64,000 bases of DNA, taken from NCBI RefSeq assembly GCF_014673215.1, contig NZ_JACWMS010000001.1, positions 806,001 through 870,000 on the forward strand. The letters run 5' to 3'. The notes under the pieces are model-generated. The model was not told the DNA's origin and did not search any database. It was given only the letters and a program-made list of their open reading frames with translations. The first letter of the stretch is position 1, and each line of letters opens with the position of its first letter. The position numbers were made by a program, and so were the translations under genes. Source of the DNA: Gordonia hankookensis. Its GTDB lineage: Bacteria > Actinomycetota > Actinomycetes > Mycobacteriales > Mycobacteriaceae. This document shows, one piece after another, positions 1-64,000 of the stretch.

Positions 1-5
1 GTCGG

Positions 6-23
6 GCACTGCTCGTGCAGTGC
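6..23. terminator. Small hairpin at the left edge
   Basis: A 7-bp perfect inverted repeat, GCACTGC-tcgt-GCAGTGC, lies beyond the 3' end of the minus-strand permease gene. There is no clear U-tract. It could be a weak terminator for the permease or for a gene outside the window. Confidence 0.25.
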
Positions 24-112
24 GGAAGGCGTTCGACTCAGGCTATCGGACCCGGTCCGGCGGGCCGCCACCCTACCGGCGTGACCGGTCGGGTGAGAGG
101 TGTCGGGCGTCG

Positions 113-1624
113 CTATCGCCCTTCTTCGGTCCCCACCGGATCGGCGATCTCACCGCGCTCCCGTTTGCCGACCATCGAATGGCGCTGGCCATAGAGGAAG
201 TAGACGGCCACACCGATCACCATCCAGACGACGAACCGGATCCAGGTGAGGGCCGAGAGGTTCAGCATCAGCCACAGACACGCGAGGATCGCCAATACCG
301 GGATCACCGGACCGCCCGGCACGGTGAAGCCCCGGTCGAGGTCTGGCCGGGTCCGGCGCAGCACCATCACGCCGCCGGCCACCACGATGAAGGCGAACAG
401 GGTGCCGACGTTCACCATCTCCTCGAGCTTGTCGATCGGGAAGAACCCGGCGACGATGGCGACCACGACACCGATGAGGATCGTCAGGCGGGCGGGTGTC
501 CCGAACCGGGGATGGGTCTTCGACATCGCACGCGGCAGGAGGCCGTCGCGGCACATCGCGAACAGAATGCGCGACTGACCGAGCATCAGGACCATCACGA
601 CCGTTGTCAGGCCCGCGAGCGCTCCGATGGCGATAACCTTCTCCGCCCAGGTCACCCCGTTCAGCGCAAAGGCGTCCGCGAGATTCGCCGCGTCGCCGTC
701 TTCGGTGGTGGCGAGCTGCTTGTAGCTGACCATGCCGGTCACCACGATCGTGACGAGAACGTAGAGCACCGTCACGATGGCCAGCGAGCCGAGGATGCCG
801 CGCGGGACATCCTTTCTCGGGTTCTTGGTCTCCTCCGCGGTGGTCGCGACGACGTCGAACCCGATGAACGCGAAGAACACGATGGACGCGGCGGCCAGCA
901 CGCCGTACCAGCCATAGGAACTGTCCCCACCACCGGTGAGGAGCGAGAACAGGGTGGAGTCCACGGACTTCTCGGTGCCGGCACCGTGCTCCGCCGGAGG
1001 CACGAACGGCGTGTAGTTGTCGGCCTTGACGTAGAAGAAGCCCACGATGATCACCATCAGGACCACGGCGACCTTGATCGCGGTGATGATCGCCGACACC
1101 TGCGACGACAACCTCGTCCCGAGGACAAGCAGCGTCGTCACGATGGCGATGATGACCATCGCGCCCCAGTCGACGTCGTGTCCCCCGATGTCGACGGTGC
1201 CGCCGGCGAACCCGAACACGCTGCCGAGATAACTGGACCAGCCCTTGGCCACCACCGCGGCGCCGACCGCGAACTCCAGGATGAGATCCCACCCGAGGAT
1301 CCACGCCAAGAACTCGCCGAACGTGGCGTAGCCGAAGGTGTAGGCCGAACCGGCAACCGGGACCGTCGAGGCGAACTCGGCGTAGCAGAGCGCGGCGAGC
1401 GCGCAGGCGATCGCCGCCATCACGAACGACACCGAGATGGCCGGACCGGCCTTGTCGCCGGCGATAGAGGCGGTGATGGTGAAGATGCCTGCACCGATCA
1501 CCACCGACACACCGAAGACGACCAGGTTCCAGGCGGAGAGATCCTTCCGGAGTCTGTGCTCCGGTTCATCCGTGTCGGCCATCGACTGCTCGATGGTCTT
1601 CCTGCGGGTGAGCGGATTGGCCAT
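113..1624 (-). CDS. APC-family amino acid permease
   Basis: The 503-residue protein has about 12 hydrophobic segments. It begins with a short charged cytoplasmic stretch and then the helix-1 pattern WNLVVFGVSVVIGAGIFTITA, whose GAGIF core is typical of APC-superfamily permeases of the cationic amino acid transporter (YhdG/CAT) type. It should act in the plasma membrane as a proton- or gradient-coupled amino acid importer or exchanger. The substrate cannot be told from sequence. The ATG is preceded by GGGAGG about 8 nt upstream. The length fits the family. It stands alone, with the next gene 157 bp away on the same strand. Confidence 0.9.
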   Translation of the reverse strand: MANPLTRRKTIEQSMADTDEPEHRLRKDLSAWNLVVFGVSVVIGAGIFTITASIAGDKAGPAISVSFVMAAIACALAALCYAEFASTVPVAGSAYTFGYATFGEFLAWILGWDLILEFAVGAAVVAKGWSSYLGSVFGFAGGTVDIGGHDVDWGAMVIIAIVTTLLVLGTRLSSQVSAIITAIKVAVVLMVIIVGFFYVKADNYTPFVPPAEHGAGTEKSVDSTLFSLLTGGGDSSYGWYGVLAAASIVFFAFIGFDVVATTAEETKNPRKDVPRGILGSLAIVTVLYVLVTIVVTGMVSYKQLATTEDGDAANLADAFALNGVTWAEKVIAIGALAGLTTVVMVLMLGQSRILFAMCRDGLLPRAMSKTHPRFGTPARLTILIGVVVAIVAGFFPIDKLEEMVNVGTLFAFIVVAGGVMVLRRTRPDLDRGFTVPGGPVIPVLAILACLWLMLNLSALTWIRFVVWMVIGVAVYFLYGQRHSMVGKRERGEIADPVGTEEGR

Positions 1625-1781
1625 CCGATGGACCTCCCGTTACCCGAGCCGGCGACAGGATCGCTGCCCGACTCGATCGTCGCGAACGTCTGGTGAAGCG
1701 ATTGCCTACGCTAGCCCACAGTCACGGGAGACGCGGCACGAATGCCGGTTCGCGTGTCCCGTCTGGCGGTCGCCGTGGTTC

Positions 1782-2705
1782 TCAGTTCCCGGTGCCGCGG
1801 TCGATGTCGGGTTCGAGATAGATGACCCGCGCCTGCGGCACCGCCGAACGCACCCGGACCTCGGCCGCATCGATCGTGTGCGCGACAGTGATGGCGTCGG
1901 CGCCCGCCGGAATGGCGATCTTCGCGGCGACGAGAAGTTCCTCGGGCCCGAGGTATTGGGTCTTCATGTGGATGACTCGGTCGACGCCGGCTGCGGCCAG
2001 TGCCGTCAACAACGCCTGTTCCTCGTCCTCGGTCGCCCCTTCGCCGATCAGCAGGCTCTTCATCTCCACGATCAGGACGGTGGCGATGACACCGAGCAGG
2101 ACGCCGATGGCCAGGGTGCCGATGCCGTCCCACACCGCGTCTCCGGTCAGCATCGTGAGTCCGACACCGGCCAGCGCGAGCGCCAGGCCGATCAGTGCGC
2201 CGGAGTCTTCGAGCAGCACCACCGGCAACTCGGGCGACCGTGAATTGCGGATGAAGCGCCACCAGCTCGCCTTGCCCTTCAAGGGCTTCGATTCACGGTA
2301 GGCGGTGGTGAAGCTGTATCCCTCGAGGCAGATGGCCAACCCCAGGATGATGACCGCCACGAGCGGCGACTCGAGATCGTGGTCATGGGCATGCTGGATT
2401 TTGTGGATGCCCTCGTAGATCGCGAACAGCGAGCCCAGGCTGAACAACACCAGGGCGACGACGAAGGAGTAGAAATAGCGGCTGCGCCCATACCCGAAAG
2501 GGTGCAGCCGGTCTGCCTTCTTCTCGGCGCGCTGCTGGCCCAGCAGGAGAAGCCCCTGGTTCGACGTGTCCGCGACCGAATGCACCGCCTCCGCGAGCAT
2601 CGACGACGACCCGGTGATCAGGAACCCGACGAACTTCGCCAAGGCGATACCGGCATTGGCCAGCAGCGCGGCGATGATCGCCCGCTTGGAGCCCTCGACT
2701 GACAC
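1782..2705 (-). CDS. Cation diffusion facilitator (CDF) metal transporter
   Basis: The 307-residue membrane protein starts SVEGSKRAIIAALLANAGIALAK and contains GSSSMLAEAVHSVADTSNQ. This matches the CDF helix-2 signature with the usual His/Asp metal site (AEAVHSVADT). CDF proteins export divalent metals (Zn, Fe, Co, Mn) by proton antiport. The family's His-rich loop is short here, and HPFGYGRSRYFYSF is the common loop motif. The start is GTG with AAGGAG at an ideal distance. A C-terminal cytoplasmic metal-binding-like domain follows. The specific metal is not predictable. Confidence 0.9.
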   Translation of the reverse strand: MSVEGSKRAIIAALLANAGIALAKFVGFLITGSSSMLAEAVHSVADTSNQGLLLLGQQRAEKKADRLHPFGYGRSRYFYSFVVALVLFSLGSLFAIYEGIHKIQHAHDHDLESPLVAVIILGLAICLEGYSFTTAYRESKPLKGKASWWRFIRNSRSPELPVVLLEDSGALIGLALALAGVGLTMLTGDAVWDGIGTLAIGVLLGVIATVLIVEMKSLLIGEGATEDEEQALLTALAAAGVDRVIHMKTQYLGPEELLVAAKIAIPAGADAITVAHTIDAAEVRVRSAVPQARVIYLEPDIDRGTGN

Positions 2706-2841
2706 GTTGTTCTCCTTGGTTCGCGCGGCCGACCACGCAACTGTCGACTGTCAGACGGCCCGGACGGACTGTACCGATTTGTCGGTTTCGGCGAGAACTG
2801 AACCCCACCGAGACAGGCCCTTCGAGGAAATGAGCCTGTAG

Positions 2842-2881
2842 AAAAATGACCAAGGGGCCACCGAGCGCCGGTGGCCCCTTG
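2842..2881 (-). terminator. Intrinsic terminator of the ESX operon
   Basis: There is a 13-bp perfect stem (2851-2863 with 2869-2881, CAAGGGGCCACCG paired to its complement) and a 5-nt loop. On the minus strand it is followed by TCATTTTT. It lies 16 nt past the last WXG100 gene and should end the whole minus-strand operon. Confidence 0.85.
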
Positions 2882-2896
2882 TACGTGATCCGTCGG

Positions 2897-3199
2897 TCAG
2901 AAGGTGCCCTTGAAGGTGTTGCCGATCGACCTGTCGGTCTCGCCCATGCGATCCGAGGCGTTCTGCACACCTCGGCCCAGTCCGTTGAGCTGCTCGCGCG
3001 CCTGGCCGAACAGGGTGTCCCACCGGGCTTGGGCGTCCTGGTAGTGAGCGGCGGCGTCGGGTGATGTCCAGTTGCCCTGCAGCTGGTGGACCTGCCGCTT
3101 GAGCTGGCCGGCGAGCTGCTCGAGGGCATTGAACTGCTGGTGGATGTTGCCCGACAGATCACCGAGATTGCCGTGGTCGTAACTGATCGCGCCTGTCAT
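2897..3199 (-). CDS. WXG100-family protein, EsxA-like
   Basis: The protein is 100 residues, the usual size for ESAT-6-like proteins, and is predicted to be a helix-turn-helix hairpin secreted by a type VII system as a heterodimer with its neighbour. The turn region reads GNWTSPDA, so the conserved Trp is present but the WXG glycine is serine. The C-terminal half is helical and lacks an obvious YxxxD/E signal, as is normal for EsxA-type partners. AAGGAG lies 5 nt before the ATG. It is the last gene of the operon, 54 bp behind the second Esx gene. Confidence 0.85.
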   Translation of the reverse strand: MTGAISYDHGNLGDLSGNIHQQFNALEQLAGQLKRQVHQLQGNWTSPDAAAHYQDAQARWDTLFGQAREQLNGLGRGVQNASDRMGETDRSIGNTFKGTF

Positions 3200-3253
3200 G
3201 ATGTCTCCTTGAGAGTGGTTTGGACGGTTGGTCGACGGTGTGCGCTGCCCGGA

Positions 3254-3586
3254 TCAGATCCTCAGGCCACCGTCGATGCTCGCGGTGATCGCCTGTCCCA
3301 CACTGTGGTCGAGATCCTCGTAGCCGCTGAAGCCGCTGGTCAGATTGTTCTCGATCTCCTGGAGGATGGCCTGCAGTTTGGCTGCCGATCCCTGCCAGTC
3401 GCTGCTGGTGTTGCCGAATGCGACCTGCGCGATGCCCTTCCATCCGACCTGGCCGTTCTCGGTGTGGCCCTGGATCGATCGCAGGATTCCCTGCATCTCG
3501 TTCACGATCTGGCTGATCGCCTTTGCGGACGCGTGTGCGTCGCCCAGATCGACTTTGACCACACCGTGGCCGCCTGGTTCGGTCAT
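3254..3586 (-). CDS. WXG100-family protein, EsxB-like
   Basis: The 110-residue protein has the WXG turn as VGWKG in the middle of two predicted amphipathic helices, as in CFP-10. A second tryptophan sits in SSDWQGS. The C-terminal FSGYEDLDHSVG resembles the YxxxD/E secretion signal found on EsxB-type partners (Y-E-D-L-D). It probably pairs with the protein encoded 54 bp downstream. GGAG precedes the ATG. The gap of 124 bp from espG could hold a separate promoter, although none is clear. Confidence 0.85.
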   Translation of the reverse strand: MTEPGGHGVVKVDLGDAHASAKAISQIVNEMQGILRSIQGHTENGQVGWKGIAQVAFGNTSSDWQGSAAKLQAILQEIENNLTSGFSGYEDLDHSVGQAITASIDGGLRI

Positions 3587-3710
3587 GTTGTGTCTCCTTC
3601 TGTGTTACGGCACCGCACGGCGATGCCCCGTTGGTATCCGAATAGAGCGGCCCGCTCGCGGTGCTCCCGGCGCCGATGACACAGATACCCTGACAATTCC
3701 CCCGCCCGGG

Positions 3711-4532
3711 TCATGGCATCCACCGTCCCTCGGGCAAGGTCTCGATCAGCAGGCCGATGGCCTGACCGATGCGATGTCCACTGCCCGGGGAGAGGGTGGT
3801 CCACACCCGCCCGTCCGGAGACTTGCTGGGACTGGCGACGATTCGACCCCGATCGGTGTCGAAAACTGCCAGTGCACCAGAAGATTGGGCGCAGGCACCC
3901 CCGGTCCAGGAGACCGCGACGATCTCCGATCGGGCGTGACAGCTCATGAGCGCCGATGCCATCGCGATGGCATCAGAACTCGGAGCGCCGAGCGCGTGCA
4001 GTGCGTCGGCGGTGTCGTTCGAGTTCCGACAGTGGGCGAGGCGCGTCGCCAGTTCATCTGCCGGAGCGCTGAATCCGGCGATGTCGGCACCGACCGCCTC
4101 GCCGAACTCCCGAGCCACGATGGCCCCCAGCTCGGTTGCCTGGGTCACCGCCGGCCGCCCGATCTCGATGCGTGATCCCTCACGACGAGCGAGCACATGG
4201 TCGTGCCCGTTGCGCGCCAAGCAGATCCGCTGAATCCCGCCGGTCGGACCCGGACTGGCCGGCATGGTCCGGATCTCGAGCTGACGCTCGGGCGCGGACA
4301 GCACTCGCAGTGCGGCGGCGAGCCACCCCGTCGGCTCACCGCCGTCGAGGAGCCCGAGTTCACCGATCGTCTGGTCCGCACCCACGGTGGCAGCAGCGTG
4401 ATCGTCGAAATCCGAGTGAGCAGCCCACAGGTCCAACACGACCGGCCAGGTCTGTACACCCGCGCGTTCGCCGAGTCGCCTCAGGACGTCCACGTCGAGC
4501 GTGACCCGCTCCTGGGATGTCACACCGTGCAC
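3711..4532 (-). CDS. EspG-family chaperone for PE/PPE proteins
   Basis: The 273-residue protein fits the EspG family (ESX secretion-associated), cytosolic chaperones that bind the PPE tip of PE-PPE dimers and keep them soluble until secretion. Typical features are the start TLDVDVLRRLGERAGV and a long mixed alpha/beta body containing RQLEIRTMP and GRVWTTLSPGSGHRIGQAIGLLIETLPEG. A longer open frame upstream runs antiparallel through the PPE gene and is not coding. I chose GTG at 4532, which has GGGGAGG 5 nt upstream and follows the PPE stop by 1 nt. A GTG at 4523 is a weaker alternative. Confidence 0.85.
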   Translation of the reverse strand: MHGVTSQERVTLDVDVLRRLGERAGVQTWPVVLDLWAAHSDFDDHAAATVGADQTIGELGLLDGGEPTGWLAAALRVLSAPERQLEIRTMPASPGPTGGIQRICLARNGHDHVLARREGSRIEIGRPAVTQATELGAIVAREFGEAVGADIAGFSAPADELATRLAHCRNSNDTADALHALGAPSSDAIAMASALMSCHARSEIVAVSWTGGACAQSSGALAVFDTDRGRIVASPSKSPDGRVWTTLSPGSGHRIGQAIGLLIETLPEGRWMP

Positions 4533-4533
4533 G

Positions 4534-5574
4534 TCAGCCTCCCCGACGCTGGTCGAGGGAGAGGGTCTCGGTGAGATATCGCGGGTCGAGTGACCGCGCT
4601 CCGGCATCCGAGACATGGTGCGCAGCAGGTTGTTCGGCGACCGCGAGCTCGGCCCATGTGGACGAGGACCGCTCGTCGGCCGCCGACGCCGACGGACCAT
4701 GCGAGTCGTCGGTCTGCTCCGAGACCATCGGCCCGCGCGCGACGGCACGTTCCGTCGCGGCCGCTGCCGGGTGCGTGGCCATCGGCCCCATCGGGGTGTT
4801 CGACGCCGGGGACCCGGACGGTGTGGTCGCCGCCGGAACGGGCGTGCCACCACCGGCCCCGCCGGCGAGGATCGTCGGCGCGTAGCCGGTCTTCTCCGGC
4901 GGCGGCGCGACACCACCCATGGGTATGCCGCCCATCGAGACTGGCGCCGACACCGTCGAAGGCGCCGGATGTGTGGCCGCACGTGCCGCCGCCTGCCGCG
5001 CGGCGCGCTCAGCCCCCAGCGGACCCGCGGACACGAGATCAGGAGCAGGCCGGGAGTCTGTCCACGGGCGCGCCGCAGATTCGGTGGCGGCCTCGTAGGT
5101 CTCCATCACGCGCGCAGCCCGCAATTTCTGGTCGTGCAGCGCACGCTCGGCATGTGCGGCAGCACCGACGAGGGCCGGTGCGAGCGCACTGACGACCGTG
5201 GCCGCGTGCATCGCCTTCTCGGCGACGTCGACCTCGACGATGTTCGGCATGGTCAGGCGGGCCACCGTGACCGCCGCCGCCTGACCTTCCGCACGCCCGG
5301 CATTGCGACCGGCCGCGGCGGCCGTCTCGGCGAACCAGGGTGCGAGTCGCGTCAGCTTCTCGAACGCCGCGCTGGTGTGCGGTGATCGCCAGTTCAGCCC
5401 GAGCGCGGCCAGGATCGAGCCGTACTCGGTGGCCGCGGACGCCAACTCGGCGGACACCGTGCCCCAGGCGAGGCCGGCATCCGTCAGGGGCCCGGGGCCG
5501 GGGCCGTCGCCGAGGTCGAAGGCGAGCTTCTCGGTGGGACGTGCGTCCCAGATGACTCCGGTGAAGCCGGTCAA
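4534..5574 (-). CDS. PPE-family-like protein
   Basis: The 346-residue protein has an N-terminal helical domain like PPE proteins. It opens with GVIWDARPTEKLAFDLGDGPG, where mycobacterial PPEs have a Pro-Pro-Glu motif (here PTE). A later tryptophan motif, LNWRSPHTSAAFEKL, matches the PPE W-x-S/G turn. After about residue 180 the sequence is low-complexity and rich in Ala, Pro and Gly. The start is TTG, supported by GAGAGGAG 7 nt upstream. It is expected to pair with the PE-like protein just upstream and to be handled by EspG just downstream. Confidence 0.8.
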   Translation of the reverse strand: MTGFTGVIWDARPTEKLAFDLGDGPGPGPLTDAGLAWGTVSAELASAATEYGSILAALGLNWRSPHTSAAFEKLTRLAPWFAETAAAAGRNAGRAEGQAAAVTVARLTMPNIVEVDVAEKAMHAATVVSALAPALVGAAAHAERALHDQKLRAARVMETYEAATESAARPWTDSRPAPDLVSAGPLGAERAARQAAARAATHPAPSTVSAPVSMGGIPMGGVAPPPEKTGYAPTILAGGAGGGTPVPAATTPSGSPASNTPMGPMATHPAAAATERAVARGPMVSEQTDDSHGPSASAADERSSSTWAELAVAEQPAAHHVSDAGARSLDPRYLTETLSLDQRRGG

Positions 5575-5632
5575 CTCACGCTCCTCTCGTCGATCGTCGG
5601 ATCGGATGGCCAGATCTGCATCGGCCGTGGCG

Positions 5633-5959
5633 TCAGGCGTTCGCGCTCCGGATCACGGATGCCGCGTCGTCGTCGCCCGCCCGGTACCCGGTCGACTGAG
5701 CGCGCAGCACCGCGGCGATCTTGCGGAGTTCCTCGACCCCGCGGGCGGAGTCCGAGGCGAATGTCTCGGCCACCGCGTTGAAACTCCTGGCCGATGTCTC
5801 CGACACCTCGTCCCGGCCGGCGGCGTGCACGGTCAGCGCAGGCGCGGCCGCTCCCAGTGACTGCTCGAGCCGATCAGCGAGCCGGTCGAGACGCCCGGCC
5901 GCCGAGATCAGTTCTGCCGGGTCGACATCGAGCTGCGCGTCAGTCATCTCGCCGGTCAT
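5633..5959 (-). CDS. PE-like small helical protein
   Basis: The 108-residue Ala-rich protein is predicted to be a two-helix hairpin: LDVDPAELISAAGRLDRLADRLEQ, then VSETSARSFNAVAETFASDSARGVEELRKIAAVLRAQSTGYRAGDDDAASVI. The ending Y-R-A-G-D-D fits the YxxxD/E type VII signal. Position directly before the PPE gene (58 bp) is the canonical PE-PPE order, so I infer that it is the PE partner. The DUF2563/EspC-like families are alternatives. Starts at 5959 (GAGG upstream) and 5947 are both possible. Confidence 0.7.
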   Translation of the reverse strand: MTGEMTDAQLDVDPAELISAAGRLDRLADRLEQSLGAAAPALTVHAAGRDEVSETSARSFNAVAETFASDSARGVEELRKIAAVLRAQSTGYRAGDDDAASVIRSANA

Positions 5960-6013
5960 GTGTCCTCGTTCCGGTCGGTGTTCTGGTCGTGGTCAGGGTG
6001 TGGTGCCCGGGAC

Positions 6014-7402
6014 TCATGCCCCGGTGGTCGGACCGCCTGGCGGCGGTCCCAGCCGGAGCTCGATGTCGGGCGACGGCGGGCTCTCCGGTTCGTGCTCGTA
6101 CCCGAGTACGGCGGGAACAACATCGGGTACCTCGCCGACCACCTGCTGTCCGTTGTCCTCGGTCACCAGGTAGTCGGGCACCTGGTGTTGTTCGTTGGAC
6201 GCACCGGCGCCGCGTGCGGTTCCCGCCGCCCCCATCGGCGCCATGGACGCAGGCATCGCGTTGGTCGAAGTCACGGTCCCGCGCGTGGCCTGCTGCGGGC
6301 TGTAGCCGGCCGGTTCGGTCATCCCGAGGGCGGGGCTGCTGAACGGGCGCGGCGCCAGAGGTGCCGCTGCGGCACCGACAGCGCCGATGCCGCCACCGCC
6401 GCCCGCATGCCCTTTGCCGCCACCGCCGCCTGCATGCCCTTTGCCGCCACCGCCGGCGCCCCCACCGCCGGGACCGCCGCCCTTGCCCGCGGCCGGCTCC
6501 CCCTTCGCGGACGTGAGCGGGTCCACCTTGGCGCTCGACAACATGCTGCTCACCGGTGACGCGATCATCGACGGCAGTTCGGACGCCGACGACACGGCCG
6601 GGGATGCGCCGTCGAGGACCGCGCTGGCGACCGCGAACGGCGACTGCGCCGAGCTCGCGGGTGTGGGTGCGTTGGTGATCGGCACCGGTGCGCCGTTCGT
6701 CGTCATCTTCGCCGTGGGTCCCAGCAGCTGCGCACGGGTGAGGGCGACTTGAGCGGTCGCCTCGGCGAGACCCTCGGTGGCGAATCCGACCGCCGCGCCC
6801 TGCCCGAACGGCGTCATGATGAGCGGGATGGTCGCGGAGATCTTGCCGATCGTCGCCGCGATGATCGCCTGCACCGCCGCGAGACCCGCCCCGACGATCC
6901 CGGCCGCGGCCTGGATGTCGAACGACATCCCGGTGCCCTGCGTCGTGACGTTCGCGGTGTCGCCGGTCGCGATCGCCGATTTGCCGACGGCTGCGGTCGA
7001 CGCGGTCCCGGTCCAGAGTTTGTCGAGCGCCTTGACCGCCCCGGAACTCATGGACATCGTCGTCTCGAGCACTTTCGACAGGCTCTGGAAGATCGCCGAG
7101 GGATCGAAATCGCCGGCCCCGAGGTTTCCGGTGCCGAATCCGCCGAGCAGATCGGTCAGCGGTTTGATGAGGATGTCGAGGTTGATCGGCGGCAACGACG
7201 GCAGCCCCGGGAGCGGAGCCGACGGTGGCGGCATCACCGGCAACGCGGGCAACCCGTGACCGGCCAGGACGTCGGCGACCGACTTGTCCAGGATCGGACC
7301 CAGCGGCGACGCGTTGATCATCTCCTGCACCGTCATGTGCGACATGGCAGGTACGTCGGGAATCCCGGCCGGCACCGGGCCGGGAAATGGCGTGCCCGTC
7401 AC
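6014..7402 (-). CDS. Gly-rich ESX-locus protein (EspA/EspB-like position)
   Basis: The 462-residue protein matches no family I can name. The first 70 residues are Pro-rich with MTVQEMINASPLGPILDKSVADVLAGHG. A central part (about 100-230) is Ala/Gly/Thr-rich and helical. A very Gly-rich hinge (about 305-350) holds a 9-residue tandem repeat, GKGHAGGGG. The tail is acidic and ends in Pro/Gly. GTG start; its first 4 bases overlap the stop of the EspC-like gene, so the two are translationally coupled. A coupled small EspC-like plus a large partner recalls EspC-EspA of M. tuberculosis, but the similarity is positional only. It may be a secreted substrate. Confidence 0.65.
   Translation of the reverse strand: MTGTPFPGPVPAGIPDVPAMSHMTVQEMINASPLGPILDKSVADVLAGHGLPALPVMPPPSAPLPGLPSLPPINLDILIKPLTDLLGGFGTGNLGAGDFDPSAIFQSLSKVLETTMSMSSGAVKALDKLWTGTASTAAVGKSAIATGDTANVTTQGTGMSFDIQAAAGIVGAGLAAVQAIIAATIGKISATIPLIMTPFGQGAAVGFATEGLAEATAQVALTRAQLLGPTAKMTTNGAPVPITNAPTPASSAQSPFAVASAVLDGASPAVSSASELPSMIASPVSSMLSSAKVDPLTSAKGEPAAGKGGGPGGGGAGGGGKGHAGGGGGKGHAGGGGGIGAVGAAAAPLAPRPFSSPALGMTEPAGYSPQQATRGTVTSTNAMPASMAPMGAAGTARGAGASNEQHQVPDYLVTEDNGQQVVGEVPDVVPAVLGYEHEPESPPSPDIELRLGPPPGGPTTGA
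6405..6458. repeat. 27-bp tandem repeat inside the Gly-rich gene
   Basis: Two adjacent 27-bp copies begin at 6405 and 6432, each starting GCATGCCCTTTGCC. They encode the 9-residue unit GKGHAGGGG on the minus strand. Copy number may vary between strains. Confidence 0.7.
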
Positions 7403-7707
7403 CGGACCGATCGGATCGCGGAACCGGCTGCCGCATCCTCGGATTGGAACTCGGCCAGACCCGCGAACGTCGCTGCTGCGGTTCCGGCATGGACCGCGGC
7501 GAGGTTGCCGACCGACATCAGATGATTGGCCTGCGCCACTATGAACGACGCCAGGAACTCCTGGCCGATGAGTCCGAACACCGGGACCATCACGGCGGTG
7601 TTCGCCGCGGCGTTGATCGACCCGGCGGCACCGACCGCGGTGGCCATGGCAGCACTCGTGGCACCGAAGGCCTCGACCACCTCCGGCACAACCGTCACAT
7701 CGCTCAT
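7399..7707 (-). CDS. EspC-like type VII secretion-associated protein
   Basis: The 102-residue protein resembles the EspC/DUF2580 group: MSDVTVVPEVVEAFGATSAAMATAVGAAGSINAAANTAVMVPVFGLIGQEFLASFIVAQANHLMSVGNLAAVHAGTAAATFAG. These are small, Ala-rich, two-helix proteins secreted through ESX-1-like systems. GGGAGGG lies just upstream of the ATG. Its stop overlaps the start of the 462-aa gene by 4 bases, so the two products are probably made in equal amounts and may work together. The upstream gap to the YbaB-like gene is 108 bp. Confidence 0.7.
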   Translation of the reverse strand: MSDVTVVPEVVEAFGATSAAMATAVGAAGSINAAANTAVMVPVFGLIGQEFLASFIVAQANHLMSVGNLAAVHAGTAAATFAGLAEFQSEDAAAGSAIRSVR

Positions 7708-7815
7708 CGCTGTTCCCTCCCGTTCACGTCCATGGACGTTGCGATCATCTCGTTGATTCCTCGATCAGACGCATCCGCGACCGATCTGGTTCCCACCACG
7801 TGTCACCGGAACGGG

Positions 7816-8142
7816 TCATCCGCTCCCCGGTCGGGAGTCGAGCAGTTCCGCGAACGATTCGTTGAACTCCTCGGTGATCAGGGCGCGCTTCGCGAAGGCG
7901 CGCTGAGCCGCAAGCGCGGCGGTCCCGACGATCAGTTCACCCAGGCGTTGGCCGCCGACCTCGTTGGCTCCCGGCGCCAACCACAGACCGGTCATGGCTC
8001 CGACGCCGTCGACCTCGACGGTCACCAGATCATCGGCCGACGTCTCCCGCACACTGATCGCCGCGAACTTCTCGTTCAGCTCGTACATGCTGTTCAACTG
8101 CGCGTTGGCCCGGGCCTCGAGCTCATCCATCGCCCAACTCAT
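7816..8142 (-). CDS. YbaB/EbfC-like protein of the ESX locus (EspL-like)
   Basis: The 108-residue protein begins MSWAMDELEARANAQLNSMYELNEKF and continues into a small beta-sheet (DLVTVEVDGVGAMTGLWLAPGA) and a C-terminal helix. This is the YbaB/EbfC fold seen in EspL of ESX-1 loci. YbaB proteins are nucleoid-associated dimers, whereas those in ESX loci appear to help stabilise or regulate substrates. The longer frame upstream has no ribosome site. ATG at 8142 has GAGGGAG 5 nt before it. Confidence 0.75.
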   Translation of the reverse strand: MSWAMDELEARANAQLNSMYELNEKFAAISVRETSADDLVTVEVDGVGAMTGLWLAPGANEVGGQRLGELIVGTAALAAQRAFAKRALITEEFNESFAELLDSRPGSG

Positions 8143-8152
8143 GCCGTCTCCC

Positions 8153-8560
8153 TCAGACCGATCGCAGCCAGGAGGCCGGCGCATCGTGGTCACGGTCGTC
8201 GAGCTGTTCGGCTCGAGCGAGGTCGTCGGGTCTGGGCAGTTTCATCGCGTCCACGACGTCACGGGCGACCCCGGAGGCGACGAGCTGCTCGCGCAGACGG
8301 ATGCCTGCGGCCATCGCCGATTGCTGACAGAGCCGGAGAATCTCGCCGGCGAGGACCGTGGGCTCCTTCGACAGGGCCGAGTTGTCGATCCGCACCGACA
8401 TCGGCAGTCCCTGCGGCGTGGTGACCACCGAGACAGCACCGGAGCGCGATCGCGCCGACGACAGCGCGTGCGCCGCATCGACATCGTTCTCCTCCGCCGA
8501 TCGCCGGGTCACAGACGCCCCCGCGTGAGCGGACACGGCGCCGCCATCATGAGATGTCAT
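8153..8560 (-). CDS. Second YbaB/EbfC-like ESX-locus protein
   Basis: The 135-residue protein is a probable diverged paralogue of its downstream neighbour. A beta region (SGAVSVVTTPQGLPMSVRIDNSALSKEP) leads into a helix (TVLAGEILRLCQQSAMAAGIRLREQLVASG), the YbaB-like arrangement, followed by a polar tail. ATG at 8560 is preceded by AAGGGGGG. A gap of only 10 bp to the next YbaB-like gene suggests that they are co-expressed and possibly form a heterodimer. It is the first gene of the minus-strand ESX operon. The family assignment is moderate. Confidence 0.6.
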   Translation of the reverse strand: MTSHDGGAVSAHAGASVTRRSAEENDVDAAHALSSARSRSGAVSVVTTPQGLPMSVRIDNSALSKEPTVLAGEILRLCQQSAMAAGIRLREQLVASGVARDVVDAMKLPRPDDLARAEQLDDRDHDAPASWLRSV

Positions 8561-8894
8561 GGCGATGTACCCCCCTTCATGACACTTGGACGCGACCCGG
8601 CCTCGATCGGTTCCCCGAGCCGACGAACTGTTCCGGATCCCCCGATCGACCGCGCACACGCCATGTGGGTGTCTGCACCACGACGACCGGAGCGCACAGA
8701 TGTGTTCCGGTCGTCTGTGTTCCGGTTGTCGTCGGACGATCCTGCCATAGCAGTCGCCGAGCATCCACACAACATCCGGGTTTCCCTCTGTTCGAACGAC
8801 CGTGGGGCGTCAGGCTTCGCCAGGGGCGCGATCCGGTGGGGATCAACCGTCCCCCGCACGCCCTCCTCGCATCGCGATCGGCGATGCTGTCAGG
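8561..8894. other. 334-bp divergent intergenic region
   Basis: No gene is evident. The region separates the minus-strand ESX operon from the plus-strand CoA-transferase and should hold both promoters. A short direct repeat, GTGTTCCGGT, occurs twice at about 8702-8725. Confidence 0.5.
8744..8772 (-). promoter_or_regulatory. Candidate promoter of the ESX operon
   Basis: On the minus strand, TTGTGT (8767-8772) is separated by 17 nt from TATGGC (8744-8749). This would start transcription near 8737, about 175 nt ahead of the first YbaB-like gene. The -35 is weak. Confidence 0.3.
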
Positions 8895-10115
8895 GTGACC
8901 AACACCGACGTTTCTCTCCCGGGTGCACTCGACGGTCTCCGCGTCCTCGAACTGGGCACCCTCATCGCGGGCCCGTTCGCCGGACGCCTCCTCGGCGACA
9001 TGGGCGCCGAGGTGATCAAGATCGAGGCCCCGGGCTCCCCCGACCCGATCCGGACCTGGGGACAGGCCGAGCAGGACGGCGAGCGGGTCTATTGGACGGT
9101 CCACGCGCGCAACAAGAAGGTCATCACCCTGGACCTCAGGGCGGCAGCGGGCCGCGAGGTCTTCCTCGACCTCATCGATCACGCCGACATCGTGGTGGAG
9201 AACTTCCGGCCCGGCACCCTCGAACGATGGGACCTCGGCTACGACGTGCTCTCGGACCGAAACCCCGGGGTCATCCTGGTTCGGGTGTCCGGGTACGGAC
9301 AGACCGGACCGGCCGCGAGCCGAGCCGGGTACGCGTCGGTCGCGGAGGCCGAGAGCGGTCTGCGCTACCTGAACGGTTACCCGGGCGAGGCCCCGCCACG
9401 GCTGGCGTTGTCGCTCGGCGACACGCTCGCAGGGATGTTCGCCGCGCAGGGTGCGCTGGCCGCCGTCTACCGGCGGACGGTGACCGGCAGAGGGCAGGTG
9501 GTGGACACCGCTCTCACCGAGGCCTGTCTCGCCGTGCAGGAGTCGACGATCGCCGACTACGACCTCGCAGGCGTCGTCCGAGGCCCCTCCGGGACTCGGC
9601 TCGACGGCATCGCGCCGTCCAACCTCTATCAGGCCGCCGACGGGCTGCGCGTCGTGATCGCGGCGAATCAGGACACCGTCTTCCGCAGACTCTGCGACGC
9701 CATGGGCCGGACCGACCTCGCGACGGACCCGCGATTCGCCGACCACCGGGCTCGCGGGATCAACCAGGACGAACTCGACGGGATCATCGCCGACTGGGCC
9801 GGCGTGCACACCAGCGCCGAGCTGATCGAGATCCTCGGTACGGCGGGTGTCGTCGTCGGCCCGGTGAACACGATCGCCGAGGTGGTTCGTGACCCGCAGA
9901 TGCTGGCCCGCGACATGCTGGTGCCGCATCACGACGAGCGTCTGGGACGTGACGTGCTCGGTCCCGGCATCGTGCCGAGACTCTCCGAGAGCCCCGGTCG
10001 AGTGCGTTCGGCCGGTCCGCCGCGGCCGGGCGCACACAACGACGAGATCTATCGTGGGCTCCTCGGCCTCGACGACGACGCGGTGTCCGAGCTCACCGAG
10101 CACGGTGTCATCTGA
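8895..10115 (+). CDS. CaiB/BaiF family III CoA-transferase
   Basis: The protein is 406 residues from GTG 8895, the normal length for family III acyl-CoA transferases, which move CoA between carboxylic acids through an Asp-linked anhydride. The N-terminal LDGLRVLELGTLIAGPFAGRLLGDMGAEVIKIE is diagnostic. Further matches are ENFRPGTLERWDLGY and LALSLGDTLAGMFA, whose Asp176 aligns with the catalytic aspartate. Substrates cannot be inferred. The longer frame upstream is unlikely. GTG 8895 has only a weak AGG just before it, so the start is uncertain. Neighbours give no metabolic context. Confidence 0.85.
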   Translation: MTNTDVSLPGALDGLRVLELGTLIAGPFAGRLLGDMGAEVIKIEAPGSPDPIRTWGQAEQDGERVYWTVHARNKKVITLDLRAAAGREVFLDLIDHADIVVENFRPGTLERWDLGYDVLSDRNPGVILVRVSGYGQTGPAASRAGYASVAEAESGLRYLNGYPGEAPPRLALSLGDTLAGMFAAQGALAAVYRRTVTGRGQVVDTALTEACLAVQESTIADYDLAGVVRGPSGTRLDGIAPSNLYQAADGLRVVIAANQDTVFRRLCDAMGRTDLATDPRFADHRARGINQDELDGIIADWAGVHTSAELIEILGTAGVVVGPVNTIAEVVRDPQMLARDMLVPHHDERLGRDVLGPGIVPRLSESPGRVRSAGPPRPGAHNDEIYRGLLGLDDDAVSELTEHGVI

Positions 10116-10277
10116 ACGGTCGTGTCTGAGCGGTTGCGATCGCCACGCGCCGGCGAATGTGGCTGGTCAGCGCCCCGTCACAAGTCCCCGGGAATCCGGC
10201 GGCGAATTCGACCTTCGGTAGACTCCTGCAACGATGGCGTGCACTCCATCAAACGATCTACAGGGGGACCATTCCGC

Positions 10278-11738
10278 ATGACGTACGACGACTCCCGGAG
10301 TGTGGACGATTCCGGCGTACCGGCGCCCCCGCCGTGGCTCCAGTTCGCCGAACCCGAGCCACCCGCGGCGCCCGAACCCGCACCTCATGAGCAGTCCGCG
10401 TATCCGTCTGCGGCAGAGCCGATGCGTCAGGACGTGCCCGCAGGCCCGACACGCGCGGATCATCGGGATCCGCGGTCCGACCATCAGGCGGCCGCCGATC
10501 GGGGTGTCGGACAACCGGAGCAGACCACCGGGCTCCCGACTGCCGAGAGCGGCGCATGGCCCGCCGACGGCGCCGCTACGCAGCGACCGCCCGGCGGGAT
10601 GCCGCAGGCACCCGGGCTGCCACCCCGGGGCGTGCCGGCGCAGTACCCGCCACCGGCACCCCCTCAGCAGAACCATCCACCGCAGATGCCCCCGGGCGGG
10701 CCCGTGCCCGCACCCCCGTTCGGTCCGGGCGCGCCCTACGGTGGCCCGTTCGGCGGTCCCCCGATGGGTGCTCCCGGATACGGCGACCCGCAGGCCGGAC
10801 CCGGACTCGACGAGGTCGCCCTGATCCGCAAGGCCCGCCGGGCGCCGAGCCGCGGGTGGCGCCGTGCCGTGCACACGATGTCGGCAGGCGCGATCAACCC
10901 CGGCGAGTCACCTGCCGACATCGAATACCAACACCTGCTCGACCGGGTCAATCGGCCGGTTCGCGGTGACTACCGGATCGCCGTGTTGTCTCTCAAGGGA
11001 GGCGTCGGCAAGACCACCACCACGGTGGGATTGGGTTCCACGTTCGCGTCGTTGCGTGGCGACCGTGTCATCGCCGTCGACGCCAATCCCGACCTCGGGA
11101 CGCTGGCCCAGCGGATCCCGCAGCAGACCCGCTCCACGGTGCGCGATCTGCTCGCCGACCCCAACGTCTACCGTTACTCCGACGTCCGCGCACACACGTC
11201 CCAGTCGCCGAGTCGGTTGGAAGTCCTTGCTTCCGAACGTGATCCGGCGATGGCCGAGGCATTCAGCGACGAGGAGTACCGCGGCGTCATGCGGATCCTC
11301 CAGCGCTTCTACAACATCATCATCACCGATTGCGGCACCGGTCTGAGTCATTCGGCGATGAACGGTGTCCTGGACATGGCCAACTCGATCATCCTGGTCA
11401 GTTCACCGGCGATGGACGGGGCGCGCAGCGCGGGCGCCACTCTCGACTGGCTCGAGGCGCACGGCTACGGCCGTCTGGCCTCCCGCGCCGTCGTCGTGCT
11501 GAGTTCATCGCGGCCGGGCGCATCCACGATCGACACCGATCAACTGGGTCAGCACTTCCTGACCCGATGCCGCGCTGTGCATCAGGTCCCGTTCGACGAC
11601 CATCTGTCCGAGGGCGCGGACGTGGACCTCGATCTGGTGAGCAAACAGACGCGGCGCGCCTTCGCAGAACTGGCGGCCACCATCGCCGACGACTTCGCAT
11701 CGGCGTCGTCGGAGCGCGAGGAGCCCTTCTACCCGTAG
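10278..11738 (+). CDS. EspI-like MinD/ParA-type ATPase of the ESX locus
   Basis: The 486-residue protein has about 200 N-terminal residues rich in Pro, Gly and Ala, followed by a deviant-Walker ATPase domain. The P-loop LKGGVGKTTTT has its lysines at 240 and 245, the Walker A' aspartate is in VIAVDANPDLGTLA, and IIITDCGTGLSHSAM is the Walker B region. The same architecture is seen in EspI (Rv3876), Rv3888c and Rv0530 of mycobacteria, where a Pro-rich tail precedes a MinD-like ATPase in or near ESX loci. ATG 10278 follows AGGGGGA. It supports reading the divergent cluster as an ESX locus. Confidence 0.85.
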   Translation: MTYDDSRSVDDSGVPAPPPWLQFAEPEPPAAPEPAPHEQSAYPSAAEPMRQDVPAGPTRADHRDPRSDHQAAADRGVGQPEQTTGLPTAESGAWPADGAATQRPPGGMPQAPGLPPRGVPAQYPPPAPPQQNHPPQMPPGGPVPAPPFGPGAPYGGPFGGPPMGAPGYGDPQAGPGLDEVALIRKARRAPSRGWRRAVHTMSAGAINPGESPADIEYQHLLDRVNRPVRGDYRIAVLSLKGGVGKTTTTVGLGSTFASLRGDRVIAVDANPDLGTLAQRIPQQTRSTVRDLLADPNVYRYSDVRAHTSQSPSRLEVLASERDPAMAEAFSDEEYRGVMRILQRFYNIIITDCGTGLSHSAMNGVLDMANSIILVSSPAMDGARSAGATLDWLEAHGYGRLASRAVVVLSSSRPGASTIDTDQLGQHFLTRCRAVHQVPFDDHLSEGADVDLDLVSKQTRRAFAELAATIADDFASASSEREEPFYP

Positions 11739-11749
11739 GAATCCCGGCC

Positions 11750-12379
11750 TCAGGCACGCGGGTCCTCACCGACCGCACCTCGGGATCGATGCCAGCGGCG
11801 ACCGAGATGGATCGCGGTCGGAATCACCACCGTCAGCACCGACGCGATGATGAACAGTTCGATGTTGTCCCGGATGATCGCCACCTGTCCGAGGAAGTAG
11901 CCGAGGAGGATGATCCCGGCCGCCCACACCACGCTGCCGAGGACGCTGAACAGGGTGAAGATCCGATAGGGCATCCCGGTGAAGCCTGCGACCACCGGCG
12001 TGAGGGTGCGGATGATCCCGACGAAGCGTGCGAAGAACACCGTCAGAGCTCCGAAACGGTCGAAGTACCGATGGGTTCGTTCCAGCGGCTCCGGACCGAT
12101 CCAGCGCATCAGGCGACCCTCGACGACACCGGAGCCGAGACGCCGACCGATGAGGTAACCGAGTTGGTCGCCGAGGATCGCCGCCAGCGGGACGGCGACG
12201 CACAGCAACCACAGCGGCGCGAACGGATCCGGTTGCGCCGCAAACACCCCCGCAGTGAACAGCACCGAGTCGCCGGGAAACACGAATCCGATCAGCAGGC
12301 CGGTCTCGACGAAGATCAGGATGCACAGACCGATCAGCCCGCCGGTCGCGAGGAAGGTGTCGATGTCGAACGGGTTCAT
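11750..12379 (-). CDS. DedA/SNARE-associated family membrane protein
   Basis: The 209-residue polytopic membrane protein has the DedA family motifs ETGLLIGFVFPGDSVLFTAGVFA, AAILGDQLGYLIGRRLG and FGALTVFFARFVGIIRTLTPVVAGFTGMPYRIFTLFSVLGSVVWA. DedA proteins act in membrane lipid recycling (undecaprenyl-phosphate or phospholipid flipping) and envelope homeostasis. The length is standard. It is convergent with the ATPase gene, only 11 bp apart. Confidence 0.9.
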   Translation of the reverse strand: MNPFDIDTFLATGGLIGLCILIFVETGLLIGFVFPGDSVLFTAGVFAAQPDPFAPLWLLCVAVPLAAILGDQLGYLIGRRLGSGVVEGRLMRWIGPEPLERTHRYFDRFGALTVFFARFVGIIRTLTPVVAGFTGMPYRIFTLFSVLGSVVWAAGIILLGYFLGQVAIIRDNIELFIIASVLTVVIPTAIHLGRRWHRSRGAVGEDPRA

Positions 12380-12594
12380 CGCCTTCAGCCTACGGAGAAG
12401 CGCCGCCTCGCCGCCTGATCCGGGCCGTCGGATCCGGTGTTCGACGGCCGGAGGTTAACTCGATGCAACATCTCGCGCAGATTGTGCCAACGTGCGGTTT
12501 ACTCATGGGTAACGACGCCCGGCGGCCGGTGTCGATCCACTCCCACCGCCGGACCGAACAAGCGATCACACCGATGTGAAGACGAGGAGGCCCT

Positions 12595-13692
12595 GTGTCC
12601 GGTTCCACGCACCAGCCCGCCACGGGCTCGCGGCCCCACACCCGCACCAACACCGGAAAAGGGCCCGCGCTCCGGCCGGTGAGTGACACCCAGATCCGCG
12701 TCGAGTACCTCACGATTCACGGCTATCGCCGCGCCTACCGCATCGCGGGCAGCGGACCGGCGCTGTTGCTGATCCACGGCATCGGCGACAACTCGTCGAC
12801 CTGGGACGACGTGATACCGACCCTGGCGCAGCACTACACGGTGATCGCGCCGGACCTCCTCGGACACGGCAAGTCGGAGAAGCCGCGCGCCGACTACTCG
12901 GTGCCTGCCTTCGCCAACGGGATGCGCGACCTGCTCGTGGTACTCGGCCACACCAAGGTCACCGTCGTGGGCCACTCCCTCGGGGGCGGCGTGGCCATGC
13001 AGTTCTGCTATCAGTTCCCACGTTTCGTCGAGCGACTGGTACTCGTGGCCGCCGGCGGCGTGACGCGTGACGTCAATCCCGCGCTTCGCCTCGTCTCGAT
13101 GCCCGTGGCACACGAGATCCTCACCATGCTCCGGGTGCCCGGCGTGCTCCCGACGCTGCGCACGGCGGCACGGAGCCTCGCCGCGGCTCCCGCGGTGCCG
13201 GGCGCCCCGTCGATGTCGTTGCGACGGCTCCTCAACGACCACGAGGATCTGGTGCGGGTACTGGGCGACCTCGCCGATCCGACGGCGTCGGCGGCATTCC
13301 TCCGTACCCTGCGCGCTGTGGTGGACTGGCGTGGACAGGTGGTCACGATGATGGACCGGAGCTATCTCACCGAACGTCTTCCGGTCCTGCTCATCTGGGG
13401 CGACGAGGACCCGGTCATCCCCTACCACCACGCGCAGCTCGCACACTCGGCCATTCCGCACTCCGAGCTCGAGACGTTCTCCGGCTGCGGACATTTCCCG
13501 TTCCACACCGACCCGGAACGGTTCACCAAGGTCATCATCGATTTCATCGAGCAGAACGAGGCGGTGGTGTTCGATCCCGCCAATTGGCGCCAACTGCTCT
13601 CCGAGGGGCAACAACGGGGTGGATTCGCCGGCGACGACGAGACGGTCGAGGCCGTCCTCGAAGCGATCGAGGACGAGCGCAGCGCCACCTGA
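12595..13692 (+). CDS. Alpha/beta-fold hydrolase
   Basis: The 365-residue protein has the alpha/beta hydrolase core: oxyanion motif LLIHGIGDNSSTW (about 59-70), nucleophile elbow GHSLGG with Ser128, an acidic residue in IWGDEDPVIP, and His in FSGCGHFPFH. An extra approximately 30-residue polar N-terminus and a roughly 40-residue acidic C-terminal tail flank the domain. It resembles the mycobacterial Rv2715 group, whose substrate is not established. The GTG start is preceded by GAGGAGG. Confidence 0.85.
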   Translation: MSGSTHQPATGSRPHTRTNTGKGPALRPVSDTQIRVEYLTIHGYRRAYRIAGSGPALLLIHGIGDNSSTWDDVIPTLAQHYTVIAPDLLGHGKSEKPRADYSVPAFANGMRDLLVVLGHTKVTVVGHSLGGGVAMQFCYQFPRFVERLVLVAAGGVTRDVNPALRLVSMPVAHEILTMLRVPGVLPTLRTAARSLAAAPAVPGAPSMSLRRLLNDHEDLVRVLGDLADPTASAAFLRTLRAVVDWRGQVVTMMDRSYLTERLPVLLIWGDEDPVIPYHHAQLAHSAIPHSELETFSGCGHFPFHTDPERFTKVIIDFIEQNEAVVFDPANWRQLLSEGQQRGGFAGDDETVEAVLEAIEDERSAT

Positions 13693-13747
13693 CGACCCGG
13701 TCACACGAATGATTCACGGGTCGCGGTCCTCATGCGATGATGTGCCG

Positions 13748-14236
13748 ATGACCTACCCGGGACAACCCCCGAACGATCCCCGTCACGACCCGGACGGCTG
13801 GTCGCAGGCCCCCTACGGCCGCCCGTATGACCCCTACGCCCAGGGAACCCCGCATCCAGCCGGTCCATACCCGCAGGCACATCCGTACGCCTCCGCACCG
13901 GGCACGCAGCCCTACGGCGCCGGGTACCCGGGCATGGATCCGTGGGCGCCCTTCGGGCGCGACCCGATCACCGGACTGCCGTTCTCCGACAAGTCCAAGG
14001 TGGTCGCGGGACTGTTGCAGATCTTTCTCGGCAGCCTCGGTGTCGGACGGTTCTATCTCGGTGACTTTCAGACCGGTGGAATCCAGCTCGGACTCACTGT
14101 CATCGGCTGGATCACCGCGATCTTCTTCGTCGGATTCCTTGTTCTCCTCGGGGTGGGCATCTGGGCCCTGATCGACGGGATCATGATGCTCACCGGGAGC
14201 GTGCGCGACAAGAACGGTCTGCCGCTACGGCCCTGA
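13748..14236 (+). CDS. TM2-domain membrane protein
   Basis: The 162-residue protein has a Pro/Gly/Tyr-rich cytoplasmic N-terminus (about 1-75) followed by a TM2 domain: KSKVVAGLLQIFLGSLGVGRFYLGDFQTGGIQLGLTVIGW, then a second hydrophobic helix. The G-x-x-G-x-x-R-F-Y-L-G motif is diagnostic of the family. The function is unknown. ATG 13748 was chosen because the longer frame overlaps the preceding hydrolase gene. The 3' end overlaps the convergent gene at 14225 by 12 bp. Confidence 0.85.
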   Translation: MTYPGQPPNDPRHDPDGWSQAPYGRPYDPYAQGTPHPAGPYPQAHPYASAPGTQPYGAGYPGMDPWAPFGRDPITGLPFSDKSKVVAGLLQIFLGSLGVGRFYLGDFQTGGIQLGLTVIGWITAIFFVGFLVLLGVGIWALIDGIMMLTGSVRDKNGLPLRP

Positions 14237-16240
14237 TCCAGATGCCGCCACCGTGGGATCGACGGCTCGGCGGTGCAGCTCGGCGGCAACCCGGGCCGGC
14301 GAGTTCACCTCACCGTATCCGCGATAACCGTTGCGGCGACAGACGATCTCGAAGAACAGGTCCTCGCCGATCGTCGGTGTGAAGAAGTGAAAGAACTCGC
14401 CGCCGTCGTCATCGGCGTCGTAGAGGACATCGAAGGTACGCATCTGTTCGATCATCGCGTCGGACAAGTCGAATCGCGCGATCAGATCGTCGTAGTAGTT
14501 GTCGGGGATGGGCAATGCGCGCAGCCCGCGGGCCCGACATCGTCGCGCAGTGTCGAAGATGTCGTCGCAGGCGAACGCGGCATGCGTGAGACCGCCGGGG
14601 CGGCGCAGGGGGCCGTGGTCATCGAGCTGGGTGGGCACCATCGACGCGACGATGCGGACTGCCGAGCCCGACGAGGTGGGCAGCGTCAATGCCTGACTTC
14701 GCATGGTGCCCACGGCATCCGGGATGTCGAGACCGTCATCCACCCACATACCGAACACCGAACGCAGCAGCAGCATGGCGCCTTCCCAGTCGGCGGTGGG
14801 GATCCCGAGTCCGACATGGTCGACCCCGGTGAAGAGTTTCGACGGCGGCGCGGCGCGGCGCGGCACGAGGTCGAACCGCTCCTGCCATTCCGACGCGGAG
14901 GCGACGGCGCGCAAGTCGATGGCCAGCGTCTCCGTCACGTCGAGTCGCACCACCTCGTCGCCCGACGCCGGGGCCACCGTGCCCGGCGCGGGGACCGGCG
15001 CGACGGCGACGTCGAAGTCGGCGGCACGCTGCTCCCACGCGGCCGGATTGTCACTGCGAAGGCCTATCTGCGCAATCGTCGGCATGTCGGCGGGCACCCC
15101 CGGAGCCGTCCACACGGTGCCCGCGGTCGCATCGACGACGACCGCGATGTCGGCGTCCCGGTACAGCCGTAGTCCGGTGACGCTGTCGACGCCTTGGAGG
15201 TCGAATCCGATGTACGACAAGCACTCCGCGATTCGCGGCGCCAGCACCGGACCGGCGGCCACCCGGACCGAGACGATGTCTCCGGCCGCGGCGGGGCCCC
15301 GCGACGGCACGTCGACGACTCCGCCTGCCGCTACGGCGTCGGCAGCGGCCCCGACAATCGGGCACGCACCGGTCTCGTCGGCGATCTCCGCGAGATACCG
15401 CAACGAACGATGGGCGTCGCGCGCGGTGCGGCCGGCATCCGCGTGCCGGAAGAGATCGCTGAACACCTCCAGCGACCATGGCCCACGATAACCGCTCGCC
15501 TGCACGGCCCGGATGAACGTGGCGAGGTCGAAGTTGCCCTGACCGGGCAGGCATCGGTGATGGCGGCTCCACTGCAGGAGGTCCATCCGCATCGCCGGGG
15601 CGTCCGCGAGCTGAAGGAAGAACATCGAATCCGCGTCCATCTCCGCGATCCCGGCGGGATCGTCACCCCGGGACAAGATGTGGAAGCTGTCGAGACAGTT
15701 CCCGAGAACCGGATCGCCCACCGCGGCGACCAACCGTGCGGCGTGGCGGTAGTCGTTCACATGAGTTCCCCAGGCCAGCGCCTCGTACGCCAGCCGCTTG
15801 CCCCGACGCCGGGCGACCTCGGCTGCCGCGCCGAGCTGCGCAACGAGTCGGGCGTCGTCGGCGACGGCCCCCGGCAACGGCGAGGAACAGACCAGCAACA
15901 GATCGCATCCCAACGCGTCCATCAGGTCGAACTTTCGCTCGAGCCGGATCAGGTTTCGCGCGAATCGTTCGTCGTCGGCGCTGTCGAGGTCACGGAACGG
16001 CTGGTAGAGGTCGATGGAGAGCCCGCGGTCGGCGGCGGCGGAGGCGATCCGGTGCGGCGAGAAGGGCGACGCGACGAGGTCGGGCTCGAAGATCTCCACG
16101 CCGTCGAAGCCGGCGGCCGCAGCGGCGTCGAGCTTCTCGTCGAGGGTGCCCGACAAGCACACCGTGGCAATGGACGTGCGCGGCAGCATATCCCCCCGGT
16201 CGGGAACCGTCTGCTGAGTCCGCCTGGCGGCTGTGGTCAT
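14225..16240 (-). CDS. Bifunctional 3-dehydroshikimate dehydratase-like / HPPD-like protein
   Basis: The 671-residue fusion has an N-terminal xylose-isomerase-like TIM barrel (about 20-280; ATVCLSGTLDEKLDAAAAAGFDGVEIFEPDL, FHILSRGDDP, WSLEVFSD). Its C-terminal VOC region is like 4-hydroxyphenylpyruvate dioxygenase, with a His-His-Glu metal triad in GVDHVGLG, LTHAAFACDD and FFEIVCRR. Fusions of this kind (QsuB/QuiC type) convert 3-dehydroshikimate to protocatechuate, the entry to ring cleavage. ATG 16240 has GGAGG 6 nt upstream. The divergent transporter and the dehydrogenase nearby support a shikimate/quinate catabolic role. Confidence 0.88.
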   Translation of the reverse strand: MTTAARRTQQTVPDRGDMLPRTSIATVCLSGTLDEKLDAAAAAGFDGVEIFEPDLVASPFSPHRIASAAADRGLSIDLYQPFRDLDSADDERFARNLIRLERKFDLMDALGCDLLLVCSSPLPGAVADDARLVAQLGAAAEVARRRGKRLAYEALAWGTHVNDYRHAARLVAAVGDPVLGNCLDSFHILSRGDDPAGIAEMDADSMFFLQLADAPAMRMDLLQWSRHHRCLPGQGNFDLATFIRAVQASGYRGPWSLEVFSDLFRHADAGRTARDAHRSLRYLAEIADETGACPIVGAAADAVAAGGVVDVPSRGPAAAGDIVSVRVAAGPVLAPRIAECLSYIGFDLQGVDSVTGLRLYRDADIAVVVDATAGTVWTAPGVPADMPTIAQIGLRSDNPAAWEQRAADFDVAVAPVPAPGTVAPASGDEVVRLDVTETLAIDLRAVASASEWQERFDLVPRRAAPPSKLFTGVDHVGLGIPTADWEGAMLLLRSVFGMWVDDGLDIPDAVGTMRSQALTLPTSSGSAVRIVASMVPTQLDDHGPLRRPGGLTHAAFACDDIFDTARRCRARGLRALPIPDNYYDDLIARFDLSDAMIEQMRTFDVLYDADDDGGEFFHFFTPTIGEDLFFEIVCRRNGYRGYGEVNSPARVAAELHRRAVDPTVAASGSGP

Positions 16241-16286
16241 CGTCAACCTCCGTGAGTGACGTGGGACACTAGGGCGACCTAAATGT

Positions 16287-16300
16287 ACCAAACAGTTCAT
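16287..16300. promoter_or_regulatory. Operator-like half site 1 (shikimate module)
   Basis: ACCAAACAGTTCAT is present here. Its reverse complement reappears at 16369-16382 with 12 of 14 bases matching. The pair flanks the centre of the divergent promoter region, as expected for repressor sites serving both genes. Confidence 0.5.
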
Positions 16301-16368
16301 TAACGCGCCCATACTCGATCGACGATCGCACCTTTCACAACCCGTTCACCTCTGCAAATAGAGTTTTT

Positions 16369-16382
16369 ATGAACTATCTGGT
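16369..16382. promoter_or_regulatory. Operator-like half site 2 (shikimate module)
   Basis: ATGAACTATCTGGT is the inverted counterpart of site 1 and lies 8 bp before the -35 of the transporter promoter. The GTTCAT core recurs before the tetR gene, so the TetR protein is the likely binder. Confidence 0.5.
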
Positions 16383-16390
16383 TAGTTGTC

Positions 16391-16419
16391 TTGACGCCGT
16401 GGAACCAGCTTTGTAGTCT
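16391..16419 (+). promoter_or_regulatory. Promoter of the MHS transporter gene
   Basis: TTGACG (16391-16396), a 17-nt spacer and TAGTCT (16414-16419) make a good sigma-70-type promoter about 48 bp before the ATG. Confidence 0.55.
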
Positions 16420-16467
16420 CAGTCACACGCCGCCCACGTGGTGGCGCCCACCACACCTGGAGGACCG

Positions 16468-17829
16468 ATGACCACCACCCATCACGACCTGCCGGCGCCC
16501 GCGCCGCGTAAGGCCGCGCTGGCCAGCTTCATGGGCAGCTTGGTCGAGTACTACGACTTCTTCATCTTCGGCACCGCATCAGCATTGGTGTTCAACAAGA
16601 TCTTCTTTCCCGAGTTCAGCTCCGGCGCCGGAACTCTCGCAGCATTCGCAACCTTCGGTGTCGCCTACGTCGCCCGTCCTGTCGGCGCGGTGATCCTCGG
16701 TCACTTCGGTGACCGGATCGGCCGGCAGCGGGTCCTGGTGTTCACGCTTCTGCTGATGGGCTCGGCCACATTCCTGATCGGCTGCCTTCCCGACTACGAC
16801 ACCATCGGCATGGCCGCCCCGATCGCCCTCGTCACCCTGCGCCTGCTTCAGGGTCTGTCGGCCGCGGGCGAGCAGTCCGGCGCGAGTTCACTGACCGTCG
16901 AGCACTCCGACTCTGGCAAGCGCGCGTTCTACGCGAGTTGGACGCTGAACGGGACGCAGGCCGGACTCCTCGTCGGCACCCTCGCATTCATCCCGGTGGC
17001 CGCCCTGCCCGACGACGCCCTCCTGAGCTGGGGCTGGCGCATTCCCTTCCTGTTCAGCGCCGTCGTGATGATCGTCGCCTACCTGATCCGTCGCACGATG
17101 CCCGAAACCCCGGTGTTCGAGGCCCTCGAGGATGCCGACGGGGTCTCCCAGATCCCGCTGTTCAACCTGCTGCGCAACCACTGGCGTCCGCTGCTCCGCG
17201 TCATCGCCTGTGCGCTGATCTCGACCATGAGCACACTGTTCTCGACGTTCGCCCTCAAATACGCCACCGACGACTTCGAGGTCTCCAAGAGCTCCATGCT
17301 GATCGTCAGCGTCGTCGCGAACCTGACGATGCTGTTCACGCAGCCGCTGTGGGGGCTCGCCTCCGACCGCATCGGCCGCAAGCCGATCTTCATCGGCGGT
17401 TCGGTCGGCTGCGCACTCCTGGCCTTCCCGTATCTGTTCCTGCTCACCACCGGCTCGTTCTGGGTGATCCTGTTCTCCACCCTCGTCATCCAGTCCCTGG
17501 TCTACGCGGCCGCCAACGCGATCTGGCCGTCCTTCTACGCGGAGATGTTCCCCGCGCAGGTCCGCTACTCCGGCGTCGCGATCGGCACCCAGATCGGGTT
17601 CATGAGCAGCGGCTTCCTCCCGTTGATCGCCGCCGCCATCCTCGGCGACGGACGTATGGGCTGGGTACCGGTCGCGATCGTCGTGGCCGCCTGCGCACTG
17701 GTCGCCGCCGGCGCTGCATCGACGGCCGTGGAGACACACAAGACCGACACGATGAAGCTCGGCGAGAAGGTCACGCGTCCGGGGGCGTCGACCGACGAGC
17801 CCCGCGTCCTCAACGGCGCCTCGGCCTGA
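16468..17829 (+). CDS. MFS transporter, MHS family (shikimate/quinate-like)
   Basis: The 453-residue, 12-helix transporter has the metabolite:H+ symporter hallmarks SFMGSLVEYYDFFIFGTASALVFNKIFFP near the N-terminus, GDRIGRQRVLVFTLLLMG in loop 2-3, and RLLQGLSAAGEQSGASS. ShiA, KgtP and QsuA belong here. Its place opposite a dehydroshikimate dehydratase and ahead of a shikimate dehydrogenase makes shikimate, quinate or dehydroshikimate the likely cargo. ATG 16468 follows TGGAGGA. The promoter with an operator-like repeat is directly upstream. Confidence 0.88.
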   Translation: MTTTHHDLPAPAPRKAALASFMGSLVEYYDFFIFGTASALVFNKIFFPEFSSGAGTLAAFATFGVAYVARPVGAVILGHFGDRIGRQRVLVFTLLLMGSATFLIGCLPDYDTIGMAAPIALVTLRLLQGLSAAGEQSGASSLTVEHSDSGKRAFYASWTLNGTQAGLLVGTLAFIPVAALPDDALLSWGWRIPFLFSAVVMIVAYLIRRTMPETPVFEALEDADGVSQIPLFNLLRNHWRPLLRVIACALISTMSTLFSTFALKYATDDFEVSKSSMLIVSVVANLTMLFTQPLWGLASDRIGRKPIFIGGSVGCALLAFPYLFLLTTGSFWVILFSTLVIQSLVYAAANAIWPSFYAEMFPAQVRYSGVAIGTQIGFMSSGFLPLIAAAILGDGRMGWVPVAIVVAACALVAAGAASTAVETHKTDTMKLGEKVTRPGASTDEPRVLNGASA

Positions 17830-17840
17830 GTATCCACCAC

Positions 17841-17960
17841 CGATCGAGTAACCCCGAACATCGCGCAACCACCACCCACCGATCGAGTAACCCCGAACGT
17901 CACGCAACCACCACCCGCCGATCGAGTAGCCCGGAGCGTAGCGAGGGCGTATCGAGATCC
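17841..17960. repeat. Three tandem 39-bp repeats, the last being a dispersed GATCGAGT...TATCGAGA element
   Basis: Units begin at 17841, 17880 and 17919, each with CGATCGAGTA followed by CCCG. The first two continue ...CAACCACCACCC. The third diverges into AGCCCGGAGCGTAGCGAGG and GCGTATCGAGATCC. A close copy of that third form lies inverted at 57866-57909. There is no coding potential. It fills most of the gap between the transporter and the dehydrogenase. Confidence 0.8.
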
Positions 17961-17982
17961 CCACCCGACCAGAGAGATCCCC

Positions 17983-18921
17983 ATGTTCCAGTCTGAATTC
18001 GACACCGCTGCACGGCGAATCAACGATGGGGCGATGGTCTGCGCTCTGGTCGGGCAGGGGATCTCGCGGTCACTGACCCCGCCCATGCACGAACGTGAGG
18101 CGGCCATGGCAGGCCTGGATCACACCTACCTCGTGCTCGACGTCCCGGCCTCGGAGTCGGCGACGACGGACCTCGGTCGCCTGCTCGACCGGGCCCAGCA
18201 GGTGGGGCTGCGGGGACTCAACGTCACCCACCCGTTCAAGCAGCGTGTCCTCGCTCATCTCGATGCGTTGTCGCCGGGCGCCGAGCGTCTGGGTGCGGTG
18301 AACACCGTGGTGTTCGACGACGGCCGACGCATCGGGCACAACACGGATTGGTCGGGCTTCGCGCGGAACTTCGACCTCGGTTTCGGCGACGACAGCGAGA
18401 CCCCGGTACCGCGATCGACCGTCGTGCAATTCGGTGCAGGCGGTGCCGGTGCGGCGGTGGCCTACGCGATGCTGACGCGGTCGGTGCGACGATTCCACCT
18501 CGTCGACGCCGATCCGCAACGCGCGCGGTCCCTCGCCGCCTCGCTGCAGCCATTGTTCCCGGCCACCGAGCTGACCTCAGGCGGCACCGACAACGCCGAG
18601 ATCTGGATCGCTGCGGCCGATGGTCTGGTCCATGCCACACCGATCGGCATGGCCGATCACCCCGGAACGGCGGTTCCCGCCTGCCTGCTCCGTCGCGACC
18701 TCTGGGTCGCCGAGGTGGTGTACCGCCCGGTGGTCACCGAGCTGATCGCGAACGCTCGGGCCGCCGGTGCGCGCACGCTGACAGGTGACGGCATGGCCGT
18801 CCATCAGGCGGTCGATGCTCTGCGTCTGTTCACCGGACTCGAACCCGACGCGGGCCGGATGACCCGGCACATCGGCGATCTCATCGCCGCGGAGAGCGCT
18901 GCAGTACTGCGCAGTGCGTGA
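17983..18921 (+). CDS. Shikimate dehydrogenase-like enzyme (catabolic AroE/QsuD type)
   Basis: The 312-residue protein has the AroE substrate pocket motifs GQGISRSLTPPMHE and LNVTHPFKQ (catalytic Lys86), plus HNTDWSGF (Asp122 of the Lys-Asp pair). The NAD(P) fold has GAGGAGAAVA (151-160). Two sites differ from the biosynthetic enzyme's SxS/KxP habits (GISRSLTPPMHE; THPFKQ), as in quinate/shikimate dehydrogenases used for catabolism. It would oxidise shikimate to 3-dehydroshikimate for the dehydratase across the divergent region. No 3-dehydroquinate dehydratase is nearby, so shikimate is the better-supported substrate. Confidence 0.87.
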   Translation: MFQSEFDTAARRINDGAMVCALVGQGISRSLTPPMHEREAAMAGLDHTYLVLDVPASESATTDLGRLLDRAQQVGLRGLNVTHPFKQRVLAHLDALSPGAERLGAVNTVVFDDGRRIGHNTDWSGFARNFDLGFGDDSETPVPRSTVVQFGAGGAGAAVAYAMLTRSVRRFHLVDADPQRARSLAASLQPLFPATELTSGGTDNAEIWIAAADGLVHATPIGMADHPGTAVPACLLRRDLWVAEVVYRPVVTELIANARAAGARTLTGDGMAVHQAVDALRLFTGLEPDAGRMTRHIGDLIAAESAAVLRSA

Positions 18922-18939
18922 TCACAGACGTCGCGAGCA

Positions 18940-18961
18940 ATGAACGAACGATAGAGTTCAT
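18940..18961. promoter_or_regulatory. Palindromic operator-like site before tetR
   Basis: ATGAAC-N10-GTTCAT just ahead of the GTG start of the TetR gene shares the GTTCAT core with both half sites at 16287 and 16369. This suggests autoregulation. Confidence 0.45.
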
Positions 18962-18964
18962 GAG

Positions 18965-19654
18965 GTGACCACCGAGACCGTACGCCGCCGCGACAGCGAA
19001 CGCACCAGGGCAAACATCGTCGCCGTGGCCACCAAGGAGTTCGCCAACAAGGGGTACGCGGGTGCCCGTGTGGACGAGATCGCCGCCAAGACCCACACCA
19101 CCAAGCGGATGATCTACTACTACTACGGCGACAAGGATGGCCTCTACGAGGCCGTCCTCGAGACCTCATACGGGAAGATCCGTCGGCTCGAACAACGCGT
19201 CACACACATCGAGGACGACCCGGTCACCGCCATCCGGCAGCTCGCGGAGATCACCTTCGACCACCACGACCGCAATCCGGACTTCATCCGCATCGTCGCC
19301 GGCGAGAACATCCTCAAGGGTGCGCACATCAAGAACTCCGCGGCGGTGCAGGAACTCGGCAGTCCCGCGGTCGACATCCTCGGACGCATTCTCGAGGTCG
19401 GACGGGATCGTCGGATCTTCCGGACCGACGTCGATGCACTCGACGTGCACCTCGCGATCAGCAGCTTCTGCTTCTTCCGGGTTGCCAACCGCTACACCTT
19501 CAAGACGCTCTTCGACCGCGACCTCACCGCCCCCGACCAACGTACGGCTCAGCGAAAGATGCTGGGCGACATGATCGTCGCTTATCTCACGGACACCGAG
19601 GTCAGCGCCGACGCCGTCGTCGAGGCCACCCCTCCCCCGCCGACAGCAACCTGA
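18965..19654 (+). CDS. TetR-family transcriptional regulator of the shikimate module
   Basis: The 229-residue regulator has an N-terminal TetR DNA-binding domain: RTRANIVAVATKEFANKGYAGARVDEIAAKTHTTKRMIYYYYGDKDGLYEAVL (about 12-65), with the helix-turn-helix in VDEIAAKTHTTKRMIYYYYG. The C-terminal ligand domain matches regulators of the TetR_C_33/AefR-like group. It follows the dehydrogenase by 43 bp, and GTTCAT-containing repeats occur upstream of itself and between the divergent enzyme and transporter genes. I infer that it represses the module and responds to a pathway compound. GTG start. Confidence 0.88.
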   Translation: MTTETVRRRDSERTRANIVAVATKEFANKGYAGARVDEIAAKTHTTKRMIYYYYGDKDGLYEAVLETSYGKIRRLEQRVTHIEDDPVTAIRQLAEITFDHHDRNPDFIRIVAGENILKGAHIKNSAAVQELGSPAVDILGRILEVGRDRRIFRTDVDALDVHLAISSFCFFRVANRYTFKTLFDRDLTAPDQRTAQRKMLGDMIVAYLTDTEVSADAVVEATPPPPTAT

Positions 19655-19656
19655 AA

Positions 19657-19671
19657 CCCGCCGTCGGCGGG
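19657..19671. terminator. Hairpin between convergent tetR and truA
   Basis: CCCGCC-gtc-GGCGGG lies 2 nt after the tetR stop and 12 nt before the truA stop. The stem is short but GC-rich with no U-tract, so it is a weak bidirectional terminator candidate. Confidence 0.35.
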
Positions 19672-19683
19672 GTGGGCGGGAAG

Positions 19684-20523
19684 TCAGCCGCCGCAGCATC
19701 CTCCCGACGCCGAGTCCCGGACATCACGCGTGATCGCATTGCGGGCGGCGAGCTCGTCACCGCCCGGATAGTCGACGCCGACCAGGCACAGGCCACGCGC
19801 CTCGGCCACCGGTATCCGGCTGTTGCGCGACGTCTCTGCCAGGAGTCCGCGGCACCACTCCACGTCACGCCGACCGTCGCCGACGCTCGCAACCGCCCCG
19901 ACCAGTGAGCGGACCATGGACCAGCAGAAGGCGTCGGCGCTGACCCGGCCCACGAGCACACCGTCGGCGTCGGCTGCCCAGTCGAAGCGCTGGAGATCGC
20001 GGATCGTCGTCGCGCCCTCCCGGCGGCGACAGAACGCCGCGAAGTCGTTGAGACCCAGCAACCGGCGCGACGCGTCGTTCATCGCGTCGATGTCGAGTGA
20101 CCGGGACCAGGCCGCGGTGGTCCGTGCCGCGACCGGTTCCGCACCCCACCGCGCGTCGGTGAGCCGGTAGACGTAGTGCCGGCGCAGGGCCGAGAACCGC
20201 GCATCGAAGTCTTCGCTGACCGGTCCGATCGCGCGCACCCGGACGTCGTCGGGCAGCATCTTCGCCAGTCGGCCGACCAGGCGGGACGGGTCGCCGTCGA
20301 TCGACCTGGTCTCCAGCGCCGACTGCGGGATGTCGGTGTGTGCGACCTGTCCGGTGGCGTGTACCCCCGCGTCGGTGCGCCCGGCGACGGTCAGCCGGAC
20401 CGGCACGCGCAGGACGGTGGCCAAGGTGTCCTCGAGCAGTCCACAGACGGTGCGCTGGCCGATCTGCCGTGCCCACCCGGCGAAGTCGGTCCCGTCGTAC
20501 GAGACCTCGAGGCGTAGTCGCAC
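19684..20523 (-). CDS. truA: tRNA pseudouridine synthase A
   Basis: TruA makes pseudouridine at positions 38-40 of tRNA anticodon stems. The motif [17 protein letters not shown] contains the catalytic Asp. [12 protein letters not shown] opens the domain, and [20 protein letters not shown] is the conserved C-terminal region. The frame extends to a TTG at 20589, but that would place a 15-bp perfect hairpin inside the first codons and has no ribosome site. Homologues commonly start near [11 protein letters not shown], so I favour GTG 20523 (279 aa). GTG 20538 is also possible. It is the last gene of the infA-rplQ operon, as in other actinobacteria. Confidence 0.85.
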
Positions 20524-20546
20524 GGACGGGCTCGGCACAGGACGAG

Positions 20547-20583
20547 AGAACCCGCCGTCACCGGGTGCGGTGACGGCGGGTTC
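20547..20583 (-). terminator. 15-bp perfect hairpin between rplQ and truA
   Basis: GAACCCGCCGTCACC pairs with GGTGACGGCGGGTTC around a 6-nt loop. It lies 18 nt after the rplQ stop, and on the minus strand is followed by TCTCTCGTCC. It is probably a terminator or attenuator that lowers truA expression relative to the ribosomal genes. Confidence 0.65.
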
Positions 20584-20600
20584 TGACAACTGCTCTGGAC

Positions 20601-21206
20601 TCAGTCGTCCGACTTCTTCTCGTCGGCTGCGGCGTCGTCTGCCGTGGCCGCACTCGACTGGTCGTCGACGGCGTCGGCGACAGCGTCGGCGTTCTCGACC
20701 TCGGCGTCGGTGGCGTCGGCCTCGACGGCCTCCACCACGTTGTCGGCATCCGCTGCCGCGACGACCTCTTCGGTCGCCTCGAGCTTGTCCTCGGCCGCCT
20801 TCTTGGAGGCCGCGACGCGGGTCGCACGGCTGGCCTCGCTGCTCGCGGTGGACTCGCGCACCAGCTCGATCACGGCCATGGGGGCATTGTCGCCCTTGCG
20901 CGGCAGCGTCTTGATGATGCGGGTGTAGCCACCGGGACGGTCCGCGAAGAACGGGCCGATCTCGGCGAACAGGGTGTGCACGACATCCTTGTCACGGATG
21001 TCCTTCATGACCTCGCGACGGTGGGCAAGCGACCCGGCCTTCGCGTGGGTGATCAGCTTCTCGGCGTAGGGGCGCAGCCGCTTCGCCTTCGCTTCGGTGG
21101 TGGTGATGCGGCCGTGCTCGAAGAGCGAGGTGGCGAGATTCGCCAGCATCGCTTTCTGGTGGCTGGCCGACCCGCCGAGGCGGGCACCCTTGGTGGGCTT
21201 GGGCAT
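20601..21206 (-). CDS. rplQ: 50S ribosomal protein L17 with long C-terminal tail
   Basis: L17 sits near the peptide exit side of the 50S subunit. The conserved part (about 1-122) includes [53 protein letters not shown] and [24 protein letters not shown]. After it comes a tail of about 75 residues that is mostly Ala, Glu, Asp and Val, ending DEKKSDD. The protein is therefore 201 residues against about 120-130 in most bacteria; mycobacterial L17 is also extended. ATG start, 60 bp downstream of rpoA. Confidence 0.97.
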
Positions 21207-21266
21207 TGTCTTCTCCTAGAAGAAACTCACGATCTCACGACCGGAAGTCAGGGTTTGGCGACAGCC

Positions 21267-22319
21267 TTACAGCTGCTCGGTTTCAGCGAAATCCTCACCG
21301 GAGTCGGCGTCGAACGACGCGTCATCCGACCACGTTCCGGTAGCCGGGTCGTAACCGGCGACCTGCGACGGGTCGAAGCTGGCCGGGCTGTCCTTGAGGG
21401 ACAGTCCGAGTGCGTGCAGCTTGACCTTGACCTCATCGATCGACTTCTGGCCGAAGTTGCGGATGTCCAGCAGATCCGACTCGGTCCGCGCCACCAGCTC
21501 GCCGACGGTGTGCACACCCTCGCGCTTGAGGCAGTTGTAGGACCGGACGGTCAGCTCGAGATCCTCGATCGGGAGGCTGAACGACGCGATGTGGTCGGCC
21601 TCGGCAGGCGACGGCCCGATCTCGATGCCCTCGGCCTCGACGTTGAGCTCCCGGGCGAGCCCGAAGAGCTCCACCAGGGTCTTGCCCGCCGAAGCGAGCG
21701 CGTCCCGAGCGGTGATCGAGTTCTTGGTCTCCACATCGAGCACGAGCCGATCGAAGTCGGTGCGCTGCTCGACACGGGTGGCCTCGACCTTGTAGGTCAC
21801 CTTGAGCACCGGCGAGTAGATGGAGTCGACCGGGATCCGGCCGATCTCCGCACCCGATGCCTTGTTCTGCACGGCAGGCACGTATCCGCGGCCCCGCTCG
21901 ACGACGAGCTCGATCTCGAGCTTGCCCTTGTCGTTCAGGGTGGCGATGTGCAGATCGGGATTGTGCACGGTGACACCGGCCGGCGGCACGATGTCGGCGC
22001 CGGTGACGGTGCCCGGACCCTGCTTACGGACGTACATGGTGACCGGCTCGTCCTCTTCGGAGCTGACCACGAGGCCCTTGAGGTTCAGGATGATGTCGGT
22101 GACGTCTTCCTTCACCCCGGGGACGGTGGTGAACTCGTGCAGGACACCGTCGATACGGATGCTGGTGATCGCAGCGCCCGGGATCGACGAGAGCAGGGTA
22201 CGACGCAGCGAGTTGCCGAGGGTGTAGCCGAATCCCGGCTCGAGGGGCTCGATGACGAACTTCGAGCGGTCCTCGGCGATGATCTCCTCGGTCAGAGTGG
22301 GTCGCTGTGAGATGAGCAT
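21267..22319 (-). CDS. rpoA: DNA-directed RNA polymerase alpha subunit
   Basis: The 350-residue alpha subunit dimerises through its N-terminal domain ([43 protein letters not shown]) to start RNA polymerase assembly. It contacts UP elements and activators through the C-terminal domain ([50 protein letters not shown]). The length is normal. It lies between rpsD (about 100 bp) and rplQ in the standard actinobacterial order. Confidence 0.98.
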
Positions 22320-22423
22320 TTCGTTGATTCTCCTTGTGGCCGACCGCTATTTGACGGCCTAGAAGGTGGACCGAACAGCTGTTGCTGTCTGGCGTGTCTG
22401 TCGTTGTGTAGTCGCGGTGGCGA

Positions 22424-23029
22424 TTACTTCGAGTAGAACTCGACGATGAGCTGTTCGGTGAGCGGCACATCGATCTGCGCGCGCTCGGGCACGTTGTGCA
22501 CGAGGATGCGCAGGGTCGACGGGACCACCTGCAGCCAACCCGGGACCGTACGGTCGCCCTGGATCTCCTTGGCGATCTGGAACGGCACGGTCTGCAGCGA
22601 CTTCGGACGGACGTCGATGATGTCGTACTGGCTGACCCGGTAGCTGGGCACGTCGACATTCACACCGTTGACGGTGAGATGTCCGTGGGTGACCATCTGA
22701 CGGGCCTGACGACGGGTCCGGGCCAGGCCGGCCCGGTAGACGACGTTGTCGAGGCGGGTCTCGAGGATCTTCAGCAGCTCGTCGCCGGTCTTGCCGTTGC
22801 GACGGTTGGCCTCCTCGTAGTAGCGACGGAACTGCTTCTCCATCACTCCGTAGGTGAAGCGGGCCTTCTGCTTCTCCTGCAGCTGCTGCAGGTATTCGCT
22901 CTCCTTGATCCGCGAGCGGCCGTGCTGGCCGGGCGGGTAGGGGCGACGCTCGAACGCCTGATCGCCGCCGATCAGATCGACGCGAAGACGACGGGACTTC
23001 TTTGTTGCGGGGCCGGTATAACGAGCCAT
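22424..23029 (-). CDS. rpsD: 30S ribosomal protein S4
   Basis: The 201-residue primary 16S rRNA-binding protein starts ARYTGPATKKSRRLRVDLIGGDQAFERRPYPPGQHG and has the S4 RNA-binding domain DNVVYRAGLARTRRQARQMVTHGHLTVNG. There are no N-terminal zinc cysteines, so it is the Cys-minus form. It lies 24 bp after rpsK. S4 often represses its own operon in other bacteria; no such element is evident here. Confidence 0.98.
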   Translation of the reverse strand: MARYTGPATKKSRRLRVDLIGGDQAFERRPYPPGQHGRSRIKESEYLQQLQEKQKARFTYGVMEKQFRRYYEEANRRNGKTGDELLKILETRLDNVVYRAGLARTRRQARQMVTHGHLTVNGVNVDVPSYRVSQYDIIDVRPKSLQTVPFQIAKEIQGDRTVPGWLQVVPSTLRILVHNVPERAQIDVPLTEQLIVEFYSK

Positions 23030-23053
23030 GGTTTTCTAGTCCTCCCTTTCCCG

Positions 23054-23461
23054 CTAGACCCGGCGCCGCTTGGGCGGACGGCAGCCGTTGTGCGGCTGCG
23101 GGGTGACATCGGAGATGGTGCCGACCTCGAGGCCGGCGGCCTGCAGCGACCGGATGGCGGTCTCACGACCCGAGCCCGGTCCCTTGACGAACACGTCGAC
23201 CTTCTTGACGCCGTGTTCCTGGGCCTTGCGCGCAGCGTTCTCCGCAGCGAGCTGTGCCGCGAACGGGGTGCTCTTGCGCGAGCCCTTGAAACCGACGTGA
23301 CCCGAGGACGCCCAGCTGATGACGTTTCCGTTGGGGTCGCTGATCGACACGATGGTGTTGTTGAACGTCGACTTGATGTGCGCGCTGCCGTGCGGGACGT
23401 TCTTTTTATCGCGACGGCGGGTGCCCTTCTTGGGGCCTGCGCTACGTGACTTAGGAGGCAT
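23054..23461 (-). CDS. rpsK: 30S ribosomal protein S11
   Basis: The 135-residue protein of the 30S platform has a basic N-terminus and [46 protein letters not shown], then [18 protein letters not shown] at the end. Its ATG overlaps the rpsM stop (TAATG), so the two are translationally coupled. Confidence 0.98.
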
Positions 23462-23829
23462 TACTTCTTCTTCCCGGCGATGGTCTTCTTCGGGCCCTTG
23501 CGAGTGCGGGCATTCGTCTTGGTGCGCTGGCCACGGACGGGCAGGCCACGACGGTGGCGCAGACCCTGGTAGCAGCCGATCTCGATCTTGCGACGGATAT
23601 CGGCCTGCACCTCGCGACGCAGGTCACCCTCGACCTTCACCGAGGCCTCGATGTACTCACGCAGCTTCGCGACGTCTGCGTCGGTGAGATCCTTTGCACG
23701 AAGGTCGGGGCTGAGCCCGGTACCGTCGAGGATCTCCTGGGAGGTGGTACGCCCAACTCCGTAGATGTAGGTCAGTGCGATCTCCAGCCGCTTCTCGCGG
23801 GGGAGATCAACACCAGCAACACGTGCCAT
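23461..23829 (-). CDS. rpsM: 30S ribosomal protein S13
   Basis: The 122-residue protein of the 30S head contacts the P-site tRNA and helix 38. It starts [33 protein letters not shown] and contains the C-terminal [37 protein letters not shown]. It follows rpmJ by 193 bp, a wider gap than its neighbours show. Nothing clear is seen in that gap. Confidence 0.98.
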
Positions 23830-24022
23830 GTGGCGGATTTCCTTTTCTTGTCAGAGGTCTGCTCCCAGTCCGTCCCGAATCTGTTGCCGGACCGTTGTGT
23901 CCGGCCATTCGGGCTCCGGCCTCTGAACCGGAGGTGGGCGTCGACCCGTTTGTCGACACTGGTGTTGGGAGTGCTTCGTCGATATTCAGTTGTCCTTCAA
24001 GCGACCCGGAGGGTTGCCGTGA

Positions 24023-24136
24023 TCAGCCCTGACGCTGCTTGTGACGCAGGTTCTCGCAGATCACCATGACCCGACCGTTACGGCGGATCACCTTGCACTT
24101 CTCGCAGATCGGCTTGACGCTCGGCTGAACCTTCAC
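24023..24136 (-). CDS. rpmJ: 50S ribosomal protein L36
   Basis: This 37-residue gene reads [16 protein letters not shown] then [21 protein letters not shown]. It has the C-x2-C...C...H zinc-ribbon set (Cys11, Cys14, Cys27, His32), the zinc-binding form. GTG 24136 has AAGGAG 8 nt upstream. It lies between infA and rpsM as usual. Confidence 0.95.
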
Positions 24137-24245
24137 GTCCGCTTCTCCTTGAATGGTCGGGCACGGCAGTGCCACGCCCGTCGGTGTTTTCCTTCAGCGG
24201 CGACTGCGCCGCCGCTGTGGTTCTTACCCGTGTTCCGGGGAAGTC

Positions 24246-24467
24246 TTACTTGTACCGATAAACGATGCGGCCACGACCGAGGTCGTACGGCGAGAGTTCC
24301 ACGACGACCCGGTCCTCGGGCAGGATGCGGATGTAGTGCTGCCGCATCTTGCCGCTGATGTGGGCGAGAACCTTGTGACCGTTCTCCAGCTCAATACGAA
24401 ACATCGCATTGGGCAGGGGTTCGATGACTCGTCCCTCGACCTCGATGGCCCCGTCTTTTTTCGCCAT
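24246..24467 (-). CDS. infA: Translation initiation factor IF-1
   Basis: The 73-residue OB-fold protein reads [20 protein letters not shown], then [19 protein letters not shown] and so on to [10 protein letters not shown]. It binds the A site of the 30S subunit during initiation. It is the first gene of the infA-rpmJ-rpsM-rpsK-rpsD-rpoA-rplQ operon. A promoter about 210 bp upstream and a nested hairpin in the leader are described separately. Confidence 0.98.
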
Positions 24468-24495
24468 GTCCTCCGCGATCCTGGCTGCTCACCCG

Positions 24496-24530
24496 GGGCT
24501 TCCTCGTTCTGACCCGTAGGTCGGAAGCCC
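24496..24530 (-). promoter_or_regulatory. Nested hairpin in the infA leader
   Basis: GGGCTTCC (24496-24503) pairs with GGAAGCCC (24523-24530), and an inner GACC-cgta-GGTC pair lies at 24511-24522. The hairpin ends 29 nt before the infA start and could control translation or transcript stability. Confidence 0.45.
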
Positions 24531-24677
24531 GGTTGAAACCGTGTTTATCCGTTAGTGTGATGACACCGAATCGGGTGACCGGTCTCATCGGCGGTGAAGC
24601 GCGTCGGACCCTCGACGCCACTCGGCGAACTGCCGGATGACACGCAAGGACCGGCGTGCGATGCACACCGACGTTCT

Positions 24678-24706
24678 ATGTTACGCGAACTGGCAGAACA
24701 GTCCAA
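24678..24706 (-). promoter_or_regulatory. Promoter of the infA-rplQ operon
   Basis: On the minus strand, TTGGAC (24701-24706) is followed by a 17-nt spacer and TAACAT (24678-24683), close to sigma-70/SigA consensus. It gives a leader of about 200 nt before infA. Confidence 0.6.
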
Positions 24707-24738
24707 ACCGCCAGGAGTGACGAGACCACCGACGATGG

Positions 24739-25938
24739 TCAGGGCCGCACCCGGTCGGCCGGATCCAACCGGACCCGGTGGTCGAAGATCCACGCTTGCG
24801 ACCGTTCGGTGACCAGGTAGCGGAAGACCAGAGTCATCACGGCGTCATTGAGCATCCGGGCCAGTCCCGTCGGCGTCTTGGCGCTGCTCGACCGGGCACC
24901 GAGCGCCACGATCTTCTCCACCCGCGCCCGGCGGGCACTCTCGAACGCCACGAAGCCCGCCTCGACGTCGCCCGATCCGGCCAGCGAGGCGGCCATCACC
25001 ACGGCGTCTTCGAGTGCCATCGACGCACCCTGCCCGGAACTGGGCGCAGGCGCGTGGATGGCATCGCCCACCAGCCCGACGCGCCCGCGGTGCCACACCG
25101 GCACCGACGGCAGGTCATAGGTGTTGTCGGCGGCGAGTTCGAGCCGACCATCGCCGATGAGCCCGGCGAACGGACCGTCATCCGCCTCGGCCAGGTCGAC
25201 CAGGATCTCGCGCCACCGCTCGTCGGAGGTGGCGGCCCGCTCCGTCTGCGAGATCGCGTCGCGCGGCACGTTGACGAACCACACGACGTCGCCGTCGGGG
25301 GTCGGCAGCGCACCGAAGAACGCCCGCCGCCCGAACACGAAATACCAGGATTCAGCGGGCAACGAGTCCGCGGTGGCCGGCCCGCGGGTGACACCGCCGA
25401 AATTGGCGAGCCCCACGTACCGGCCGCGCGGGGTGCCCGGGTCGATCGCCGCGCGGACGACCGAATGGATTCCGTCGGCCCCGATCACGAGATCACCGGT
25501 CAGCCGACGTCCGTCGGCGAGGGTGACCGACGCGTCCTCGCCGGTTCCGTGGACCGCGACGACCCGCGCGTCGTCGCGGACCTCGACGCCGCGGTCGCGG
25601 GCCTCGTCGCGAAGCGCCGCGGCGAGTTCGGATCGCTTGAAGGAGAGGGCGGGCGTGCCGTCGGCCAACGGGGATCCCAGAGGGAGCACGCCGAGCCGCC
25701 TGCCCGTCGCGCCGGCCATCACGTTGTGGCGACTGGGTACGCCGAGTTCGCGAACCGCCCCGAGCGCCCCGAGCGCGTCGAGCGCCGCAAGCCCGTTCGG
25801 CGAGATCGTGAACCACGACCCGGCGCCATCGCCACCGGCCGGGCGTGCCTCGAGGATCACCGCGTCCATACCGATCGCCTGCAACGCCATCGCCGTGGCC
25901 GGACCGGCGATTCCACCACCCACCACCAGTGCCCGCAT
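24739..25938 (-). CDS. FAD-dependent monooxygenase
   Basis: The 399-residue class A flavin monooxygenase has the Rossmann motif RALVVGGGIAGPATAMAL at the N-terminus, a DG motif (LVIGADGIHSVVR, about 150) and a GD motif near residue 295 (GRVGLVGDAIHAPAPSSGQGASMALEDAV). These mark the PHBH/TetX/salicylate hydroxylase group, which uses NAD(P)H and O2 to hydroxylate aromatic or polycyclic substrates. The substrate is unknown. It is transcribed away from a MarR gene 71 bp away, which is likely its regulator. Confidence 0.9.
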   Translation of the reverse strand: MRALVVGGGIAGPATAMALQAIGMDAVILEARPAGGDGAGSWFTISPNGLAALDALGALGAVRELGVPSRHNVMAGATGRRLGVLPLGSPLADGTPALSFKRSELAAALRDEARDRGVEVRDDARVVAVHGTGEDASVTLADGRRLTGDLVIGADGIHSVVRAAIDPGTPRGRYVGLANFGGVTRGPATADSLPAESWYFVFGRRAFFGALPTPDGDVVWFVNVPRDAISQTERAATSDERWREILVDLAEADDGPFAGLIGDGRLELAADNTYDLPSVPVWHRGRVGLVGDAIHAPAPSSGQGASMALEDAVVMAASLAGSGDVEAGFVAFESARRARVEKIVALGARSSSAKTPTGLARMLNDAVMTLVFRYLVTERSQAWIFDHRVRLDPADRVRP

Positions 25939-25949
25939 GACATGATCCC

Positions 25950-25976
25950 TTCGTACGAAACTCGTATGATTCGAAT
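25950..25976. promoter_or_regulatory. Operator-like palindromes in the monooxygenase/marR gap
   Basis: The 71-bp gap holds TTCGTACGAA (25950-25959), TACGA-AAC-TCGTA (25954-25966) and ATTCGAAT (25969-25976). Such overlapping inverted repeats between divergent genes fit a MarR dimer site. Confidence 0.5.
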
Positions 25977-26009
25977 CTCAAATGTTTTGTATTTCGAAAG
26001 GAAAGCACG

Positions 26010-26471
26010 ATGTCGCGGTCTCGTCAAGCGGCGCTCGACGACGTCGGGCGGGCGCTGCAGGGCTATCAGCGGACAGTCCAGGCGTTCGACGACGTGGTGG
26101 CCCGCCGGCTCGGAGTCGGGCCTGCCGACCTGCGATGTCTCGATTGGCTGAGCGAGAGTGCGCGCACGGCGGGCGAGCTGGCCGTCGCGACAGGCCTGCG
26201 TCCCGCCGCGACCACGGCGTTGATCGATCGGCTCACCGAGAAGGGATTCGTCCGCCGCAACGCGTCGTCTACCGACCGTCGGCGGGTCCTCGTCGAACTC
26301 ACCGACGATGGTCGCGAGCGCGTCTGGGCGGCATACGGTCCCATGGTCACCGAGGGACAACACCTGTTCGACGGTCACTCGTCCGCCGAATTGGATGCGT
26401 TGCGAGACCTTCTCGAGTCGATGTCGGAACTCACCGAACGCCACCGGTCCCGCCTCGAAACGGGACAATAG
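26010..26471 (+). CDS. MarR-family transcriptional regulator
   Basis: The 153-residue winged-helix regulator includes PADLRCLDWLSESARTAGELAVATGLRPAATTALIDRLTEKGFVRRNASSTDRRRVLVELTDDGR, which covers the recognition helix and the wing with the conserved D-R-R-R. The length is normal. It is divergent from the FAD monooxygenase with palindromes in the shared gap. It probably represses that gene and itself until an aromatic or phenolic ligand binds. The downstream DUF1801 gene starts 5 bp after the stop, so it may be co-transcribed. Confidence 0.9.
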   Translation: MSRSRQAALDDVGRALQGYQRTVQAFDDVVARRLGVGPADLRCLDWLSESARTAGELAVATGLRPAATTALIDRLTEKGFVRRNASSTDRRRVLVELTDDGRERVWAAYGPMVTEGQHLFDGHSSAELDALRDLLESMSELTERHRSRLETGQ

Positions 26472-26476
26472 GCGGC

Positions 26477-26824
26477 ATGGGCACCGTCGACGACTACCTT
26501 GCCGGACTGGACCCCGACGATCGCGACGCCATCGAGCGTGTCTATTCGATCGCCCGTGAGCTGGTCCCCGACACTGAACAGGGCACCAGCTATGGCATGC
26601 CGGCGCTCACCTACCGCGGCAAGCCGCTCCTGTCGGTCATGCGGACGAAGAAGCACATCGGCGTCTATCCGTTCAGCCAGGACGCGGTGGCGGCGGCCGC
26701 TCCGAGACTCGACGGCTTCGACCTCGACAAGGGCACGATCCGCTTCCAGCCCGACACACCCATGTCCGACGAGGCCGTCCGGGCGATGGTGAGCGCCCGC
26801 CGAGATCAGATCACCGGCGGCTGA
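26477..26824 (+). CDS. DUF1801-domain protein
   Basis: The 115-residue protein has the DUF1801/YdhG-like fold: TVDDYLAGLDPDDRDAIERVYSIARELVPDTEQGTSYGMPALTYRGKPLLSVMRTKKHIGVYPFSQDAVAAAAPRL. Bacillus Fra, of the same family, is an iron chaperone, but most members have no known role. ATG 26477 is within 5 bp of the marR stop, and no strong ribosome site is seen. Confidence 0.85.
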   Translation: MGTVDDYLAGLDPDDRDAIERVYSIARELVPDTEQGTSYGMPALTYRGKPLLSVMRTKKHIGVYPFSQDAVAAAAPRLDGFDLDKGTIRFQPDTPMSDEAVRAMVSARRDQITGG

Positions 26825-26902
26825 CGGTCGTCGGGCGCCGACGACTCGTCGGGCCAGGCCGCCATCACCGCTTTCGCATCATCGCCTGGCACACTGTTGG
26901 CC

Positions 26903-27289
26903 ATGTCCGCGTTCTTGATTCGTTCCGCATTCACCGGATTCGCGCTGTGGATCGCAACCCTGATCGTCCCGGGTCTCGACTTCGTCGGCGGCTCGACGAA
27001 CTGGGAGAAGTTCGGGATCGTCGTCGTGGTGGCACTGATCTTCGGCGTCGTCAACGCGATCATCAAGCCGATCGTCCAGATCCTCTCGATCCCGCTCTAC
27101 ATCCTCACGCTCGGCCTCATCCACGTGGTGATCAACGCGTTCATGCTGGAGATCACCGCATGGATCACGCGTAACACGACCCACTGGGGCCTGGCTGTGG
27201 ATGACTTCTTCTGGTCGGCGATCTTCGGCGCGATCGTGATCTCGCTCGTCGGCTGGGCCGTCGGCCTCGTCCTGAAGGAGCCGGTGTGA
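26903..27289 (+). CDS. Phage holin family 4-like membrane protein
   Basis: The 128-residue protein with about four hydrophobic helices matches the Phage_holin_4_2/YvlD group: IRSAFTGFALWIATLIVPGLDF, FGIVVVVALIFGVVNAIIKPIVQILSIPLYILTLGLIHVVINAFML. Despite the name, these are common chromosomal membrane proteins of unknown role, and nothing else here is phage-like. Its stop overlaps the start of the SIMPL lipoprotein gene (GTGA), so the two are coupled. Confidence 0.85.
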   Translation: MSAFLIRSAFTGFALWIATLIVPGLDFVGGSTNWEKFGIVVVVALIFGVVNAIIKPIVQILSIPLYILTLGLIHVVINAFMLEITAWITRNTTHWGLAVDDFFWSAIFGAIVISLVGWAVGLVLKEPV

Positions 27290-28017
27290 GCACCCTCGGC
27301 GCGCGGTTCGCTCGTGTGGTGGCGTTCGCCGCTGTCGTGGTCGCGGTTCTCGGCGTATCCGCCTGCGGCAGTGACGACAACGGCGACAAGCCACGCACGG
27401 TGACGGTCGTCGGCAGCGGAAAGGTCACCGGCACACCGGACACCCTGCGTGCCGACATCGGCGTCGAGGCCACCGCGGCCGATGTGTCCAGCGCCCTGAA
27501 CGAGGCGAGCGCGAAGGTCAAACAGGTGACCGACGCCGTGGTGGCGGCAGGCGTGGAGCGCAAGGACATCCAGACTCAACAGGTGAACCTGAGCCCCCAG
27601 TACTCCAGCCCCCTTCCCGGCGGCACCGCCGGCGTCTCCGGCTATCAGGCGACCAACACCATCCGGGTGACCATCCGCGACATCGCCAAGGCGTCCGACA
27701 TCTTGGCCGCCGCGGCCGACGCAGGCGGCGACAACACCCGGATCAGCAATGTCAGTTTCGCCATCGACGACGACGCGGAACTGCTCAAGAAAGCTCGTGA
27801 GTCCGCATTCGACGACGCGCGCAGCCGTGCTGACCAGTACGCCTCACTCGCCGGCGACTCCCTCGGCAAGGTGCAGACCATCTCGGAGGCGACGAGCGGC
27901 CAGGATCAGCCGGCACCGCTGCAGCGGGATTCGTCGGTGGCCGCAACGCGTGTCCCGGTCGAGCCCGGCGAGCAGACCTTGACGTTCACCGTCACCGTCA
28001 CCTACGCGCTGAGTTAG
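27286..28017 (+). CDS. SIMPL-domain lipoprotein
   Basis: The 243-residue protein has a signal peptide and lipobox (VLGVSAC, Cys27), so it is probably anchored on the outer face of the membrane. The rest is a SIMPL (DUF541) domain: RTVTVVGSGKVTGTPDTLRADIGVEATAADVSSALNEASAKVKQVTDAVVAAGVERKDIQTQQVNLSPQY, ending EQTLTFTVTVTYAL. SIMPL proteins form oligomeric channels or rings of unclear role. GTG start overlaps the preceding stop by 4 bases. Confidence 0.85.
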   Translation: MSTLGARFARVVAFAAVVVAVLGVSACGSDDNGDKPRTVTVVGSGKVTGTPDTLRADIGVEATAADVSSALNEASAKVKQVTDAVVAAGVERKDIQTQQVNLSPQYSSPLPGGTAGVSGYQATNTIRVTIRDIAKASDILAAAADAGGDNTRISNVSFAIDDDAELLKKARESAFDDARSRADQYASLAGDSLGKVQTISEATSGQDQPAPLQRDSSVAATRVPVEPGEQTLTFTVTVTYALS

Positions 28018-28129
28018 GCTTCCCACCCGGCACCGAGCGGCCGGAGTGCAACCAGAATGGCGTCCGAGGGCCCCGTATCCCATATGTCGTATCCCTTTGT
28101 CGCGGAGACGGTCTCGATACACCGAGACG

Positions 28130-28972
28130 TCAGTCGGCGCGCAGGATGGCGGCGAGCGGCGGTACCGGGTCGCCGTCGCCGAGTACCTGGATCGCAACAT
28201 GATCGGCACCCGACGACAGGTGCGCGTCGACCTGGGCTCGCACCGACACCGCATCACCATGCGCCACAAGTGTGTCGATGAGCGCATCGCTGCCACCGCC
28301 GGAGATGTCGTCGTCGGTCCAGCCGAGCCTCTTCAGGTTGGCCACGTAGTTGCGCAAGTGTAGGTAGGGCTTGTCGACCGGCGGGCGCCCGATCGCACGG
28401 GCAGCCTGCGGATCGGTGTCGAGCACCACCTTGTGCTCGGGCGCCAACAACACACCGGGGCCGAGGATCTCGCGCGCCTGCTCGGTGTGGGCAGGCGGCG
28501 TCAGATACGGATGCGCACCCAGCGCGCGATCGGCGGAGAGCCTCAACATCTTCGGGCCCAGCGCGGCGAGCAGGCGACGCTCGGCGGGCACGTCCTTGCT
28601 GTCGAGCACGTCGAGATAGTCGACGACCGCTTGGTACGGATTCTTGTACTCTGCGGTCGCCTCGGGGTGGCCCGCCCCGATGCCGAGGTAGAACCGTCCC
28701 GGGAAGTCGGACTCGAGCTCGAGGAACTCGTCGGCGATTGTCGCGGCGTCGGTGTTCCAGATGTTCACGATGCCGGTGGCAACGGTGATGCCCTCCGTGG
28801 CCTCGAGGACCTTGCGGATCGGCCGCAGATTCTCGGGCGACCCACCGAGCCAGATCGTTCCGTATCCGAGCTCCTCGATCCCCCTCGCCTGCTCTGGTGA
28901 GAATCTCCCCCACCACCCCCAGGTCCCGTGGGTGCCGAATCGTGCGACATGGGCTGCTCTGTCCGAAGTCAT
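28130..28972 (-). CDS. LLM-class F420-dependent oxidoreductase
   Basis: The 280-residue TIM-barrel oxidoreductase is of the luciferase-like group that uses F420 in actinobacteria: WWGRFSPEQARGIEELGYGTIWLGGSPENL, then VATGIVNIWNTDAATIADEFLELESDFPGRFYLGIGAGHPEA. It fits the TIGR03620-like subgroup found in Mycobacterium and Gordonia. The substrate is unknown. The longer frame upstream lacks a ribosome site. ATG 28972 has GGGAGG 11 nt upstream. Confidence 0.87.
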   Translation of the reverse strand: MTSDRAAHVARFGTHGTWGWWGRFSPEQARGIEELGYGTIWLGGSPENLRPIRKVLEATEGITVATGIVNIWNTDAATIADEFLELESDFPGRFYLGIGAGHPEATAEYKNPYQAVVDYLDVLDSKDVPAERRLLAALGPKMLRLSADRALGAHPYLTPPAHTEQAREILGPGVLLAPEHKVVLDTDPQAARAIGRPPVDKPYLHLRNYVANLKRLGWTDDDISGGGSDALIDTLVAHGDAVSVRAQVDAHLSSGADHVAIQVLGDGDPVPPLAAILRAD

Positions 28973-29085
28973 GTCCGTGGCAACCTCCCGCTCCGGCGCA
29001 CTATTCCATCCACCGGATGGGACAACCGTCGAACAAAAGCCCACCGGGAACTTAACGGTTGGCCGAAACCGGCAACCCGGTCAAT

Positions 29086-29100
29086 GTGTTGAGTCGACAC
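29086..29100. promoter_or_regulatory. 15-bp near-palindrome upstream of the ssu-like operon
   Basis: GTGTTGAGTCGACAC is symmetrical apart from its centre and one pair. It lies 32 bp before the binding-protein gene and is a candidate operator for a sulfur-responsive regulator. Confidence 0.4.
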
Positions 29101-29131
29101 CCACCCTCATGATTTCCGAGAAAGCAGCACC

Positions 29132-30214
29132 GTGAGAATTCGAAGAACTGCGAAAATACTTGCGGCCGTGCTCCTGTCGAGTGCCATCGCGGCGGGCGTG
29201 ACATCCTGCGCACTGCCGGAGACCACCGCGCTCGACACCAGCACGCCACTGCCGACCAACATCCCCGACGGCACGCGGATCGTGGTCGCCGACCAGCAGA
29301 ATCTCGTTCAGACGCTGCTCCGGGCAAGCGGACTGGACAAGAATCTCCCCTTTTCGATCGAGTACGCGAACTTCACCGGCGGACCAGCCGTGCTCGAGGC
29401 GTTTCGGGCAGGGACCGCGGATGTCGCGCCGGTCGGCGACGTCCCGCCCATTCACGCGGCGCTGACGGGTCAGCAGGTGCCGATCATCCTCGCTCGCGAG
29501 GTCAAGCCGACCAACGTCGTGCTCGCCACCAAACCGCACGCGGGCATCACGTCCCCATCCGATCTGCGAGGCAAGAAGATCGCGTACGCCGAGGGCACCG
29601 CGCAGCAGGTCAACGTCCTGCGAGCGTTGGCGAATGCCGGGCTGGCCACCGACGACGTGACCCTGGTCCGTCTGCAGCTGTCGGAATTCTCCGAGGCCCT
29701 CGGCGCAGGTGAGGTCGACGTCGCGCCACTCAACGAACCCCGGTTGACCCGCTACCTCCGCGACTACGGTTCCGACGGAGCGGGTTTCATCGACCAGCAA
29801 CGCGCAGGCAAGATCTCCGAAGGACTCAGTTACGTGTATGCGCGGGCCGAATCGTTGGCCGAGCCCGCCAAGGCCGCCGCGCTGCGCAGCCTCGTGACCA
29901 CACTCGTCAAGGCGTTCGCCTGGGTGAACTCTCATCCGCAGCAGTGGATCCAGAGTTACTACGTCGACGATCAGAAGGTGTCAGCCGACGACGGCTGGCG
30001 CATTCTGCAGAGCACCGGCACCACCGCGATCCCGCCGCTCGACGACACGCTCATCGCCCGCCAGCAGGGCACTATCGACGTGATCGACAAGGCGGGCGAA
30101 CTTCCCGCGCCGGTGTCGGCGGGTGACCTGTTCGACCGTCGATTCGCCGACGTGATCGACCGGGCGGCACAGTCGGCCGACATCACCCGATCGCCGGAAG
30201 AGGTGTCGCGATGA
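29132..30214 (+). CDS. ABC transporter substrate-binding lipoprotein (SsuA/TauA-like)
   Basis: The 360-residue protein starts with a signal peptide and lipobox-like VTSC (Cys26). The mature part is a type II periplasmic-binding fold of the NMT1/SsuA/TauA group: GTRIVVADQQNLVQTLLRASGL, GGPAVLEAFRAGTADVAPVGDVPPIHAALTGQQVPII, SPSDLRGKKIAYAEGTAQQVNVLRAL. Its role is to capture a sulfonate, sulfite-ester or related small acid for import. GTG start. Its stop overlaps the permease ATG by 4 bases. Confidence 0.88.
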   Translation: MRIRRTAKILAAVLLSSAIAAGVTSCALPETTALDTSTPLPTNIPDGTRIVVADQQNLVQTLLRASGLDKNLPFSIEYANFTGGPAVLEAFRAGTADVAPVGDVPPIHAALTGQQVPIILAREVKPTNVVLATKPHAGITSPSDLRGKKIAYAEGTAQQVNVLRALANAGLATDDVTLVRLQLSEFSEALGAGEVDVAPLNEPRLTRYLRDYGSDGAGFIDQQRAGKISEGLSYVYARAESLAEPAKAAALRSLVTTLVKAFAWVNSHPQQWIQSYYVDDQKVSADDGWRILQSTGTTAIPPLDDTLIARQQGTIDVIDKAGELPAPVSAGDLFDRRFADVIDRAAQSADITRSPEEVSR

Positions 30215-31083
30215 CCACCCTCGTACGCCCGCCGAGCCGCGTCCGGGACCGCCCGGCCGCCACCGTCACCACCGAAGGGCTCGAACGCCGAACCGGGACA
30301 ACGCGTCCCCGCCACCTCGGGCCGGGACGCCCCATCCCCGGCGGCTGGCTCATCGGTCCGACCCTGCTCCTGGCGGTCTGGGTCATCGGCTCGGCCACCG
30401 GCTTCATCGACCCGCGGACGCTGCCGGCACCACTGACCATCGCCGACACCGCCGGTGAGCTGTGGGCCGACGGCCGGCTACCGGAGAACATCCTGGCGTC
30501 GTTGCGGCTCGCATCGGTCTCGCTCGTGATCGGGGTGGTGCTCGGCGTCGTGCTGGCGCTGATGTCGGGGCTCAGCCGGGTCGGCGAGGCGGTCATCGAC
30601 GGCCCCATCCAGATCAAACGCGCGATACCCACACTCGCGATCATCCCGCTCGCGATCCTGTGGTTCGGGATCGGCGACTCCATGAAGATCACCATCATCG
30701 CCACCAGTGTGCTGATCCCGGTCTACATCAACACCCACGCACAGTTGCGGGGAGTAGACGTTCGTTACGCCGAACTGGCCCAGACGGTGAAACTCTCTCG
30801 GTGGCAGTTCATCCGACGTGTCGCGCTACCCGGCGCCGTACCGGGGTTCTTCACCGGCCTCCGCCTCGCGGTCACGATCTCCTGGCTCGCGCTGGTGGTG
30901 GTCGAGCAGGTCAACGCCACCCAGGGCGTCGGCTACCTGATGAACCAGGCGCGGGTCTATGGACAGCTCGACGTCGTCGTGGTGGGCCTGGTCGTCTATG
31001 CGGTCTTCGGCCTGATCGGCGACATCACCGTGCGCACCGTCGAGAGGAGGGCGCTGTCATGGCGACGTTCACTGGGCAGCTGA
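30211..31083 (+). CDS. ABC transporter permease (SsuC-like)
   Basis: The 290-residue inner-membrane protein of the BPD_transp_1 fold has about six helices and the EAA loop RYAELAQTVKLSRWQFIRRVALPGAVPGFFTGLRLAVTISWLALVVVEQVNATQGVGYLMNQA, which contacts the ATPase. It has an N-terminal cytoplasmic stretch of about 45 polar residues. It is translationally coupled to the binding-protein gene and overlaps the ATPase gene by 25 bp. Confidence 0.9.
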   Translation: MTTLVRPPSRVRDRPAATVTTEGLERRTGTTRPRHLGPGRPIPGGWLIGPTLLLAVWVIGSATGFIDPRTLPAPLTIADTAGELWADGRLPENILASLRLASVSLVIGVVLGVVLALMSGLSRVGEAVIDGPIQIKRAIPTLAIIPLAILWFGIGDSMKITIIATSVLIPVYINTHAQLRGVDVRYAELAQTVKLSRWQFIRRVALPGAVPGFFTGLRLAVTISWLALVVVEQVNATQGVGYLMNQARVYGQLDVVVVGLVVYAVFGLIGDITVRTVERRALSWRRSLGS

Positions 31084-31856
31084 GGGATCGCGCGGGCCGA
31101 GACACCGACCCGACTGATCCGGAGGTGCAGGACCCGATACCGGGAACCGTGCTCTCCACAAGGGATCTCACGCGTCGCTACGGTGACCGTACCGTTCTCG
31201 ACAGCATCGACCTCACCATCGCCGCAGGTGAGTTCGTGGCACTCCTCGGCCGCAGCGGCAGCGGGAAGAGCACGCTGCTGCGGGCGGTCGCGGGACTCGA
31301 CGCAGGCGTCGACGGCTCCGGCGTCCTCGACGTGGCACGCGAGACGTCGGTGGTCTTCCAGGACTCACGCCTCCTGCCCTGGGCACGCGTCCTGCCCAAT
31401 GTGACCCTCGGACTCACCGGCCACGACGCCCGCCGGTGCGGCCTCGACGCGCTCACCGACGTCGGTCTCGCGGACCGTGAACGGGCCTGGCCCAACGAGT
31501 TGTCCGGCGGCGAGCAACAACGGGCCGCCCTCGCACGTTCTCTCGTCCGCCGTCCCGCCCTGTTGCTGGCCGACGAACCCTTCGGCGCACTCGACGCCCT
31601 GACCCGTCTGCGGATGCACGAGTTGCTGCGACAGCTCTGCGGGAAGTACCGCCCTGGCGTGCTGCTGGTGACCCACGACGTCGACGAGGCCGTCGCACTC
31701 GCCGATCGCGTCCTGGTCCTCGACGACGGCCGTTTCGTCGCCGACCGCAGTCTCGCGGCCTTGGGTTCGCAACGCTCACTGCGAGATCCCGAGTTCATCG
31801 CGCACCGGGAGGCACTCCTCGCCGCCCTCGGTGTCGACACCACATCGAACGGATAG
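31059..31856 (+). CDS. ABC transporter ATP-binding protein (SsuB-like)
   Basis: The 265-residue ATPase has Walker A GRSGSGKST (64-72), Q-loop VFQDSRLLPW, signature LSGGEQQR (148-155), Walker B LLLADEPFGALD (168-179) and the H-loop in LLVTHDVDEA. The helical domain is short, as in nitrate/sulfonate/taurine importers. A 30-residue Asp/Pro-rich N-terminus precedes the domain. ATG 31059 lies within the permease gene with GAGGAGG upstream. A longer frame through the permease is not coding. Confidence 0.9.
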   Translation: MATFTGQLRDRAGRDTDPTDPEVQDPIPGTVLSTRDLTRRYGDRTVLDSIDLTIAAGEFVALLGRSGSGKSTLLRAVAGLDAGVDGSGVLDVARETSVVFQDSRLLPWARVLPNVTLGLTGHDARRCGLDALTDVGLADRERAWPNELSGGEQQRAALARSLVRRPALLLADEPFGALDALTRLRMHELLRQLCGKYRPGVLLVTHDVDEAVALADRVLVLDDGRFVADRSLAALGSQRSLRDPEFIAHREALLAALGVDTTSNG

Positions 31857-31862
31857 GAATCC

Positions 31863-33224
31863 ATGAGTTCACAACCGACCCGCCAGCTGCATCTCAACGC
31901 CTTCATCTACCCGGCAGGCCATCACGAGGCAGCGTGGCGCCATCCGCTGACCCAGCCCGAACGCGTCTTCGATGCCGACTACTATCAGCAGATCGCGAAG
32001 ACCGCGGAGGCAGCCAAGTTCGACGGCATCTTCTTCGCCGACGGACCGGCGCTGCGCAGCGAGGCGCGGTACAACGCGGCAGGCAGACTCGAACCGATCG
32101 CGCTGCTCTCGAGCGTGGCGGCCGCGACCGACCGCATCGGCCTGATCGCCACCGCGTCCACGACCTACTACGAGCCCTACAATCTCGCACGCCTGTTCTC
32201 GACCCTCGATTTCCTCTCCCAGGGTCGCGCCGGATGGAACATCGTCACCACGTCGAGCGAGGCCGCAGCGGAGAACTTCGGACTACCAGCACATCCCGAT
32301 CCCTCGATCCGCTACGAGCGCGCCCGTGAGTTCGTCGATGCCACCGTGCGTCTGTGGGACAGCTGGGAGGACGACGCCGTCGTCCTCGACCGCGACGCAG
32401 GCCTTTACGCCGATACCGACAAGATCCACCGGGCCGAGTTCGTCGGCAAACATCTACAGGTCCGTGGTCCGTTCAACGCACCTCGCTCGCCGCAGGGGCA
32501 TCCGGTCCTGGTCCAGGCGGGCGCCTCCAACGACGGCCGGGCGTTCGCGGCCCAGTACGCCGAGGCCATCTTCACCGCACACCAGACCCTCGACCACGCA
32601 CAAGCCTTCTATGCCGATATACGCTCTCGTGCAAAGGCATTGGGACGAAATCCGGATCATGTCAAGATCCTGCCCGGCATCAGTCCGTTCATCGCCGACA
32701 CCGAACGGGGCGCCCGGGAGCTCGAGCAGGAGTTCAACGAGCTGACGGTACCCGCCTACGGCCTCTTCCAGCTACGTGGCATCACCCAGGTCGACCTCTC
32801 GGAGATCGATCTCGACGCCTCCGTCCCCGAGGACATCTTCGGCGATGCCGGCGACGTCACCGACAACAAACGCAGCCGCAAGCAGGTGGTGGCCGGCATC
32901 GTCGCCCGCGAGAAGCCAACTGTCCGACAACTTCTCCACCGCCTGGCCGGCGCCCGCGGCCACCGCGTCGTGGCCGGTACCCCGGAGCAGATCGCGGACA
33001 CGATCGAGGAGTGGTTCACCAGCGGTGCCGCAGACGGATTCAACGTGATGCCGCCGTATTACCCGGGCGGACTCGAGGTGTTCACCGACACCGTCGTCCC
33101 GCTATTGCGGGAACGCGGCATCTTCCGTACCGAGTACACCGGCACCACCCTGCGGGAGCACCTCGGTCTCCCCCGGCCGGCGAGCCAGTTCGCCGGTGAC
33201 CGCGTCGGCTCACACGCGAGTTGA
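31863..33224 (+). CDS. NtaA/SnaA/DszA-family FMN-dependent monooxygenase
   Basis: The 453-residue TIM-barrel enzyme is of the same length and pattern as DszA: AWRHPLTQPERVFDADYYQQIAKTAEAAKFDGIFFADG, TYYEPYNLARLFSTLDFLSQGRAGWNIVTTSSEAAAENFG, APRSPQGHPVLVQAGASNDGR and FRTEYTGTTLREHLGLPRP. The family uses FMNH2 and O2 to cleave C-S or C-N bonds of sulfones, nitrilotriacetate or streptogramins. It sits 6 bp after an SsuACB-like importer and before a flavin-type reductase, so desulfonation or organosulfur use is likely. The substrate is not determined. Confidence 0.9.
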   Translation: MSSQPTRQLHLNAFIYPAGHHEAAWRHPLTQPERVFDADYYQQIAKTAEAAKFDGIFFADGPALRSEARYNAAGRLEPIALLSSVAAATDRIGLIATASTTYYEPYNLARLFSTLDFLSQGRAGWNIVTTSSEAAAENFGLPAHPDPSIRYERAREFVDATVRLWDSWEDDAVVLDRDAGLYADTDKIHRAEFVGKHLQVRGPFNAPRSPQGHPVLVQAGASNDGRAFAAQYAEAIFTAHQTLDHAQAFYADIRSRAKALGRNPDHVKILPGISPFIADTERGARELEQEFNELTVPAYGLFQLRGITQVDLSEIDLDASVPEDIFGDAGDVTDNKRSRKQVVAGIVAREKPTVRQLLHRLAGARGHRVVAGTPEQIADTIEEWFTSGAADGFNVMPPYYPGGLEVFTDTVVPLLRERGIFRTEYTGTTLREHLGLPRPASQFAGDRVGSHAS

Positions 33225-34489
33225 GACAGGTCGCGAACACCAGCGCCACAACACATCCGATCGCCACGGGGAACGCAGGCCCGGCGGGTCTGCTGCTGCA
33301 CGTCCACGTGCCCAGCGCCCTACTCGGGGCCGGGATCGGGGCCACCGCACCGATCATCCCGCTCGTGGCTCTCGACCACGGCGCCTCGGTCGCGGTCGCC
33401 GGGTTGGTGACCGCGGCGGGCGGTCTCGGGACGGTCCTCGCCGATCTGCCCGCCGGGCGTCTGGTGGTGGCGATCGGCGAACGGGGTGCGATCACGGTCG
33501 CCAGCCTGATCGGAGTAGCCGGGGTGGCATTCTGCCTCGCCGACGTCACGCTCGCGGTTCTCGTCGCCGGCGTACTGCTCGTGGGTCTCGCGCAGGCCGT
33601 GTGGGGGCTGGCACGTCAGTCATATCTCTCGGTGGCGGTCCCACCCTCACACCGGGGTCGGGCGATCTCGGCGATGGCAGGCATGCACCGGCTGGGCAAC
33701 TTCGTCGGACCGTTCATCGGCGCAGCGGCGGTCAGCCAATGGCATTTCACCGGCGCGTTCGCCGTCCAACTCGTCACCGTCGTCGTGGCAGGCGTGCTGA
33801 TGGCCACCCTGCCCGACGATCCCAGGGCCGATCCCCCTTCGTCGCAGGATCTCTCGTTGTCATCGGTGCTGATGGCGCAACGGCGTCCACTGTGCACTCT
33901 CGGTGCGGGGGCCTGCGCGCTCGGCGCGCTCCGGGCCTCCCGGCTCGTCGTCCTGCCACTGTGGGCCGATCACGTCGGGGTCCCGGGTCCGGTCATCGCG
34001 CTGCTCTTCGGTGTGGCCGGCGCCGTGGATGTCGCGGTGTCCTACCCCGCCGGGATCGTGATGGACCGCTTCGGTCGACGCGCGACGGCGCTCCCGGCGA
34101 TGTCGTTGTTCGCCGGATCGCTGATCGCGCTGCCCGCGGCAACGACCGTCGGGTGGATCGGTGCGCTCGCCGTCACTCTCGGTCTGGCGAACGGGTTGAC
34201 CAACGGACTGGTCATGACGATCGGTACCGATATCGCGCCACCGGACGCGCGGGCGCAGTTCTTGTCGGCGTGGCGACTGATGCACGACGCAGGCGCCTGC
34301 GCCGGTCCGGCGGCGCTGGCAGGCGTTGCCGCGGTCGCCGGCCTTGGCCCGGGCGCGGCAGTGCTCGGCGCAGTGGCCGCCGCCGGTGGTGGCGTCTTCG
34401 CGACCTACCTCCCTCGACGGTCGCGCCCCACACCCGCGCACCCCACCGAACCCGTTCATCCCACCACGTCCGCGACAGGAGAATCGTGA
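33221..34489 (+). CDS. MFS transporter
   Basis: The 422-residue, 12-helix major facilitator has PAGRLVVAIGERGAITVASLIG in the loop 2-3 region, SHRGRAISAMAGMHRLGNFVGPFIGA in helix 5, and DRFGRRATALPAMSLFAG in the second half. It is most like multidrug/exporter-type MFS proteins and may export a by-product of the sulfur pathway. The TTG start overlaps the monooxygenase stop (TTGA), which supports coupling, but the ribosome site is weak. Confidence 0.85.
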   Translation: MRQVANTSATTHPIATGNAGPAGLLLHVHVPSALLGAGIGATAPIIPLVALDHGASVAVAGLVTAAGGLGTVLADLPAGRLVVAIGERGAITVASLIGVAGVAFCLADVTLAVLVAGVLLVGLAQAVWGLARQSYLSVAVPPSHRGRAISAMAGMHRLGNFVGPFIGAAAVSQWHFTGAFAVQLVTVVVAGVLMATLPDDPRADPPSSQDLSLSSVLMAQRRPLCTLGAGACALGALRASRLVVLPLWADHVGVPGPVIALLFGVAGAVDVAVSYPAGIVMDRFGRRATALPAMSLFAGSLIALPAATTVGWIGALAVTLGLANGLTNGLVMTIGTDIAPPDARAQFLSAWRLMHDAGACAGPAALAGVAAVAGLGPGAAVLGAVAAAGGGVFATYLPRRSRPTPAHPTEPVHPTTSATGES

Positions 34490-35328
34490 CCTCACACGCG
34501 TCCACGACCACGGCAGCCGTTCACACCGACGACCTCATCCGAGCGCGCTATCGCGATCCGGAGGTGACGTCGCTGCGGCTGCGGTCGCCGACCATCGATC
34601 TGCAGCTCGCCCATCGATCGGTACGCGCCTTCCTCGACGCCCCGGTCTCCGATGATCAGCTCACGTCGATCATCGCGGCCGCACAGTCTGCGTCCACATC
34701 GTCGAACCTGCAGGCGTGGAGCGTGATCGCCGTCCGGGATGACGCACGCCGGAGCCGACTTGCCGATCTGGCAGGCGGACAGGAGTTCGTCCGGTGCGCT
34801 CCCCTGATCCTGGTGTGGCTCGCCGACATCGGGCGGGCCACACGATTGGCAGCGGGACGCCGATCGGTTCTCGGGGCGTCGGATTACCTCGAGACGACGA
34901 TCCTCGGGTTCGTCGACGCGACGCTCGCAGCCCAGAACGCCGTCGTGGCGGCCGAATCACTGGGCCTCGGCGCGACATTTGTCGGGGCGTTCCGCAACCA
35001 CCCCGACCAGATCGCCGCCGAGCTGGCGCTGCCCGACCAGGTGTTCGCGACGTTCGGGCTCGCGGTCGGATCGCCCGATCCGACCGAGTCGGCCGGGATC
35101 AAACCACGGCTGCCGCAGAGCGTCGTGGTCCACCACGAGACGTACGACGCGAAACGGGACGCCGGCGTCGACGACTACGACGGACGCCTACGGTCCTATA
35201 ACGAGGAACACAGCAGGACGGCCGGCTGGATCGATGCGGTGCTCGCGCGTCTCGCCGACCGGCAGAGCCTGAAGGGGCGAGACGAACTGCGGCGACACCT
35301 CGGCGGTCAGGGTCTGCCGTCACGGTGA
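34486..35328 (+). CDS. Nitroreductase-family NAD(P)H:FMN oxidoreductase (NfsA-like)
   Basis: The 280-residue protein of the NfsA/FRP type reads [60 protein letters not shown], later [19 protein letters not shown] and [21 protein letters not shown]. It uses FMN and NADPH. Next to a DszA-type monooxygenase it may supply reduced flavin, though the short-chain DszD type is more usual for that. GTG start with AGGAG. The start overlaps the MFS stop by 4 bases. It is the last gene of the module. Confidence 0.87.
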
Positions 35329-35356
35329 TCGGGTCCGACATGGCACCCTGGTGCGC

Positions 35357-35809
35357 ATGCGTGCTGTGGTCCAGCGAGTCACCGAGGCATCCGTGTCCGT
35401 CGACGGGCAGACGATCGGCGAGCTCGACCTCCCCACCGGCCGACAGGGACTCGTCGCCCTCATCGGCGTCACCCACGACGACACGACCGATCACGCCGCA
35501 CGACTCGCGGACAAGATCTGGCGGCTGCGCATTCTCGACGCAGGCGATGAGGGACGCGAGCGGTCAGCGGCGGACGTGAACGCGCCGATTCTCGTGATCA
35601 GCCAGTTCACCCTCTACGCGAACACCGCCAAGGGACGCAGGCCGTCGTGGAGCGCCGCGGCCCCCGGGCCGGTCGCCGCACCCCTGGTCGACGCCGTCAC
35701 GACCGCCCTTCGAGATGCCGGCGCAACCGTGGCCACCGGCGCCTTCGGTGCCGACATGGACGTCCGGCTGGTCAATGACGGCCCGGTGACCCTCGTCCTG
35801 GAGGTCTGA
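35357..35809 (+). CDS. dtd: D-aminoacyl-tRNA deacylase
   Basis: The 150-residue dimeric enzyme hydrolyses D-aminoacyl- and Gly-tRNA(Ala) mistakes. It has the family start [17 protein letters not shown], the catalytic SQFTLYANT motif and the [11 protein letters not shown] motif holding the Gly-cisPro pair. ATG 35357 gives the normal N-terminus; a GTG 6 bp upstream is in frame but unlikely. Confidence 0.95.
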
Positions 35810-35860
35810 GGCGCATCGCCCTCACCGGTGTCGGTCGTCCCGGGAGTAGCCTGACCTTCG

Positions 35861-36739
35861 ATGGGACGTATAACCGCTCGACGGCGGGTGACCAGAGTCC
35901 GCGCCGGCGCGGCGCCCACGACCCGTGCCGACGTACTGGCCGTCGAGGAACCGTTGGAGATCCGGGTGGGCGGCTCGTCGCTGGCCGTCACCATGCGTAC
36001 GCCCGGCGACGACGTGGAGCTCGCGGCGGGTTTCCTGGTGTCCGAGGGGCTCCTCACAGCCGTCGACGATCTCCGGACCGCGCGTTACTGTGCGGGCGCG
36101 ACCGAGGACGGAACCAACACATACAACGTTCTCGACCTCACACTCGCCGACCACGTCGGCGAGCCGGACGCCGCCCTCACCCGGAACTTCCTCACCACGA
36201 GCGCCTGCGGATTGTGCGGGAAGTCGAGCATCGACTCGGTCGTGACACGTTCGGCATTCGATCCGGCAGACGACGACCTGACCGTCGACAGCGCCACCGT
36301 CCTCGCGCTCCCGGACCGTCTTCGCGACGGACAGGCCGTGTTCGACAAGACGGGCGGACTCCATGCTGCGGCCATCGTCGACGGCCGGACGGGCCAGATA
36401 CTCGTGCTACGCGAAGACGTCGGACGCCACAACGCCGTCGACAAGGTCATCGGGTGGGCGTTGCTCCACGACCTGCTCCCCCTGACAGGTCACATCCTGC
36501 AGGTCTCCGGTCGTGCCAGTTTCGAACTGGTGCAGAAGGCATCGATGGCCGGCATCCCGATGCTCTCCGCGGTCTCGGCGCCGTCATCGCTGGCCGCCGA
36601 TCTCGCCGAGGAACGCGGCATCACCCTCGTCGGCTTCGTGCGCGGCGAGTCGCTGGTGATCTACACCCGCCCGGATCGCATCACGGCAGCCGGGCCGGTG
36701 GCCAACGGTGCAGACCGGTTCACCCCAGACGCGTCGTGA
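35861..36739 (+). CDS. fdhD: Formate dehydrogenase accessory sulfurtransferase
   Basis: The 292-residue protein carries sulfur to the molybdenum cofactor of formate dehydrogenases. It has the CxxC motif in [51 protein letters not shown] near the start, and [18 protein letters not shown]. No formate dehydrogenase is in the window. The molybdoenzyme present, NarG, lies 8 kb away and does not normally need FdhD. The 3' end overlaps the convergent map gene by 20 bp. Confidence 0.93.
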
Positions 36740-37514
36740 GGATCCTCGGACCGTCCGCTGTCACGGCGACGGTGTGCTCCCAGTGCGCCGACCGCGAACC
36801 GTCATCGGTGACAACGGTCCAATCATCTTCCAGCACAGAGGTTTCGGTGGTGCCGAGCGTGAGCATCGGCTCGATGGCCAGTGTCGATCCGATGACCAGG
36901 ACCGGTCCGCGATTCGGTTTGCCCTCATTGGCCAGGAAGGGCTCCATATGCATCTCGCGACCGATCCCGTGTCCGCCGTAGCCTGACACGATCCCGAACG
37001 AACGGCCGAACTTCTGTTCCGCCGCAACCGTTCCCGACTCGATCGCGTGGGAGATGTCGGTCAGCCGCGCACCCTCGACCATGGCCGCGATCCCCGCTTC
37101 CATGGAGAGTCTGGTGGCCTCGGAGAGATCCGAGTCGGCCTCGGAGAGTTCACCCACACCGAAGGTCCAGGCGGAGTCGCCATGCCAGCCCTCGAGAATC
37201 GCACCACAGTCGATCGACACCAGATCGCCGTCGGCGAGGATCACGTCGGCGGACGGAATCCCATGCACCACGACATCGTTGACGGAGCTGCAGATCGATC
37301 CAGGAAATCCGTGATAGCCCTTGAACGATGGGACAGCGCCCGCCTCGCGGATGACGGTCTCGGCCACCTGATCGAGGTCGAGCGTGGTCACGCCGGGCGC
37401 GGCGGCCGCGCGTACCGCGACCAGGGCGGCGCCCACGACGGCACCGGCCGCGGCCATGGCATCGACCTCACCGGAGGTCCGGAACGGAACCGGCTTGGGT
37501 TTGCGAAAAGCCAT
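36720..37514 (-). CDS. map: Methionine aminopeptidase (type I)
   Basis: The 264-residue enzyme removes the initiator Met. The five metal ligands are in [41 protein letters not shown] and [11 protein letters not shown]. It ends the spc-derived operon after adk (35 bp), which is the common order secY-adk-map. It has a short N-terminal lead and no zinc-finger extension. Confidence 0.95.
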
Positions 37515-37549
37515 GGGCGCAACCGATCTCTGTCGTCAGTTGGGCGAGA

Positions 37550-38104
37550 TCAGGACACGCCTGCGCCCAGCGCGCTCAGCACGCGCTGATGCACGTCCTG
37601 CACGTCGCCGACCGCGTCGATGGTCTTGACCTGCTCGCCGTAGTACTCGAGCAACGGCGCGGTCTCCTTGGTGTAGACCGCCATCCGGTTACGGATCACG
37701 TCTTCGGTGTCGTCGGCGCGACCGCGTGAGAGCATCCGGTCGACGACGACATCCGCATCGACCTGGAACGAGAGCACGGCGTCGAGCGAGGTGTCGAGAT
37801 TGGCCAGGATGTCCTTGAGCGCGTCGGCCTGCTCGGTCGACCGCGGGAATCCGTCGAGGATGAACCCCTTCGCCGCATCGGGCTCGCCGGCGCGGGCACG
37901 GACCATGTCGACCGTGATCTCGGACGGCACCAGGTCGCCTGCGTCGAGATACCGCTTCGCCTCGATGCCGACCGCGGTCCCCTGGGAGATGTTGGCACGG
38001 AAGAGGTCTCCGGTGGAGATGTGCGGGATGCCCAGTGCCTCGGACAGCAGTTCCGCCTGAGTGCCCTTGCCAGCGCCGGGGGGGCCGAGAATCACGAGTC
38101 TCAC
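37550..38104 (-). CDS. adk: Adenylate kinase
   Basis: The 184-residue short-LID form has P-loop GPPGAGKGT (7-15), [12 protein letters not shown] and a lid without zinc cysteines. It converts AMP and ATP to two ADP. GTG start; the first 4 bases overlap the secY stop, so it is coupled to secY. Confidence 0.96.
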
Positions 38105-39426
38105 TTGAGGAACCCTTCGTACTTGCGTTGCATCAGTTGACTGTTGACTTGCTTCATCGTGTCCAGACCCACACCGACCATGATCAACACGGCCGTGCCC
38201 CCGAATGGCAGGTTCTGGGCACCGCCGCTGTTCCCGATCTCCAGGAACAGGTTCGGCAGTACCGCGATGATACCGAGGTAGATCGAACCCGGCAGTGTGA
38301 TGCGGCTCAGCACGTAGCCGAGATAGTCCGCGGTCGGCGATCCGGGACGGATGCCCGGGATGAACCCGCCGTACTTCTTCATGTCGTCGGCGCGTTCCTC
38401 CGGATTGAAGGTCACCGCCACGTAGAAGTACGTGAAGAAGATGATCATCAGGAAGTAGACGAGGATGTAGACCCAGCTGCTTGGATCGGTCAGGTACTGA
38501 CTGATGTAGCGCTGCCAGGTCGACTGCTCACCTTGCGAGTTCTGCGTCAACTGCAGGATCAGCTGCGGCAGGTACAGCAGAGAGGACGCGAAGATCACCG
38601 GGATGACGCCGGCCTGGTTGACCTTCAGCGGTAGATAGGTCGACGAGCCGCCATACATCTTGCGGCCGACCATCCGCTTCGCGTACTGCACCGGGATACG
38701 CCGCTGGCCCTGCTCGATGAACACGACACCGGCGACGATGACCAGCGCCGCAACACAGACGAGGCCGAAGACCAGGCCGCCGCGGGTATCGAGGATCATC
38801 TTGCCCTCGGACGGGATGCGCGCGGCGATACCGGCGAAGATCAGCAGCGACATACCGTTGCCGATGCCCCGCTCGGTGATGAGCTCGCCGAACCACATCA
38901 CCACACAGGCACCGGCGGTCATCACCAGCACGATGATCGCGAGGCCGAAGATGGACTGGTCGTTGAGGATCTGATCGGCCTGTGAGCAGTCCTGGAGGAG
39001 TTGTCCACGATCGGCGAGCGCCACGATGCCGGTCGACTGCAGCAATGCGAGCGCAACCGTCAGATAGCGCGTGTACTGCGTCATCTTGGCCTGGCCGGAC
39101 TGGCCCTCCTTGCGCAACTGCTCGAAGCGCGGGATGACGACGGTCAGCAACTGCACGATGATGCTGGCGGTGATGTACGGCATGATGCCGATCGCGAACA
39201 CCGACAGCTGCAACAACGCACCGCCGGAGAACATGCTGATCAACGAATAGATGTCGGCGGAGCTGCCGTGCGACACCTCATCGATGCACGCGTGAACGGC
39301 TTTGTAGTCGACACCGGGGGAAGGAATGGTCGCACCCAGTCGATACAGCACGATGATGCCGACGACGAAGAGGATCTTCTTCCTCAGATCGGGCGTCCGG
39401 AAGGCCGCGACGAGGGGGGAAAACAC
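38101..39426 (-). CDS. secY: Protein translocase subunit SecY
   Basis: The 441-residue, 10-helix channel of the Sec translocase begins [39 protein letters not shown], and carries [28 protein letters not shown] and the C-terminal loop [24 protein letters not shown]. The GTG start has AGGAGG 5 nt upstream. It is separated from rplO by 229 bp with a strong hairpin, so it is likely to have its own promoter. Confidence 0.97.
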
Positions 39427-39655
39427 TAACTCCTCCTAGGAACGACCACGCGGATGGACTCGGACGTCCCCCCACGTGCTCGGCAATCGACGTTGATCGA
39501 AGCGTCAAGACAACGCTTGAACTCTAACAGTCACGCCATCGGCCCTCGTCAGCGCGACGGGGTGATGTCCGCCTTGTCCGATGGCCTCATGACGCCGAAA
39601 CCGTCGGCGGACGGGCAGCTCCGTTCTGTGCTGCCCGCCGCCGACGGTATGTGGC
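39427..39655. other. Gap between rplO and secY
   Basis: There is no gene. It holds the rplO-distal hairpin and probably the secY promoter, for which I see no convincing -35/-10 pair. Confidence 0.4.
39600..39648 (-). terminator. Large hairpin after rplO
   Basis: ACCGTCGGCGG (39600-39610) and GGGCAGC (39613-39619) pair with GCTGCCC (39630-39636) and CCGCCGACGGT (39638-39648). The stem totals 18 bp with one small internal bulge. It begins 8 nt past the rplO stop. The minus-strand tail is only GTTTC, so termination may be partial. Confidence 0.65.
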
Positions 39656-40096
39656 TCAGAGTTCGGTGACGCTGCCTCCGGCAGCGGCGATCTTCTCCTT
39701 GGCCGAGGCCGTGAACTTGTTGGCGGTGACGTTGACCGAGACACCCAGGTCCCCGTCGCCGAGCACCTTGACCAACTGGTTCTTGCGAACCGCACCGGCC
39801 GCGACGAGCTCGTCGACCCCAATGGTGCCGCCCTGCGGGAACAGCTTGGCGATGTCGCCGACGTTGACGACCTGGTACTCGACCCGGTTGCGATTGGTGA
39901 AGCCCTTCAGCTTCGGCAACCGCATGTGGATCGGCATCTGGCCACCCTCGAACGCGGCGGGCACGTTCTTACGGGCCTTGGTGCCCTTGGTGCCGCGGCC
40001 TGCGGTCTTACCCTTGGACCCCTCACCGCGACCCACACGGGTCTTGTCTGTCTTCGCGCCCGGAGCGGGGCGAAGATGATGGAGCTTGATTGTCAT
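39656..40096 (-). CDS. rplO: 50S ribosomal protein L15
   Basis: The 146-residue protein reads [66 protein letters not shown], typical of L15, a late assembly protein of the 50S. Its ATG overlaps the rpmD stop (TAATG). Confidence 0.97.
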
Positions 40097-40278
40097 TACT
40101 TGACCTCTTCGACTGTCACGAGGTGCCGAACCACGTTGATGAGGCCGCGGTTGATCGGGGTGTCCTCGCGGGTGACCGACTTGCGGATGCCCTTCAGGCC
40201 GAGGGTCCGCAGGCTGTCACGCTGGTTGCTCTTGGTACCGATGGTGCCCTTGATCTGGGTGATCTTCAGCTCTGCCAT
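40096..40278 (-). CDS. rpmD: 50S ribosomal protein L30
   Basis: The 60-residue protein reads [19 protein letters not shown] then [22 protein letters not shown]. The ATG at 40278 shares its A with the rpsE stop (TGATG); a GTG 3 bp upstream is in frame but less likely. It is coupled on both sides. Confidence 0.96.
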
Positions 40279-40937
40279 CACTTAGCTCCCTGACTCAGCG
40301 CACGTGCACGCAGCATGCCTGCAGGCGCAACATCTTCGATCGACAGCCCGCGACGTGCCGCGACCTCTTCAGGGCGCTGCAGCATCTTCAGCGCGGCAAC
40401 GGTGGCGTGAACCACGTTGATCGCATTGTCACTGCCGAGACTCTTGGCGAGGACATCGTGCACACCCGCGCACTCGAGCACGGCACGCACCGCGCCACCG
40501 GCGATCACACCGGTACCCGGGCTGGCCGGGCGGAGCATCACGACGCCTGCCGCGGCCTCACCCTGCACGGGGTGGGTCACGGTGCCGCCGATCAGGGGCA
40601 CGCGGAAGAAGTTCTTGCGAGCCTCTTCGACGCCCTTCTGGATGGCCGCAGGAACTTCCTTGGCCTTGCCGTAGCCGACTCCGACCATGCCCTGACCGTC
40701 GCCGACGACCACGAGGGCGGTGAAGGAGAACCGACGTCCACCCTTGACCACCTTGGAGACACGGTTGATGGCGACGACGCGCTCGAGCTGGTTGCGATCC
40801 TCGCGATCGCGACCACCACGGTCGTCGCGGCGGCCACGGCCGCCGCCACCGCGACGGTCGTTGCCGCCGCCTGCTGCGTTCGAGTTGTTGTCGTTTCCGG
40901 CGGGTCCGTTTCCGCCGTCACGCTGACGTCCGGGCAT
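40278..40937 (-). CDS. rpsE: 30S ribosomal protein S5 with Gly/Asn/Arg-rich N-terminus
   Basis: The 219-residue protein has an S5 core (about 50-219) with [59 protein letters not shown]. It is important for decoding accuracy and start-site helicase activity. The first 47 residues are a low-complexity Gly, Asn, Asp and Arg tail, longer than in most bacteria but known among actinobacteria. It lies 46 bp after rplR. Confidence 0.97.
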
Positions 40938-40983
40938 CAGAGGTCCCCTCCGGTCATGTCGGTAGTGCTGGTGTAGATGGTCA

Positions 40984-41388
40984 TCAGAAGCTCAACCCTC
41001 CCTCGCGGGCGGCGTCGGCGAGCGCGGCGATCCGGCCGTGGTAATCCTTGCCACCACGGTCGAACACGACGGCCTCGACACCGGCGGCCTTGGCGCGGGC
41101 GGCGATCAGCTCGCCGACCTTGCGGGCCTGCGCGGACTTGTCGCCGCCGGCGGCACGCACGTCTGCCTCGATCGACGATGCCGCGGCCAGGGTCTTGCCT
41201 GCCAGGTCGTCGATGAGCTGCACGTGGATGTGGCGCGAGCTGCGCTTGACCGCGAGACGCGGACGCTCCGGGGTGCCGCTGACCTTCTTGCGCAGGCGGA
41301 AGTGACGATTCGTGGTCGCGGTGCGACGACGAGTCGAGATGTCCCGGCCGAGCGGCTTGCGGGTGCTCTTGGTTGCTGTGTCAGTCAT
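40984..41388 (-). CDS. rplR: 50S ribosomal protein L18
   Basis: The 134-residue 5S rRNA-binding protein has [63 protein letters not shown] and ends [25 protein letters not shown]. It follows rplF by 3 bp. Confidence 0.97.
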
Positions 41389-41391
41389 GGC

Positions 41392-41928
41392 TTACTTACC
41401 CGTCTTTCCGACCTTGCGACGGATCTGCTCACCCTCGTAGCGAATGCCCTTGCCCTTGTAGGGGTCCGGACGACGCAGGCGGCGGATGTTCGCCGAGATC
41501 TGGCCGACTTGCTGCTTGTCGATACCCGAGACCGAGAACTTGGTGGGCGACTCGACGGCGAAGCTGATGCCGTCGGGTGCCTCGATCGGCACGGGGTGGC
41601 TGTAGCCGAGGGCGAACTCGAGGTCGCTGCCCTTGGCCTGCACGCGGTAGCCGACACCGAAGATCTCCATCTTCGTGGTGTAGCCCTGCGTGACGCCGAT
41701 GACGAGGTTGTTCACCAGCGACCGGCTCAAACCGTGCAGTGCACGGCTGCGGCGCTCGTCATTCGGCCGGCTGACAACGACCGCGTTGTCTTCCTTGGCG
41801 ATGGTGATCGGCTCCGACACGGTCAGGCTCAATTCGCCCTTGGGGCCCTTGACCTTCACGTTCTGGCCGTCGATCGTGACGTCGACACCAGCGGGGATCT
41901 CGATGGGGTTTTTACCGATACGCGACAT
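41392..41928 (-). CDS. rplF: 50S ribosomal protein L6
   Basis: The 178-residue two-domain protein near the GTPase centre starts [34 protein letters not shown] and ends with the signature [27 protein letters not shown]. It lies 12 bp after rpsH. Confidence 0.98.
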
Positions 41929-41940
41929 GTGAGGACTCCC

Positions 41941-42339
41941 CTACCAGACGTAGGCGAGGACTTCGCCGCCCACGCCCTGGTTGGCTGCCTGACGGTCGGT
42001 GAGCAGGCCGGAAGACGTGGAGATGATCGCCACGCCGAGGCCGCCGAGAACCTTGGGCAGGTTGGTGGACTTTGCATACACCCGAAGACCGGGCTTGGAG
42101 ACGCGGCGCAGACCGGCAATGCTGCGCTCACGGCTGGGGCCGTACTTCAGGGAGACGACGAGGCTCTTGCCGACCTCCGCATCCTCGGTGCGGTAGTCGG
42201 TGATGTAGCCCTCGCGCTTCAGGATCTCGGCGATGTTCACCTTGATCTTCGACGACGGGAGGGTCACCTCGTCGTGGAACGCCGAATTGGCGTTGCGCAG
42301 ACGTGTCAAGAAGTCTGCGATCGGGTCAGTCATGGTCAT
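41941..42339 (-). CDS. rpsH: 30S ribosomal protein S8
   Basis: The 132-residue protein of the central 16S domain reads [43 protein letters not shown] and ends [29 protein letters not shown] 42339 or the second ATG 42333 could be used. Here it is the first gene of the distal spc block, whereas in most genomes rpsN precedes it directly. A separate promoter and a 200-nt leader lie upstream. Confidence 0.97.
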
Positions 42340-42377
42340 GGTTGACCGTCAACCTTTCTCGTAGCGGTTCCCATACA

Positions 42378-42395
42378 GCGCCTGCCGGGGTTTTG
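42378..42395 (-). promoter_or_regulatory. Leader motif of rpsH shared with rplN
   Basis: On the minus strand the leader contains CAAAACCCCGGCAGGCGC. The rplN leader has the same motif with one extra base at 59453-59471. Its GCAGGC can pair with GCCTGC at the transcript start. Confidence 0.45.
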
Positions 42396-42529
42396 ATCCC
42401 CTGACCTGCGGTGGGCCTTCCACGAAGCGGATAGTTGTGTAAAGGTTCTTGCCGCCGATGCCCTTGGTTTTTCACCGGCACCGGAGACTATTCGGTTGTG
42501 GCGTGCGCGCCCCGGGGAAGACCGCAGAG

Positions 42530-42574
42530 CGCAGGCAACCGCTCTAGTGTAGAGAATTCGCTGGCCAGACCCAA
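42530..42574 (-). promoter_or_regulatory. Promoter and transcript-start block of rpsH
   Basis: On the minus strand, TTGGGT (42569-42574), a 17-nt spacer and TACACT (42546-42551) are followed after 5 nt by GGTTGCCTGCG (42530-42540). The TACACT-N5-GGTTGCCTGCG arrangement is repeated exactly before rplN. Transcription should start near 42539. Confidence 0.65.
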
Positions 42575-42626
42575 ATCGCTGCGATCGGGTCCGCCTCAGG
42601 TGATCTCGCCACGCCGTCGCGCACAC

Positions 42627-43298
42627 TCACCCCAGCACGAAGTCGAACCTCGAGGTCGGCACCACATCGAGGTGGCGGTCCGCACCGAATCGGCTGACGC
42701 TCTCGAGCATCCGCGTCATGCGGCGCTCGAGTTCCTGCTGCTCACCGTCGCTTCCATAAAAGGCGTGGACGTCGGAGACGGCGGCCATCGGGAACAGCTC
42801 CTCGACGATGGCGTCGACCGCCGGGGCGTCGGCGGTCAGTGGTCGGCCGACGATGTTCTGGTAGTACCCGAAGGTCGCCTGGGTGTCGATGGCCACCTGC
42901 GTGTGCTCGTCAAGCCACCGGTGCAGCCAGTCGCCGCGCGCGAGGTCGCCGGGCCGTCGGAGGAACGCGACGTTGCTCAACGCCTCTATCCGGGTGCCGT
43001 CGGCGGGGAGTACCGGATCCAGCGGTGCGCGCTCATCGACCTCCCACGCGGCAAGTCGCGCGACCCGCCCGGCGAGCACATCGAGCACCGGGGCCAGATC
43101 CGCGGCCCAGACACTGACGACTGCATCGATCGGCGGATCGAGCTCGTCGATGCGCATCGCACCGGCGACCGAATCGTCGCCGACGTTGACCTGCAGACGT
43201 CGCGCACCCGCTGCCGCGCACTCCTCGACCAGATCCGGCGCACGCAGCGTCGCACTCAGATCCTCGCCCCACACCGCCGCAATCGCCTTTGAGTCCAT
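42627..43298 (-). CDS. EthD-domain-like protein
   Basis: The 223-residue protein is probably a tandem ferredoxin-like (EthD/dimeric alpha-beta barrel) protein: EECAAAGARRLQVNVGDDSV, TFGYYQNIVGRPLTADAPAVDAIVEELFPMAAVSDVHAFYGSDGEQQELERRMTRMLESVSRFGADRHLDVVPTSRFDF. Mycobacterial homologues exist next to metabolic genes without a known function. ATG 43298 was preferred over the longer frame, but no clear ribosome site is present. It is the first of the genes separating the two spc blocks. Confidence 0.65.
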   Translation of the reverse strand: MDSKAIAAVWGEDLSATLRAPDLVEECAAAGARRLQVNVGDDSVAGAMRIDELDPPIDAVVSVWAADLAPVLDVLAGRVARLAAWEVDERAPLDPVLPADGTRIEALSNVAFLRRPGDLARGDWLHRWLDEHTQVAIDTQATFGYYQNIVGRPLTADAPAVDAIVEELFPMAAVSDVHAFYGSDGEQQELERRMTRMLESVSRFGADRHLDVVPTSRFDFVLG

Positions 43299-43393
43299 GA
43301 CGCGCCACGGTAGCCGCCCGAAGCGACGTGGCTCGGCAGAACCGGGTGAGCGCGCTGCCTGCACAGACCGGGCATATCCGGCACCATCGGGGA

Positions 43394-44488
43394 ATGGACC
43401 GGCGACAGTTCCTCACCGCAGGGGCCGTCGCGGGCCTGTCGCTGGCGGCGTGCGCCCGCACCGAACGCGCACCGACGACACCGATGTCGTCGCCGACATC
43501 GGCCCGACCCGGTCCCGAAGCTCCCCGGGTGTCGACCGTCGCCGACGGCCTCGACGTCCCGTGGGCGATCGCCTTCCTTCGCGACGGGAGTGCACTGGTC
43601 ACCCAACGCGACGACGCCACCATCGCCCACGTCTCGCCTGACGGAACCGTCGCGATCGTCGGTGACGTGTCGGGCGTGGCCCCGCGCGGCGAAGGCGGCC
43701 TGCAGGGCATCGCGATCGCACCGGGTGACGAGTCGGCAGTGTTCGTCTACTACACCTCCGAGGACGACAACCGATTGGTGCGGATGGAGTTCGACGGGCG
43801 CCGCGTCACCTCTGCCCGCCCGTTGCTGACGGGGCTCGGCGCCGCCTACAACCATCACGGCGGGGCGATCGGGTTCGGTCCCGACGGGCGCCTCTACGTC
43901 GCCGTCGGCGATGCGGCGCAGCGCGACGTGGCGCAAGATCTGCGCGAGCTCAACGGCAAGATCCTCCGGCTCGGCCCCGACGGACGCCCACCCTCCGACA
44001 ACCCGTTCGGAAACGAGATCTGGTCGTACGGGCACCGCAACGTGGAAGGACTCGCCTTCGACGGCGCAGGCCGTCTCTGGGCAAGCGAATTCGGTCAGGA
44101 CGACGAGGACGAGCTCAACCTCATCCGGCGCGGCGGGAATTACGGGTGGCCGGAGATGGAAGGGCGCACGATGCGTACGCGCGGCACCGCCGACCCGGGA
44201 TTCATCGCCCCGGCGTTGACCTGGACGACGGACGAGGCGTCGCCTGCCGGACTCGCCATCGTCGGGACCACGGCCTACGTGGCCGCACTGCGTGGCCGCC
44301 GGTTGTGGCGGGTGCCGCTCGACGGCGATACCGCAGGACCACCGACGGCCATGTTGACCGGCCGTCACGGCCGCCTTCGTGCGGTCGCCGCCGCGCCCGA
44401 TGGCTCGGTGTGGATCAGTACCAGCAACACCGACGGCCGCGGACGACCCGACGAGCGGGATGATCGGATTCTGCAACTGACCGTGTGA
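43394..44488 (+). CDS. PQQ-type sugar (glucose/sorbosone) dehydrogenase lipoprotein
   Basis: The 364-residue protein has a Tat-like signal DRRQFLTAGAVAGLSLAAC with lipobox Cys20, so it is likely exported folded and lipid-anchored. The mature part is a six-bladed beta-propeller of the GSDH family: DVPWAIAFLRDGSALVTQRD, GEGGLQGIAIAPG, AYNHHGGAIGFGPDGRLYVAVGD, NGKILRLGPDGRPPSDNPF, IWSYGHRNVEGLAFD and EFGQDDEDELNLIRRGGNYGWPE. Soluble glucose dehydrogenases of this fold use PQQ. The cofactor here is not proven. Confidence 0.87.
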   Translation: MDRRQFLTAGAVAGLSLAACARTERAPTTPMSSPTSARPGPEAPRVSTVADGLDVPWAIAFLRDGSALVTQRDDATIAHVSPDGTVAIVGDVSGVAPRGEGGLQGIAIAPGDESAVFVYYTSEDDNRLVRMEFDGRRVTSARPLLTGLGAAYNHHGGAIGFGPDGRLYVAVGDAAQRDVAQDLRELNGKILRLGPDGRPPSDNPFGNEIWSYGHRNVEGLAFDGAGRLWASEFGQDDEDELNLIRRGGNYGWPEMEGRTMRTRGTADPGFIAPALTWTTDEASPAGLAIVGTTAYVAALRGRRLWRVPLDGDTAGPPTAMLTGRHGRLRAVAAAPDGSVWISTSNTDGRGRPDERDDRILQLTV

Positions 44489-44517
44489 CCCGGCGCCGGG
44501 CTGCCACAGTTGATGAC

Positions 44518-44847
44518 ATGGACGCCACCCGCCTTCCCGAACTCGTCGACCGACTCCTGACCACCGCCCATGCCGCCCGCAGCGGTCGCGCGGCACACAC
44601 CCTCTACGGCAGCGCCGATCACCGCCTGCGACAGACCGTCATCGCGTTGGTCGCCGGTCACGGCCTCACCGATCATGAGAGCCCCGGCGAATCCAGCCTG
44701 CAGGTTCTGCGGGGCCATGTGACCCTCTCGACGAAGGACGCGCAGTGGGAGGGGGTCGACGGAGATCTCCTCGCCATTCCGCCGGAGCGACACGGACTTA
44801 CGGCTCAGCAGGACTCCGCCGTCCTGCTGACCGTGATCACGGGTTGA
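44518..44847 (+). CDS. Small cupin-domain protein
   Basis: The 109-residue protein reads DATRLPELVDRLLTTAHAARSGRAAHTLYGSADHRLRQTVIALVAGHGLTDHESPGESSLQVLRGHVTLST. The cupin motif 1 GHGLTDHESPGESSLQVLRG lacks one His, and motif 2 ends IPPERHGLTA. Such proteins are often stress or LuxR-linked cupins of unknown substrate. ATG 44518 was chosen; a GTG at 44485 overlapping the dehydrogenase stop (GTGA) would add 11 residues and couple the genes. Confidence 0.8.
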   Translation: MDATRLPELVDRLLTTAHAARSGRAAHTLYGSADHRLRQTVIALVAGHGLTDHESPGESSLQVLRGHVTLSTKDAQWEGVDGDLLAIPPERHGLTAQQDSAVLLTVITG

Positions 44848-44876
44848 TCGCGATCGCCGCTGTTTCGACATCAACC

Positions 44877-44902
44877 TCACAACCCGGCGTCACCAGTTGT
44901 GA
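44877..44902. promoter_or_regulatory. Inverted repeat upstream of narG
   Basis: TCACAAC-N12-GTTGTGA lies about 95 bp before the narG start in a 149-bp gap. It is a candidate operator for the nar operon. No convincing -35/-10 pair was found. Confidence 0.35.
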
Positions 44903-44996
44903 AGTGATGCGTGGCCGGAACTGAGAGACCTATTGTCACCAACCGATTTCCGGCATTTCACTTCCCGGAGGCCGAAGGGCCGTATGGTTTTCGAGT

Positions 44997-47900
44997 GTGA
45001 GCCGATCATCCGGAGTTGACGGCGAAGCGGCGAAGGCTCTGCTGGACGTCGGCAGATTCTTCACCCGGTGGGACGAGAGCGACGACGGCCGTGCGGTGTT
45101 CCGTCGTGGCGGGCGGGCGGGTGATGTCTTCTATCGTGACCGGTGGAGCCACGACAAGATCGTGCGGTCCACCCACGGGGTCAACTGCACCGGCTCGTGT
45201 TCCTGGAAGGTCTACGTCAAAGACGGCATCATCACCTGGGAAACCCAGGAGACCGACTATCCGTCGGTAGGACCCGATCGACCCGAGTACGAACCCCGCG
45301 GATGCCCACGCGGCGCGGCGTTCTCGTGGTACACGTATTCCCCCACCCGCGTGCGCTATCCCTACGCACGCGGCGTGCTGGTGGAGATGTTCCGGGAAGC
45401 GCGAGCCCGGCTGGGGGACCCGGTCCTCGCGTGGGCCGACGTGGTCGGGGATCCGATGCGGCGTCGGTCCTATCAACAGGCGCGCGGCAAGGGTGGCCTG
45501 GTGCGGGTCACGTGGGACGAGGCGATCGAGATCGCGGCCGCCGCCCATGTGCACACCATCAAGACCTACGGACCCGACCGTTGTGCCGGCTTCTCCCCCA
45601 TCCCGGCGATGTCGATGGTCTCCCATTGCGTGGGAACACGATTCATCCAGCTGATCGGCGGCGTGATGACGTCGTTCTACGACTGGTACGCCGACCTCCC
45701 GGTCGCCAGCCCGCAGGTGTTCGGCGACCAGACCGACGTCCCGGAATCGGGCGACTGGTGGGATGCAACGTATCTGATGATGTGGGGCTCGAACGTGCCC
45801 GTCACCCGGACGCCGGACGCGCACTGGATGGCAGAGGTCCGCTATCGGGGCACCAAGATCGTCACGGTCAGCCCGGATTACGCCGACAACACCAAATTCG
45901 CCGACGAGTGGCTACCTGCCCAGGCGGGCACCGATGCCGCGCTCGCCATGGCGATGGGGCACGTGATCCTCACGGAATTCTTTGTGCGCAAACGTACCCC
46001 GTTCTTCGACGAGTACGTGCGCACCTACACCGACCTGCCCTTCCTGATCCACCTCGAGGAACGTGACGGTGACCGGGCACAGGGCTACGTACCGGGCAAG
46101 TTCCTGACCGCCGACGAAGTGGGCGACGCGACGAGCGCTGCCGAGGAGGACGTCTGGAAGACGGTGATCCTCGACGAGGCGACCGGACAGCCGGTGGTGC
46201 CCAACGGTTCCATGGGTTTTCGCTATGCCGACTCCGGTGTCGGACAGTGGAATCTCGACCTCGACGGAGTCGTCCCGGCGCTCACGCTGCACGGTGATTC
46301 CGCCGAGGCCGTGCCGGTGAGTTTCCCGGCGTTCGACGCCCCGGACGGCAGCGGTTCGGTCGTGCACCGTGGCGTGCCGGCGGTCCGTGTCGGTGGTCAC
46401 CTCGTCACCACCGTGTTCGACCTCATGCTCGCGCAGTACGGCGTGGGGCGTGACGGACTGCCCGGCGACTGGCCCAGCGGCTACGACGACGTCGAGACCC
46501 CGTACACACCTGCATGGCAGGCCGAGATCACCAGCGTCCCGGCCGAGGCGGCCATCCGGATCGCACGCGAATTCGCCACCAACGCCGATGAATCCGAAGG
46601 CCGGTCGATGATCATCATGGGCGCGGGCATCTGCCAGTGGTTCCATGGCGACGCCACCTACCGGTCGATCCTGTCGTTGTTGATCCTCACCGGCTGCATG
46701 GGCCGCAACGGCGGGGGGTGGGCGCACTATGTCGGGCAGGAGAAGTGCCGTCCCATCACCGGCTGGATCTCCCTCGCCAACGGGCTCGACTGGACCCGGC
46801 CGCCCCGCACGATGACCGGCACGTCGTACTGGTACATGCACACCGACCAGTGGCGCAACGACGGGTATTCGGCCGCCTCTCTGACCTCCCCGCTGTCCCG
46901 CGGGGTTCTCGACCACCAGCACACCGCCGACACGATCGCACAATCGGCTCGGCTCGGGTGGATGCCCTTCTACCCGCAGTTCTCGAGCAATCCCCTCGAC
47001 ATCGCCGAGTCGGCCCAGTCCGCGGTCGATCGCGGCGATGCGGAGAACATCGGCAGCTATGTGGCGCGCGAGCTGACGTCGGGCGGCCTGACCCCGGCGA
47101 TCTCCGACATCGACGCAGCCGAGAACTGGCCCCGCACCCTGGTGCTGTGGCGCTCGAACCTGATGGGATCGTCTGCGAAGGGCAACGAGTACTTCCTCCG
47201 TCATCTGCTCGGCACCCATCACAATGTGCTCGGCACGGAGAACCCCGATGCTCCGCGTCCGCGCGACGTGGTGTGGCGCGACGAGGCACCGGAGGGCAAG
47301 CTCGACCTGCTGATGTCGGCCGATTTCCGCATGACATCGACCACTTTGCTCTCCGATGTCGTGTTCCCGGCGGCGACCTGGTACGAGAAGCACGACCTCT
47401 CGTCCACGGACATGCATCCGTTCGTGCATGCCTTCTCGCCTGCGATCGACCCGCCGTGGGAGGCGAAGACCGACTTCGACATGTTCCATCTGCTCGCCAC
47501 GAAGTTCTCGGATCTGGCGCGTACCCATCTCGGCGTGCGTCGCGATCTGGTGAGTGTGCCGCTCCAGCACGACACCCCCGGTGAGACCGCCCAACCGCAT
47601 GGGCGGGTGGCCGACTGGTGGGGTTCCGACGGGGCGGTGCCCGCCCGTCCAGGACGCAACATGCCGAACTTCAGTGTGGTGGAGCGTGACTACACGGCCA
47701 TCGCGGACAAACTCGGCACCGTCGGCCCGCTCGCCGATTCGTTGGGATTCACGGTGAAGAACGTGACCTACGAGCTCACCGATCAGACCCGCAAGCTCGC
47801 CGAGTCCAACGGGGTCATGCTCGGCGGCGCAGGCGACGGACGTCCGGCGATCGACACGGACGCCAAACTCGCCGAGGCGATCCTGACGCTGTCCGGGACC

Positions 47901-48719
47901 ACCAACGGCGAACTCGCCGTGCAGGGTTTCCGCACCCTCCAGCGACGGGTCGGTTTCCTGCTCGACGATCTAGCTCGTGGGTCCGAGGAGAAACGCATCC
48001 GGTTCGCCGACACACAGCAGGCCCCGGTGCCGGTGATCACCTCGCCCGAGTGGTCCGGATCGGAGACCGGTGGGCGACGCTACGCGCCGTTCACGGTGAA
48101 CATCGAGCGGCTCAAGCCCTTTCACACCCTCACCGGCCGGATGCACTTCTACCTCGATCACGATTGGATGATCGACATCGGTGAGTCACTGCCGATCTAT
48201 CGGCCGCCACTGGACATGCACCGGCTCTTCGGCGAGCCGAGACTCGGACCCGACGGCGACCGGCAGATCACCGTCCGCTATCTGACCCCGCACTCCAAGT
48301 GGTCGATCCACTCCGAGTACCAGGACAACCTGTTCATGCTCTCGCTCTCGCGCGGCGGGCCGACGGCGTGGCTCAGTCCCGACGACGCCGCGTCCATCGA
48401 CGTACACGACAACGACTGGATCGAATGCACCAACGCGAACGGCGTGGTGGTGTGCCGGGCGATCGTGAGTCACCGTATGCCGAACGGCGTCTGCTACGTC
48501 CATCACGCGCAGGAGCGCACCATCGATGTACCGAAGTCCGAGGCGACCGGACGGCGCGGCGGTATTCACAATTCGGTGACACGTCTGCTCGTCAAGCCGA
48601 CGCACATGATCGGCGGCTACGCGCAATTGTCCTACGCCTTCAACTATCTGGGCCCGGCAGGCAATCAGCGCGACATGGTCTCGACCATTCGCAAACGCAA
48701 CCAGGAGGTGACGTACTGA
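44997..48719 (+). CDS. narG: Respiratory nitrate reductase alpha subunit
   Basis: The 1240-residue Mo-bisMGD subunit reduces nitrate to nitrite on the cytoplasmic face. The [4Fe-4S] FS0 ligands are His60, Cys64, Cys68 and Cys103 (STHGVNCTGSCSW; RGCPRG). The molybdenum-site region is FYDWYADLPVASPQVFGDQTDVPES, followed by WGSNVPVTRTPDAHW. The length is typical. The GTG start lacks a close ribosome site; a GGAGG lies 28 nt upstream. Its stop overlaps narH ATG (TGATG). Confidence 0.97.
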   Translation: MSRSSGVDGEAAKALLDVGRFFTRWDESDDGRAVFRRGGRAGDVFYRDRWSHDKIVRSTHGVNCTGSCSWKVYVKDGIITWETQETDYPSVGPDRPEYEPRGCPRGAAFSWYTYSPTRVRYPYARGVLVEMFREARARLGDPVLAWADVVGDPMRRRSYQQARGKGGLVRVTWDEAIEIAAAAHVHTIKTYGPDRCAGFSPIPAMSMVSHCVGTRFIQLIGGVMTSFYDWYADLPVASPQVFGDQTDVPESGDWWDATYLMMWGSNVPVTRTPDAHWMAEVRYRGTKIVTVSPDYADNTKFADEWLPAQAGTDAALAMAMGHVILTEFFVRKRTPFFDEYVRTYTDLPFLIHLEERDGDRAQGYVPGKFLTADEVGDATSAAEEDVWKTVILDEATGQPVVPNGSMGFRYADSGVGQWNLDLDGVVPALTLHGDSAEAVPVSFPAFDAPDGSGSVVHRGVPAVRVGGHLVTTVFDLMLAQYGVGRDGLPGDWPSGYDDVETPYTPAWQAEITSVPAEAAIRIAREFATNADESEGRSMIIMGAGICQWFHGDATYRSILSLLILTGCMGRNGGGWAHYVGQEKCRPITGWISLANGLDWTRPPRTMTGTSYWYMHTDQWRNDGYSAASLTSPLSRGVLDHQHTADTIAQSARLGWMPFYPQFSSNPLDIAESAQSAVDRGDAENIGSYVARELTSGGLTPAISDIDAAENWPRTLVLWRSNLMGSSAKGNEYFLRHLLGTHHNVLGTENPDAPRPRDVVWRDEAPEGKLDLLMSADFRMTSTTLLSDVVFPAATWYEKHDLSSTDMHPFVHAFSPAIDPPWEAKTDFDMFHLLATKFSDLARTHLGVRRDLVSVPLQHDTPGETAQPHGRVADWWGSDGAVPARPGRNMPNFSVVERDYTAIADKLGTVGPLADSLGFTVKNVTYELTDQTRKLAESNGVMLGGAGDGRPAIDTDAKLAEAILTLSGTTNGELAVQGFRTLQRRVGFLLDDLARGSEEKRIRFADTQQAPVPVITSPEWSGSETGGRRYAPFTVNIERLKPFHTLTGRMHFYLDHDWMIDIGESLPIYRPPLDMHRLFGEPRLGPDGDRQITVRYLTPHSKWSIHSEYQDNLFMLSLSRGGPTAWLSPDDAASIDVHDNDWIECTNANGVVVCRAIVSHRMPNGVCYVHHAQERTIDVPKSEATGRRGGIHNSVTRLLVKPTHMIGGYAQLSYAFNYLGPAGNQRDMVSTIRKRNQEVTY

Positions 48720-50383
48720 TGCGGGTCATGGCCCAGATGGGCATGGTGATGAACCTCGACAAGTGCATCGGGTGCCACACGTGTTCGGTCACCTGCAAGC
48801 AGGCGTGGACGAACCGTGCGGGTACCGAGTACGTCTGGTTCAACAATGTCGAGACACGTCCCGGGCAGGGTTACCCGCGTCGACACGAGGATCAGGAGAA
48901 GTGGCGCGGAGGTTGGCACCTCGACAAGAAGGGGCGCCTGCGGCTCCGCACCGGCGGCCGGCTTCAGAAGCTGTTGACACTCTTCGCCAGCCCCGTGCAG
49001 CCGACCCTCGACGACTACTACGAACCGTGGACCTACGACTACCAGACCCTGGTCGATGCACCCCTCGGCGACGACTTCCCGGTGGCCCGGCCCAAGTCGC
49101 TCATCACCGGCGCGGACACCAAGGTCTCGTGGTCGGCCAATTGGGACGACAACCTCGGCGGTGCGCCGGAGATGGGCGCCCTCGACCCCATCGTCGAGAA
49201 GCTGCGCCGCGAGTCCGAGGATGCGATCACATTCAGCTTCGAACAGACGTTCATGTTCTATCTGCCGCGGATCTGCGAGCACTGCCTCAATCCGTCGTGT
49301 ATGGCGTCCTGCCCGTCCGGTGCGATCTACAAGCGATCCGAGGACGGGATCGTCCTCGTCGACCAGGATCGTTGCCGCGGCTGGCGTCAGTGCATCACCG
49401 GATGTCCTTACAAGAAGATCTATTTCAATCACAAGTCCGGCAAGGCCGAGAAGTGCACCTTCTGCTACCCGCGTATCGAGGTGGGACTGCCAACCGTCTG
49501 TTCCGAGACCTGTGTGGGGCGTCTGCGGTACCTCGGGCTGTTCCTCTACGATGCCGATGCGGTGACCGCCGCAGCGTCGGTGCCCGATGACAAAGACCTC
49601 TACCAGGCACAGTTGGATCTGATGCTCGATCCCGACGACCCCGACGTGATCGCGGCGGCACGAGCGGAAGGAATCCCGGACGACTGGCTCGACGCCGCCC
49701 GACGTTCGCCCGTGTACGCCCTCGCCAAGAAGTACCGCGTCGCACTGCCCCTGCATCCGGAATATCGCACCATGCCGATGGTCTGGTACGTCCCGCCGCT
49801 GTCCCCCATCGTCGACCTGTTGTCCGAACAGGGACATGATGCAGAAGATCACCGTAACCTGTTCGGCGCCATCGACTCCCTGCGTATCCCGCTCGACTAT
49901 CTGGCCGAACTGTTCACCGCAGGCGACACAACGGTGATCGGTGACGTCCTGCGGAAGCTGGCCGCGATGCGTTCGTACATGCGCGATGTCACCCTCGGGC
50001 GCGAACTCGATGCGTCCATACCTGCCCGTGTCGGCATGTCCGAGGAGCAGATCTACCAGCTGTACCGGCTGATGGCCATCGCGAAATACGAAGAGCGCTA
50101 CGTGATCCCGACGGCTCATCTCGAGCAGGCGCACGAGCTCGAGGAGATCGGATGCGCCCTCGACTACGACGAGGGCCCCGGCATGTTCGACTCGTCCGCG
50201 TTCGGGGAGGCTAGCGGACGGCCTGCACCGGTGTCGGTGGAGACCTTCCATGCCCTGCGGCAACGCCAGACCAGTGACACCGCAGCGGGGTCGGACAGCA
50301 TGTCGGGCCGGACCAACCTGCTCAACTGGGATGGCAACGGGGTCCCCGACGGCATGTTCCCGCACAGATCGGAGGGACGATGA
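48719..50383 (+). CDS. narH: Respiratory nitrate reductase beta subunit
   Basis: The 554-residue electron-transfer subunit has four iron-sulfur cluster sets: CIGCHTCSVTC (Cys16, 19, 22, 26), CEHCLNPSCMASCPSG, CRGWRQCITGCPYK, in which Trp replaces a Cys so that one cluster is [3Fe-4S], and CTFCYPRIEVGLPTVCSETC. It links heme b of NarI to NarG. ATG 48719 has AGGAGGTG upstream and overlaps the narG stop by one base. Confidence 0.97.
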   Translation: MRVMAQMGMVMNLDKCIGCHTCSVTCKQAWTNRAGTEYVWFNNVETRPGQGYPRRHEDQEKWRGGWHLDKKGRLRLRTGGRLQKLLTLFASPVQPTLDDYYEPWTYDYQTLVDAPLGDDFPVARPKSLITGADTKVSWSANWDDNLGGAPEMGALDPIVEKLRRESEDAITFSFEQTFMFYLPRICEHCLNPSCMASCPSGAIYKRSEDGIVLVDQDRCRGWRQCITGCPYKKIYFNHKSGKAEKCTFCYPRIEVGLPTVCSETCVGRLRYLGLFLYDADAVTAAASVPDDKDLYQAQLDLMLDPDDPDVIAAARAEGIPDDWLDAARRSPVYALAKKYRVALPLHPEYRTMPMVWYVPPLSPIVDLLSEQGHDAEDHRNLFGAIDSLRIPLDYLAELFTAGDTTVIGDVLRKLAAMRSYMRDVTLGRELDASIPARVGMSEEQIYQLYRLMAIAKYEERYVIPTAHLEQAHELEEIGCALDYDEGPGMFDSSAFGEASGRPAPVSVETFHALRQRQTSDTAAGSDSMSGRTNLLNWDGNGVPDGMFPHRSEGR

Positions 50384-51027
50384 GATTCGCACGTCACCGC
50401 ACGCCCGATCCGGCGATCATCCACCAGTGCGCGTCGATCTGTCTCGGGTACCCCGACGACGAGATGATGGCGATGGTGCCGCTCCTCGACGCCGCGCTCG
50501 GACGGCAACCCGCGGACGTCGCGATCACCGGACTCCGGTCATTTGTCGGGCATCTACGGGAGTCGGAGCCGAAGATCTTGCGGCAGAACTACATCGACCT
50601 CTTCGACCTGTCCCGCAAACACACACTGTACCTGTCGTATTGGACTGCAGGCGACACCCGCAGGCGCGGGGAAGAGCTCGGGGCATTCAAACGGCACTAC
50701 CGCGACAGTGGCTTTCTGGTCGACCTTCGGGGCGAACTCCCCGACCACCTTCCGATCGTCCTGGAGTTCGCGGCCCGCGTCGACCCGCAGGCGGGAGTCC
50801 GCCTGCTGCAGGAGTATCGGCCCGCCCTCGAGCTCCTGCGTCTGTCGCTCCTCGATCGGCAGACACCGTACGCGGACGTCGTCGCCGCCGTGTGCGCAAC
50901 CCTGCCCGGCGAGTCGCCTGCGGACCGTCGCGCCGTGATGGCGATGCAAGGGGCGCCACCGCCCTCCGAGTCGGTCGGGCTCGAACCGTTCGACCCCAGG
51001 CTCCTCCCGATCGCCGGAACGAGGTGA
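50380..51027 (+). CDS. narJ: Nitrate reductase assembly chaperone
   Basis: The 215-residue cytosolic TorD/NarJ-type helical chaperone puts the Mo cofactor into NarG and holds NarGH until membrane docking: HQCASICLGYPDDEMMAMVPLLDAAL, YIDLFDLSRKHTLYLSYWTAGDTRRRGEELGAFKRHYRDSGF, DHLPIVLEFAA. ATG overlaps the narH stop by 4 bases. Confidence 0.95.
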   Translation: MRFARHRTPDPAIIHQCASICLGYPDDEMMAMVPLLDAALGRQPADVAITGLRSFVGHLRESEPKILRQNYIDLFDLSRKHTLYLSYWTAGDTRRRGEELGAFKRHYRDSGFLVDLRGELPDHLPIVLEFAARVDPQAGVRLLQEYRPALELLRLSLLDRQTPYADVVAAVCATLPGESPADRRAVMAMQGAPPPSESVGLEPFDPRLLPIAGTR

Positions 51028-51034
51028 CGAGGTC

Positions 51035-51781
51035 ATGGACGTGGTGGCGTGGGGTGTGCTGCCGTACGTGACGCTGCTGCTGCTCATCGGCGGCACGATC
51101 TGGCGGTACCGCTACGACAAGTTCGGCTGGACGACACGCTCGTCGGAGCTCTACGAGTCGCGCCTGTTGCGTATCGGGTCTCCTCTCTTCCATTTCGGAA
51201 TCCTTGTGGTGATCATCGGGCACGCAATGGGTTTGGTGATACCGGAGTCGTGGACCGACGCGATCGGTGTGTCCGAGGACATGTATCACATCACCGCGGC
51301 GCTCTTCGGGTTGATCGCCGGGATCGCCACCCTCGGGGGTCTGTCCATCCTGATCTACCGACGGCGACGCTCCGGCCCGGTCTTCATGGCCACGACCACC
51401 AACGACAAGGTGATGTACGTGGTTCTGACGGCCGCGCTGGTCCTCGGTCTCTTCATCACGCTGATCGGCACCGTTCCGGGCGCCGAGGGAGTGAACTACC
51501 GCGAAACGGTGGCACCGTGGTTCCGCTCCATCTTCTACCTGCAACCCGACGTCCACGCGATGAGCGAGGCACCCCTGCGCTTCCACATCCACGTCCTCGT
51601 CGGGATGCTCGTGTTCGCGATGGTGCCGTTCACGCGCCTCGTCCACGCCTTCACCGCGCCGGTGCACTACCTCTTCCGGCCCTACATCGTCTATCGGAGC
51701 CGAGACGCTGCGCGAGCTCCCGGTAGTCGTACGTCCCGGCCCGGTTGGGCGCCCGTCGGAACAAAGGATCGCCAGCGATGA
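51035..51781 (+). CDS. narI: Respiratory nitrate reductase gamma subunit
   Basis: The 248-residue five-helix cytochrome b subunit oxidises menaquinol and anchors NarGH. His residues for the two hemes are in SPLFHFGILVVIIGHAMGLVIP, VHAMSEAPLRFHIHVLVGMLVFAMVPFTRLVHAF. It ends with FRPYIVYRSRD, a typical NarI tail. It starts 7 bp after narJ. Confidence 0.96.
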   Translation: MDVVAWGVLPYVTLLLLIGGTIWRYRYDKFGWTTRSSELYESRLLRIGSPLFHFGILVVIIGHAMGLVIPESWTDAIGVSEDMYHITAALFGLIAGIATLGGLSILIYRRRRSGPVFMATTTNDKVMYVVLTAALVLGLFITLIGTVPGAEGVNYRETVAPWFRSIFYLQPDVHAMSEAPLRFHIHVLVGMLVFAMVPFTRLVHAFTAPVHYLFRPYIVYRSRDAARAPGSRTSRPGWAPVGTKDRQR

Positions 51782-52998
51782 CCATCACCACACCGACGCC
51801 TGCTGCACTACGCGCCGGCCAGACGCGCAACCTCGCACTCGCGACGCTGGCCTTCTGCATCAGCTTCTGGGCCTGGAACCTGATCGCGCCGCTCGGCGTC
51901 CGGTATGCCCAGGATCTCGACCTGTCGTCCACGCAGAAATCCGTGCTGGTGGCCATCCCCATCGTCGTCGGCTCACTCGGGCGCATCCTCACCGGGGCCC
52001 TCACCGACCGATTCGGTGGGCGTCTGATGTTCCCCGTCCTCCTCGTGGCGACCGCACCCTTCGTCGTACTCGTCGCAGTGGCAGGCGAACTCGGTTCGTA
52101 CCCGATGATGCTCATCGTCGGGTTCTTCCTCGGCATCGCCGGCACCACCTTCGCCGTCGGCATCCCGTTCGTGAACGCCTGGTACGAGCCGTCGAAACGC
52201 GGTTTCGCCACCGGCATCTTCGGGGCAGGGATGGGCGGGACAGCGCTGTCGGCGTTCTTCACGCCCCGGTTCGTGAGCTGGTTCGGGTACGTCACCACCC
52301 ACGTGATCATCGCGATCGCACTCGTGGTGGTTGCCGCCCTCGTCTGGATGTTCATGCACGACTCCTCCGGATGGCAGCCGAACCGTGCGGCGGTGACACC
52401 CAAGCTCGTCGCCGCCGTGAAACTGCCGATCACCTGGCAGATGTCGTTGCTGTACGCGGCCACCTTCGGTGGTTTCGTCGCCTTCTCCACCTATCTGCCG
52501 ACGTACCTCAAGGACATCTACGACTTCGACCTGCAGGCCGCGGGAACCCGTACCGCCGGATTCGCCGTCGCGGCCGTGATCGCCCGGCCGATCGGCGGTG
52601 TGCTCTCCGATCGTTTCGGCCCCCGCGCGATCACGTTCATCTCCTGTGCCGGCGCCGCGGTGCTGGCGATCTGGATGATCACCGAGCCGCCGCTGGAAAT
52701 CCCCGCCGGCATCAACTTCGTGTTGATGGCGGCCTGTATGGGCCTCGGGTCGGGCTCGGTGTTCGCCTGGGTGGCGCAGGCCGCGCCCCCCGAACGCGTC
52801 GGATCGGTGACCGGCATCGTCGGCGCCGCCGGCGGGATGGGCGGCTTCTTCCCGCCGATGGTGATGGGCGCGACCTACAACGCTGCCGAACACAGTTACA
52901 CCATCGGACTGACGCTACTCGTCGTCTTCGCGACCGGCGCCGCGCTGTTCACGCTGTTCGGGATCAAGCGCAAGCCGGTGCCGCAGTCCACCGTGTGA
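51778..52998 (+). CDS. narK: Nitrate/nitrite MFS transporter
   Basis: The 406-residue NNP-family transporter begins ATLAFCISFWAWNLIAPLGVRYAQDLDLSSTQKSVLVAIPIVVGSLGRILTGALTDRFGGRLMF, and has a nitrate signature-like glycine-rich helix IFGAGMGGTALSAFFTPRF and a second, GIVGAAGGMGGFFPPMVMG. It moves nitrate in or exchanges nitrate for nitrite. ATG 51778 overlaps the narI stop (ATGA), so the five nar genes form one coupled operon that ends at the hairpin downstream. Confidence 0.94.
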   Translation: MTITTPTPAALRAGQTRNLALATLAFCISFWAWNLIAPLGVRYAQDLDLSSTQKSVLVAIPIVVGSLGRILTGALTDRFGGRLMFPVLLVATAPFVVLVAVAGELGSYPMMLIVGFFLGIAGTTFAVGIPFVNAWYEPSKRGFATGIFGAGMGGTALSAFFTPRFVSWFGYVTTHVIIAIALVVVAALVWMFMHDSSGWQPNRAAVTPKLVAAVKLPITWQMSLLYAATFGGFVAFSTYLPTYLKDIYDFDLQAAGTRTAGFAVAAVIARPIGGVLSDRFGPRAITFISCAGAAVLAIWMITEPPLEIPAGINFVLMAACMGLGSGSVFAWVAQAAPPERVGSVTGIVGAAGGMGGFFPPMVMGATYNAAEHSYTIGLTLLVVFATGAALFTLFGIKRKPVPQSTV

Positions 52999-53024
52999 CG
53001 CGCGCGTTCACATTCCCTCGATCT

Positions 53025-53068
53025 CATCTCGTGCGGCCGACATCCATCCAGGTCGGCCGCACGAGATG
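53025..53068 (+). terminator. 17-bp hairpin after narK
   Basis: CATCTCGTGCGGCCGAC pairs perfectly with 53052-53068 around a 10-nt loop, 27 bp after the narK stop. There is no U-tract, as is common in actinobacteria. It should end the nar operon. Confidence 0.7.
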
Positions 53069-53195
53069 ACACCGCGATACCGCGGTGGCGCATCCTCGGG
53101 CCCCTCGACCCGAGCCGCGGTCGGCGCGGACCGATATATTCCTCAACGATGACCGCCGCACCCATGCCGCCGGCCGCCTCGAGGAGCCACTGACG

Positions 53196-53864
53196 TTGGA
53201 ACACCATCCACTGACGCCGTCGCAGAGCGCTGTGTTGTTCGTGCTGATGTCGCAGGCACGAGATGTGTCGAACCCGGAACTCCGGACCCTCGCGCCCGAA
53301 CTGACCCGCCCGAGCCGGCAGAAGCTCATCGACCTGGGCCTCATCGAATCGGCGAAGGGACCACGCAACAGCTACGTGCACAGCCTGACCGATCGCGGGT
53401 GGGCTTGGTGTGCAAGAGAACTCGACGAGACACCGCCCAAGGGCGCGCAGCCGCCGATTCGTGCGCTGTATGCGGTGATGGCGAGCATCGGGCGGTACCT
53501 CGTCGCCGACGACCTGCGCCTGCACGAGGTGTTCCGACCTCCCGCATCGCCTCCCGTACCGGTACCCGTCGCGCCCCCGGCAGCACCCATCGCGCCCGAC
53601 GACGACGTCGACCGCCGGATTCGTGCCGCCTATACGCACTCGGCGCGCGGGCCCGGCGCCTGGGTGGCGATGACCACGCTGCGGGCCGCTCTCCCCGATG
53701 TCGAGGCGGCCGAGCTCGACGACGCCCTCGTCCGCCTGCAGAGGCGACCGGGGGTGAGTCTCATCCCGCAGGAGGATCAGATGCTGCTGACCGACGCCGA
53801 CAGGTCGGCCGCGGTGCGGGTCGGCACCCAGCTGTGTCACCTCTTCGCGATCGAGGACCTCTGA
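53196..53864 (+). CDS. Winged-helix protein coupled to a double ATPase
   Basis: The 222-residue protein has an N-terminal winged-helix domain, PLTPSQSAVLFVLMSQARDVSNPELRTLAPELTRPSRQKLIDLGLIESAKGPRNSYVHSLTDRGWAW, like a MarR-type fold. A Pro-rich linker (PPASPPVPVPVAPPAAP) leads to a second small helical/winged region (DDDVDRRIRAAYTHSARGPGAWVAMTTLRAALPDVEAAELDDALVRLQRRPGVSLIPQEDQ). TTG 53196 is preceded by GAGGAG; the frame is open further up to 53085, so the start is uncertain. The last base of its stop is the A of the ATPase ATG, so the two are obligately coupled. The role is unknown; it may recruit the ATPase to DNA. Confidence 0.7.
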   Translation: MEHHPLTPSQSAVLFVLMSQARDVSNPELRTLAPELTRPSRQKLIDLGLIESAKGPRNSYVHSLTDRGWAWCARELDETPPKGAQPPIRALYAVMASIGRYLVADDLRLHEVFRPPASPPVPVPVAPPAAPIAPDDDVDRRIRAAYTHSARGPGAWVAMTTLRAALPDVEAAELDDALVRLQRRPGVSLIPQEDQMLLTDADRSAAVRVGTQLCHLFAIEDL

Positions 53865-56800
53865 TGGACGAACCCACCCGGCAAGCGCTCGAATCGATCC
53901 GACTCGATTGGGCCGCCACCCCGGACGACGTCTGGGGATCGCAGGCGCCACTGCATGTCCGGGGATTGCACGAGCCAACCGTGGACGAGATCATCCGTGC
54001 CTTCGACGACGCCAGACGCAGCAGCGGCGCGAGTCCGCTCGGTGTGGCCGTGCGGGGACCGGCAGGTGCGGGCAAGACCCACCTGCTCGGCCAGGTCCGC
54101 GAACGTGTCCAGGCGGCGGGCGGATACTTCTTCCTCGTCAAACTCCTGGACGGCGAGGATTTCTGGCGTTCGGTTCTGGTCGCCATGCTCGAGGATCTGA
54201 GTCGGCCCACTCCGACCCACCGATCCCAACTCGCCCAGCTCCTCGATCAACTCGGCCGCGACACCGGGGTCGCGGCGGCCGATCTGGACGCCGTGACCGG
54301 CACCACCGAGGTGACCCCCGAGATCCTCGACCGCTTCATCACGTCGGTGTACACCAAACACTCGCGACACCGCCGCAGATCCCAGCACATCCTGCGCGCG
54401 CTCGTGCTGACCGAGGCGGACGACTTCGCCACCAAGGATCTCGGCGAGGCGTTTCTGCACCTCGACGTCGACGACGGGCAGGAGTTGGCCGTCTGGGGTA
54501 TCCGCAACGCCCGGCTCGGCTACCACGAGATCGTCGAGAACATCTCCCGGATCATCGCCTTCGACAACGCGTCGGTACTGGCCATCGACCAGATCGACAC
54601 GCTCATCGAGGCCGCGAAGTCGGAGAACCGGCACGACGAGAACGCAGTCGAGAAGGTCGCCCACGGCCTCATGTCCATCCGCGAGACGATGAGCCGTACG
54701 GCGGCGGTGGTCTCGTGTATCACGGCCGCCTGGGACTATCTGGAAAACCGGGTCATGGCGTCGGCGACGGACCGGTTCCGTCAGCCACCCAACCTACAAC
54801 GGCCCTCGACCGCCGACTTCGGACGCGCCCTGCTCGCCAAACGTTTTGCACCATGCTTCGCCGAGGTCGGCTTCCGCCCTCCTTACCCCACGTGGCCGGT
54901 CACCGACCGGGCGCTCGTGGCATCGGTGGATTTCACTCCCCGCGAACTGATGCGCACCGCGGACCGTCACATCGGCGCCTGCCTGCGCGCCGACACCTTC
55001 ACCGAGATGACGTCGCTGACCGCCGATCAACAGCCCGAGTACACCTCGCAGTCGGACGAGAATCCCGCGCTCGCGCAGCTCGATCGGCGTTTCGACGAAC
55101 TGCTCGATGCCACCGACCCGGCGCCGGCTGTGGCCCCACAGAGCGAGGATCGCGTCGTCCCGCCATTACTCCAGGCGGGACTGGCCTCGTGGATCGAGGC
55201 ACTCGGAGACGCCGGGACGGCCTTCAAACAGGATCCGAAGCCCAGCCCCAAAGCCGTTCTGCACGGGCGCATCCGACGTATCCTCGATCCGGATACCGAC
55301 GCCGAGCAGTCGTGGGCGTTTCGTGGACTCTCGGCCACCCATCACCGCGCAGTGCAGGCCCGACTCGCCAACGCGACGACAGCGGCCGGACTCTCTCTCG
55401 GGACTGCGGCCCGTGCACTCATCGTCCTCCGACGTGAACCCTGGCCGTCGGGCGCCAGGACCCAGGAGATGGTGGCCGAGTTCGAGCAACGCGGTGGCCG
55501 AGTGATCTCCTGGACCGATGAGGACATCCGCGTCCTCTCCGCGTTGGCCCGGATACGTTCGGAGCGTTCGGAATTCCTCACCGAGTGGATCGCGCGACGC
55601 AACCCCGCGGCCCGCGTCGGCTTCATCAAGGAGATCCTCGAGCCGGCCGTCGACGCAGCGCCGCCCACCCTGGATGTCGTCCCGACCCCCACCGCTGCCG
55701 TACGGCCCGATGGCCCTCGCGGCTGGACCGCACCGGAATCGTCCCGCCCTGTCGACCGCTACGCCGTTCCCGCGCTCAGCGAAATAGCCCAGAACGTGGT
55801 CCTCGGCGCCTTCTCCACCGTAAAGAGCTCGGCCCCAGAGGTTTCGGGGGAAACGGGTGCGGGAGTGACGCAGCAGACCCGCGCGACGTCACCGGACGGC
55901 ACCGCCATCCCGCTCGGGACCGTGGTCGGCGACGGCCGTCCCGTGCACATCGGCCTCGAAGCCCTCCGCAAGCACACCGCAATCTTCGCGGGTTCGGGTT
56001 CGGGGAAGACCGTGCTGATCCGCCGGATCGTCGAAGAGGCTGCCCTGCAGGGCGTCTCGTCGATCGTGCTCGATGTGAACAACGACCTCGCGCGGCTGGG
56101 TACGGCGTGGCCGCAGGGGACCCGCGACTGGCACACCGGCGACGAGCGCAAGGCTGCCGATTACCTCGCAGGCACCGAGGTCGTGGTGTTCACCCCCGGC
56201 CGGAGCAACGGGAGACCGCTGAGCTTTCGTCCGCTGCCGGATTTCGCGGGTGTCCTCGATGACCCGGACGAGTTCACCGCCGCGGTCGAATCCGCCGCGG
56301 CCGGTCTCATCCCCCGAGCCATGGTGGCAGGCAAGACCGCCAAGTCGGTGCAGTCGCGCGCGGTCCTGCACGATGCACTCCGGTACTTCGGCAGACAGGG
56401 CGGCGGTGCGATCGCCGACTTCATCGACGTGCTGGCCGATCTGCCGGACGACGTGAGCGGACTGATGAACGCGCGCAAGTTCGCCGGTGAGATCGCCGAG
56501 AACCTGAAGGCGGCACGCGCGAACGACCCGATGTTCGGCGGGCACGGCGTCCCGGCGGACCCCGGCCTGCTGCTCACGCCGTCGCCGGGCTTCCGGGCCC
56601 GGGTGTCGGTGATCAACCTCGCGGCACTGAGCAGCGACGACAAGCGCAACAACTTCGTCAACGAGCTGCAGATGGCCTTGTTCGCGTGGATCAAGAAGAA
56701 CCCGGCGGCACAGCTACCGCTCGGCGGACTCTTCGTGATGGACGAGGCGCAGAACTATGCGCCGTCGGATCGGACGACCCCGTGCAGCCAGAGCACCCTC

Positions 56801-57130
56801 GCCCTGGTCTCCCAGGCCCGTAAGTACGGTCTTGGTCTGGTCTTCGCCACCCAGGCGCCGAAGGGCCTGGACAACAAGATCCCCGGCAACGCGTCGACGC
56901 AGTTCTTCGGCCTCCTCAACTCCCCCGCCCAGATCTCCGCGGCCCAGGCGATCGCGAAGACCAAGGGCAGTGTCATCCCGGATGTCGGACGACTGTCGAC
57001 GGGCGTGTTCTACACGGCACTCGACGGCGGAGTGTTCGCGAAAACGCAGACTCCCTTGTGCCTCTCGTACCATCCGAAGAGCCCGCCGACGGAGGACGAG
57101 GTCGTCGCGATCGCCCGAGGCGACCGCTGA
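53864..57130 (+). CDS. Double P-loop protein: AAA/KAP-like domain plus HerA/FtsK-like translocase
   Basis: The 1088-residue protein has two ATPase modules. Module 1 (about 55-380) has Walker A GPAGAGKT (65-72) and Walker B SVLAIDQID (237-245). Module 2 (about 680-1085) has Walker A GSGSGKT (710-716), LDVNNDLARLG, Walker B GLFVMDEAQNY (955-965) and GLVFATQAPKGLDNKIPGNASTQ (991-1013), the pattern of HerA/DUF87 DNA-translocating ATPases. The linker (about 430-600) is predicted to be helical. It probably acts on DNA as a hexamer. HerA-type ATPases often partner nucleases in defence, but no nuclease is adjacent. It may be a housekeeping or defence system; I cannot name the family. Confidence 0.75.
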   Translation: MDEPTRQALESIRLDWAATPDDVWGSQAPLHVRGLHEPTVDEIIRAFDDARRSSGASPLGVAVRGPAGAGKTHLLGQVRERVQAAGGYFFLVKLLDGEDFWRSVLVAMLEDLSRPTPTHRSQLAQLLDQLGRDTGVAAADLDAVTGTTEVTPEILDRFITSVYTKHSRHRRRSQHILRALVLTEADDFATKDLGEAFLHLDVDDGQELAVWGIRNARLGYHEIVENISRIIAFDNASVLAIDQIDTLIEAAKSENRHDENAVEKVAHGLMSIRETMSRTAAVVSCITAAWDYLENRVMASATDRFRQPPNLQRPSTADFGRALLAKRFAPCFAEVGFRPPYPTWPVTDRALVASVDFTPRELMRTADRHIGACLRADTFTEMTSLTADQQPEYTSQSDENPALAQLDRRFDELLDATDPAPAVAPQSEDRVVPPLLQAGLASWIEALGDAGTAFKQDPKPSPKAVLHGRIRRILDPDTDAEQSWAFRGLSATHHRAVQARLANATTAAGLSLGTAARALIVLRREPWPSGARTQEMVAEFEQRGGRVISWTDEDIRVLSALARIRSERSEFLTEWIARRNPAARVGFIKEILEPAVDAAPPTLDVVPTPTAAVRPDGPRGWTAPESSRPVDRYAVPALSEIAQNVVLGAFSTVKSSAPEVSGETGAGVTQQTRATSPDGTAIPLGTVVGDGRPVHIGLEALRKHTAIFAGSGSGKTVLIRRIVEEAALQGVSSIVLDVNNDLARLGTAWPQGTRDWHTGDERKAADYLAGTEVVVFTPGRSNGRPLSFRPLPDFAGVLDDPDEFTAAVESAAAGLIPRAMVAGKTAKSVQSRAVLHDALRYFGRQGGGAIADFIDVLADLPDDVSGLMNARKFAGEIAENLKAARANDPMFGGHGVPADPGLLLTPSPGFRARVSVINLAALSSDDKRNNFVNELQMALFAWIKKNPAAQLPLGGLFVMDEAQNYAPSDRTTPCSQSTLALVSQARKYGLGLVFATQAPKGLDNKIPGNASTQFFGLLNSPAQISAAQAIAKTKGSVIPDVGRLSTGVFYTALDGGVFAKTQTPLCLSYHPKSPPTEDEVVAIARGDR

Positions 57131-57200
57131 CCTGCTGCGCGCGGTTTCTGTCGGACCCGTTTGCTCTACTCGAGTGCATCTTCGAACAAAGGAGCGAATC

Positions 57201-57800
57201 ATGTCCGACCATGCCGCCGCCATCCGGGGACTGCGCCGCTGGCATCCGAACCCGTTGGTTCAGGACACGATCAACCGAATCCGAGCACACGGATGGGCGG
57301 TGACCGCGATCAGTGAGCAATGCTCCTGCCCGTCCGACGAGTGCCATCCGCCGGATTGCTCCTTCGCCTACACCTCGGGGATGGGTCTGCACAGCATCCC
57401 GGAGCTCGCCGTCTACGGGCTCGACGCCTGGACCAGCCGGGAGTTGCTCAACGAGCTCGGTGACATCTTCCACACCTACGACTGGCGGGACGCGGTCGAT
57501 CGAGGTGTCGAGATCATGGTGAGCTCCCTCGACGTCCCGGTCCGCGTCATCGAGATGATCGACAAGGACGATCTGGTCGTGACGGGCGAGTTGTTCCCGG
57601 ACGCGCCGGCACTGCAGGCGGTCTGGGCGGATGACTTCGGGAAATACCCGTGGGACGAGGGCTATGCGCTCACCGAACTCGATCAGAAGCTGACAGGCGT
57701 TGCCGGCACGGGCGCAGATCGGGTCCGGGCACAGCGGGTGATCAACCGCGGGGCCGGCCCCAATCGGGCGCAGCGCAGAGCAGCCTTGCGCAGGCGCTGA
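57201..57800 (+). CDS. DUF4262-domain protein
   Basis: The 199-residue protein reads INRIRAHGWAVTAISEQCSCPSDECHPPDCSFAYTSGMGLHSIPELAVYGLDAWTSRELLNELGDIF, the DUF4262 pattern. A cluster of cysteines (CSCPSDECHPPDC) is inserted where many family members have none and could bind metal. ATG 57201 has AAAGGAG upstream. It lies 70 bp after the ATPase gene and may be co-transcribed. Function unknown. Confidence 0.8.
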   Translation: MSDHAAAIRGLRRWHPNPLVQDTINRIRAHGWAVTAISEQCSCPSDECHPPDCSFAYTSGMGLHSIPELAVYGLDAWTSRELLNELGDIFHTYDWRDAVDRGVEIMVSSLDVPVRVIEMIDKDDLVVTGELFPDAPALQAVWADDFGKYPWDEGYALTELDQKLTGVAGTGADRVRAQRVINRGAGPNRAQRRAALRRR

Positions 57801-57805
57801 ACGCA

Positions 57806-57845
57806 CGAACGGCCCCACCTCTCGCCTGAGAGGTGGGGCCGTTCG
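57806..57845. terminator. 18-bp perfect bidirectional terminator hairpin
   Basis: An 18-bp perfect stem (57806-57823 with 57828-57845, starting CGAACGGCCCC) with a 4-nt loop lies between the DUF4262 gene and the convergent rpsN block. It can stop transcription from both sides. Confidence 0.8.
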
Positions 57846-57865
57846 AACTGCGTTGTGCCGCTGGT

Positions 57866-57909
57866 GGTCTCGATACGCCCTTCGCTACCGCTCCGGGCCA
57901 CTCGATCAG
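57866..57909. repeat. Dispersed GGTCTCGATACGCCC...CTCGATCAG element
   Basis: In reverse complement this reads CTGATCGAGTGGCCCGGAGC then GGTAGCGAAGGGCGTATCGAGACC. It matches the third unit of the repeat at 17919-17960 with two one-base insertions and a few changes. It sits just past the end of rpsN, next to the terminator. Confidence 0.7.
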
Positions 57910-57919
57910 CAGCGAAAAG

Positions 57920-58105
57920 TCACCAGCTGGACTTCTGCACGCCCGGGAGCTCACCGGCGTGTGCCATCTCACGCAGGCACACACGGCAGAGGCCGAACTT
58001 GCGGAACACCGAGTGCGGACGGCCGCAACGGTTGCACCGGGTGTAGCCCCGCACGGCGAACTTGGGCTTTTTGTTGGCCTTGTTGACCAGAGCCTTCTTT
58101 GCCAT
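57920..58105 (-). CDS. rpsN: 30S ribosomal protein S14, zinc type (type Z)
   Basis: The 61-residue protein reads [60 protein letters not shown], with the zinc set C-x2-C and C-x2-C. It is the short form used by actinobacteria. It lies 1 bp after rplE and ends the proximal spc block; rpsH, its usual follower, is 15.6 kb away. Confidence 0.97.
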
Positions 58106-58106
58106 G

Positions 58107-58685
58107 TCAGTTGTCCTTCACGGAGTTGTCTTTGAACGGGAAGCCCAGCGCGCGAAGCAGTGCGCGGCCTTCGTCGTCGGTGGTGGCCGAGGTGACGACA
58201 GTGATGTCCATACCCCGCGGCCGATCGATGTTGTCGATGTTGATCTCGTGGAACATCGACTGCTCGTTCAGGCCGAACGTGTAGTTGCCGTTGCCGTCGA
58301 ACTGACGATCCGACAGTCCGCGGAAGTCGCGGATACGCGGGAGGGCGATGGACACGAGTCGGTCCAGGAACTCCCACATCCGGTCACCGCGCAGCGTGGC
58401 ACGGGCACCGATCGGCATGCCCTCACGCAGCTTGAACTGCGCGATGGACTTGCGGGCGCGACGGATCTCCGGCCGCTGACCCGTGATCAGGGCGAGGTCG
58501 GAGACCGCGCCGTTGATCAGCTTGGCGTCGCGGGCGGCGTCGCCGACACCCATGTTCACCACGACCTTGACCACGCCGGGGATCTGCATGACGTTGTCGT
58601 AGGTGAATTCCTTGTTGAGCGCGTCCTTGATTTCCTCGCGGTAGCGCGTCTTCAGCCGAGGCTGGACATTCTCAGTAGTGGTCAT
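58107..58685 (-). CDS. rplE: 50S ribosomal protein L5
   Basis: The 192-residue 5S rRNA-binding protein contains [64 protein letters not shown] and [41 protein letters not shown] 58685 lies 1 bp after the rplX stop; the longer frame overlaps rplX and is not used. Confidence 0.97.
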
Positions 58686-58686
58686 G

Positions 58687-59004
58687 TCAGATGTCCTTCC
58701 CGTTCTTGCGGGAAATCCGGACCTTCTTGCCGGTCTCCGCATCCTCGCGGTAGCCCACGCGGGTCGGAGTTCCGTCGGAGTCGACGACCATCACGTTCGA
58801 GACGTGGATCGAGGCCTCCTGGGTCACGATGCCGCCGGAGGCTGCACCACGCTCGTTCGCCGAGGCGGCGGTGTGCTTCTTGATTCGGTTCACGCCCTCG
58901 ACCAGGACCCGCTGCTCCTTCGGGAAGGCCTGGATGACCTTGCCCTTGGCGCCCTTGTCCTTGCCCGAGATGACGATCACGGTGTCACCCTTGTGCACCT
59001 TCAT
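58687..59004 (-). CDS. rplX: 50S ribosomal protein L24
   Basis: The 105-residue assembly-initiating protein has the KOW motif [43 protein letters not shown] at its start. It lies 1 bp after rplN. Confidence 0.97.
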
Positions 59005-59005
59005 G

Positions 59006-59374
59006 TCAGATCACCTCCGGTGCCAGCGACACGATCTTCATGAACTTCTTCTCACGCAGCTCACGGCCGACCGGGCCGAAGATGCGGGTACCACGGGGGT
59101 CGCTCTCACCCTTGAGGATGACGGCGGCGTTCTCGTCGAAGCGGATGTAGCTTCCGTCCGCACGACGGCGCTCCTTGGAGGTGCGCACGATGACCGCCTT
59201 GACGACCTCACCCTTTTTGACGTTGCCGCCCGGGATGGCGTCTTTGACAGTGGCGACGATCACGTCACCAATGCCGGCGTAGCGCCGCGAGGAACCGCCC
59301 AACACGCGGATGCACAGAATTTCCTTTGCACCGGTGTTGTCGGCGACCCGCAGGCGAGATTCCTGCTGAATCAC
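59006..59374 (-). CDS. rplN: 50S ribosomal protein L14
   Basis: The 122-residue protein starts [64 protein letters not shown], the L14 signature. It binds the L19/L3 side of the 50S and IF6-like factors such as RsfS. It is the first gene of the proximal spc block, with a promoter and a leader of about 170 nt upstream. Confidence 0.98.
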
Positions 59375-59452
59375 TCGTCAATCTCCTTGACCTGGATGTT
59401 GATGTCCGCCGGATTGCCGACCCGACGCACACGGTCTGTCACCACCGGACAC

Positions 59453-59471
59453 GCGCCTGCCTGGGGTTTTG
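59453..59471 (-). promoter_or_regulatory. Leader motif of rplN shared with rpsH
   Basis: On the minus strand, CAAAACCCCAGGCAGGCGC matches the rpsH leader motif at 42378-42395 with one inserted base. Confidence 0.45.
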
Positions 59472-59537
59472 CGTCCAACATGGCGTCAGAGCGGCCATCC
59501 CAGTGGGTTCACGAGCCGATTCGCGACACATCTGTGC

Positions 59538-59583
59538 CGCAGGCAACCCCACAAGTGTAGGGGAAACCGCAGGTCGGAACCAA
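59538..59583 (-). promoter_or_regulatory. Promoter and transcript-start block of rplN
   Basis: On the minus strand, TTGGTT (59578-59583), an 18-nt spacer and TACACT (59554-59559) are followed after 5 nt by GGTTGCCTGCG (59538-59548). This is the same block as before rpsH. Confidence 0.65.
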
Positions 59584-59805
59584 ATCTCGGCCGATCCGGT
59601 CGTTCTCCCAACGATATCGCGGTTGCCGTCGCCGAGATTTCGGTTGCCGTCGGCGAAATGTCCGTTTCTCGTCGACGCGATGCCGCGACGATCCACGCCG
59701 GCCTCGATCCGGACCAATCTGCGACGCCCGCTCACGCGAAACACCGATAGACGGCCGACGCACCGGCAACCCGCCGGGCCAACAGCCGACCAGAGGGAGG
59801 ACCGC

Positions 59806-62800
59806 GTGACCACCGACAACGCCATCCGGACCGACATCGGTCACATCGCCCCCCAGGGCGCGATTCCGATGACCGCCGCACAACGCGGCATCTTCTACGC
59901 CCAGCAACTCGATCCCGAGGTGCCCATGTCGGTGGCGGCGTTCGCGGAGTTCCGCGACGACGTCGACGCCGATGTGATGGAGCGCGCGGTCGCCGCCACG
60001 GCGCACGAGACCGAGTCGGGACGCCTGCGGCTGATCGCCACCGACGACGGCGAGCCGGTGACCCTGGTCGACGACGACCGGACGATCATCCTCGGCCGCC
60101 GGGACTTCTCCGACGCCGACGACCCACGGGCCGCGGCGATGGCCTGGATCGACGATCACCGCTCACATGCCACCGACCTCTACAACGACGAGCTGCTGCA
60201 GACCTACCTGCTGCGCCTCGGCGACAAACACCACATCTGGTACTGCTGGGGCCATCACCTCGCCTTCGACGGCTACGCCGCGATGTACATGATGATGCGC
60301 GTCGCCCAGCATTACACCGCGATCGTCGGCGACGGTGAGGTGCCGCCAGCCCAGATCGCGTCGATGGCACAGATCGCCGGCTTCGACCGCGAGTACCGCT
60401 CGTCCGAGGCCTTCGCCGATGACCGGCGTTACTGGGCCGACCACCTTCTCGACGACGCAGGCGCCCTCCCCGAGATCACCTCGCTCTCGACGGCGACCGC
60501 GGCGGCGGCTCCCACCGCAACGGTGCGGGCGCACACCCTCCCCCAGCCCCTCGTCGAGCGCATCCGCGAGATCGCCCGCGATCACAGCGTCCGGCCAGCC
60601 TCGGTGATCACCGCGGCGGTGGCCGTCTACCTCGCGCGTTTCGCCGATCGCGACGAGGCGATGCTGAGCCTGCCGGTCGCCGCCCGCGACCGCGACATCC
60701 TGCGGACGTCGGCAGGCCTGACGTCCAACGTCGTGCCGGTGCGCGCCCGCATCGACGGATCCGGCGAGCAACAGGTCACCCTCGGCGATTTCCTGCGCAC
60801 GGTGAATGCCGACGTCAAACAGGCTGTGCGCCACCAGAAGTTCCGCCACGAAGACATCACCGGCGACGTACTCGGATCGCCCGGCGGACGTCGCGGCTTC
60901 TTCGGGCCGATGGTCAACGTCATGCTGTTCTTCGAGCACATCGACTTCGGCACGCTTCGCGGCGAGCTCAACGTGCTCTCCACCGGGCCCGTCGAGGACG
61001 CGTCGATCAACGTCTACGACGGTTTCACGGGCGGCATGCGTCTCGACCTCGAGGCCAATCCGAATGTCTATTCGCCCGAGGAGATCGAGCGCCATCACGA
61101 CCGGATCGTGTCCTTCGTCGAGCGGTTCGTGCTGGCCGATCCGGGCCGAGAAGTCACCTCGATCCCGTTGCTCGCCGACGACGAGGGACCCGTCGCCCGC
61201 CGATTCGCGACCGGTGACGCCGTCGACCTCGGCGACACCACCCTGGTGGATCTGCTCGCCGACTCGTTCGGGAGGCACGCCGCGCAGACCGCGATCATCG
61301 ACGTCGACGGCGGGACCCTCGACCACTCGGAGTTCGCCGCCCGCGCCCAATCGGTGGCCGAGGGCCTGCGCGCCCGCGGGATCGGGCCCGAATCGGTGGT
61401 GGGCGTGGGGCTCCCGCGCAGCGTCGATCAGATCGTCGCGTTGCACGGGGTGACCCTCGCCGGTGGGGCATTCCTGCCGATCGATCCTGCCGAACCGGCG
61501 GCACGTCTGCAGCACATCCTCGACACGGCGCGGCCCGCCGTGGTGATCACCCCGGACGGCGCCGCCCTGCCCGACCACGAGGTCGACACCGTCGGACTCG
61601 ACGAGCTCCGGACCGATTCCCGTCCCGGCCGCGGTCGCCACGCGGTGCACACCCCTCGCGCCGCGCAACTGCACGCCGATCATCCCGCATACGTGCTGTT
61701 CACCTCGGGCTCCACCGGAAAGCCCAAGGGCGTCATCATCAGTCACCGGTCAATAGTCAACCGGTTGTCGTGGATGCAATCCCGATACGGCCTCGACAGC
61801 ACCGATCGCGTGCTGCAGAAGACACCGGCCACCTTCGACGTATCCGTCTGGGAGTTCTACTGGCCCATGATCACCGGGGCGACGATGGTGATCCCGAGCC
61901 CGGACGGCCATCGCGACCCGTGGTATCTGCGCGACGTGATCGCACGGCACGCGGTCACCACCACCCACTTCGTCCCGTCGATGCTCTCGGCCTTCGCCGC
62001 CGCACACGGCGGGGACGACGGAGTGGTCGACGATCTGCGGTCACTGCGCCGGATCGTCACGAGCGGCGAGGCACTCACCCCGGAAACCGTCGCGGCGATC
62101 GGACGTCTCACCGACGCCCCGGTCCACAATCTGTACGGCCCCACCGAGGCGGCCGTCGACGTGACCTTCCACGACCACTGCGCTTCCGATGCCGGCGCGG
62201 TACCCATCGGCGCGCCGGTCTGGAACACGACAGTCCAGGTCCTCGACCACCGCCTGGCACCCCAGCCCATCGGCGCGATCGGTGAGCTCTATCTGGGCGG
62301 GATCCAGCTCGCCCGCGGCTACCGCAACCGCCCCGATCTGACGGCCGGGCGGTTCGTGGCCGATCCGTACGGCACCGGCACTCGTCTCTATCGCACGGGC
62401 GATCTGGTCCGCCGCCGCGCCGACGGCGAGCTGGAGTACCTGGGCCGCAGTGACTCTCAGGTGAAGATCCGCGGACAGCGAGTGGAACTCGGCGAGATCG
62501 AGGCCGCGTTGAGCAGCCTGGCCGGCGTCCGCGCCGCTGGCGTGGTCGTCCGAGACGACGTGGTCGCCGACTCGGCGGCGGTCGTCGGCTATGTCAGCGG
62601 CGACGATCTGTCTGACCGCACCCTGCGGACCGAACTCGCCGACCGTCTCCCCGAGCACATGGTCCCGACGACGATCGTCGTGCTCGACGAGCTGCCCACG
62701 ACCGCCAACGGCAAGCTCGACCGGCGCGCGCTGCCCGCACCGCCCCGGCCCGACTCCGCCGAACATGTGACACCGAAGGGGCCGATCGGCGAGCTCGTCG

Positions 62801-64000
62801 CCGACACGGTCGCCGCGGTGCTCGGCGCCGCCGACGTCTCGATGTCGGACAACTTCTTCACGCTCGGCGGCAACTCGCTGTCGGCGACCCGCGTGGCGGC
62901 CCGACTCTCCCGCTCCATCGGACGACGGATCGATCTGCGCACCGTGTTCGACAGTGCGGACCTCACCGGCATCGCCGACGCCATCGCCGCGCTCGGAGTC
63001 GACGCGCAGACCCTGCGCTCCGGTGCCGTCCGCCACGATCCGGCCCCCGAGAGCGTCGACGGGCCCATCCCGCTCTCACCCGCCCAGTACCGACTGTGGC
63101 TGGCCGCCCGCCTCGACCCGGAAGCCGCTGCCACCTACAACATCCCGTTCACGGTGCGACTGGTCGGCGAGCTGGACGTCGATGCACTGCAGGCGGCATT
63201 GAACGATGTCGTCGGACGCCACGAGCCGCTGCGGACGACCGTGTCCGAGCGCGAGGGCATCGCCTGCGCCGAGGTCGCCGACGCATCGGAAGCCCATGTC
63301 ACACTGGATGTCTTCGACGCGACCGCAGGCGACCGGGCCGAGATCACGAGTGCACGCGAGTATGCCGCGGCGCCGTTCGAACTCGTGCGGTCCCTGCCCA
63401 TCCGGGCCCGCCTCGTCCGGACCGGCGACGACGACCACCGGCTGACCGTCGTCATCCACCACATCGCCGCGGACGGATGGTCCCTCGCGCCGCTCGCTGC
63501 CGACCTGGCCGCCGCCTACCGCGCACGTCGCGACGGGTCCGAGCCCGACTGGCCAGCCCTGCCGCTGACCTACTCACAGGTGAGCGCGGCACGCCACGCA
63601 TGGCTGACGGATTCGGGTCCCGACTCGCCCGTCGAGGCGGATCTCGAGTACTGGACCGAGCGCCTCTCCCACTCCCCGCGGGAGACCGAGCTCCCGTTCG
63701 ATCGTCCCCGGCCGCGCACTCCCGATTCTGCGGGTGCCACCCTGCACGCCGGGATCTCGGCACCCCGCCATCGCGGATTGCGAACGCTGGCCGCCGACAA
63801 CGACGCCACCACCTTCATGGTGCTGCACGCCGCGGTCGCCGCACTGTTGCGCACGCTGTCCACCTCGTCCGACATCGCGGTCGGCACCCCGGTCTCCGGT
63901 CGTGGCGACGCCGAGATCGACGGTCTGGTCGGCATGTTCGTCAACACGGTGGTCCTGCGCACCGAGGTGAACAAGGGAGCGGGCTTCACCGACCTCCTCG
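59806..64000 (+). CDS. Non-ribosomal peptide synthetase, EntF-like first module (partial, runs off the window)
   Basis: The first 1398 residues are visible and show no stop. The order is condensation domain (HHLAFDG, 150-156), adenylation domain (A3 LFTSGSTGKPKG near 631-642, A4 FDVSVWEF 677-684, A5 NLYGPTEAAVDV, A7-A8 YRTGDLV...KIRGQRVELGEIE, A10 NGKLDRRAL), carrier domain (LGGNSL, Ser1024), then a second condensation domain (HHIAADGW, 1218-1225). The specificity code read by hand is D-V-W-H-V-S-L-V-D-K, like EntF and other serine modules. It starts with a condensation domain, so the first acyl unit comes from elsewhere. GTG with GAGGGAGG. A siderophore is likely but not shown. Confidence 0.9.
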   Translation, partial: MTTDNAIRTDIGHIAPQGAIPMTAAQRGIFYAQQLDPEVPMSVAAFAEFRDDVDADVMERAVAATAHETESGRLRLIATDDGEPVTLVDDDRTIILGRRDFSDADDPRAAAMAWIDDHRSHATDLYNDELLQTYLLRLGDKHHIWYCWGHHLAFDGYAAMYMMMRVAQHYTAIVGDGEVPPAQIASMAQIAGFDREYRSSEAFADDRRYWADHLLDDAGALPEITSLSTATAAAAPTATVRAHTLPQPLVERIREIARDHSVRPASVITAAVAVYLARFADRDEAMLSLPVAARDRDILRTSAGLTSNVVPVRARIDGSGEQQVTLGDFLRTVNADVKQAVRHQKFRHEDITGDVLGSPGGRRGFFGPMVNVMLFFEHIDFGTLRGELNVLSTGPVEDASINVYDGFTGGMRLDLEANPNVYSPEEIERHHDRIVSFVERFVLADPGREVTSIPLLADDEGPVARRFATGDAVDLGDTTLVDLLADSFGRHAAQTAIIDVDGGTLDHSEFAARAQSVAEGLRARGIGPESVVGVGLPRSVDQIVALHGVTLAGGAFLPIDPAEPAARLQHILDTARPAVVITPDGAALPDHEVDTVGLDELRTDSRPGRGRHAVHTPRAAQLHADHPAYVLFTSGSTGKPKGVIISHRSIVNRLSWMQSRYGLDSTDRVLQKTPATFDVSVWEFYWPMITGATMVIPSPDGHRDPWYLRDVIARHAVTTTHFVPSMLSAFAAAHGGDDGVVDDLRSLRRIVTSGEALTPETVAAIGRLTDAPVHNLYGPTEAAVDVTFHDHCASDAGAVPIGAPVWNTTVQVLDHRLAPQPIGAIGELYLGGIQLARGYRNRPDLTAGRFVADPYGTGTRLYRTGDLVRRRADGELEYLGRSDSQVKIRGQRVELGEIEAALSSLAGVRAAGVVVRDDVVADSAAVVGYVSGDDLSDRTLRTELADRLPEHMVPTTIVVLDELPTTANGKLDRRALPAPPRPDSAEHVTPKGPIGELVADTVAAVLGAADVSMSDNFFTLGGNSLSATRVAARLSRSIGRRIDLRTVFDSADLTGIADAIAALGVDAQTLRSGAVRHDPAPESVDGPIPLSPAQYRLWLAARLDPEAAATYNIPFTVRLVGELDVDALQAALNDVVGRHEPLRTTVSEREGIACAEVADASEAHVTLDVFDATAGDRAEITSAREYAAAPFELVRSLPIRARLVRTGDDDHRLTVVIHHIAADGWSLAPLAADLAAAYRARRDGSEPDWPALPLTYSQVSAARHAWLTDSGPDSPVEADLEYWTERLSHSPRETELPFDRPRPRTPDSAGATLHAGISAPRHRGLRTLAADNDATTFMVLHAAVAALLRTLSTSSDIAVGTPVSGRGDAEIDGLVGMFVNTVVLRTEVNKGAGFTDLL

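What the first reader, a model, noticed from the sequence alone, without database searches (positions are those of the whole stretch)
53196..57130. Coupled winged-helix protein and 1088-residue protein with two ATPase modules
A DNA-binding-like protein and a protein joining an AAA/KAP-like P-loop (65-72) to a HerA/FtsK-like P-loop (710-716) share a TGATG junction, so they are made together. HerA-type ATPases usually work with a nuclease or in known defence systems; here none is adjacent. Their position between the nar operon and the split ribosomal operon has no metabolic logic. This is the strongest candidate in the window for an undescribed system (defence, replicon maintenance or DNA processing). 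The similarity to HerA rests on motifs I read; the function is inference.
Basis: partly seen in the sequence, partly recalled or inferred. Interest (0 to 1): 0.72.

Follow-up and report, generated by a model that had tools for sequence, protein, structure and literature searches.

The report
Defence-like motor operon, nuclease deleted
Two coupled genes in a Gordonia-like bacterium, a DNA-binding protein and a large two-motor ATPase, belong to a scattered three-gene operon that usually begins with a probable DNA-cutting enzyme; here that enzyme's gene has been deleted while its two partners are kept intact, which makes a probable anti-invader machine testable in pieces.

Summary
In detail: a 222-aa protein (53196-53864) and a 1088-aa ATPase (53864-57130) overlap at TGATG; P-loops at 65-72 and 710-716. 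Structure prediction gives two winged helices in the first, and in the second an Orc/Cdc6-type AAA+ domain (7-387) and a HerA/FtsK domain (678-1069, best match DndH C-domain). "No nuclease adjacent" is true only here: in relatives a DUF559 (Vsr-like) nuclease gene lies directly upstream, in 33 of 38 related loci with upstream DNA and in 14 of the 19 same-genus genomes that carry the ATPase (0 of 40 without it). The window keeps that gene's promoter-like element, first and last codons as a 14-residue mini-ORF; two other same-genus genomes share the junction. ATPase omega among the three is 0.11-0.13, so the pair outlived the nuclease under purifying selection. The trio is patchy in Actinomycetota and occurs in two Alphaproteobacteria; three Actinoplanes loci have an AbiU/AIPR-type gene instead. 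Best reading: a new variant of the published "HerA/FtsK capture" anti-invader systems, in a nuclease-deleted form that probably still acts. DUF4262 downstream is a resident of the site, not a partner. No anti-phage function has been shown.

The parts
53135..53140 (+). TATATT, -10-like element inherited from the nuclease gene, 8 bases before the ATG at 53149 (possibly leaderless)
   Evidence: position. TATATT found by script in the stretch upstream of, or at, the nuclease start in 8 of 14 same-genus nuclease genes (not in the other 6), and seen in L021. No transcript evidence.
53149..53193 (+). 14-codon mini-ORF: remnant of the DUF559 nuclease gene (first and last codons, middle deleted)
   Evidence: same junction in G036 and G076; start region resembles the nuclease start of G028, end resembles the nuclease ends of G028 and G026
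53181..53186 (+). GAGGAG, likely ribosome-binding site of the winged-helix gene
   Evidence: read; 9 bases before TTG 53196
53196..53864 (+). Two-winged-helix protein, 222 aa, TTG start; second gene of the ancestral operon
53864..57130 (+). 1088-aa two-motor ATPase
53864..55024 (+). Orc/Cdc6-type AAA+ domain of the ATPase (residues 1-387)
55061..55663 (+). Middle alpha/beta domain (residues 400-600), identity unproven; order of helices and strands like a restriction-endonuclease fold (read by eye)
   Evidence: secondary structure; no firm sequence match; barely covered by the fold search
55898..57097 (+). HerA/FtsK-type motor (residues 679-1078)
57201..57800 (+). DUF4262 protein; neighbour, judged not part of the system
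   Evidence: Pfam 1.9e-22; present near the same ribosomal genes in 10 of 20 same-genus genomes chosen from the 40 without the system

Best explanation
The pair is the core of a three-gene anti-invader operon: (1) a DUF559/Vsr-like nuclease, (2) a double winged-helix DNA-binding protein, (3) an Orc/Cdc6 AAA+ - HerA/FtsK ATPase. Proposed working: the winged-helix protein and the AAA+ module seat the complex on foreign DNA; the HerA/FtsK module forms a ring and pumps that DNA; the nuclease cuts it. In this genome the nuclease gene was removed by an internal deletion that left its promoter-like element, start and stop as a short ORF ending just before the winged-helix start, so winged helix and ATPase can still be made. 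The remaining pair is under selection, so it probably still acts, either by binding and pumping invader DNA without cutting or by using a nuclease encoded elsewhere. Shown by sequence: gene order, domains, deletion scar, purifying selection, patchy spread. Inferred: nuclease activity, ring formation, DNA pumping, invader target, residual function.
For: Nuclease gene directly upstream in 33 of 38 loci with upstream DNA (3 of the 41 loci are cut off by contig ends). In the genus, 14 of 59 genomes have the nuclease and all 14 are among the 19 with the ATPase, one small gene away by coordinates; 14 of 19 against 0 of 40, Fisher p 8.7e-10. DUF559 Pfam E 1.2e-12 to 3.8e-14 in 5 of 5 tested; profile match to endonuclease-like 3hrl 2.2e-11; E267, D298, E309, D311, H315 invariant in 9 aligned. 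Nuclease and ATPase distances correlate, r 0.83 over 46 loci, 0 of 1000 permutations as high (shared descent contributes). Deletion scar shared by three genomes. ATPase omega 0.109-0.129, winged helix 0.157-0.232 among them. The same three genes in Xanthobacter, Tsukamurella, Nonomuraea and Methylobacterium. In 3 of 4 Actinoplanes loci, all 4 without the nuclease, a gene of one cluster lies directly downstream; its member from L048 is AIPR (8.6e-45) and AbiU (379 bits). HerA fold matches include SIR2-HerA and HerA-DUF4297 anti-phage complexes.
Against: No experiment. PADLOC gives only weak partial hits on the nuclease (best DpdF 1.2e-4, 18 bits) and none on the winged-helix protein. The site is a variable gap near ribosomal genes, not a clear defence island: ORFs at 16 same-genus sites without the system look mostly metabolic or unknown (judged by eye, not searched). 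No copy in phage records or viral contigs. In many Rhodococcus/Rhodococcoides, Williamsia and Gordonia the operon sits near the same ribosomal genes, so part of the spread is vertical. A second genome lineage that lost the nuclease (G064) also lost most of the rest. Whether the remaining pair needs a nuclease is untested.
Confidence: 0.62

Rival explanations
1. The pair here is a decaying remnant: after nuclease loss it no longer works and is on its way out.
For: G064 carries a clearly decayed copy: half a winged-helix gene and an ATPase cut before the HerA part. Nuclease presence changed at least four times on the tree.
Against: ATPase and winged-helix ORFs are intact in G000, G036 and G076, with omega 0.109-0.129 and 0.157-0.232 at ATPase dS up to 0.60; the AAA+ part is at 0.036-0.046. 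Motifs are intact, and the two changes in the mini-ORF between these genomes are synonymous (read by eye).
Confidence: 0.15
2. A DNA-maintenance or chromosome/plasmid processing module (segregation, replication restart, repair) in which the nuclease is optional.
For: Orc/Cdc6 and HerA/FtsK folds are also those of replication, segregation and repair proteins. Recurrent place near ribosomal genes. No clear defence island.
Against: No match in 40 of 59 same-genus genomes and in 390 of 396 sampled Actinomycetota. Scattered to Alphaproteobacteria. An abortive-infection-type gene in place of the nuclease in three Actinoplanes loci.
Confidence: 0.15
3. The winged-helix protein is mainly the operon's own regulator, and the ATPase alone (with the nuclease) is the machine.
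For: First wHTH resembles MarR regulators.
Against: Two wHTH domains, a start codon overlapping its stop for the ATPase, and multi-wHTH partners as DNA-recognition subunits in DndG/SspB-type systems (PMC10853773, section 19).
Confidence: 0.08

Closest known systems
Orc/CDC6-linked 'HerA/FtsK capture' systems (Rakesh, Aravind, Krishnan 2024, PMC10853773)
   Same: Orc/Cdc6 AAA+, HerA/FtsK with Q sensor and R finger, wHTH, a nuclease; domains in varying arrangements
   Different: Their section 22 names two REase families, one also found in AbiJ; DUF559 and Vsr do not occur in the main text (supplements not seen). Here both motors are one polypeptide, and in the window the nuclease is lost.
DndFGH
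   Different: DndH averages about 1700 residues with eight domains, among them inactive SF2 and methylase domains and an active REase (section 21); that architecture is not seen here
HerA-SIR2 (Nezha), HerA-DUF4297, TdpAB, HerA-NurA
   Same: HerA motor solved in complex with a partner protein; all among the fold matches (names from PDB titles)
   Different: No N-terminal Orc/Cdc6 module in those HerA proteins and other partner proteins (recalled, not tested here)
MADS mad8 (PADLOC PDLC04140)
   Same: Best PADLOC score, 60.5 bits over 682-1018
   Different: Only the HerA part matches; the two neighbours scanned (winged helix, DUF4262) match no PADLOC model
AbiU / AIPR
   Same: Related gene directly downstream of the ATPase in three Actinoplanes loci
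   Different: Not seen among the neighbours printed for the Gordonia loci; a partner in another branch

Membership tests
HerA/FtsK capture system, Orc/CDC6 class | Orc/Cdc6-type AAA+ ATPase | tested here: met
HerA/FtsK capture system, Orc/CDC6 class | HerA/FtsK domain with sensor Q and upstream arginine finger | tested here: met
   R986 and Q997 invariant in 31; their roles are assigned by position, not tested
HerA/FtsK capture system, Orc/CDC6 class | wHTH component | tested here: met
   separate gene; two wHTH in the model, the first confirmed by fold match
HerA/FtsK capture system, Orc/CDC6 class | active nuclease | tested here: not met
   Not met in the window (deleted). In most relatives a DUF559 gene with invariant acidic/His residues. 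Hence the window locus is filed as a nuclease-less derivative.
HerA/FtsK capture system, Orc/CDC6 class | inactive REase inserted between AAA+ core and its C-terminal wHTH | tested here: inconclusive
   Domain 400-600 has a compatible helix/strand order but no firm sequence match; it was not folded alone
HerA/FtsK capture system, Orc/CDC6 class | HerA/FtsK clade 2, 4 or 5 of the published tree | not tested
   the published alignment was not used
   no KAP model among 23 Pfam families listed up to E 1; fold matches are Orc/Cdc6-type
DndFGH | full-length DndH architecture (about 1700 aa, eight domains) | tested here: not met
   1088 aa with an Orc/Cdc6 AAA+ N-terminal half; DndF was not searched for as such
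HerA-nuclease two-gene defence systems | effector gene next to the HerA gene | tested here: not met
   in the window only a 14-codon remnant upstream and DUF4262 downstream

The most novel reading that the evidence does not exclude
A restriction-like machine that has discarded its nuclease and lives on as a nuclease-free DNA motor: the Orc/Cdc6-HerA protein and its winged-helix partner block invading DNA by loading and pumping alone (or borrow a cellular nuclease), and this step happened independently at least twice in Gordonia.
Probability: 0.33. Interest if true: 0.72.

Novelty: new variant of a known kind. Interest (0 to 1): 0.56.

Why it matters
It defines a compact three-gene operon (DUF559 nuclease, double winged helix, Orc/Cdc6-HerA ATPase) for a class that the paper I read describes from sequence and structure analysis. 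It also supplies natural nuclease-deleted versions kept by selection. That makes it directly testable whether HerA/FtsK 'capture' motors can act without cutting, and whether effectors (DUF559, AbiU/AIPR-type) are interchangeable on one motor.

Tried and rejected
Rejected: KAP NTPase for the first module. DUF4262 as partner: it is near the same ribosomal genes in 10 of 20 same-genus genomes chosen from the 40 without the system. A named nuclease elsewhere in the own genome as the true partner: no match at 1e-10 to the operon nuclease; one search finds only 38% over 65 residues in a 288-aa frame, and one search lists five DUF559 hits, none of which I can tie to the pair. Defence island at the site: ORFs at 16 sites read by eye do not look like one. 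MADS membership: mads_8 matches the HerA part only.

Led nowhere: phage records and viral contigs gave no relative; of 385 genomes of the class of the Xanthobacter genome only that genome itself matched; sequence searches with the middle domain gave only weak hits; paper searches gave no description of this operon (listings only, apart from PMC10853773 and passages of PMC12839542; the listing showed no paper on the MADS system).

Limits: the ATPase tree is a quick one with some long branches. Gene calls come from my own simple ORF caller and contain antisense miscalls and missed genes (the winged-helix gene among them), so neighbours are illustrative. In one search four ATPase rows under 900 residues were left out of the tree (58 to 54), and 46 loci entered the distance test out of 58 ATPase and 50 nuclease rows. 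The omega test assumes that the scar was inherited, not passed between species. L024 and L051 are Rhodococcus records that treekit labels as a cyanobacterial family, so the labels or assemblies may be mixed. The Tsukamurella and Nonomuraea records are filed as plasmids, but the first carries the ribosomal protein cluster and the second is 11.85 Mb.
Full report
What is there. The window lies in a Gordonia-like genome: G000 has 5.2 Mb in 7 contigs, and the best full-length named match to the ATPase is Gordonia tangerina. At 53196-53864 a 222-aa protein with a TTG start is followed, with a TGATG overlap, by a 1088-aa ATPase at 53864-57130. Upstream are a nitrate reductase delta subunit and an MFS transporter, narK by position (the other nar genes named by me from their sequence). 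Downstream are a DUF4262 gene and, on the other strand, ribosomal proteins S14, L5, L24 and L14 (named by me from the ORFs; the same set is annotated in the record).

The missing third gene. A scan of named genomes gave 41 loci with a relative of the ATPase. Clustering of neighbours showed a protein of about 375 aa directly upstream of the winged-helix gene. By tblastn it is present in 33 of 41 loci, absent in 5 (L021, L039, L047, L048, L061) and untestable in 3 cut-off contigs (L050, L054, L058). All five proteins tested carry DUF559 (PF04480, 1.2e-12 to 3.8e-14), and a profile of nine matches the endonuclease-like chain 3hrl (2.2e-11) and weakly a mobile-intron protein (0.03). In the genus, 19 of 59 genomes have the ATPase at 1e-50 and 14 of 59 have the nuclease at 1e-10. 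All 14 are among the 19, one small gene away by coordinates (Fisher p 8.7e-10). The five without it are G000 (this window), G036, G076, G080 (apparently the G. tangerina genome) and G064.

How it was lost. G026 has narK, nuclease, winged helix and ATPase in order. In the window the promoter-like TATATT and start are followed, about 11 codons later, by the nuclease's last codons, giving a 14-residue ORF (53149-53193) that stops two bases before the winged-helix start. G036 and G076 have the same scar; G036 is identical to the window inside the mini-ORF and G076 differs by two synonymous changes (read by eye). G. tangerina has a different, longer remnant and groups with nuclease-bearing G028 (support 99), so loss happened more than once in the genus. 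Over 54 rows the tree needs at least four changes of nuclease presence.

Is the remaining pair alive? Among the three genomes with the shared scar, omega is 0.109-0.129 for the ATPase and 0.157-0.232 for the winged helix. The AAA+ part is at 0.036-0.046, the HerA part at 0.103-0.122 and the neighbour narK at 0.070-0.125. Synonymous divergence of the ATPase reaches 0.60. This speaks for continued function. Against it stands G064, where nuclease, half the winged helix and the HerA part are gone.

Spread and partners. The ATPase is in 6 of 396 Actinomycetota genomes sampled (two of the six are same-genus, including the window's own). It is in Xanthobacter and on a Methylobacterium megaplasmid, with nuclease and winged helix in the same order (the winged-helix hit in Methylobacterium is weak, 1e-7). 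In Tsukamurella the trio, annotated DUF559 / hypothetical / DUF87, sits inside the ribosomal protein cluster beside a VapB/PIN pair. Nonomuraea has it too. All four Actinoplanes loci lack the nuclease; three of them have a gene of one cluster directly downstream of the ATPase, and its member from L048 is AIPR and AbiU. Actinoplanes L039 and genome G050, also without the nuclease, share a divergent gene for a large WD40-repeat protein, with a protease-like start in L039, where a Trypco1 gene lies next to it. Nuclease and ATPase divergence correlate (r 0.83, 46 loci). The pair is duplicated in tandem in L051, with one nuclease. No copy was found in phage records or viral contigs.

The site. In 20 same-genus genomes chosen from the 40 without the system, the same gap near S14 holds varied genes, DUF4262 in 10 of 20 stretches of 14-16 kb. 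So DUF4262 belongs to the site, and the site is variable rather than a clear defence island.

What is known. PMC10853773 (abstract and sections 19, 21, 22, 26 read) proposes 'HerA/FtsK capture' systems that combine an Orc/CDC6 ATPase, an inactive and an active REase, HerA/FtsK and wHTH proteins. It suggests that the AAA+ and wHTH parts localise the complex and that the HerA part intercepts or pumps invader DNA. PMC12839542 (12 of 41 passages seen) extends the idea to BREX-related systems. The present operon fits in AAA+, HerA and wHTH, adds DUF559 as nuclease, and in this window lacks it. I therefore call it a new variant of a known kind; its function rests on inference.

Noticed in passing
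window 53025-53068: A perfect inverted repeat (17-base arms 53025-53041 and 53052-53068, read by eye) between narK and the mini-ORF, perhaps the narK terminator though without a run of T; the stem differs between G000, G036 and G076 with changes in both arms.
   Followed up: no
L134:6541-12261 (Tsukamurella tyrosinosolvens record NZ_LR134464.1): The trio and a VapB/PIN pair sit inside the ribosomal protein cluster, between rplN and rpsQ; the record is labelled a plasmid, so either a replicon with ribosomal genes or a mislabelled chromosome piece.
   Followed up: partly
L039:4727-9094 and L073 (G050): A divergent gene for a large WD40-repeat protein (1335 and 1369 aa; protease-like start in L039), with a Trypco1 gene in L039, beside the nuclease-less pair.
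   Followed up: partly
L051:610-9573 and G025 (L070): Tandem copies: in L051 two winged-helix/ATPase pairs behind one nuclease gene; in G025 a second ATPase-like frame of 655 aa without the HerA part.
   Followed up: partly
L112 (G064), about 6400-10000: A decayed copy: C-terminal half of the winged-helix gene and an ATPase ending before the HerA part, behind a gene that looks like XdhC (by eye).
   Followed up: partly
Rhodococcus and same-genus loci (e.g. L041:6417-7790): A TerD-AIM24 protein (Pfam) is a frequent neighbour near the same ribosomal genes in loci with the system; similar-looking ORFs stand at some sites without it (by eye).
   Followed up: no

Follow-up and report, generated by a model that had tools for sequence, protein, structure and literature searches.

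A coupled gene pair in Gordonia hankookensis likely encodes the recognition-and-motor core of an anti-invader system of the HerA-FtsK capture type, whose nuclease has been lost in this lineage. The pair lies within the 64,000-nucleotide stretch of DNA that was analysed (the window), where it comprises a winged-helix protein of 222 amino acids (P1) and a protein of 1088 amino acids containing two ATPase modules (P2). The original prediction had singled out this locus as the strongest candidate in the window for an undescribed system of defence, replicon maintenance or DNA processing. Its observation of the locus was confirmed, and defence emerges as the likeliest role of the pair in view of the combination of a HerA module with a winged helix, the partners encoded by relatives and a patchy presence among genomes.

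Organization of the gene pair and domain architecture

The features of the locus are listed below in the order of their position, with residue numbers referring to the respective protein.

53135..53140, plus strand: TATATT box, a probable -10 element stemming from the lost nuclease gene
53149..53193, plus strand: mini-ORF of 14 codons, downstream of the TATATT box and ahead of P1, read directly
53196..53864, plus strand: P1, whose residues 1-78 form a MarR-type winged helix, and which ends in a C-terminal domain from about 134 to 222
53862..53866, plus strand: TGATG junction read in the sequence, where the stop of P1 overlaps the start of P2
53864..57130, plus strand: P2, in the order AAA, middle domain, disordered linker, HerA ATPase
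53972..54991, plus strand: AAA-type ATPase of P2 (residues 37-376), with Walker A at 65-72 and invariant D242-Q243-x-D245 and P359-R360
55064..55663, plus strand: middle alpha/beta domain of P2 (residues 401-600), its topology read from DSSP order
55667..55897, plus strand: linker of P2 (residues 602-678), of low confidence with a pLDDT under 50 throughout
55901..57127, plus strand: HerA-type DNA translocase of P2 (residues 680-1088), with Walker A at 710-716 and invariant D960, E961 and Q997

The proposed coupling of the two genes is borne out by their overlap, and the assignment of P1 as winged-helix protein is supported as well. Its N-terminal part is a MarR-type winged helix and the order of DSSP elements in the predicted model suggests a second winged helix at the C-terminus. 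Searches with P1 returned weak wHTH-type Pfam matches in a few of 32 family members, no Foldseek match at an E-value of 0.001 and no PADLOC model.

In the N-terminal half of P2, the AAA-type P-loop of the original prediction stands and its likeness to KAP ATPases was dropped, since Pfam matched AAA_16 and AAA_22 above cut-off and KAP was not among the results. The best match in a profile search of the PDB had an E-value of only 0.07, and the predicted structure contains a long helical insert (about 100-234) after the second strand. These features suggest a possible relation to the ORC/Cdc6-STAND group. The invariant D242-Q243-x-D245 motif occupies the Walker B position, and since a glutamine replaces the usual glutamate, ATPase activity of this half appears uncertain. 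The middle domain may adopt a restriction-endonuclease-like topology, as judged from the order helix-strands-helix-strand assigned by DSSP to residues 428-567 of the model. It contains no recognisable D..ExK site; its best PDB profile match is to a restriction endonuclease at a non-significant E-value of 0.11, Pfam detected no family in this region of the window copy, and hhalign found no match to the nuclease c2 described below (0.4%).

The HerA/FtsK-like character proposed for the second module is reflected in its predicted structure, which has a HerA fold rather than that of an unrelated AAA family. The fold search of P2, which was filled by matches to this domain and in effect covers the HerA part, placed it closest to archaeal HerA and DndH, with further neighbours of the VirB4/TrwB type. 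In PADLOC, the best model was mad8 (60.5 bits), which matched residues 682-1018 and hence the HerA part only, followed by generic HerA (48 bits) and weaker matches.

A nuclease gene upstream of the pair in relatives

Although the window contains no adjacent nuclease, as originally noted, this probably does not describe the original state of the locus. In 47 of 59 relative loci, P1-P2 is directly preceded by a gene, c2, encoding a predicted DUF559 nuclease of the PD-(D/E)XK type, and therefore the ancestral unit was probably a three-gene operon of nuclease, winged-helix protein and AAA-HerA protein. Each of the 26 c2 proteins scanned (of 47) matched DUF559 and MTES_1575 at an E-value of 0.1 or better, and E246, D281, E292, D294 and H298 are invariant. 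The three genes are joined by 4-nucleotide overlaps in an annotated Tsukamurella record and the triad is also found in Methylobacterium, Nonomuraea and Xanthobacter. Among 59 Gordonia genomes, 14 contain c2 together with P2, five contain P2 alone, 40 neither and none c2 alone, and c2 is thus confined to P2-positive genomes (Fisher p 9e-10, uncorrected for shared ancestry).

With such a nuclease immediately upstream in relatives, its absence here is best read as secondary loss, which according to the P2 tree occurred independently of that in G. tangerina. A tblastn search of the window with c2 proteins found nothing at an E-value of 0.01, and the genome as a whole contains no full-length c2; its matches are restricted to the nuclease domain and span about 65-82 positions. 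The TATATT box immediately precedes the c2 start in four loci (L076, L077, L079, L082), lies at a greater distance ahead of c2 in L075 and L088, is retained in the window, L072, L073 and L031, and was not seen in L078, L032, L033, L065 and L074. Judged from this box, the spacing of the ATG and its position, the 14-codon mini-ORF is probably the scar of the c2 deletion.

After the loss of the nuclease, the pair is retained under purifying selection. Both frames are intact in three nuclease-less relatives at 81-95% identity, with dN/dS values of 0.11-0.18 compared to 0.10-0.21 in three nuclease-bearing pairs, and the catalytic motifs, the start region and the coupling of P1 and P2 are all preserved. 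One genome (G012) harbours a degenerate copy with a P1 of 96 and a P2 of 661 amino acids.

Other partners of the core in Actinoplanes

In Actinoplanes, an AbiU/AIPR gene is located directly downstream of the core (18 bp in L057), a PDC-M55A/B gene lies 24 bp upstream in L143, and some loci carry a divergent trypsin-STAND-WD40 gene beside it. In L141, Pfam matched Trypco1 and trypsin-STAND, and WD40 repeats were recognised in L049, with the other members assigned by BLAST clustering; the PDC-M55A-type neighbour matches mad3 weakly (9e-8). The P2 clades of this genus track the type of partner, and partner losses recur while the P1-P2 core stays. Wide regions were mainly inspected for loci without c2 or intact AIPR, whereas those labelled c2 or AIPR were covered with flanks of 1.5 kb, where an additional trypsin or PDC-M55 gene could be missed. 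These links are proximities recorded for this core only, and some of them may reflect shared synteny. The occurrence of one core in related species with DUF559, AbiU/AIPR, a trypsin-STAND neighbour or nothing recognised offers natural experiments, and makes the need of the motor for a nuclease directly testable within the family.

Proposed mechanism and relation to known systems

In the mechanism that we propose, the winged helix of P1 would bind DNA and so bring P2 to foreign DNA, where the AAA half of P2 would serve as ATP-dependent switch or loader and its HerA half would form a ring that pumps double-stranded DNA. In most relatives, the pumped DNA would be fed to c2, the product of the first gene of the operon. 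In the window lineage, where deletion of c2 presumably left the upstream box and the coupled pair in place under selection, the core might recruit another nuclease in trans, with DUF559-domain matches being present elsewhere in the genome, or it might act on invading DNA without cleavage, by holding, stripping or blocking it.

The family fits the HerA-FtsK capture systems with Orc/Cdc6 ATPase, themselves predicted from gene neighbourhoods and described in various fusion arrangements (Rakesh, Aravind, Krishnan, NAR 2024, PMC10853773), of which the window copy would be a derived, effector-less form. As far as described in the main text of that work, both share an AAA-type ATPase, a HerA/FtsK pump (here the HerA module of P2), a winged-helix protein (here P1) and an REase effector, the latter absent from the window and represented in relatives by the predicted DUF559 nuclease; the middle domain of P2 occupies the place of their inactive REase. 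Different from these systems are the combination of AAA and HerA on one polypeptide and the identity of the effector, which is DUF559, or AbiU/AIPR in Actinoplanes, or missing as in the window. The claim of an undescribed system was thus too strong with respect to domain content, whereas DUF559, AIPR and AbiU do not appear in the main text of PMC10853773, whose supplement could list P1-P2 proteins. No DUF559-wHTH-AAA-HerA operon was described in the literature searched, supplements lying outside the search; the names AIPR, HerA and AbiU occur in PMC3506569. The DUF559 and AbiU/AIPR partners and the persistence of effector-less cores would be new with respect to HerA-FtsK capture.

HerA-NurA, SIR2-HerA (Nezha) and DUF4297-HerA share a HerA motor with an effector partner, but P2 carries an additional AAA module and the partner in relatives is DUF559. 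No HAS barrel as in HerA-NurA is modelled ahead of residue 680, where residues 602-678 are disordered, and P1, the neighbouring DUF4262 protein and c2 match neither SIR2 nor DUF4297. For DndFGH restriction, PADLOC and NCBIfam, provided that these libraries include the models, gave no Dnd/Dpt match for P1 or P2 at E-values up to 1, and the REase and methylase modules of DndH are not among the Pfam matches of P2. For MADS, no mad model other than mad8 matched either protein.

Distribution and alternative explanations

The pair is present in 19 of 59 Gordonia and 84 of 301 family genomes, in line with its proposed status as accessory rather than housekeeping locus. In Gordonia, one chromosomal site is used in all 17 measurable cases, and many Rhodococcus loci use a different one. 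Since the P2 tree follows genera and sites are fixed in Gordonia and many Rhodococcus, the pair resembles a long-established resident more closely than a defence gene that moves rapidly.

This distribution bears on several alternatives to a capture system that has lost its nuclease. Chromosomal, largely vertical inheritance and the fold search, with archaeal HerA and DndH as nearest neighbours, would suit a role in DNA repair or chromosome processing, as a bacterial counterpart of the end resection by HerA-NurA in which c2 would be the nuclease. We consider this improbable, given that 40 of 59 Gordonia genomes lack the pair and that related clades have lost the nuclease or contain AbiU/AIPR instead, changes that are hard to reconcile with a repair machine. 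Still less credible is a coupling or partition module for the maintenance of plasmids or other elements that became stranded on the chromosome: the VirB4/TrwB-type fold neighbours and a Methylobacterium copy on a 1.57 Mb plasmid are compatible with such an origin, but the site in Gordonia is fixed, none of 50,697 phage records contains the pair and no relaxase or partition gene was noticed by reading (rather than by profile) near the pair in the window or in Tsukamurella.

The lack of a full-length c2 in this genome and the degenerate copy in G012 could also indicate a defence system decaying after nuclease loss and devoid of present function. Such a remnant is similarly improbable, as it is at odds with the intact frames, the low dN/dS values and the retained motifs and coupling in nuclease-less relatives. 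It is possible, if doubtful, that a winged-helix and AAA-HerA core with interchangeable effectors (DUF559, AbiU/AIPR, trypsin-STAND-WD40, PDC-M55) protects the cell even without any of them, for example if it captures, strips or pumps incoming foreign DNA and thereby prevents its replication; if true, this would be why the core repeatedly outlives its effectors.

The genomic site in Gordonia

The odd place of the pair beside a split ribosomal operon, remarked upon in the original prediction, is real, yet a link to the ribosome was dropped, since the spc operon is split between rpsN and rpsH in all 48 Gordonia genomes with both genes on one contig, whether P2 is present or not. The adjacent DUF4262 gene (57201-57800) was likewise discarded as fourth component, as 45 of 59 Gordonia genomes, many of them P2-negative, contain a match at an E-value of 1e-10. 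Neither this gene nor narK, the one nar gene included, nor three genes near rpsH matched a PADLOC model. The gap between rpsN and rpsH constitutes a genus-wide accessory hotspot inside the split operon that is worth mining.

A nuclease gene precedes the pair in most relatives

Gene calling and clustering of 59 related loci (L031–L089; counts refer to loci, a few genomes supplying more than one) placed a gene encoding a DUF559 nuclease of the PD-(D/E)XK type, here termed c2, immediately upstream of the gene for the winged-helix protein P1 in 47 cases. The 12 loci without c2 comprise four that are truncated by contig ends (L060, L064, L068, L089), a degenerate copy (L081), three from close relatives of the window within Gordonia (L031, L072, L073) and four loci from Actinoplanes (L049, L057, L058, L071). 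The original prediction of P1 and the double-ATPase protein P2 as a genuine pair in the field of defence is sustained, and the pair probably constitutes a defence core. Its proposed novelty as an orphan does not hold: P1-P2 is best seen as the nuclease-less descendant of a widespread operon.

An alignment and scan of 26 of the 47 c2 proteins yielded matches to both DUF559 and MTES_1575 at an E-value of 0.1 or better in every case, with the first member scoring above the cut-off for DUF559 and below it for MTES_1575; residues E246, D281, E292, D294 and H298 are invariant. For the N-terminal residues 1–230 (e.g. in L075:12348-13457), these 26 members give no consistent Pfam match. In a profile search, 64 of 76 matches were found at E ≤ 2e-59 and the next best at 1e-10, a gap that sets c2 sharply apart from other DUF559 proteins. 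The triad c2-P1-P2 is also present in Methylobacterium, Nonomuraea and Xanthobacter, and in a public annotated record of Tsukamurella with 4-nt overlaps between the genes. The 'plasmid' of this record harbours ribosomal operons and seems to be chromosomal. Two genes immediately precede the triad of Xanthobacter (L070:4045-7970), a small one and one encoding a CHAT-domain protein.

Probable loss of the nuclease in Gordonia

A search with P2 matched 40 of 59 Gordonia genomes at E 0.001; since the match is weak in 21 of them (best E between 1e-7 and 1e-3) and restricted to part of the HerA region, we count the family in 19. All 14 genomes containing c2 are among these 19, the remaining five being the window's genome, G049, G041, G. 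tangerina and G012, whose copy is degenerate. The P2 tree pairs G. tangerina with the c2-bearing G024 (support 100/99), separate from the trio including the window (100/100), which argues for at least two losses of the nuclease or, less simply, for its regain. The window retains a TATATT box and ATG spacing resembling those upstream of c2 in several relatives, and then a mini-ORF of 14 codons that stops 2 nt short of the P1 start. Because tblastn detects no c2 remnant in the window, this region is a putative deletion scar of the nuclease gene. The window's own genome contains nuclease-domain matches of about 65–82 positions only. Tandem copies occur at L084 and L061: P2 is duplicated in G007, as is the whole P1-P2 pair in Rhodococcus sp. 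IEGM 1381.

Apparent partner exchange in Actinoplanes

In L057, the gene located 18 bp downstream of P2 matches AIPR (Pfam, 8e-43) and AbiU (PADLOC, 1.5e-109); the same gene adjoins P2 in L058 (AbiU 1e-113), a homologue is found in L071 (cluster c88), and the genomes of L057 and L058 both contain a complete triad elsewhere. P2 matches at E 1e-80 were obtained in 55 of 67 Actinoplanes genomes, from which we inspected 30 loci (the best one per genome from 30 genomes) together with 20 larger regions, of which 13 surround loci of this set. The 15 loci closest to L057 carry the AbiU/AIPR gene downstream of P2 in nine cases and a remnant in two (98 and 25 residues matched), and lack it in four. The other 15 show c2 upstream of P1 in eight, a divergent trypsin-STAND-WD40 gene at or near the P1 side in six and PDC-M55A/B in one, and the seven further regions contain c2 in three, the trypsin gene in two and PDC-M55 in one, with L152 counted under no partner.

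In the P2 tree, from which L118 was left out, partners follow P2 clades: the trypsin rows form a single clade (100/100), the PDC-M55 row is next to the AIPR clade, and three changes are required for c2 and five for AIPR, the latter because of repeated loss. Some trypsin loci have additional neighbours in common, and synteny may partly explain the link of this gene to P1-P2. A gene of 384–538 codons precedes P1 in three of the four AIPR-less loci (L134, L135, L137); the one member scanned has no Pfam match, and the gene could be an effector or reflect synteny.

Conservation of the core and relation to capture systems

What makes the P1-P2 core of interest is that it repeatedly outlives its own effectors. 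Its reading frames are intact in the window, G049 and G041 despite the missing c2, with dN/dS values (simple pairwise Nei-Gojobori) of 0.11–0.13 for P2 and 0.16–0.18 for P1, compared to 0.10–0.13 and 0.12–0.21 in three c2-bearing pairs. For P2 of Actinoplanes, values are 0.22–0.23 in two effector-less pairs, 0.12–0.24 between effector-less or remnant rows and effector rows, and 0.09–0.23 in four pairs with effectors; selection is accordingly not visibly relaxed, with the effector-less pairs at the upper end.

The c2-P1-P2 operon closely matches the plan described for the predicted 'HerA-FtsK capture' systems, with putative assignment of the AAA and middle domains of P2. These systems combine an Orc/Cdc6 ATPase, an inactive and an active REase, HerA/FtsK and wHTH proteins, and are proposed to trap invader DNA and hand it over to a nuclease (PMC10853773), an idea extended in PMC12839542. 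DUF559, AIPR and AbiU do not occur in the main texts of either paper, whose supplements may already include the proteins of the present operon. Given the close fit and this absence from the main texts, we regard the operon as a variant of the predicted capture type.

Genomic context

The features surrounding the pair are:

Window 42339-57920: split spc operon, rpsH to rpsN, a genus-wide accessory hotspot
Window 57201-57800: DUF4262 gene downstream of P2, matched in 45 of 59 Gordonia genomes; many of these have it in the same gap but lack P2
L037:13136-14461, plus other Rhodococcus and Gordonia loci: TerD and AIM24 protein

In 48 of the 59 Gordonia genomes a single contig holds both rpsH and rplE; the spc operon is split in all 48, the two genes lying 3.2–118 kb apart in 47 and 2.5 Mb apart in one. 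Of the P2-positive genomes, all 17 that could be measured have P2 inside this gap. The gap is a hotspot of accessory genes and is uninformative on any role in translation. Many Rhodococcus loci and Tsukamurella harbour the triad in the rplN|rpsQ gap; other sites are used in L040, L045, Herbidospora and Actinoplanes. P2 was found in none of 50,697 phage records, nor in viral contigs by a scan reaching close relatives only. The TerD and AIM24 protein (26 cluster members) recurs in the same ribosomal gaps adjoining the P1-P2 operon. Next to rplN, the window contains the start of a very large ORF (59806-63999, at least 1398 residues) that appears NRPS-like by eye and has homologues at the same site in several Gordonia loci.
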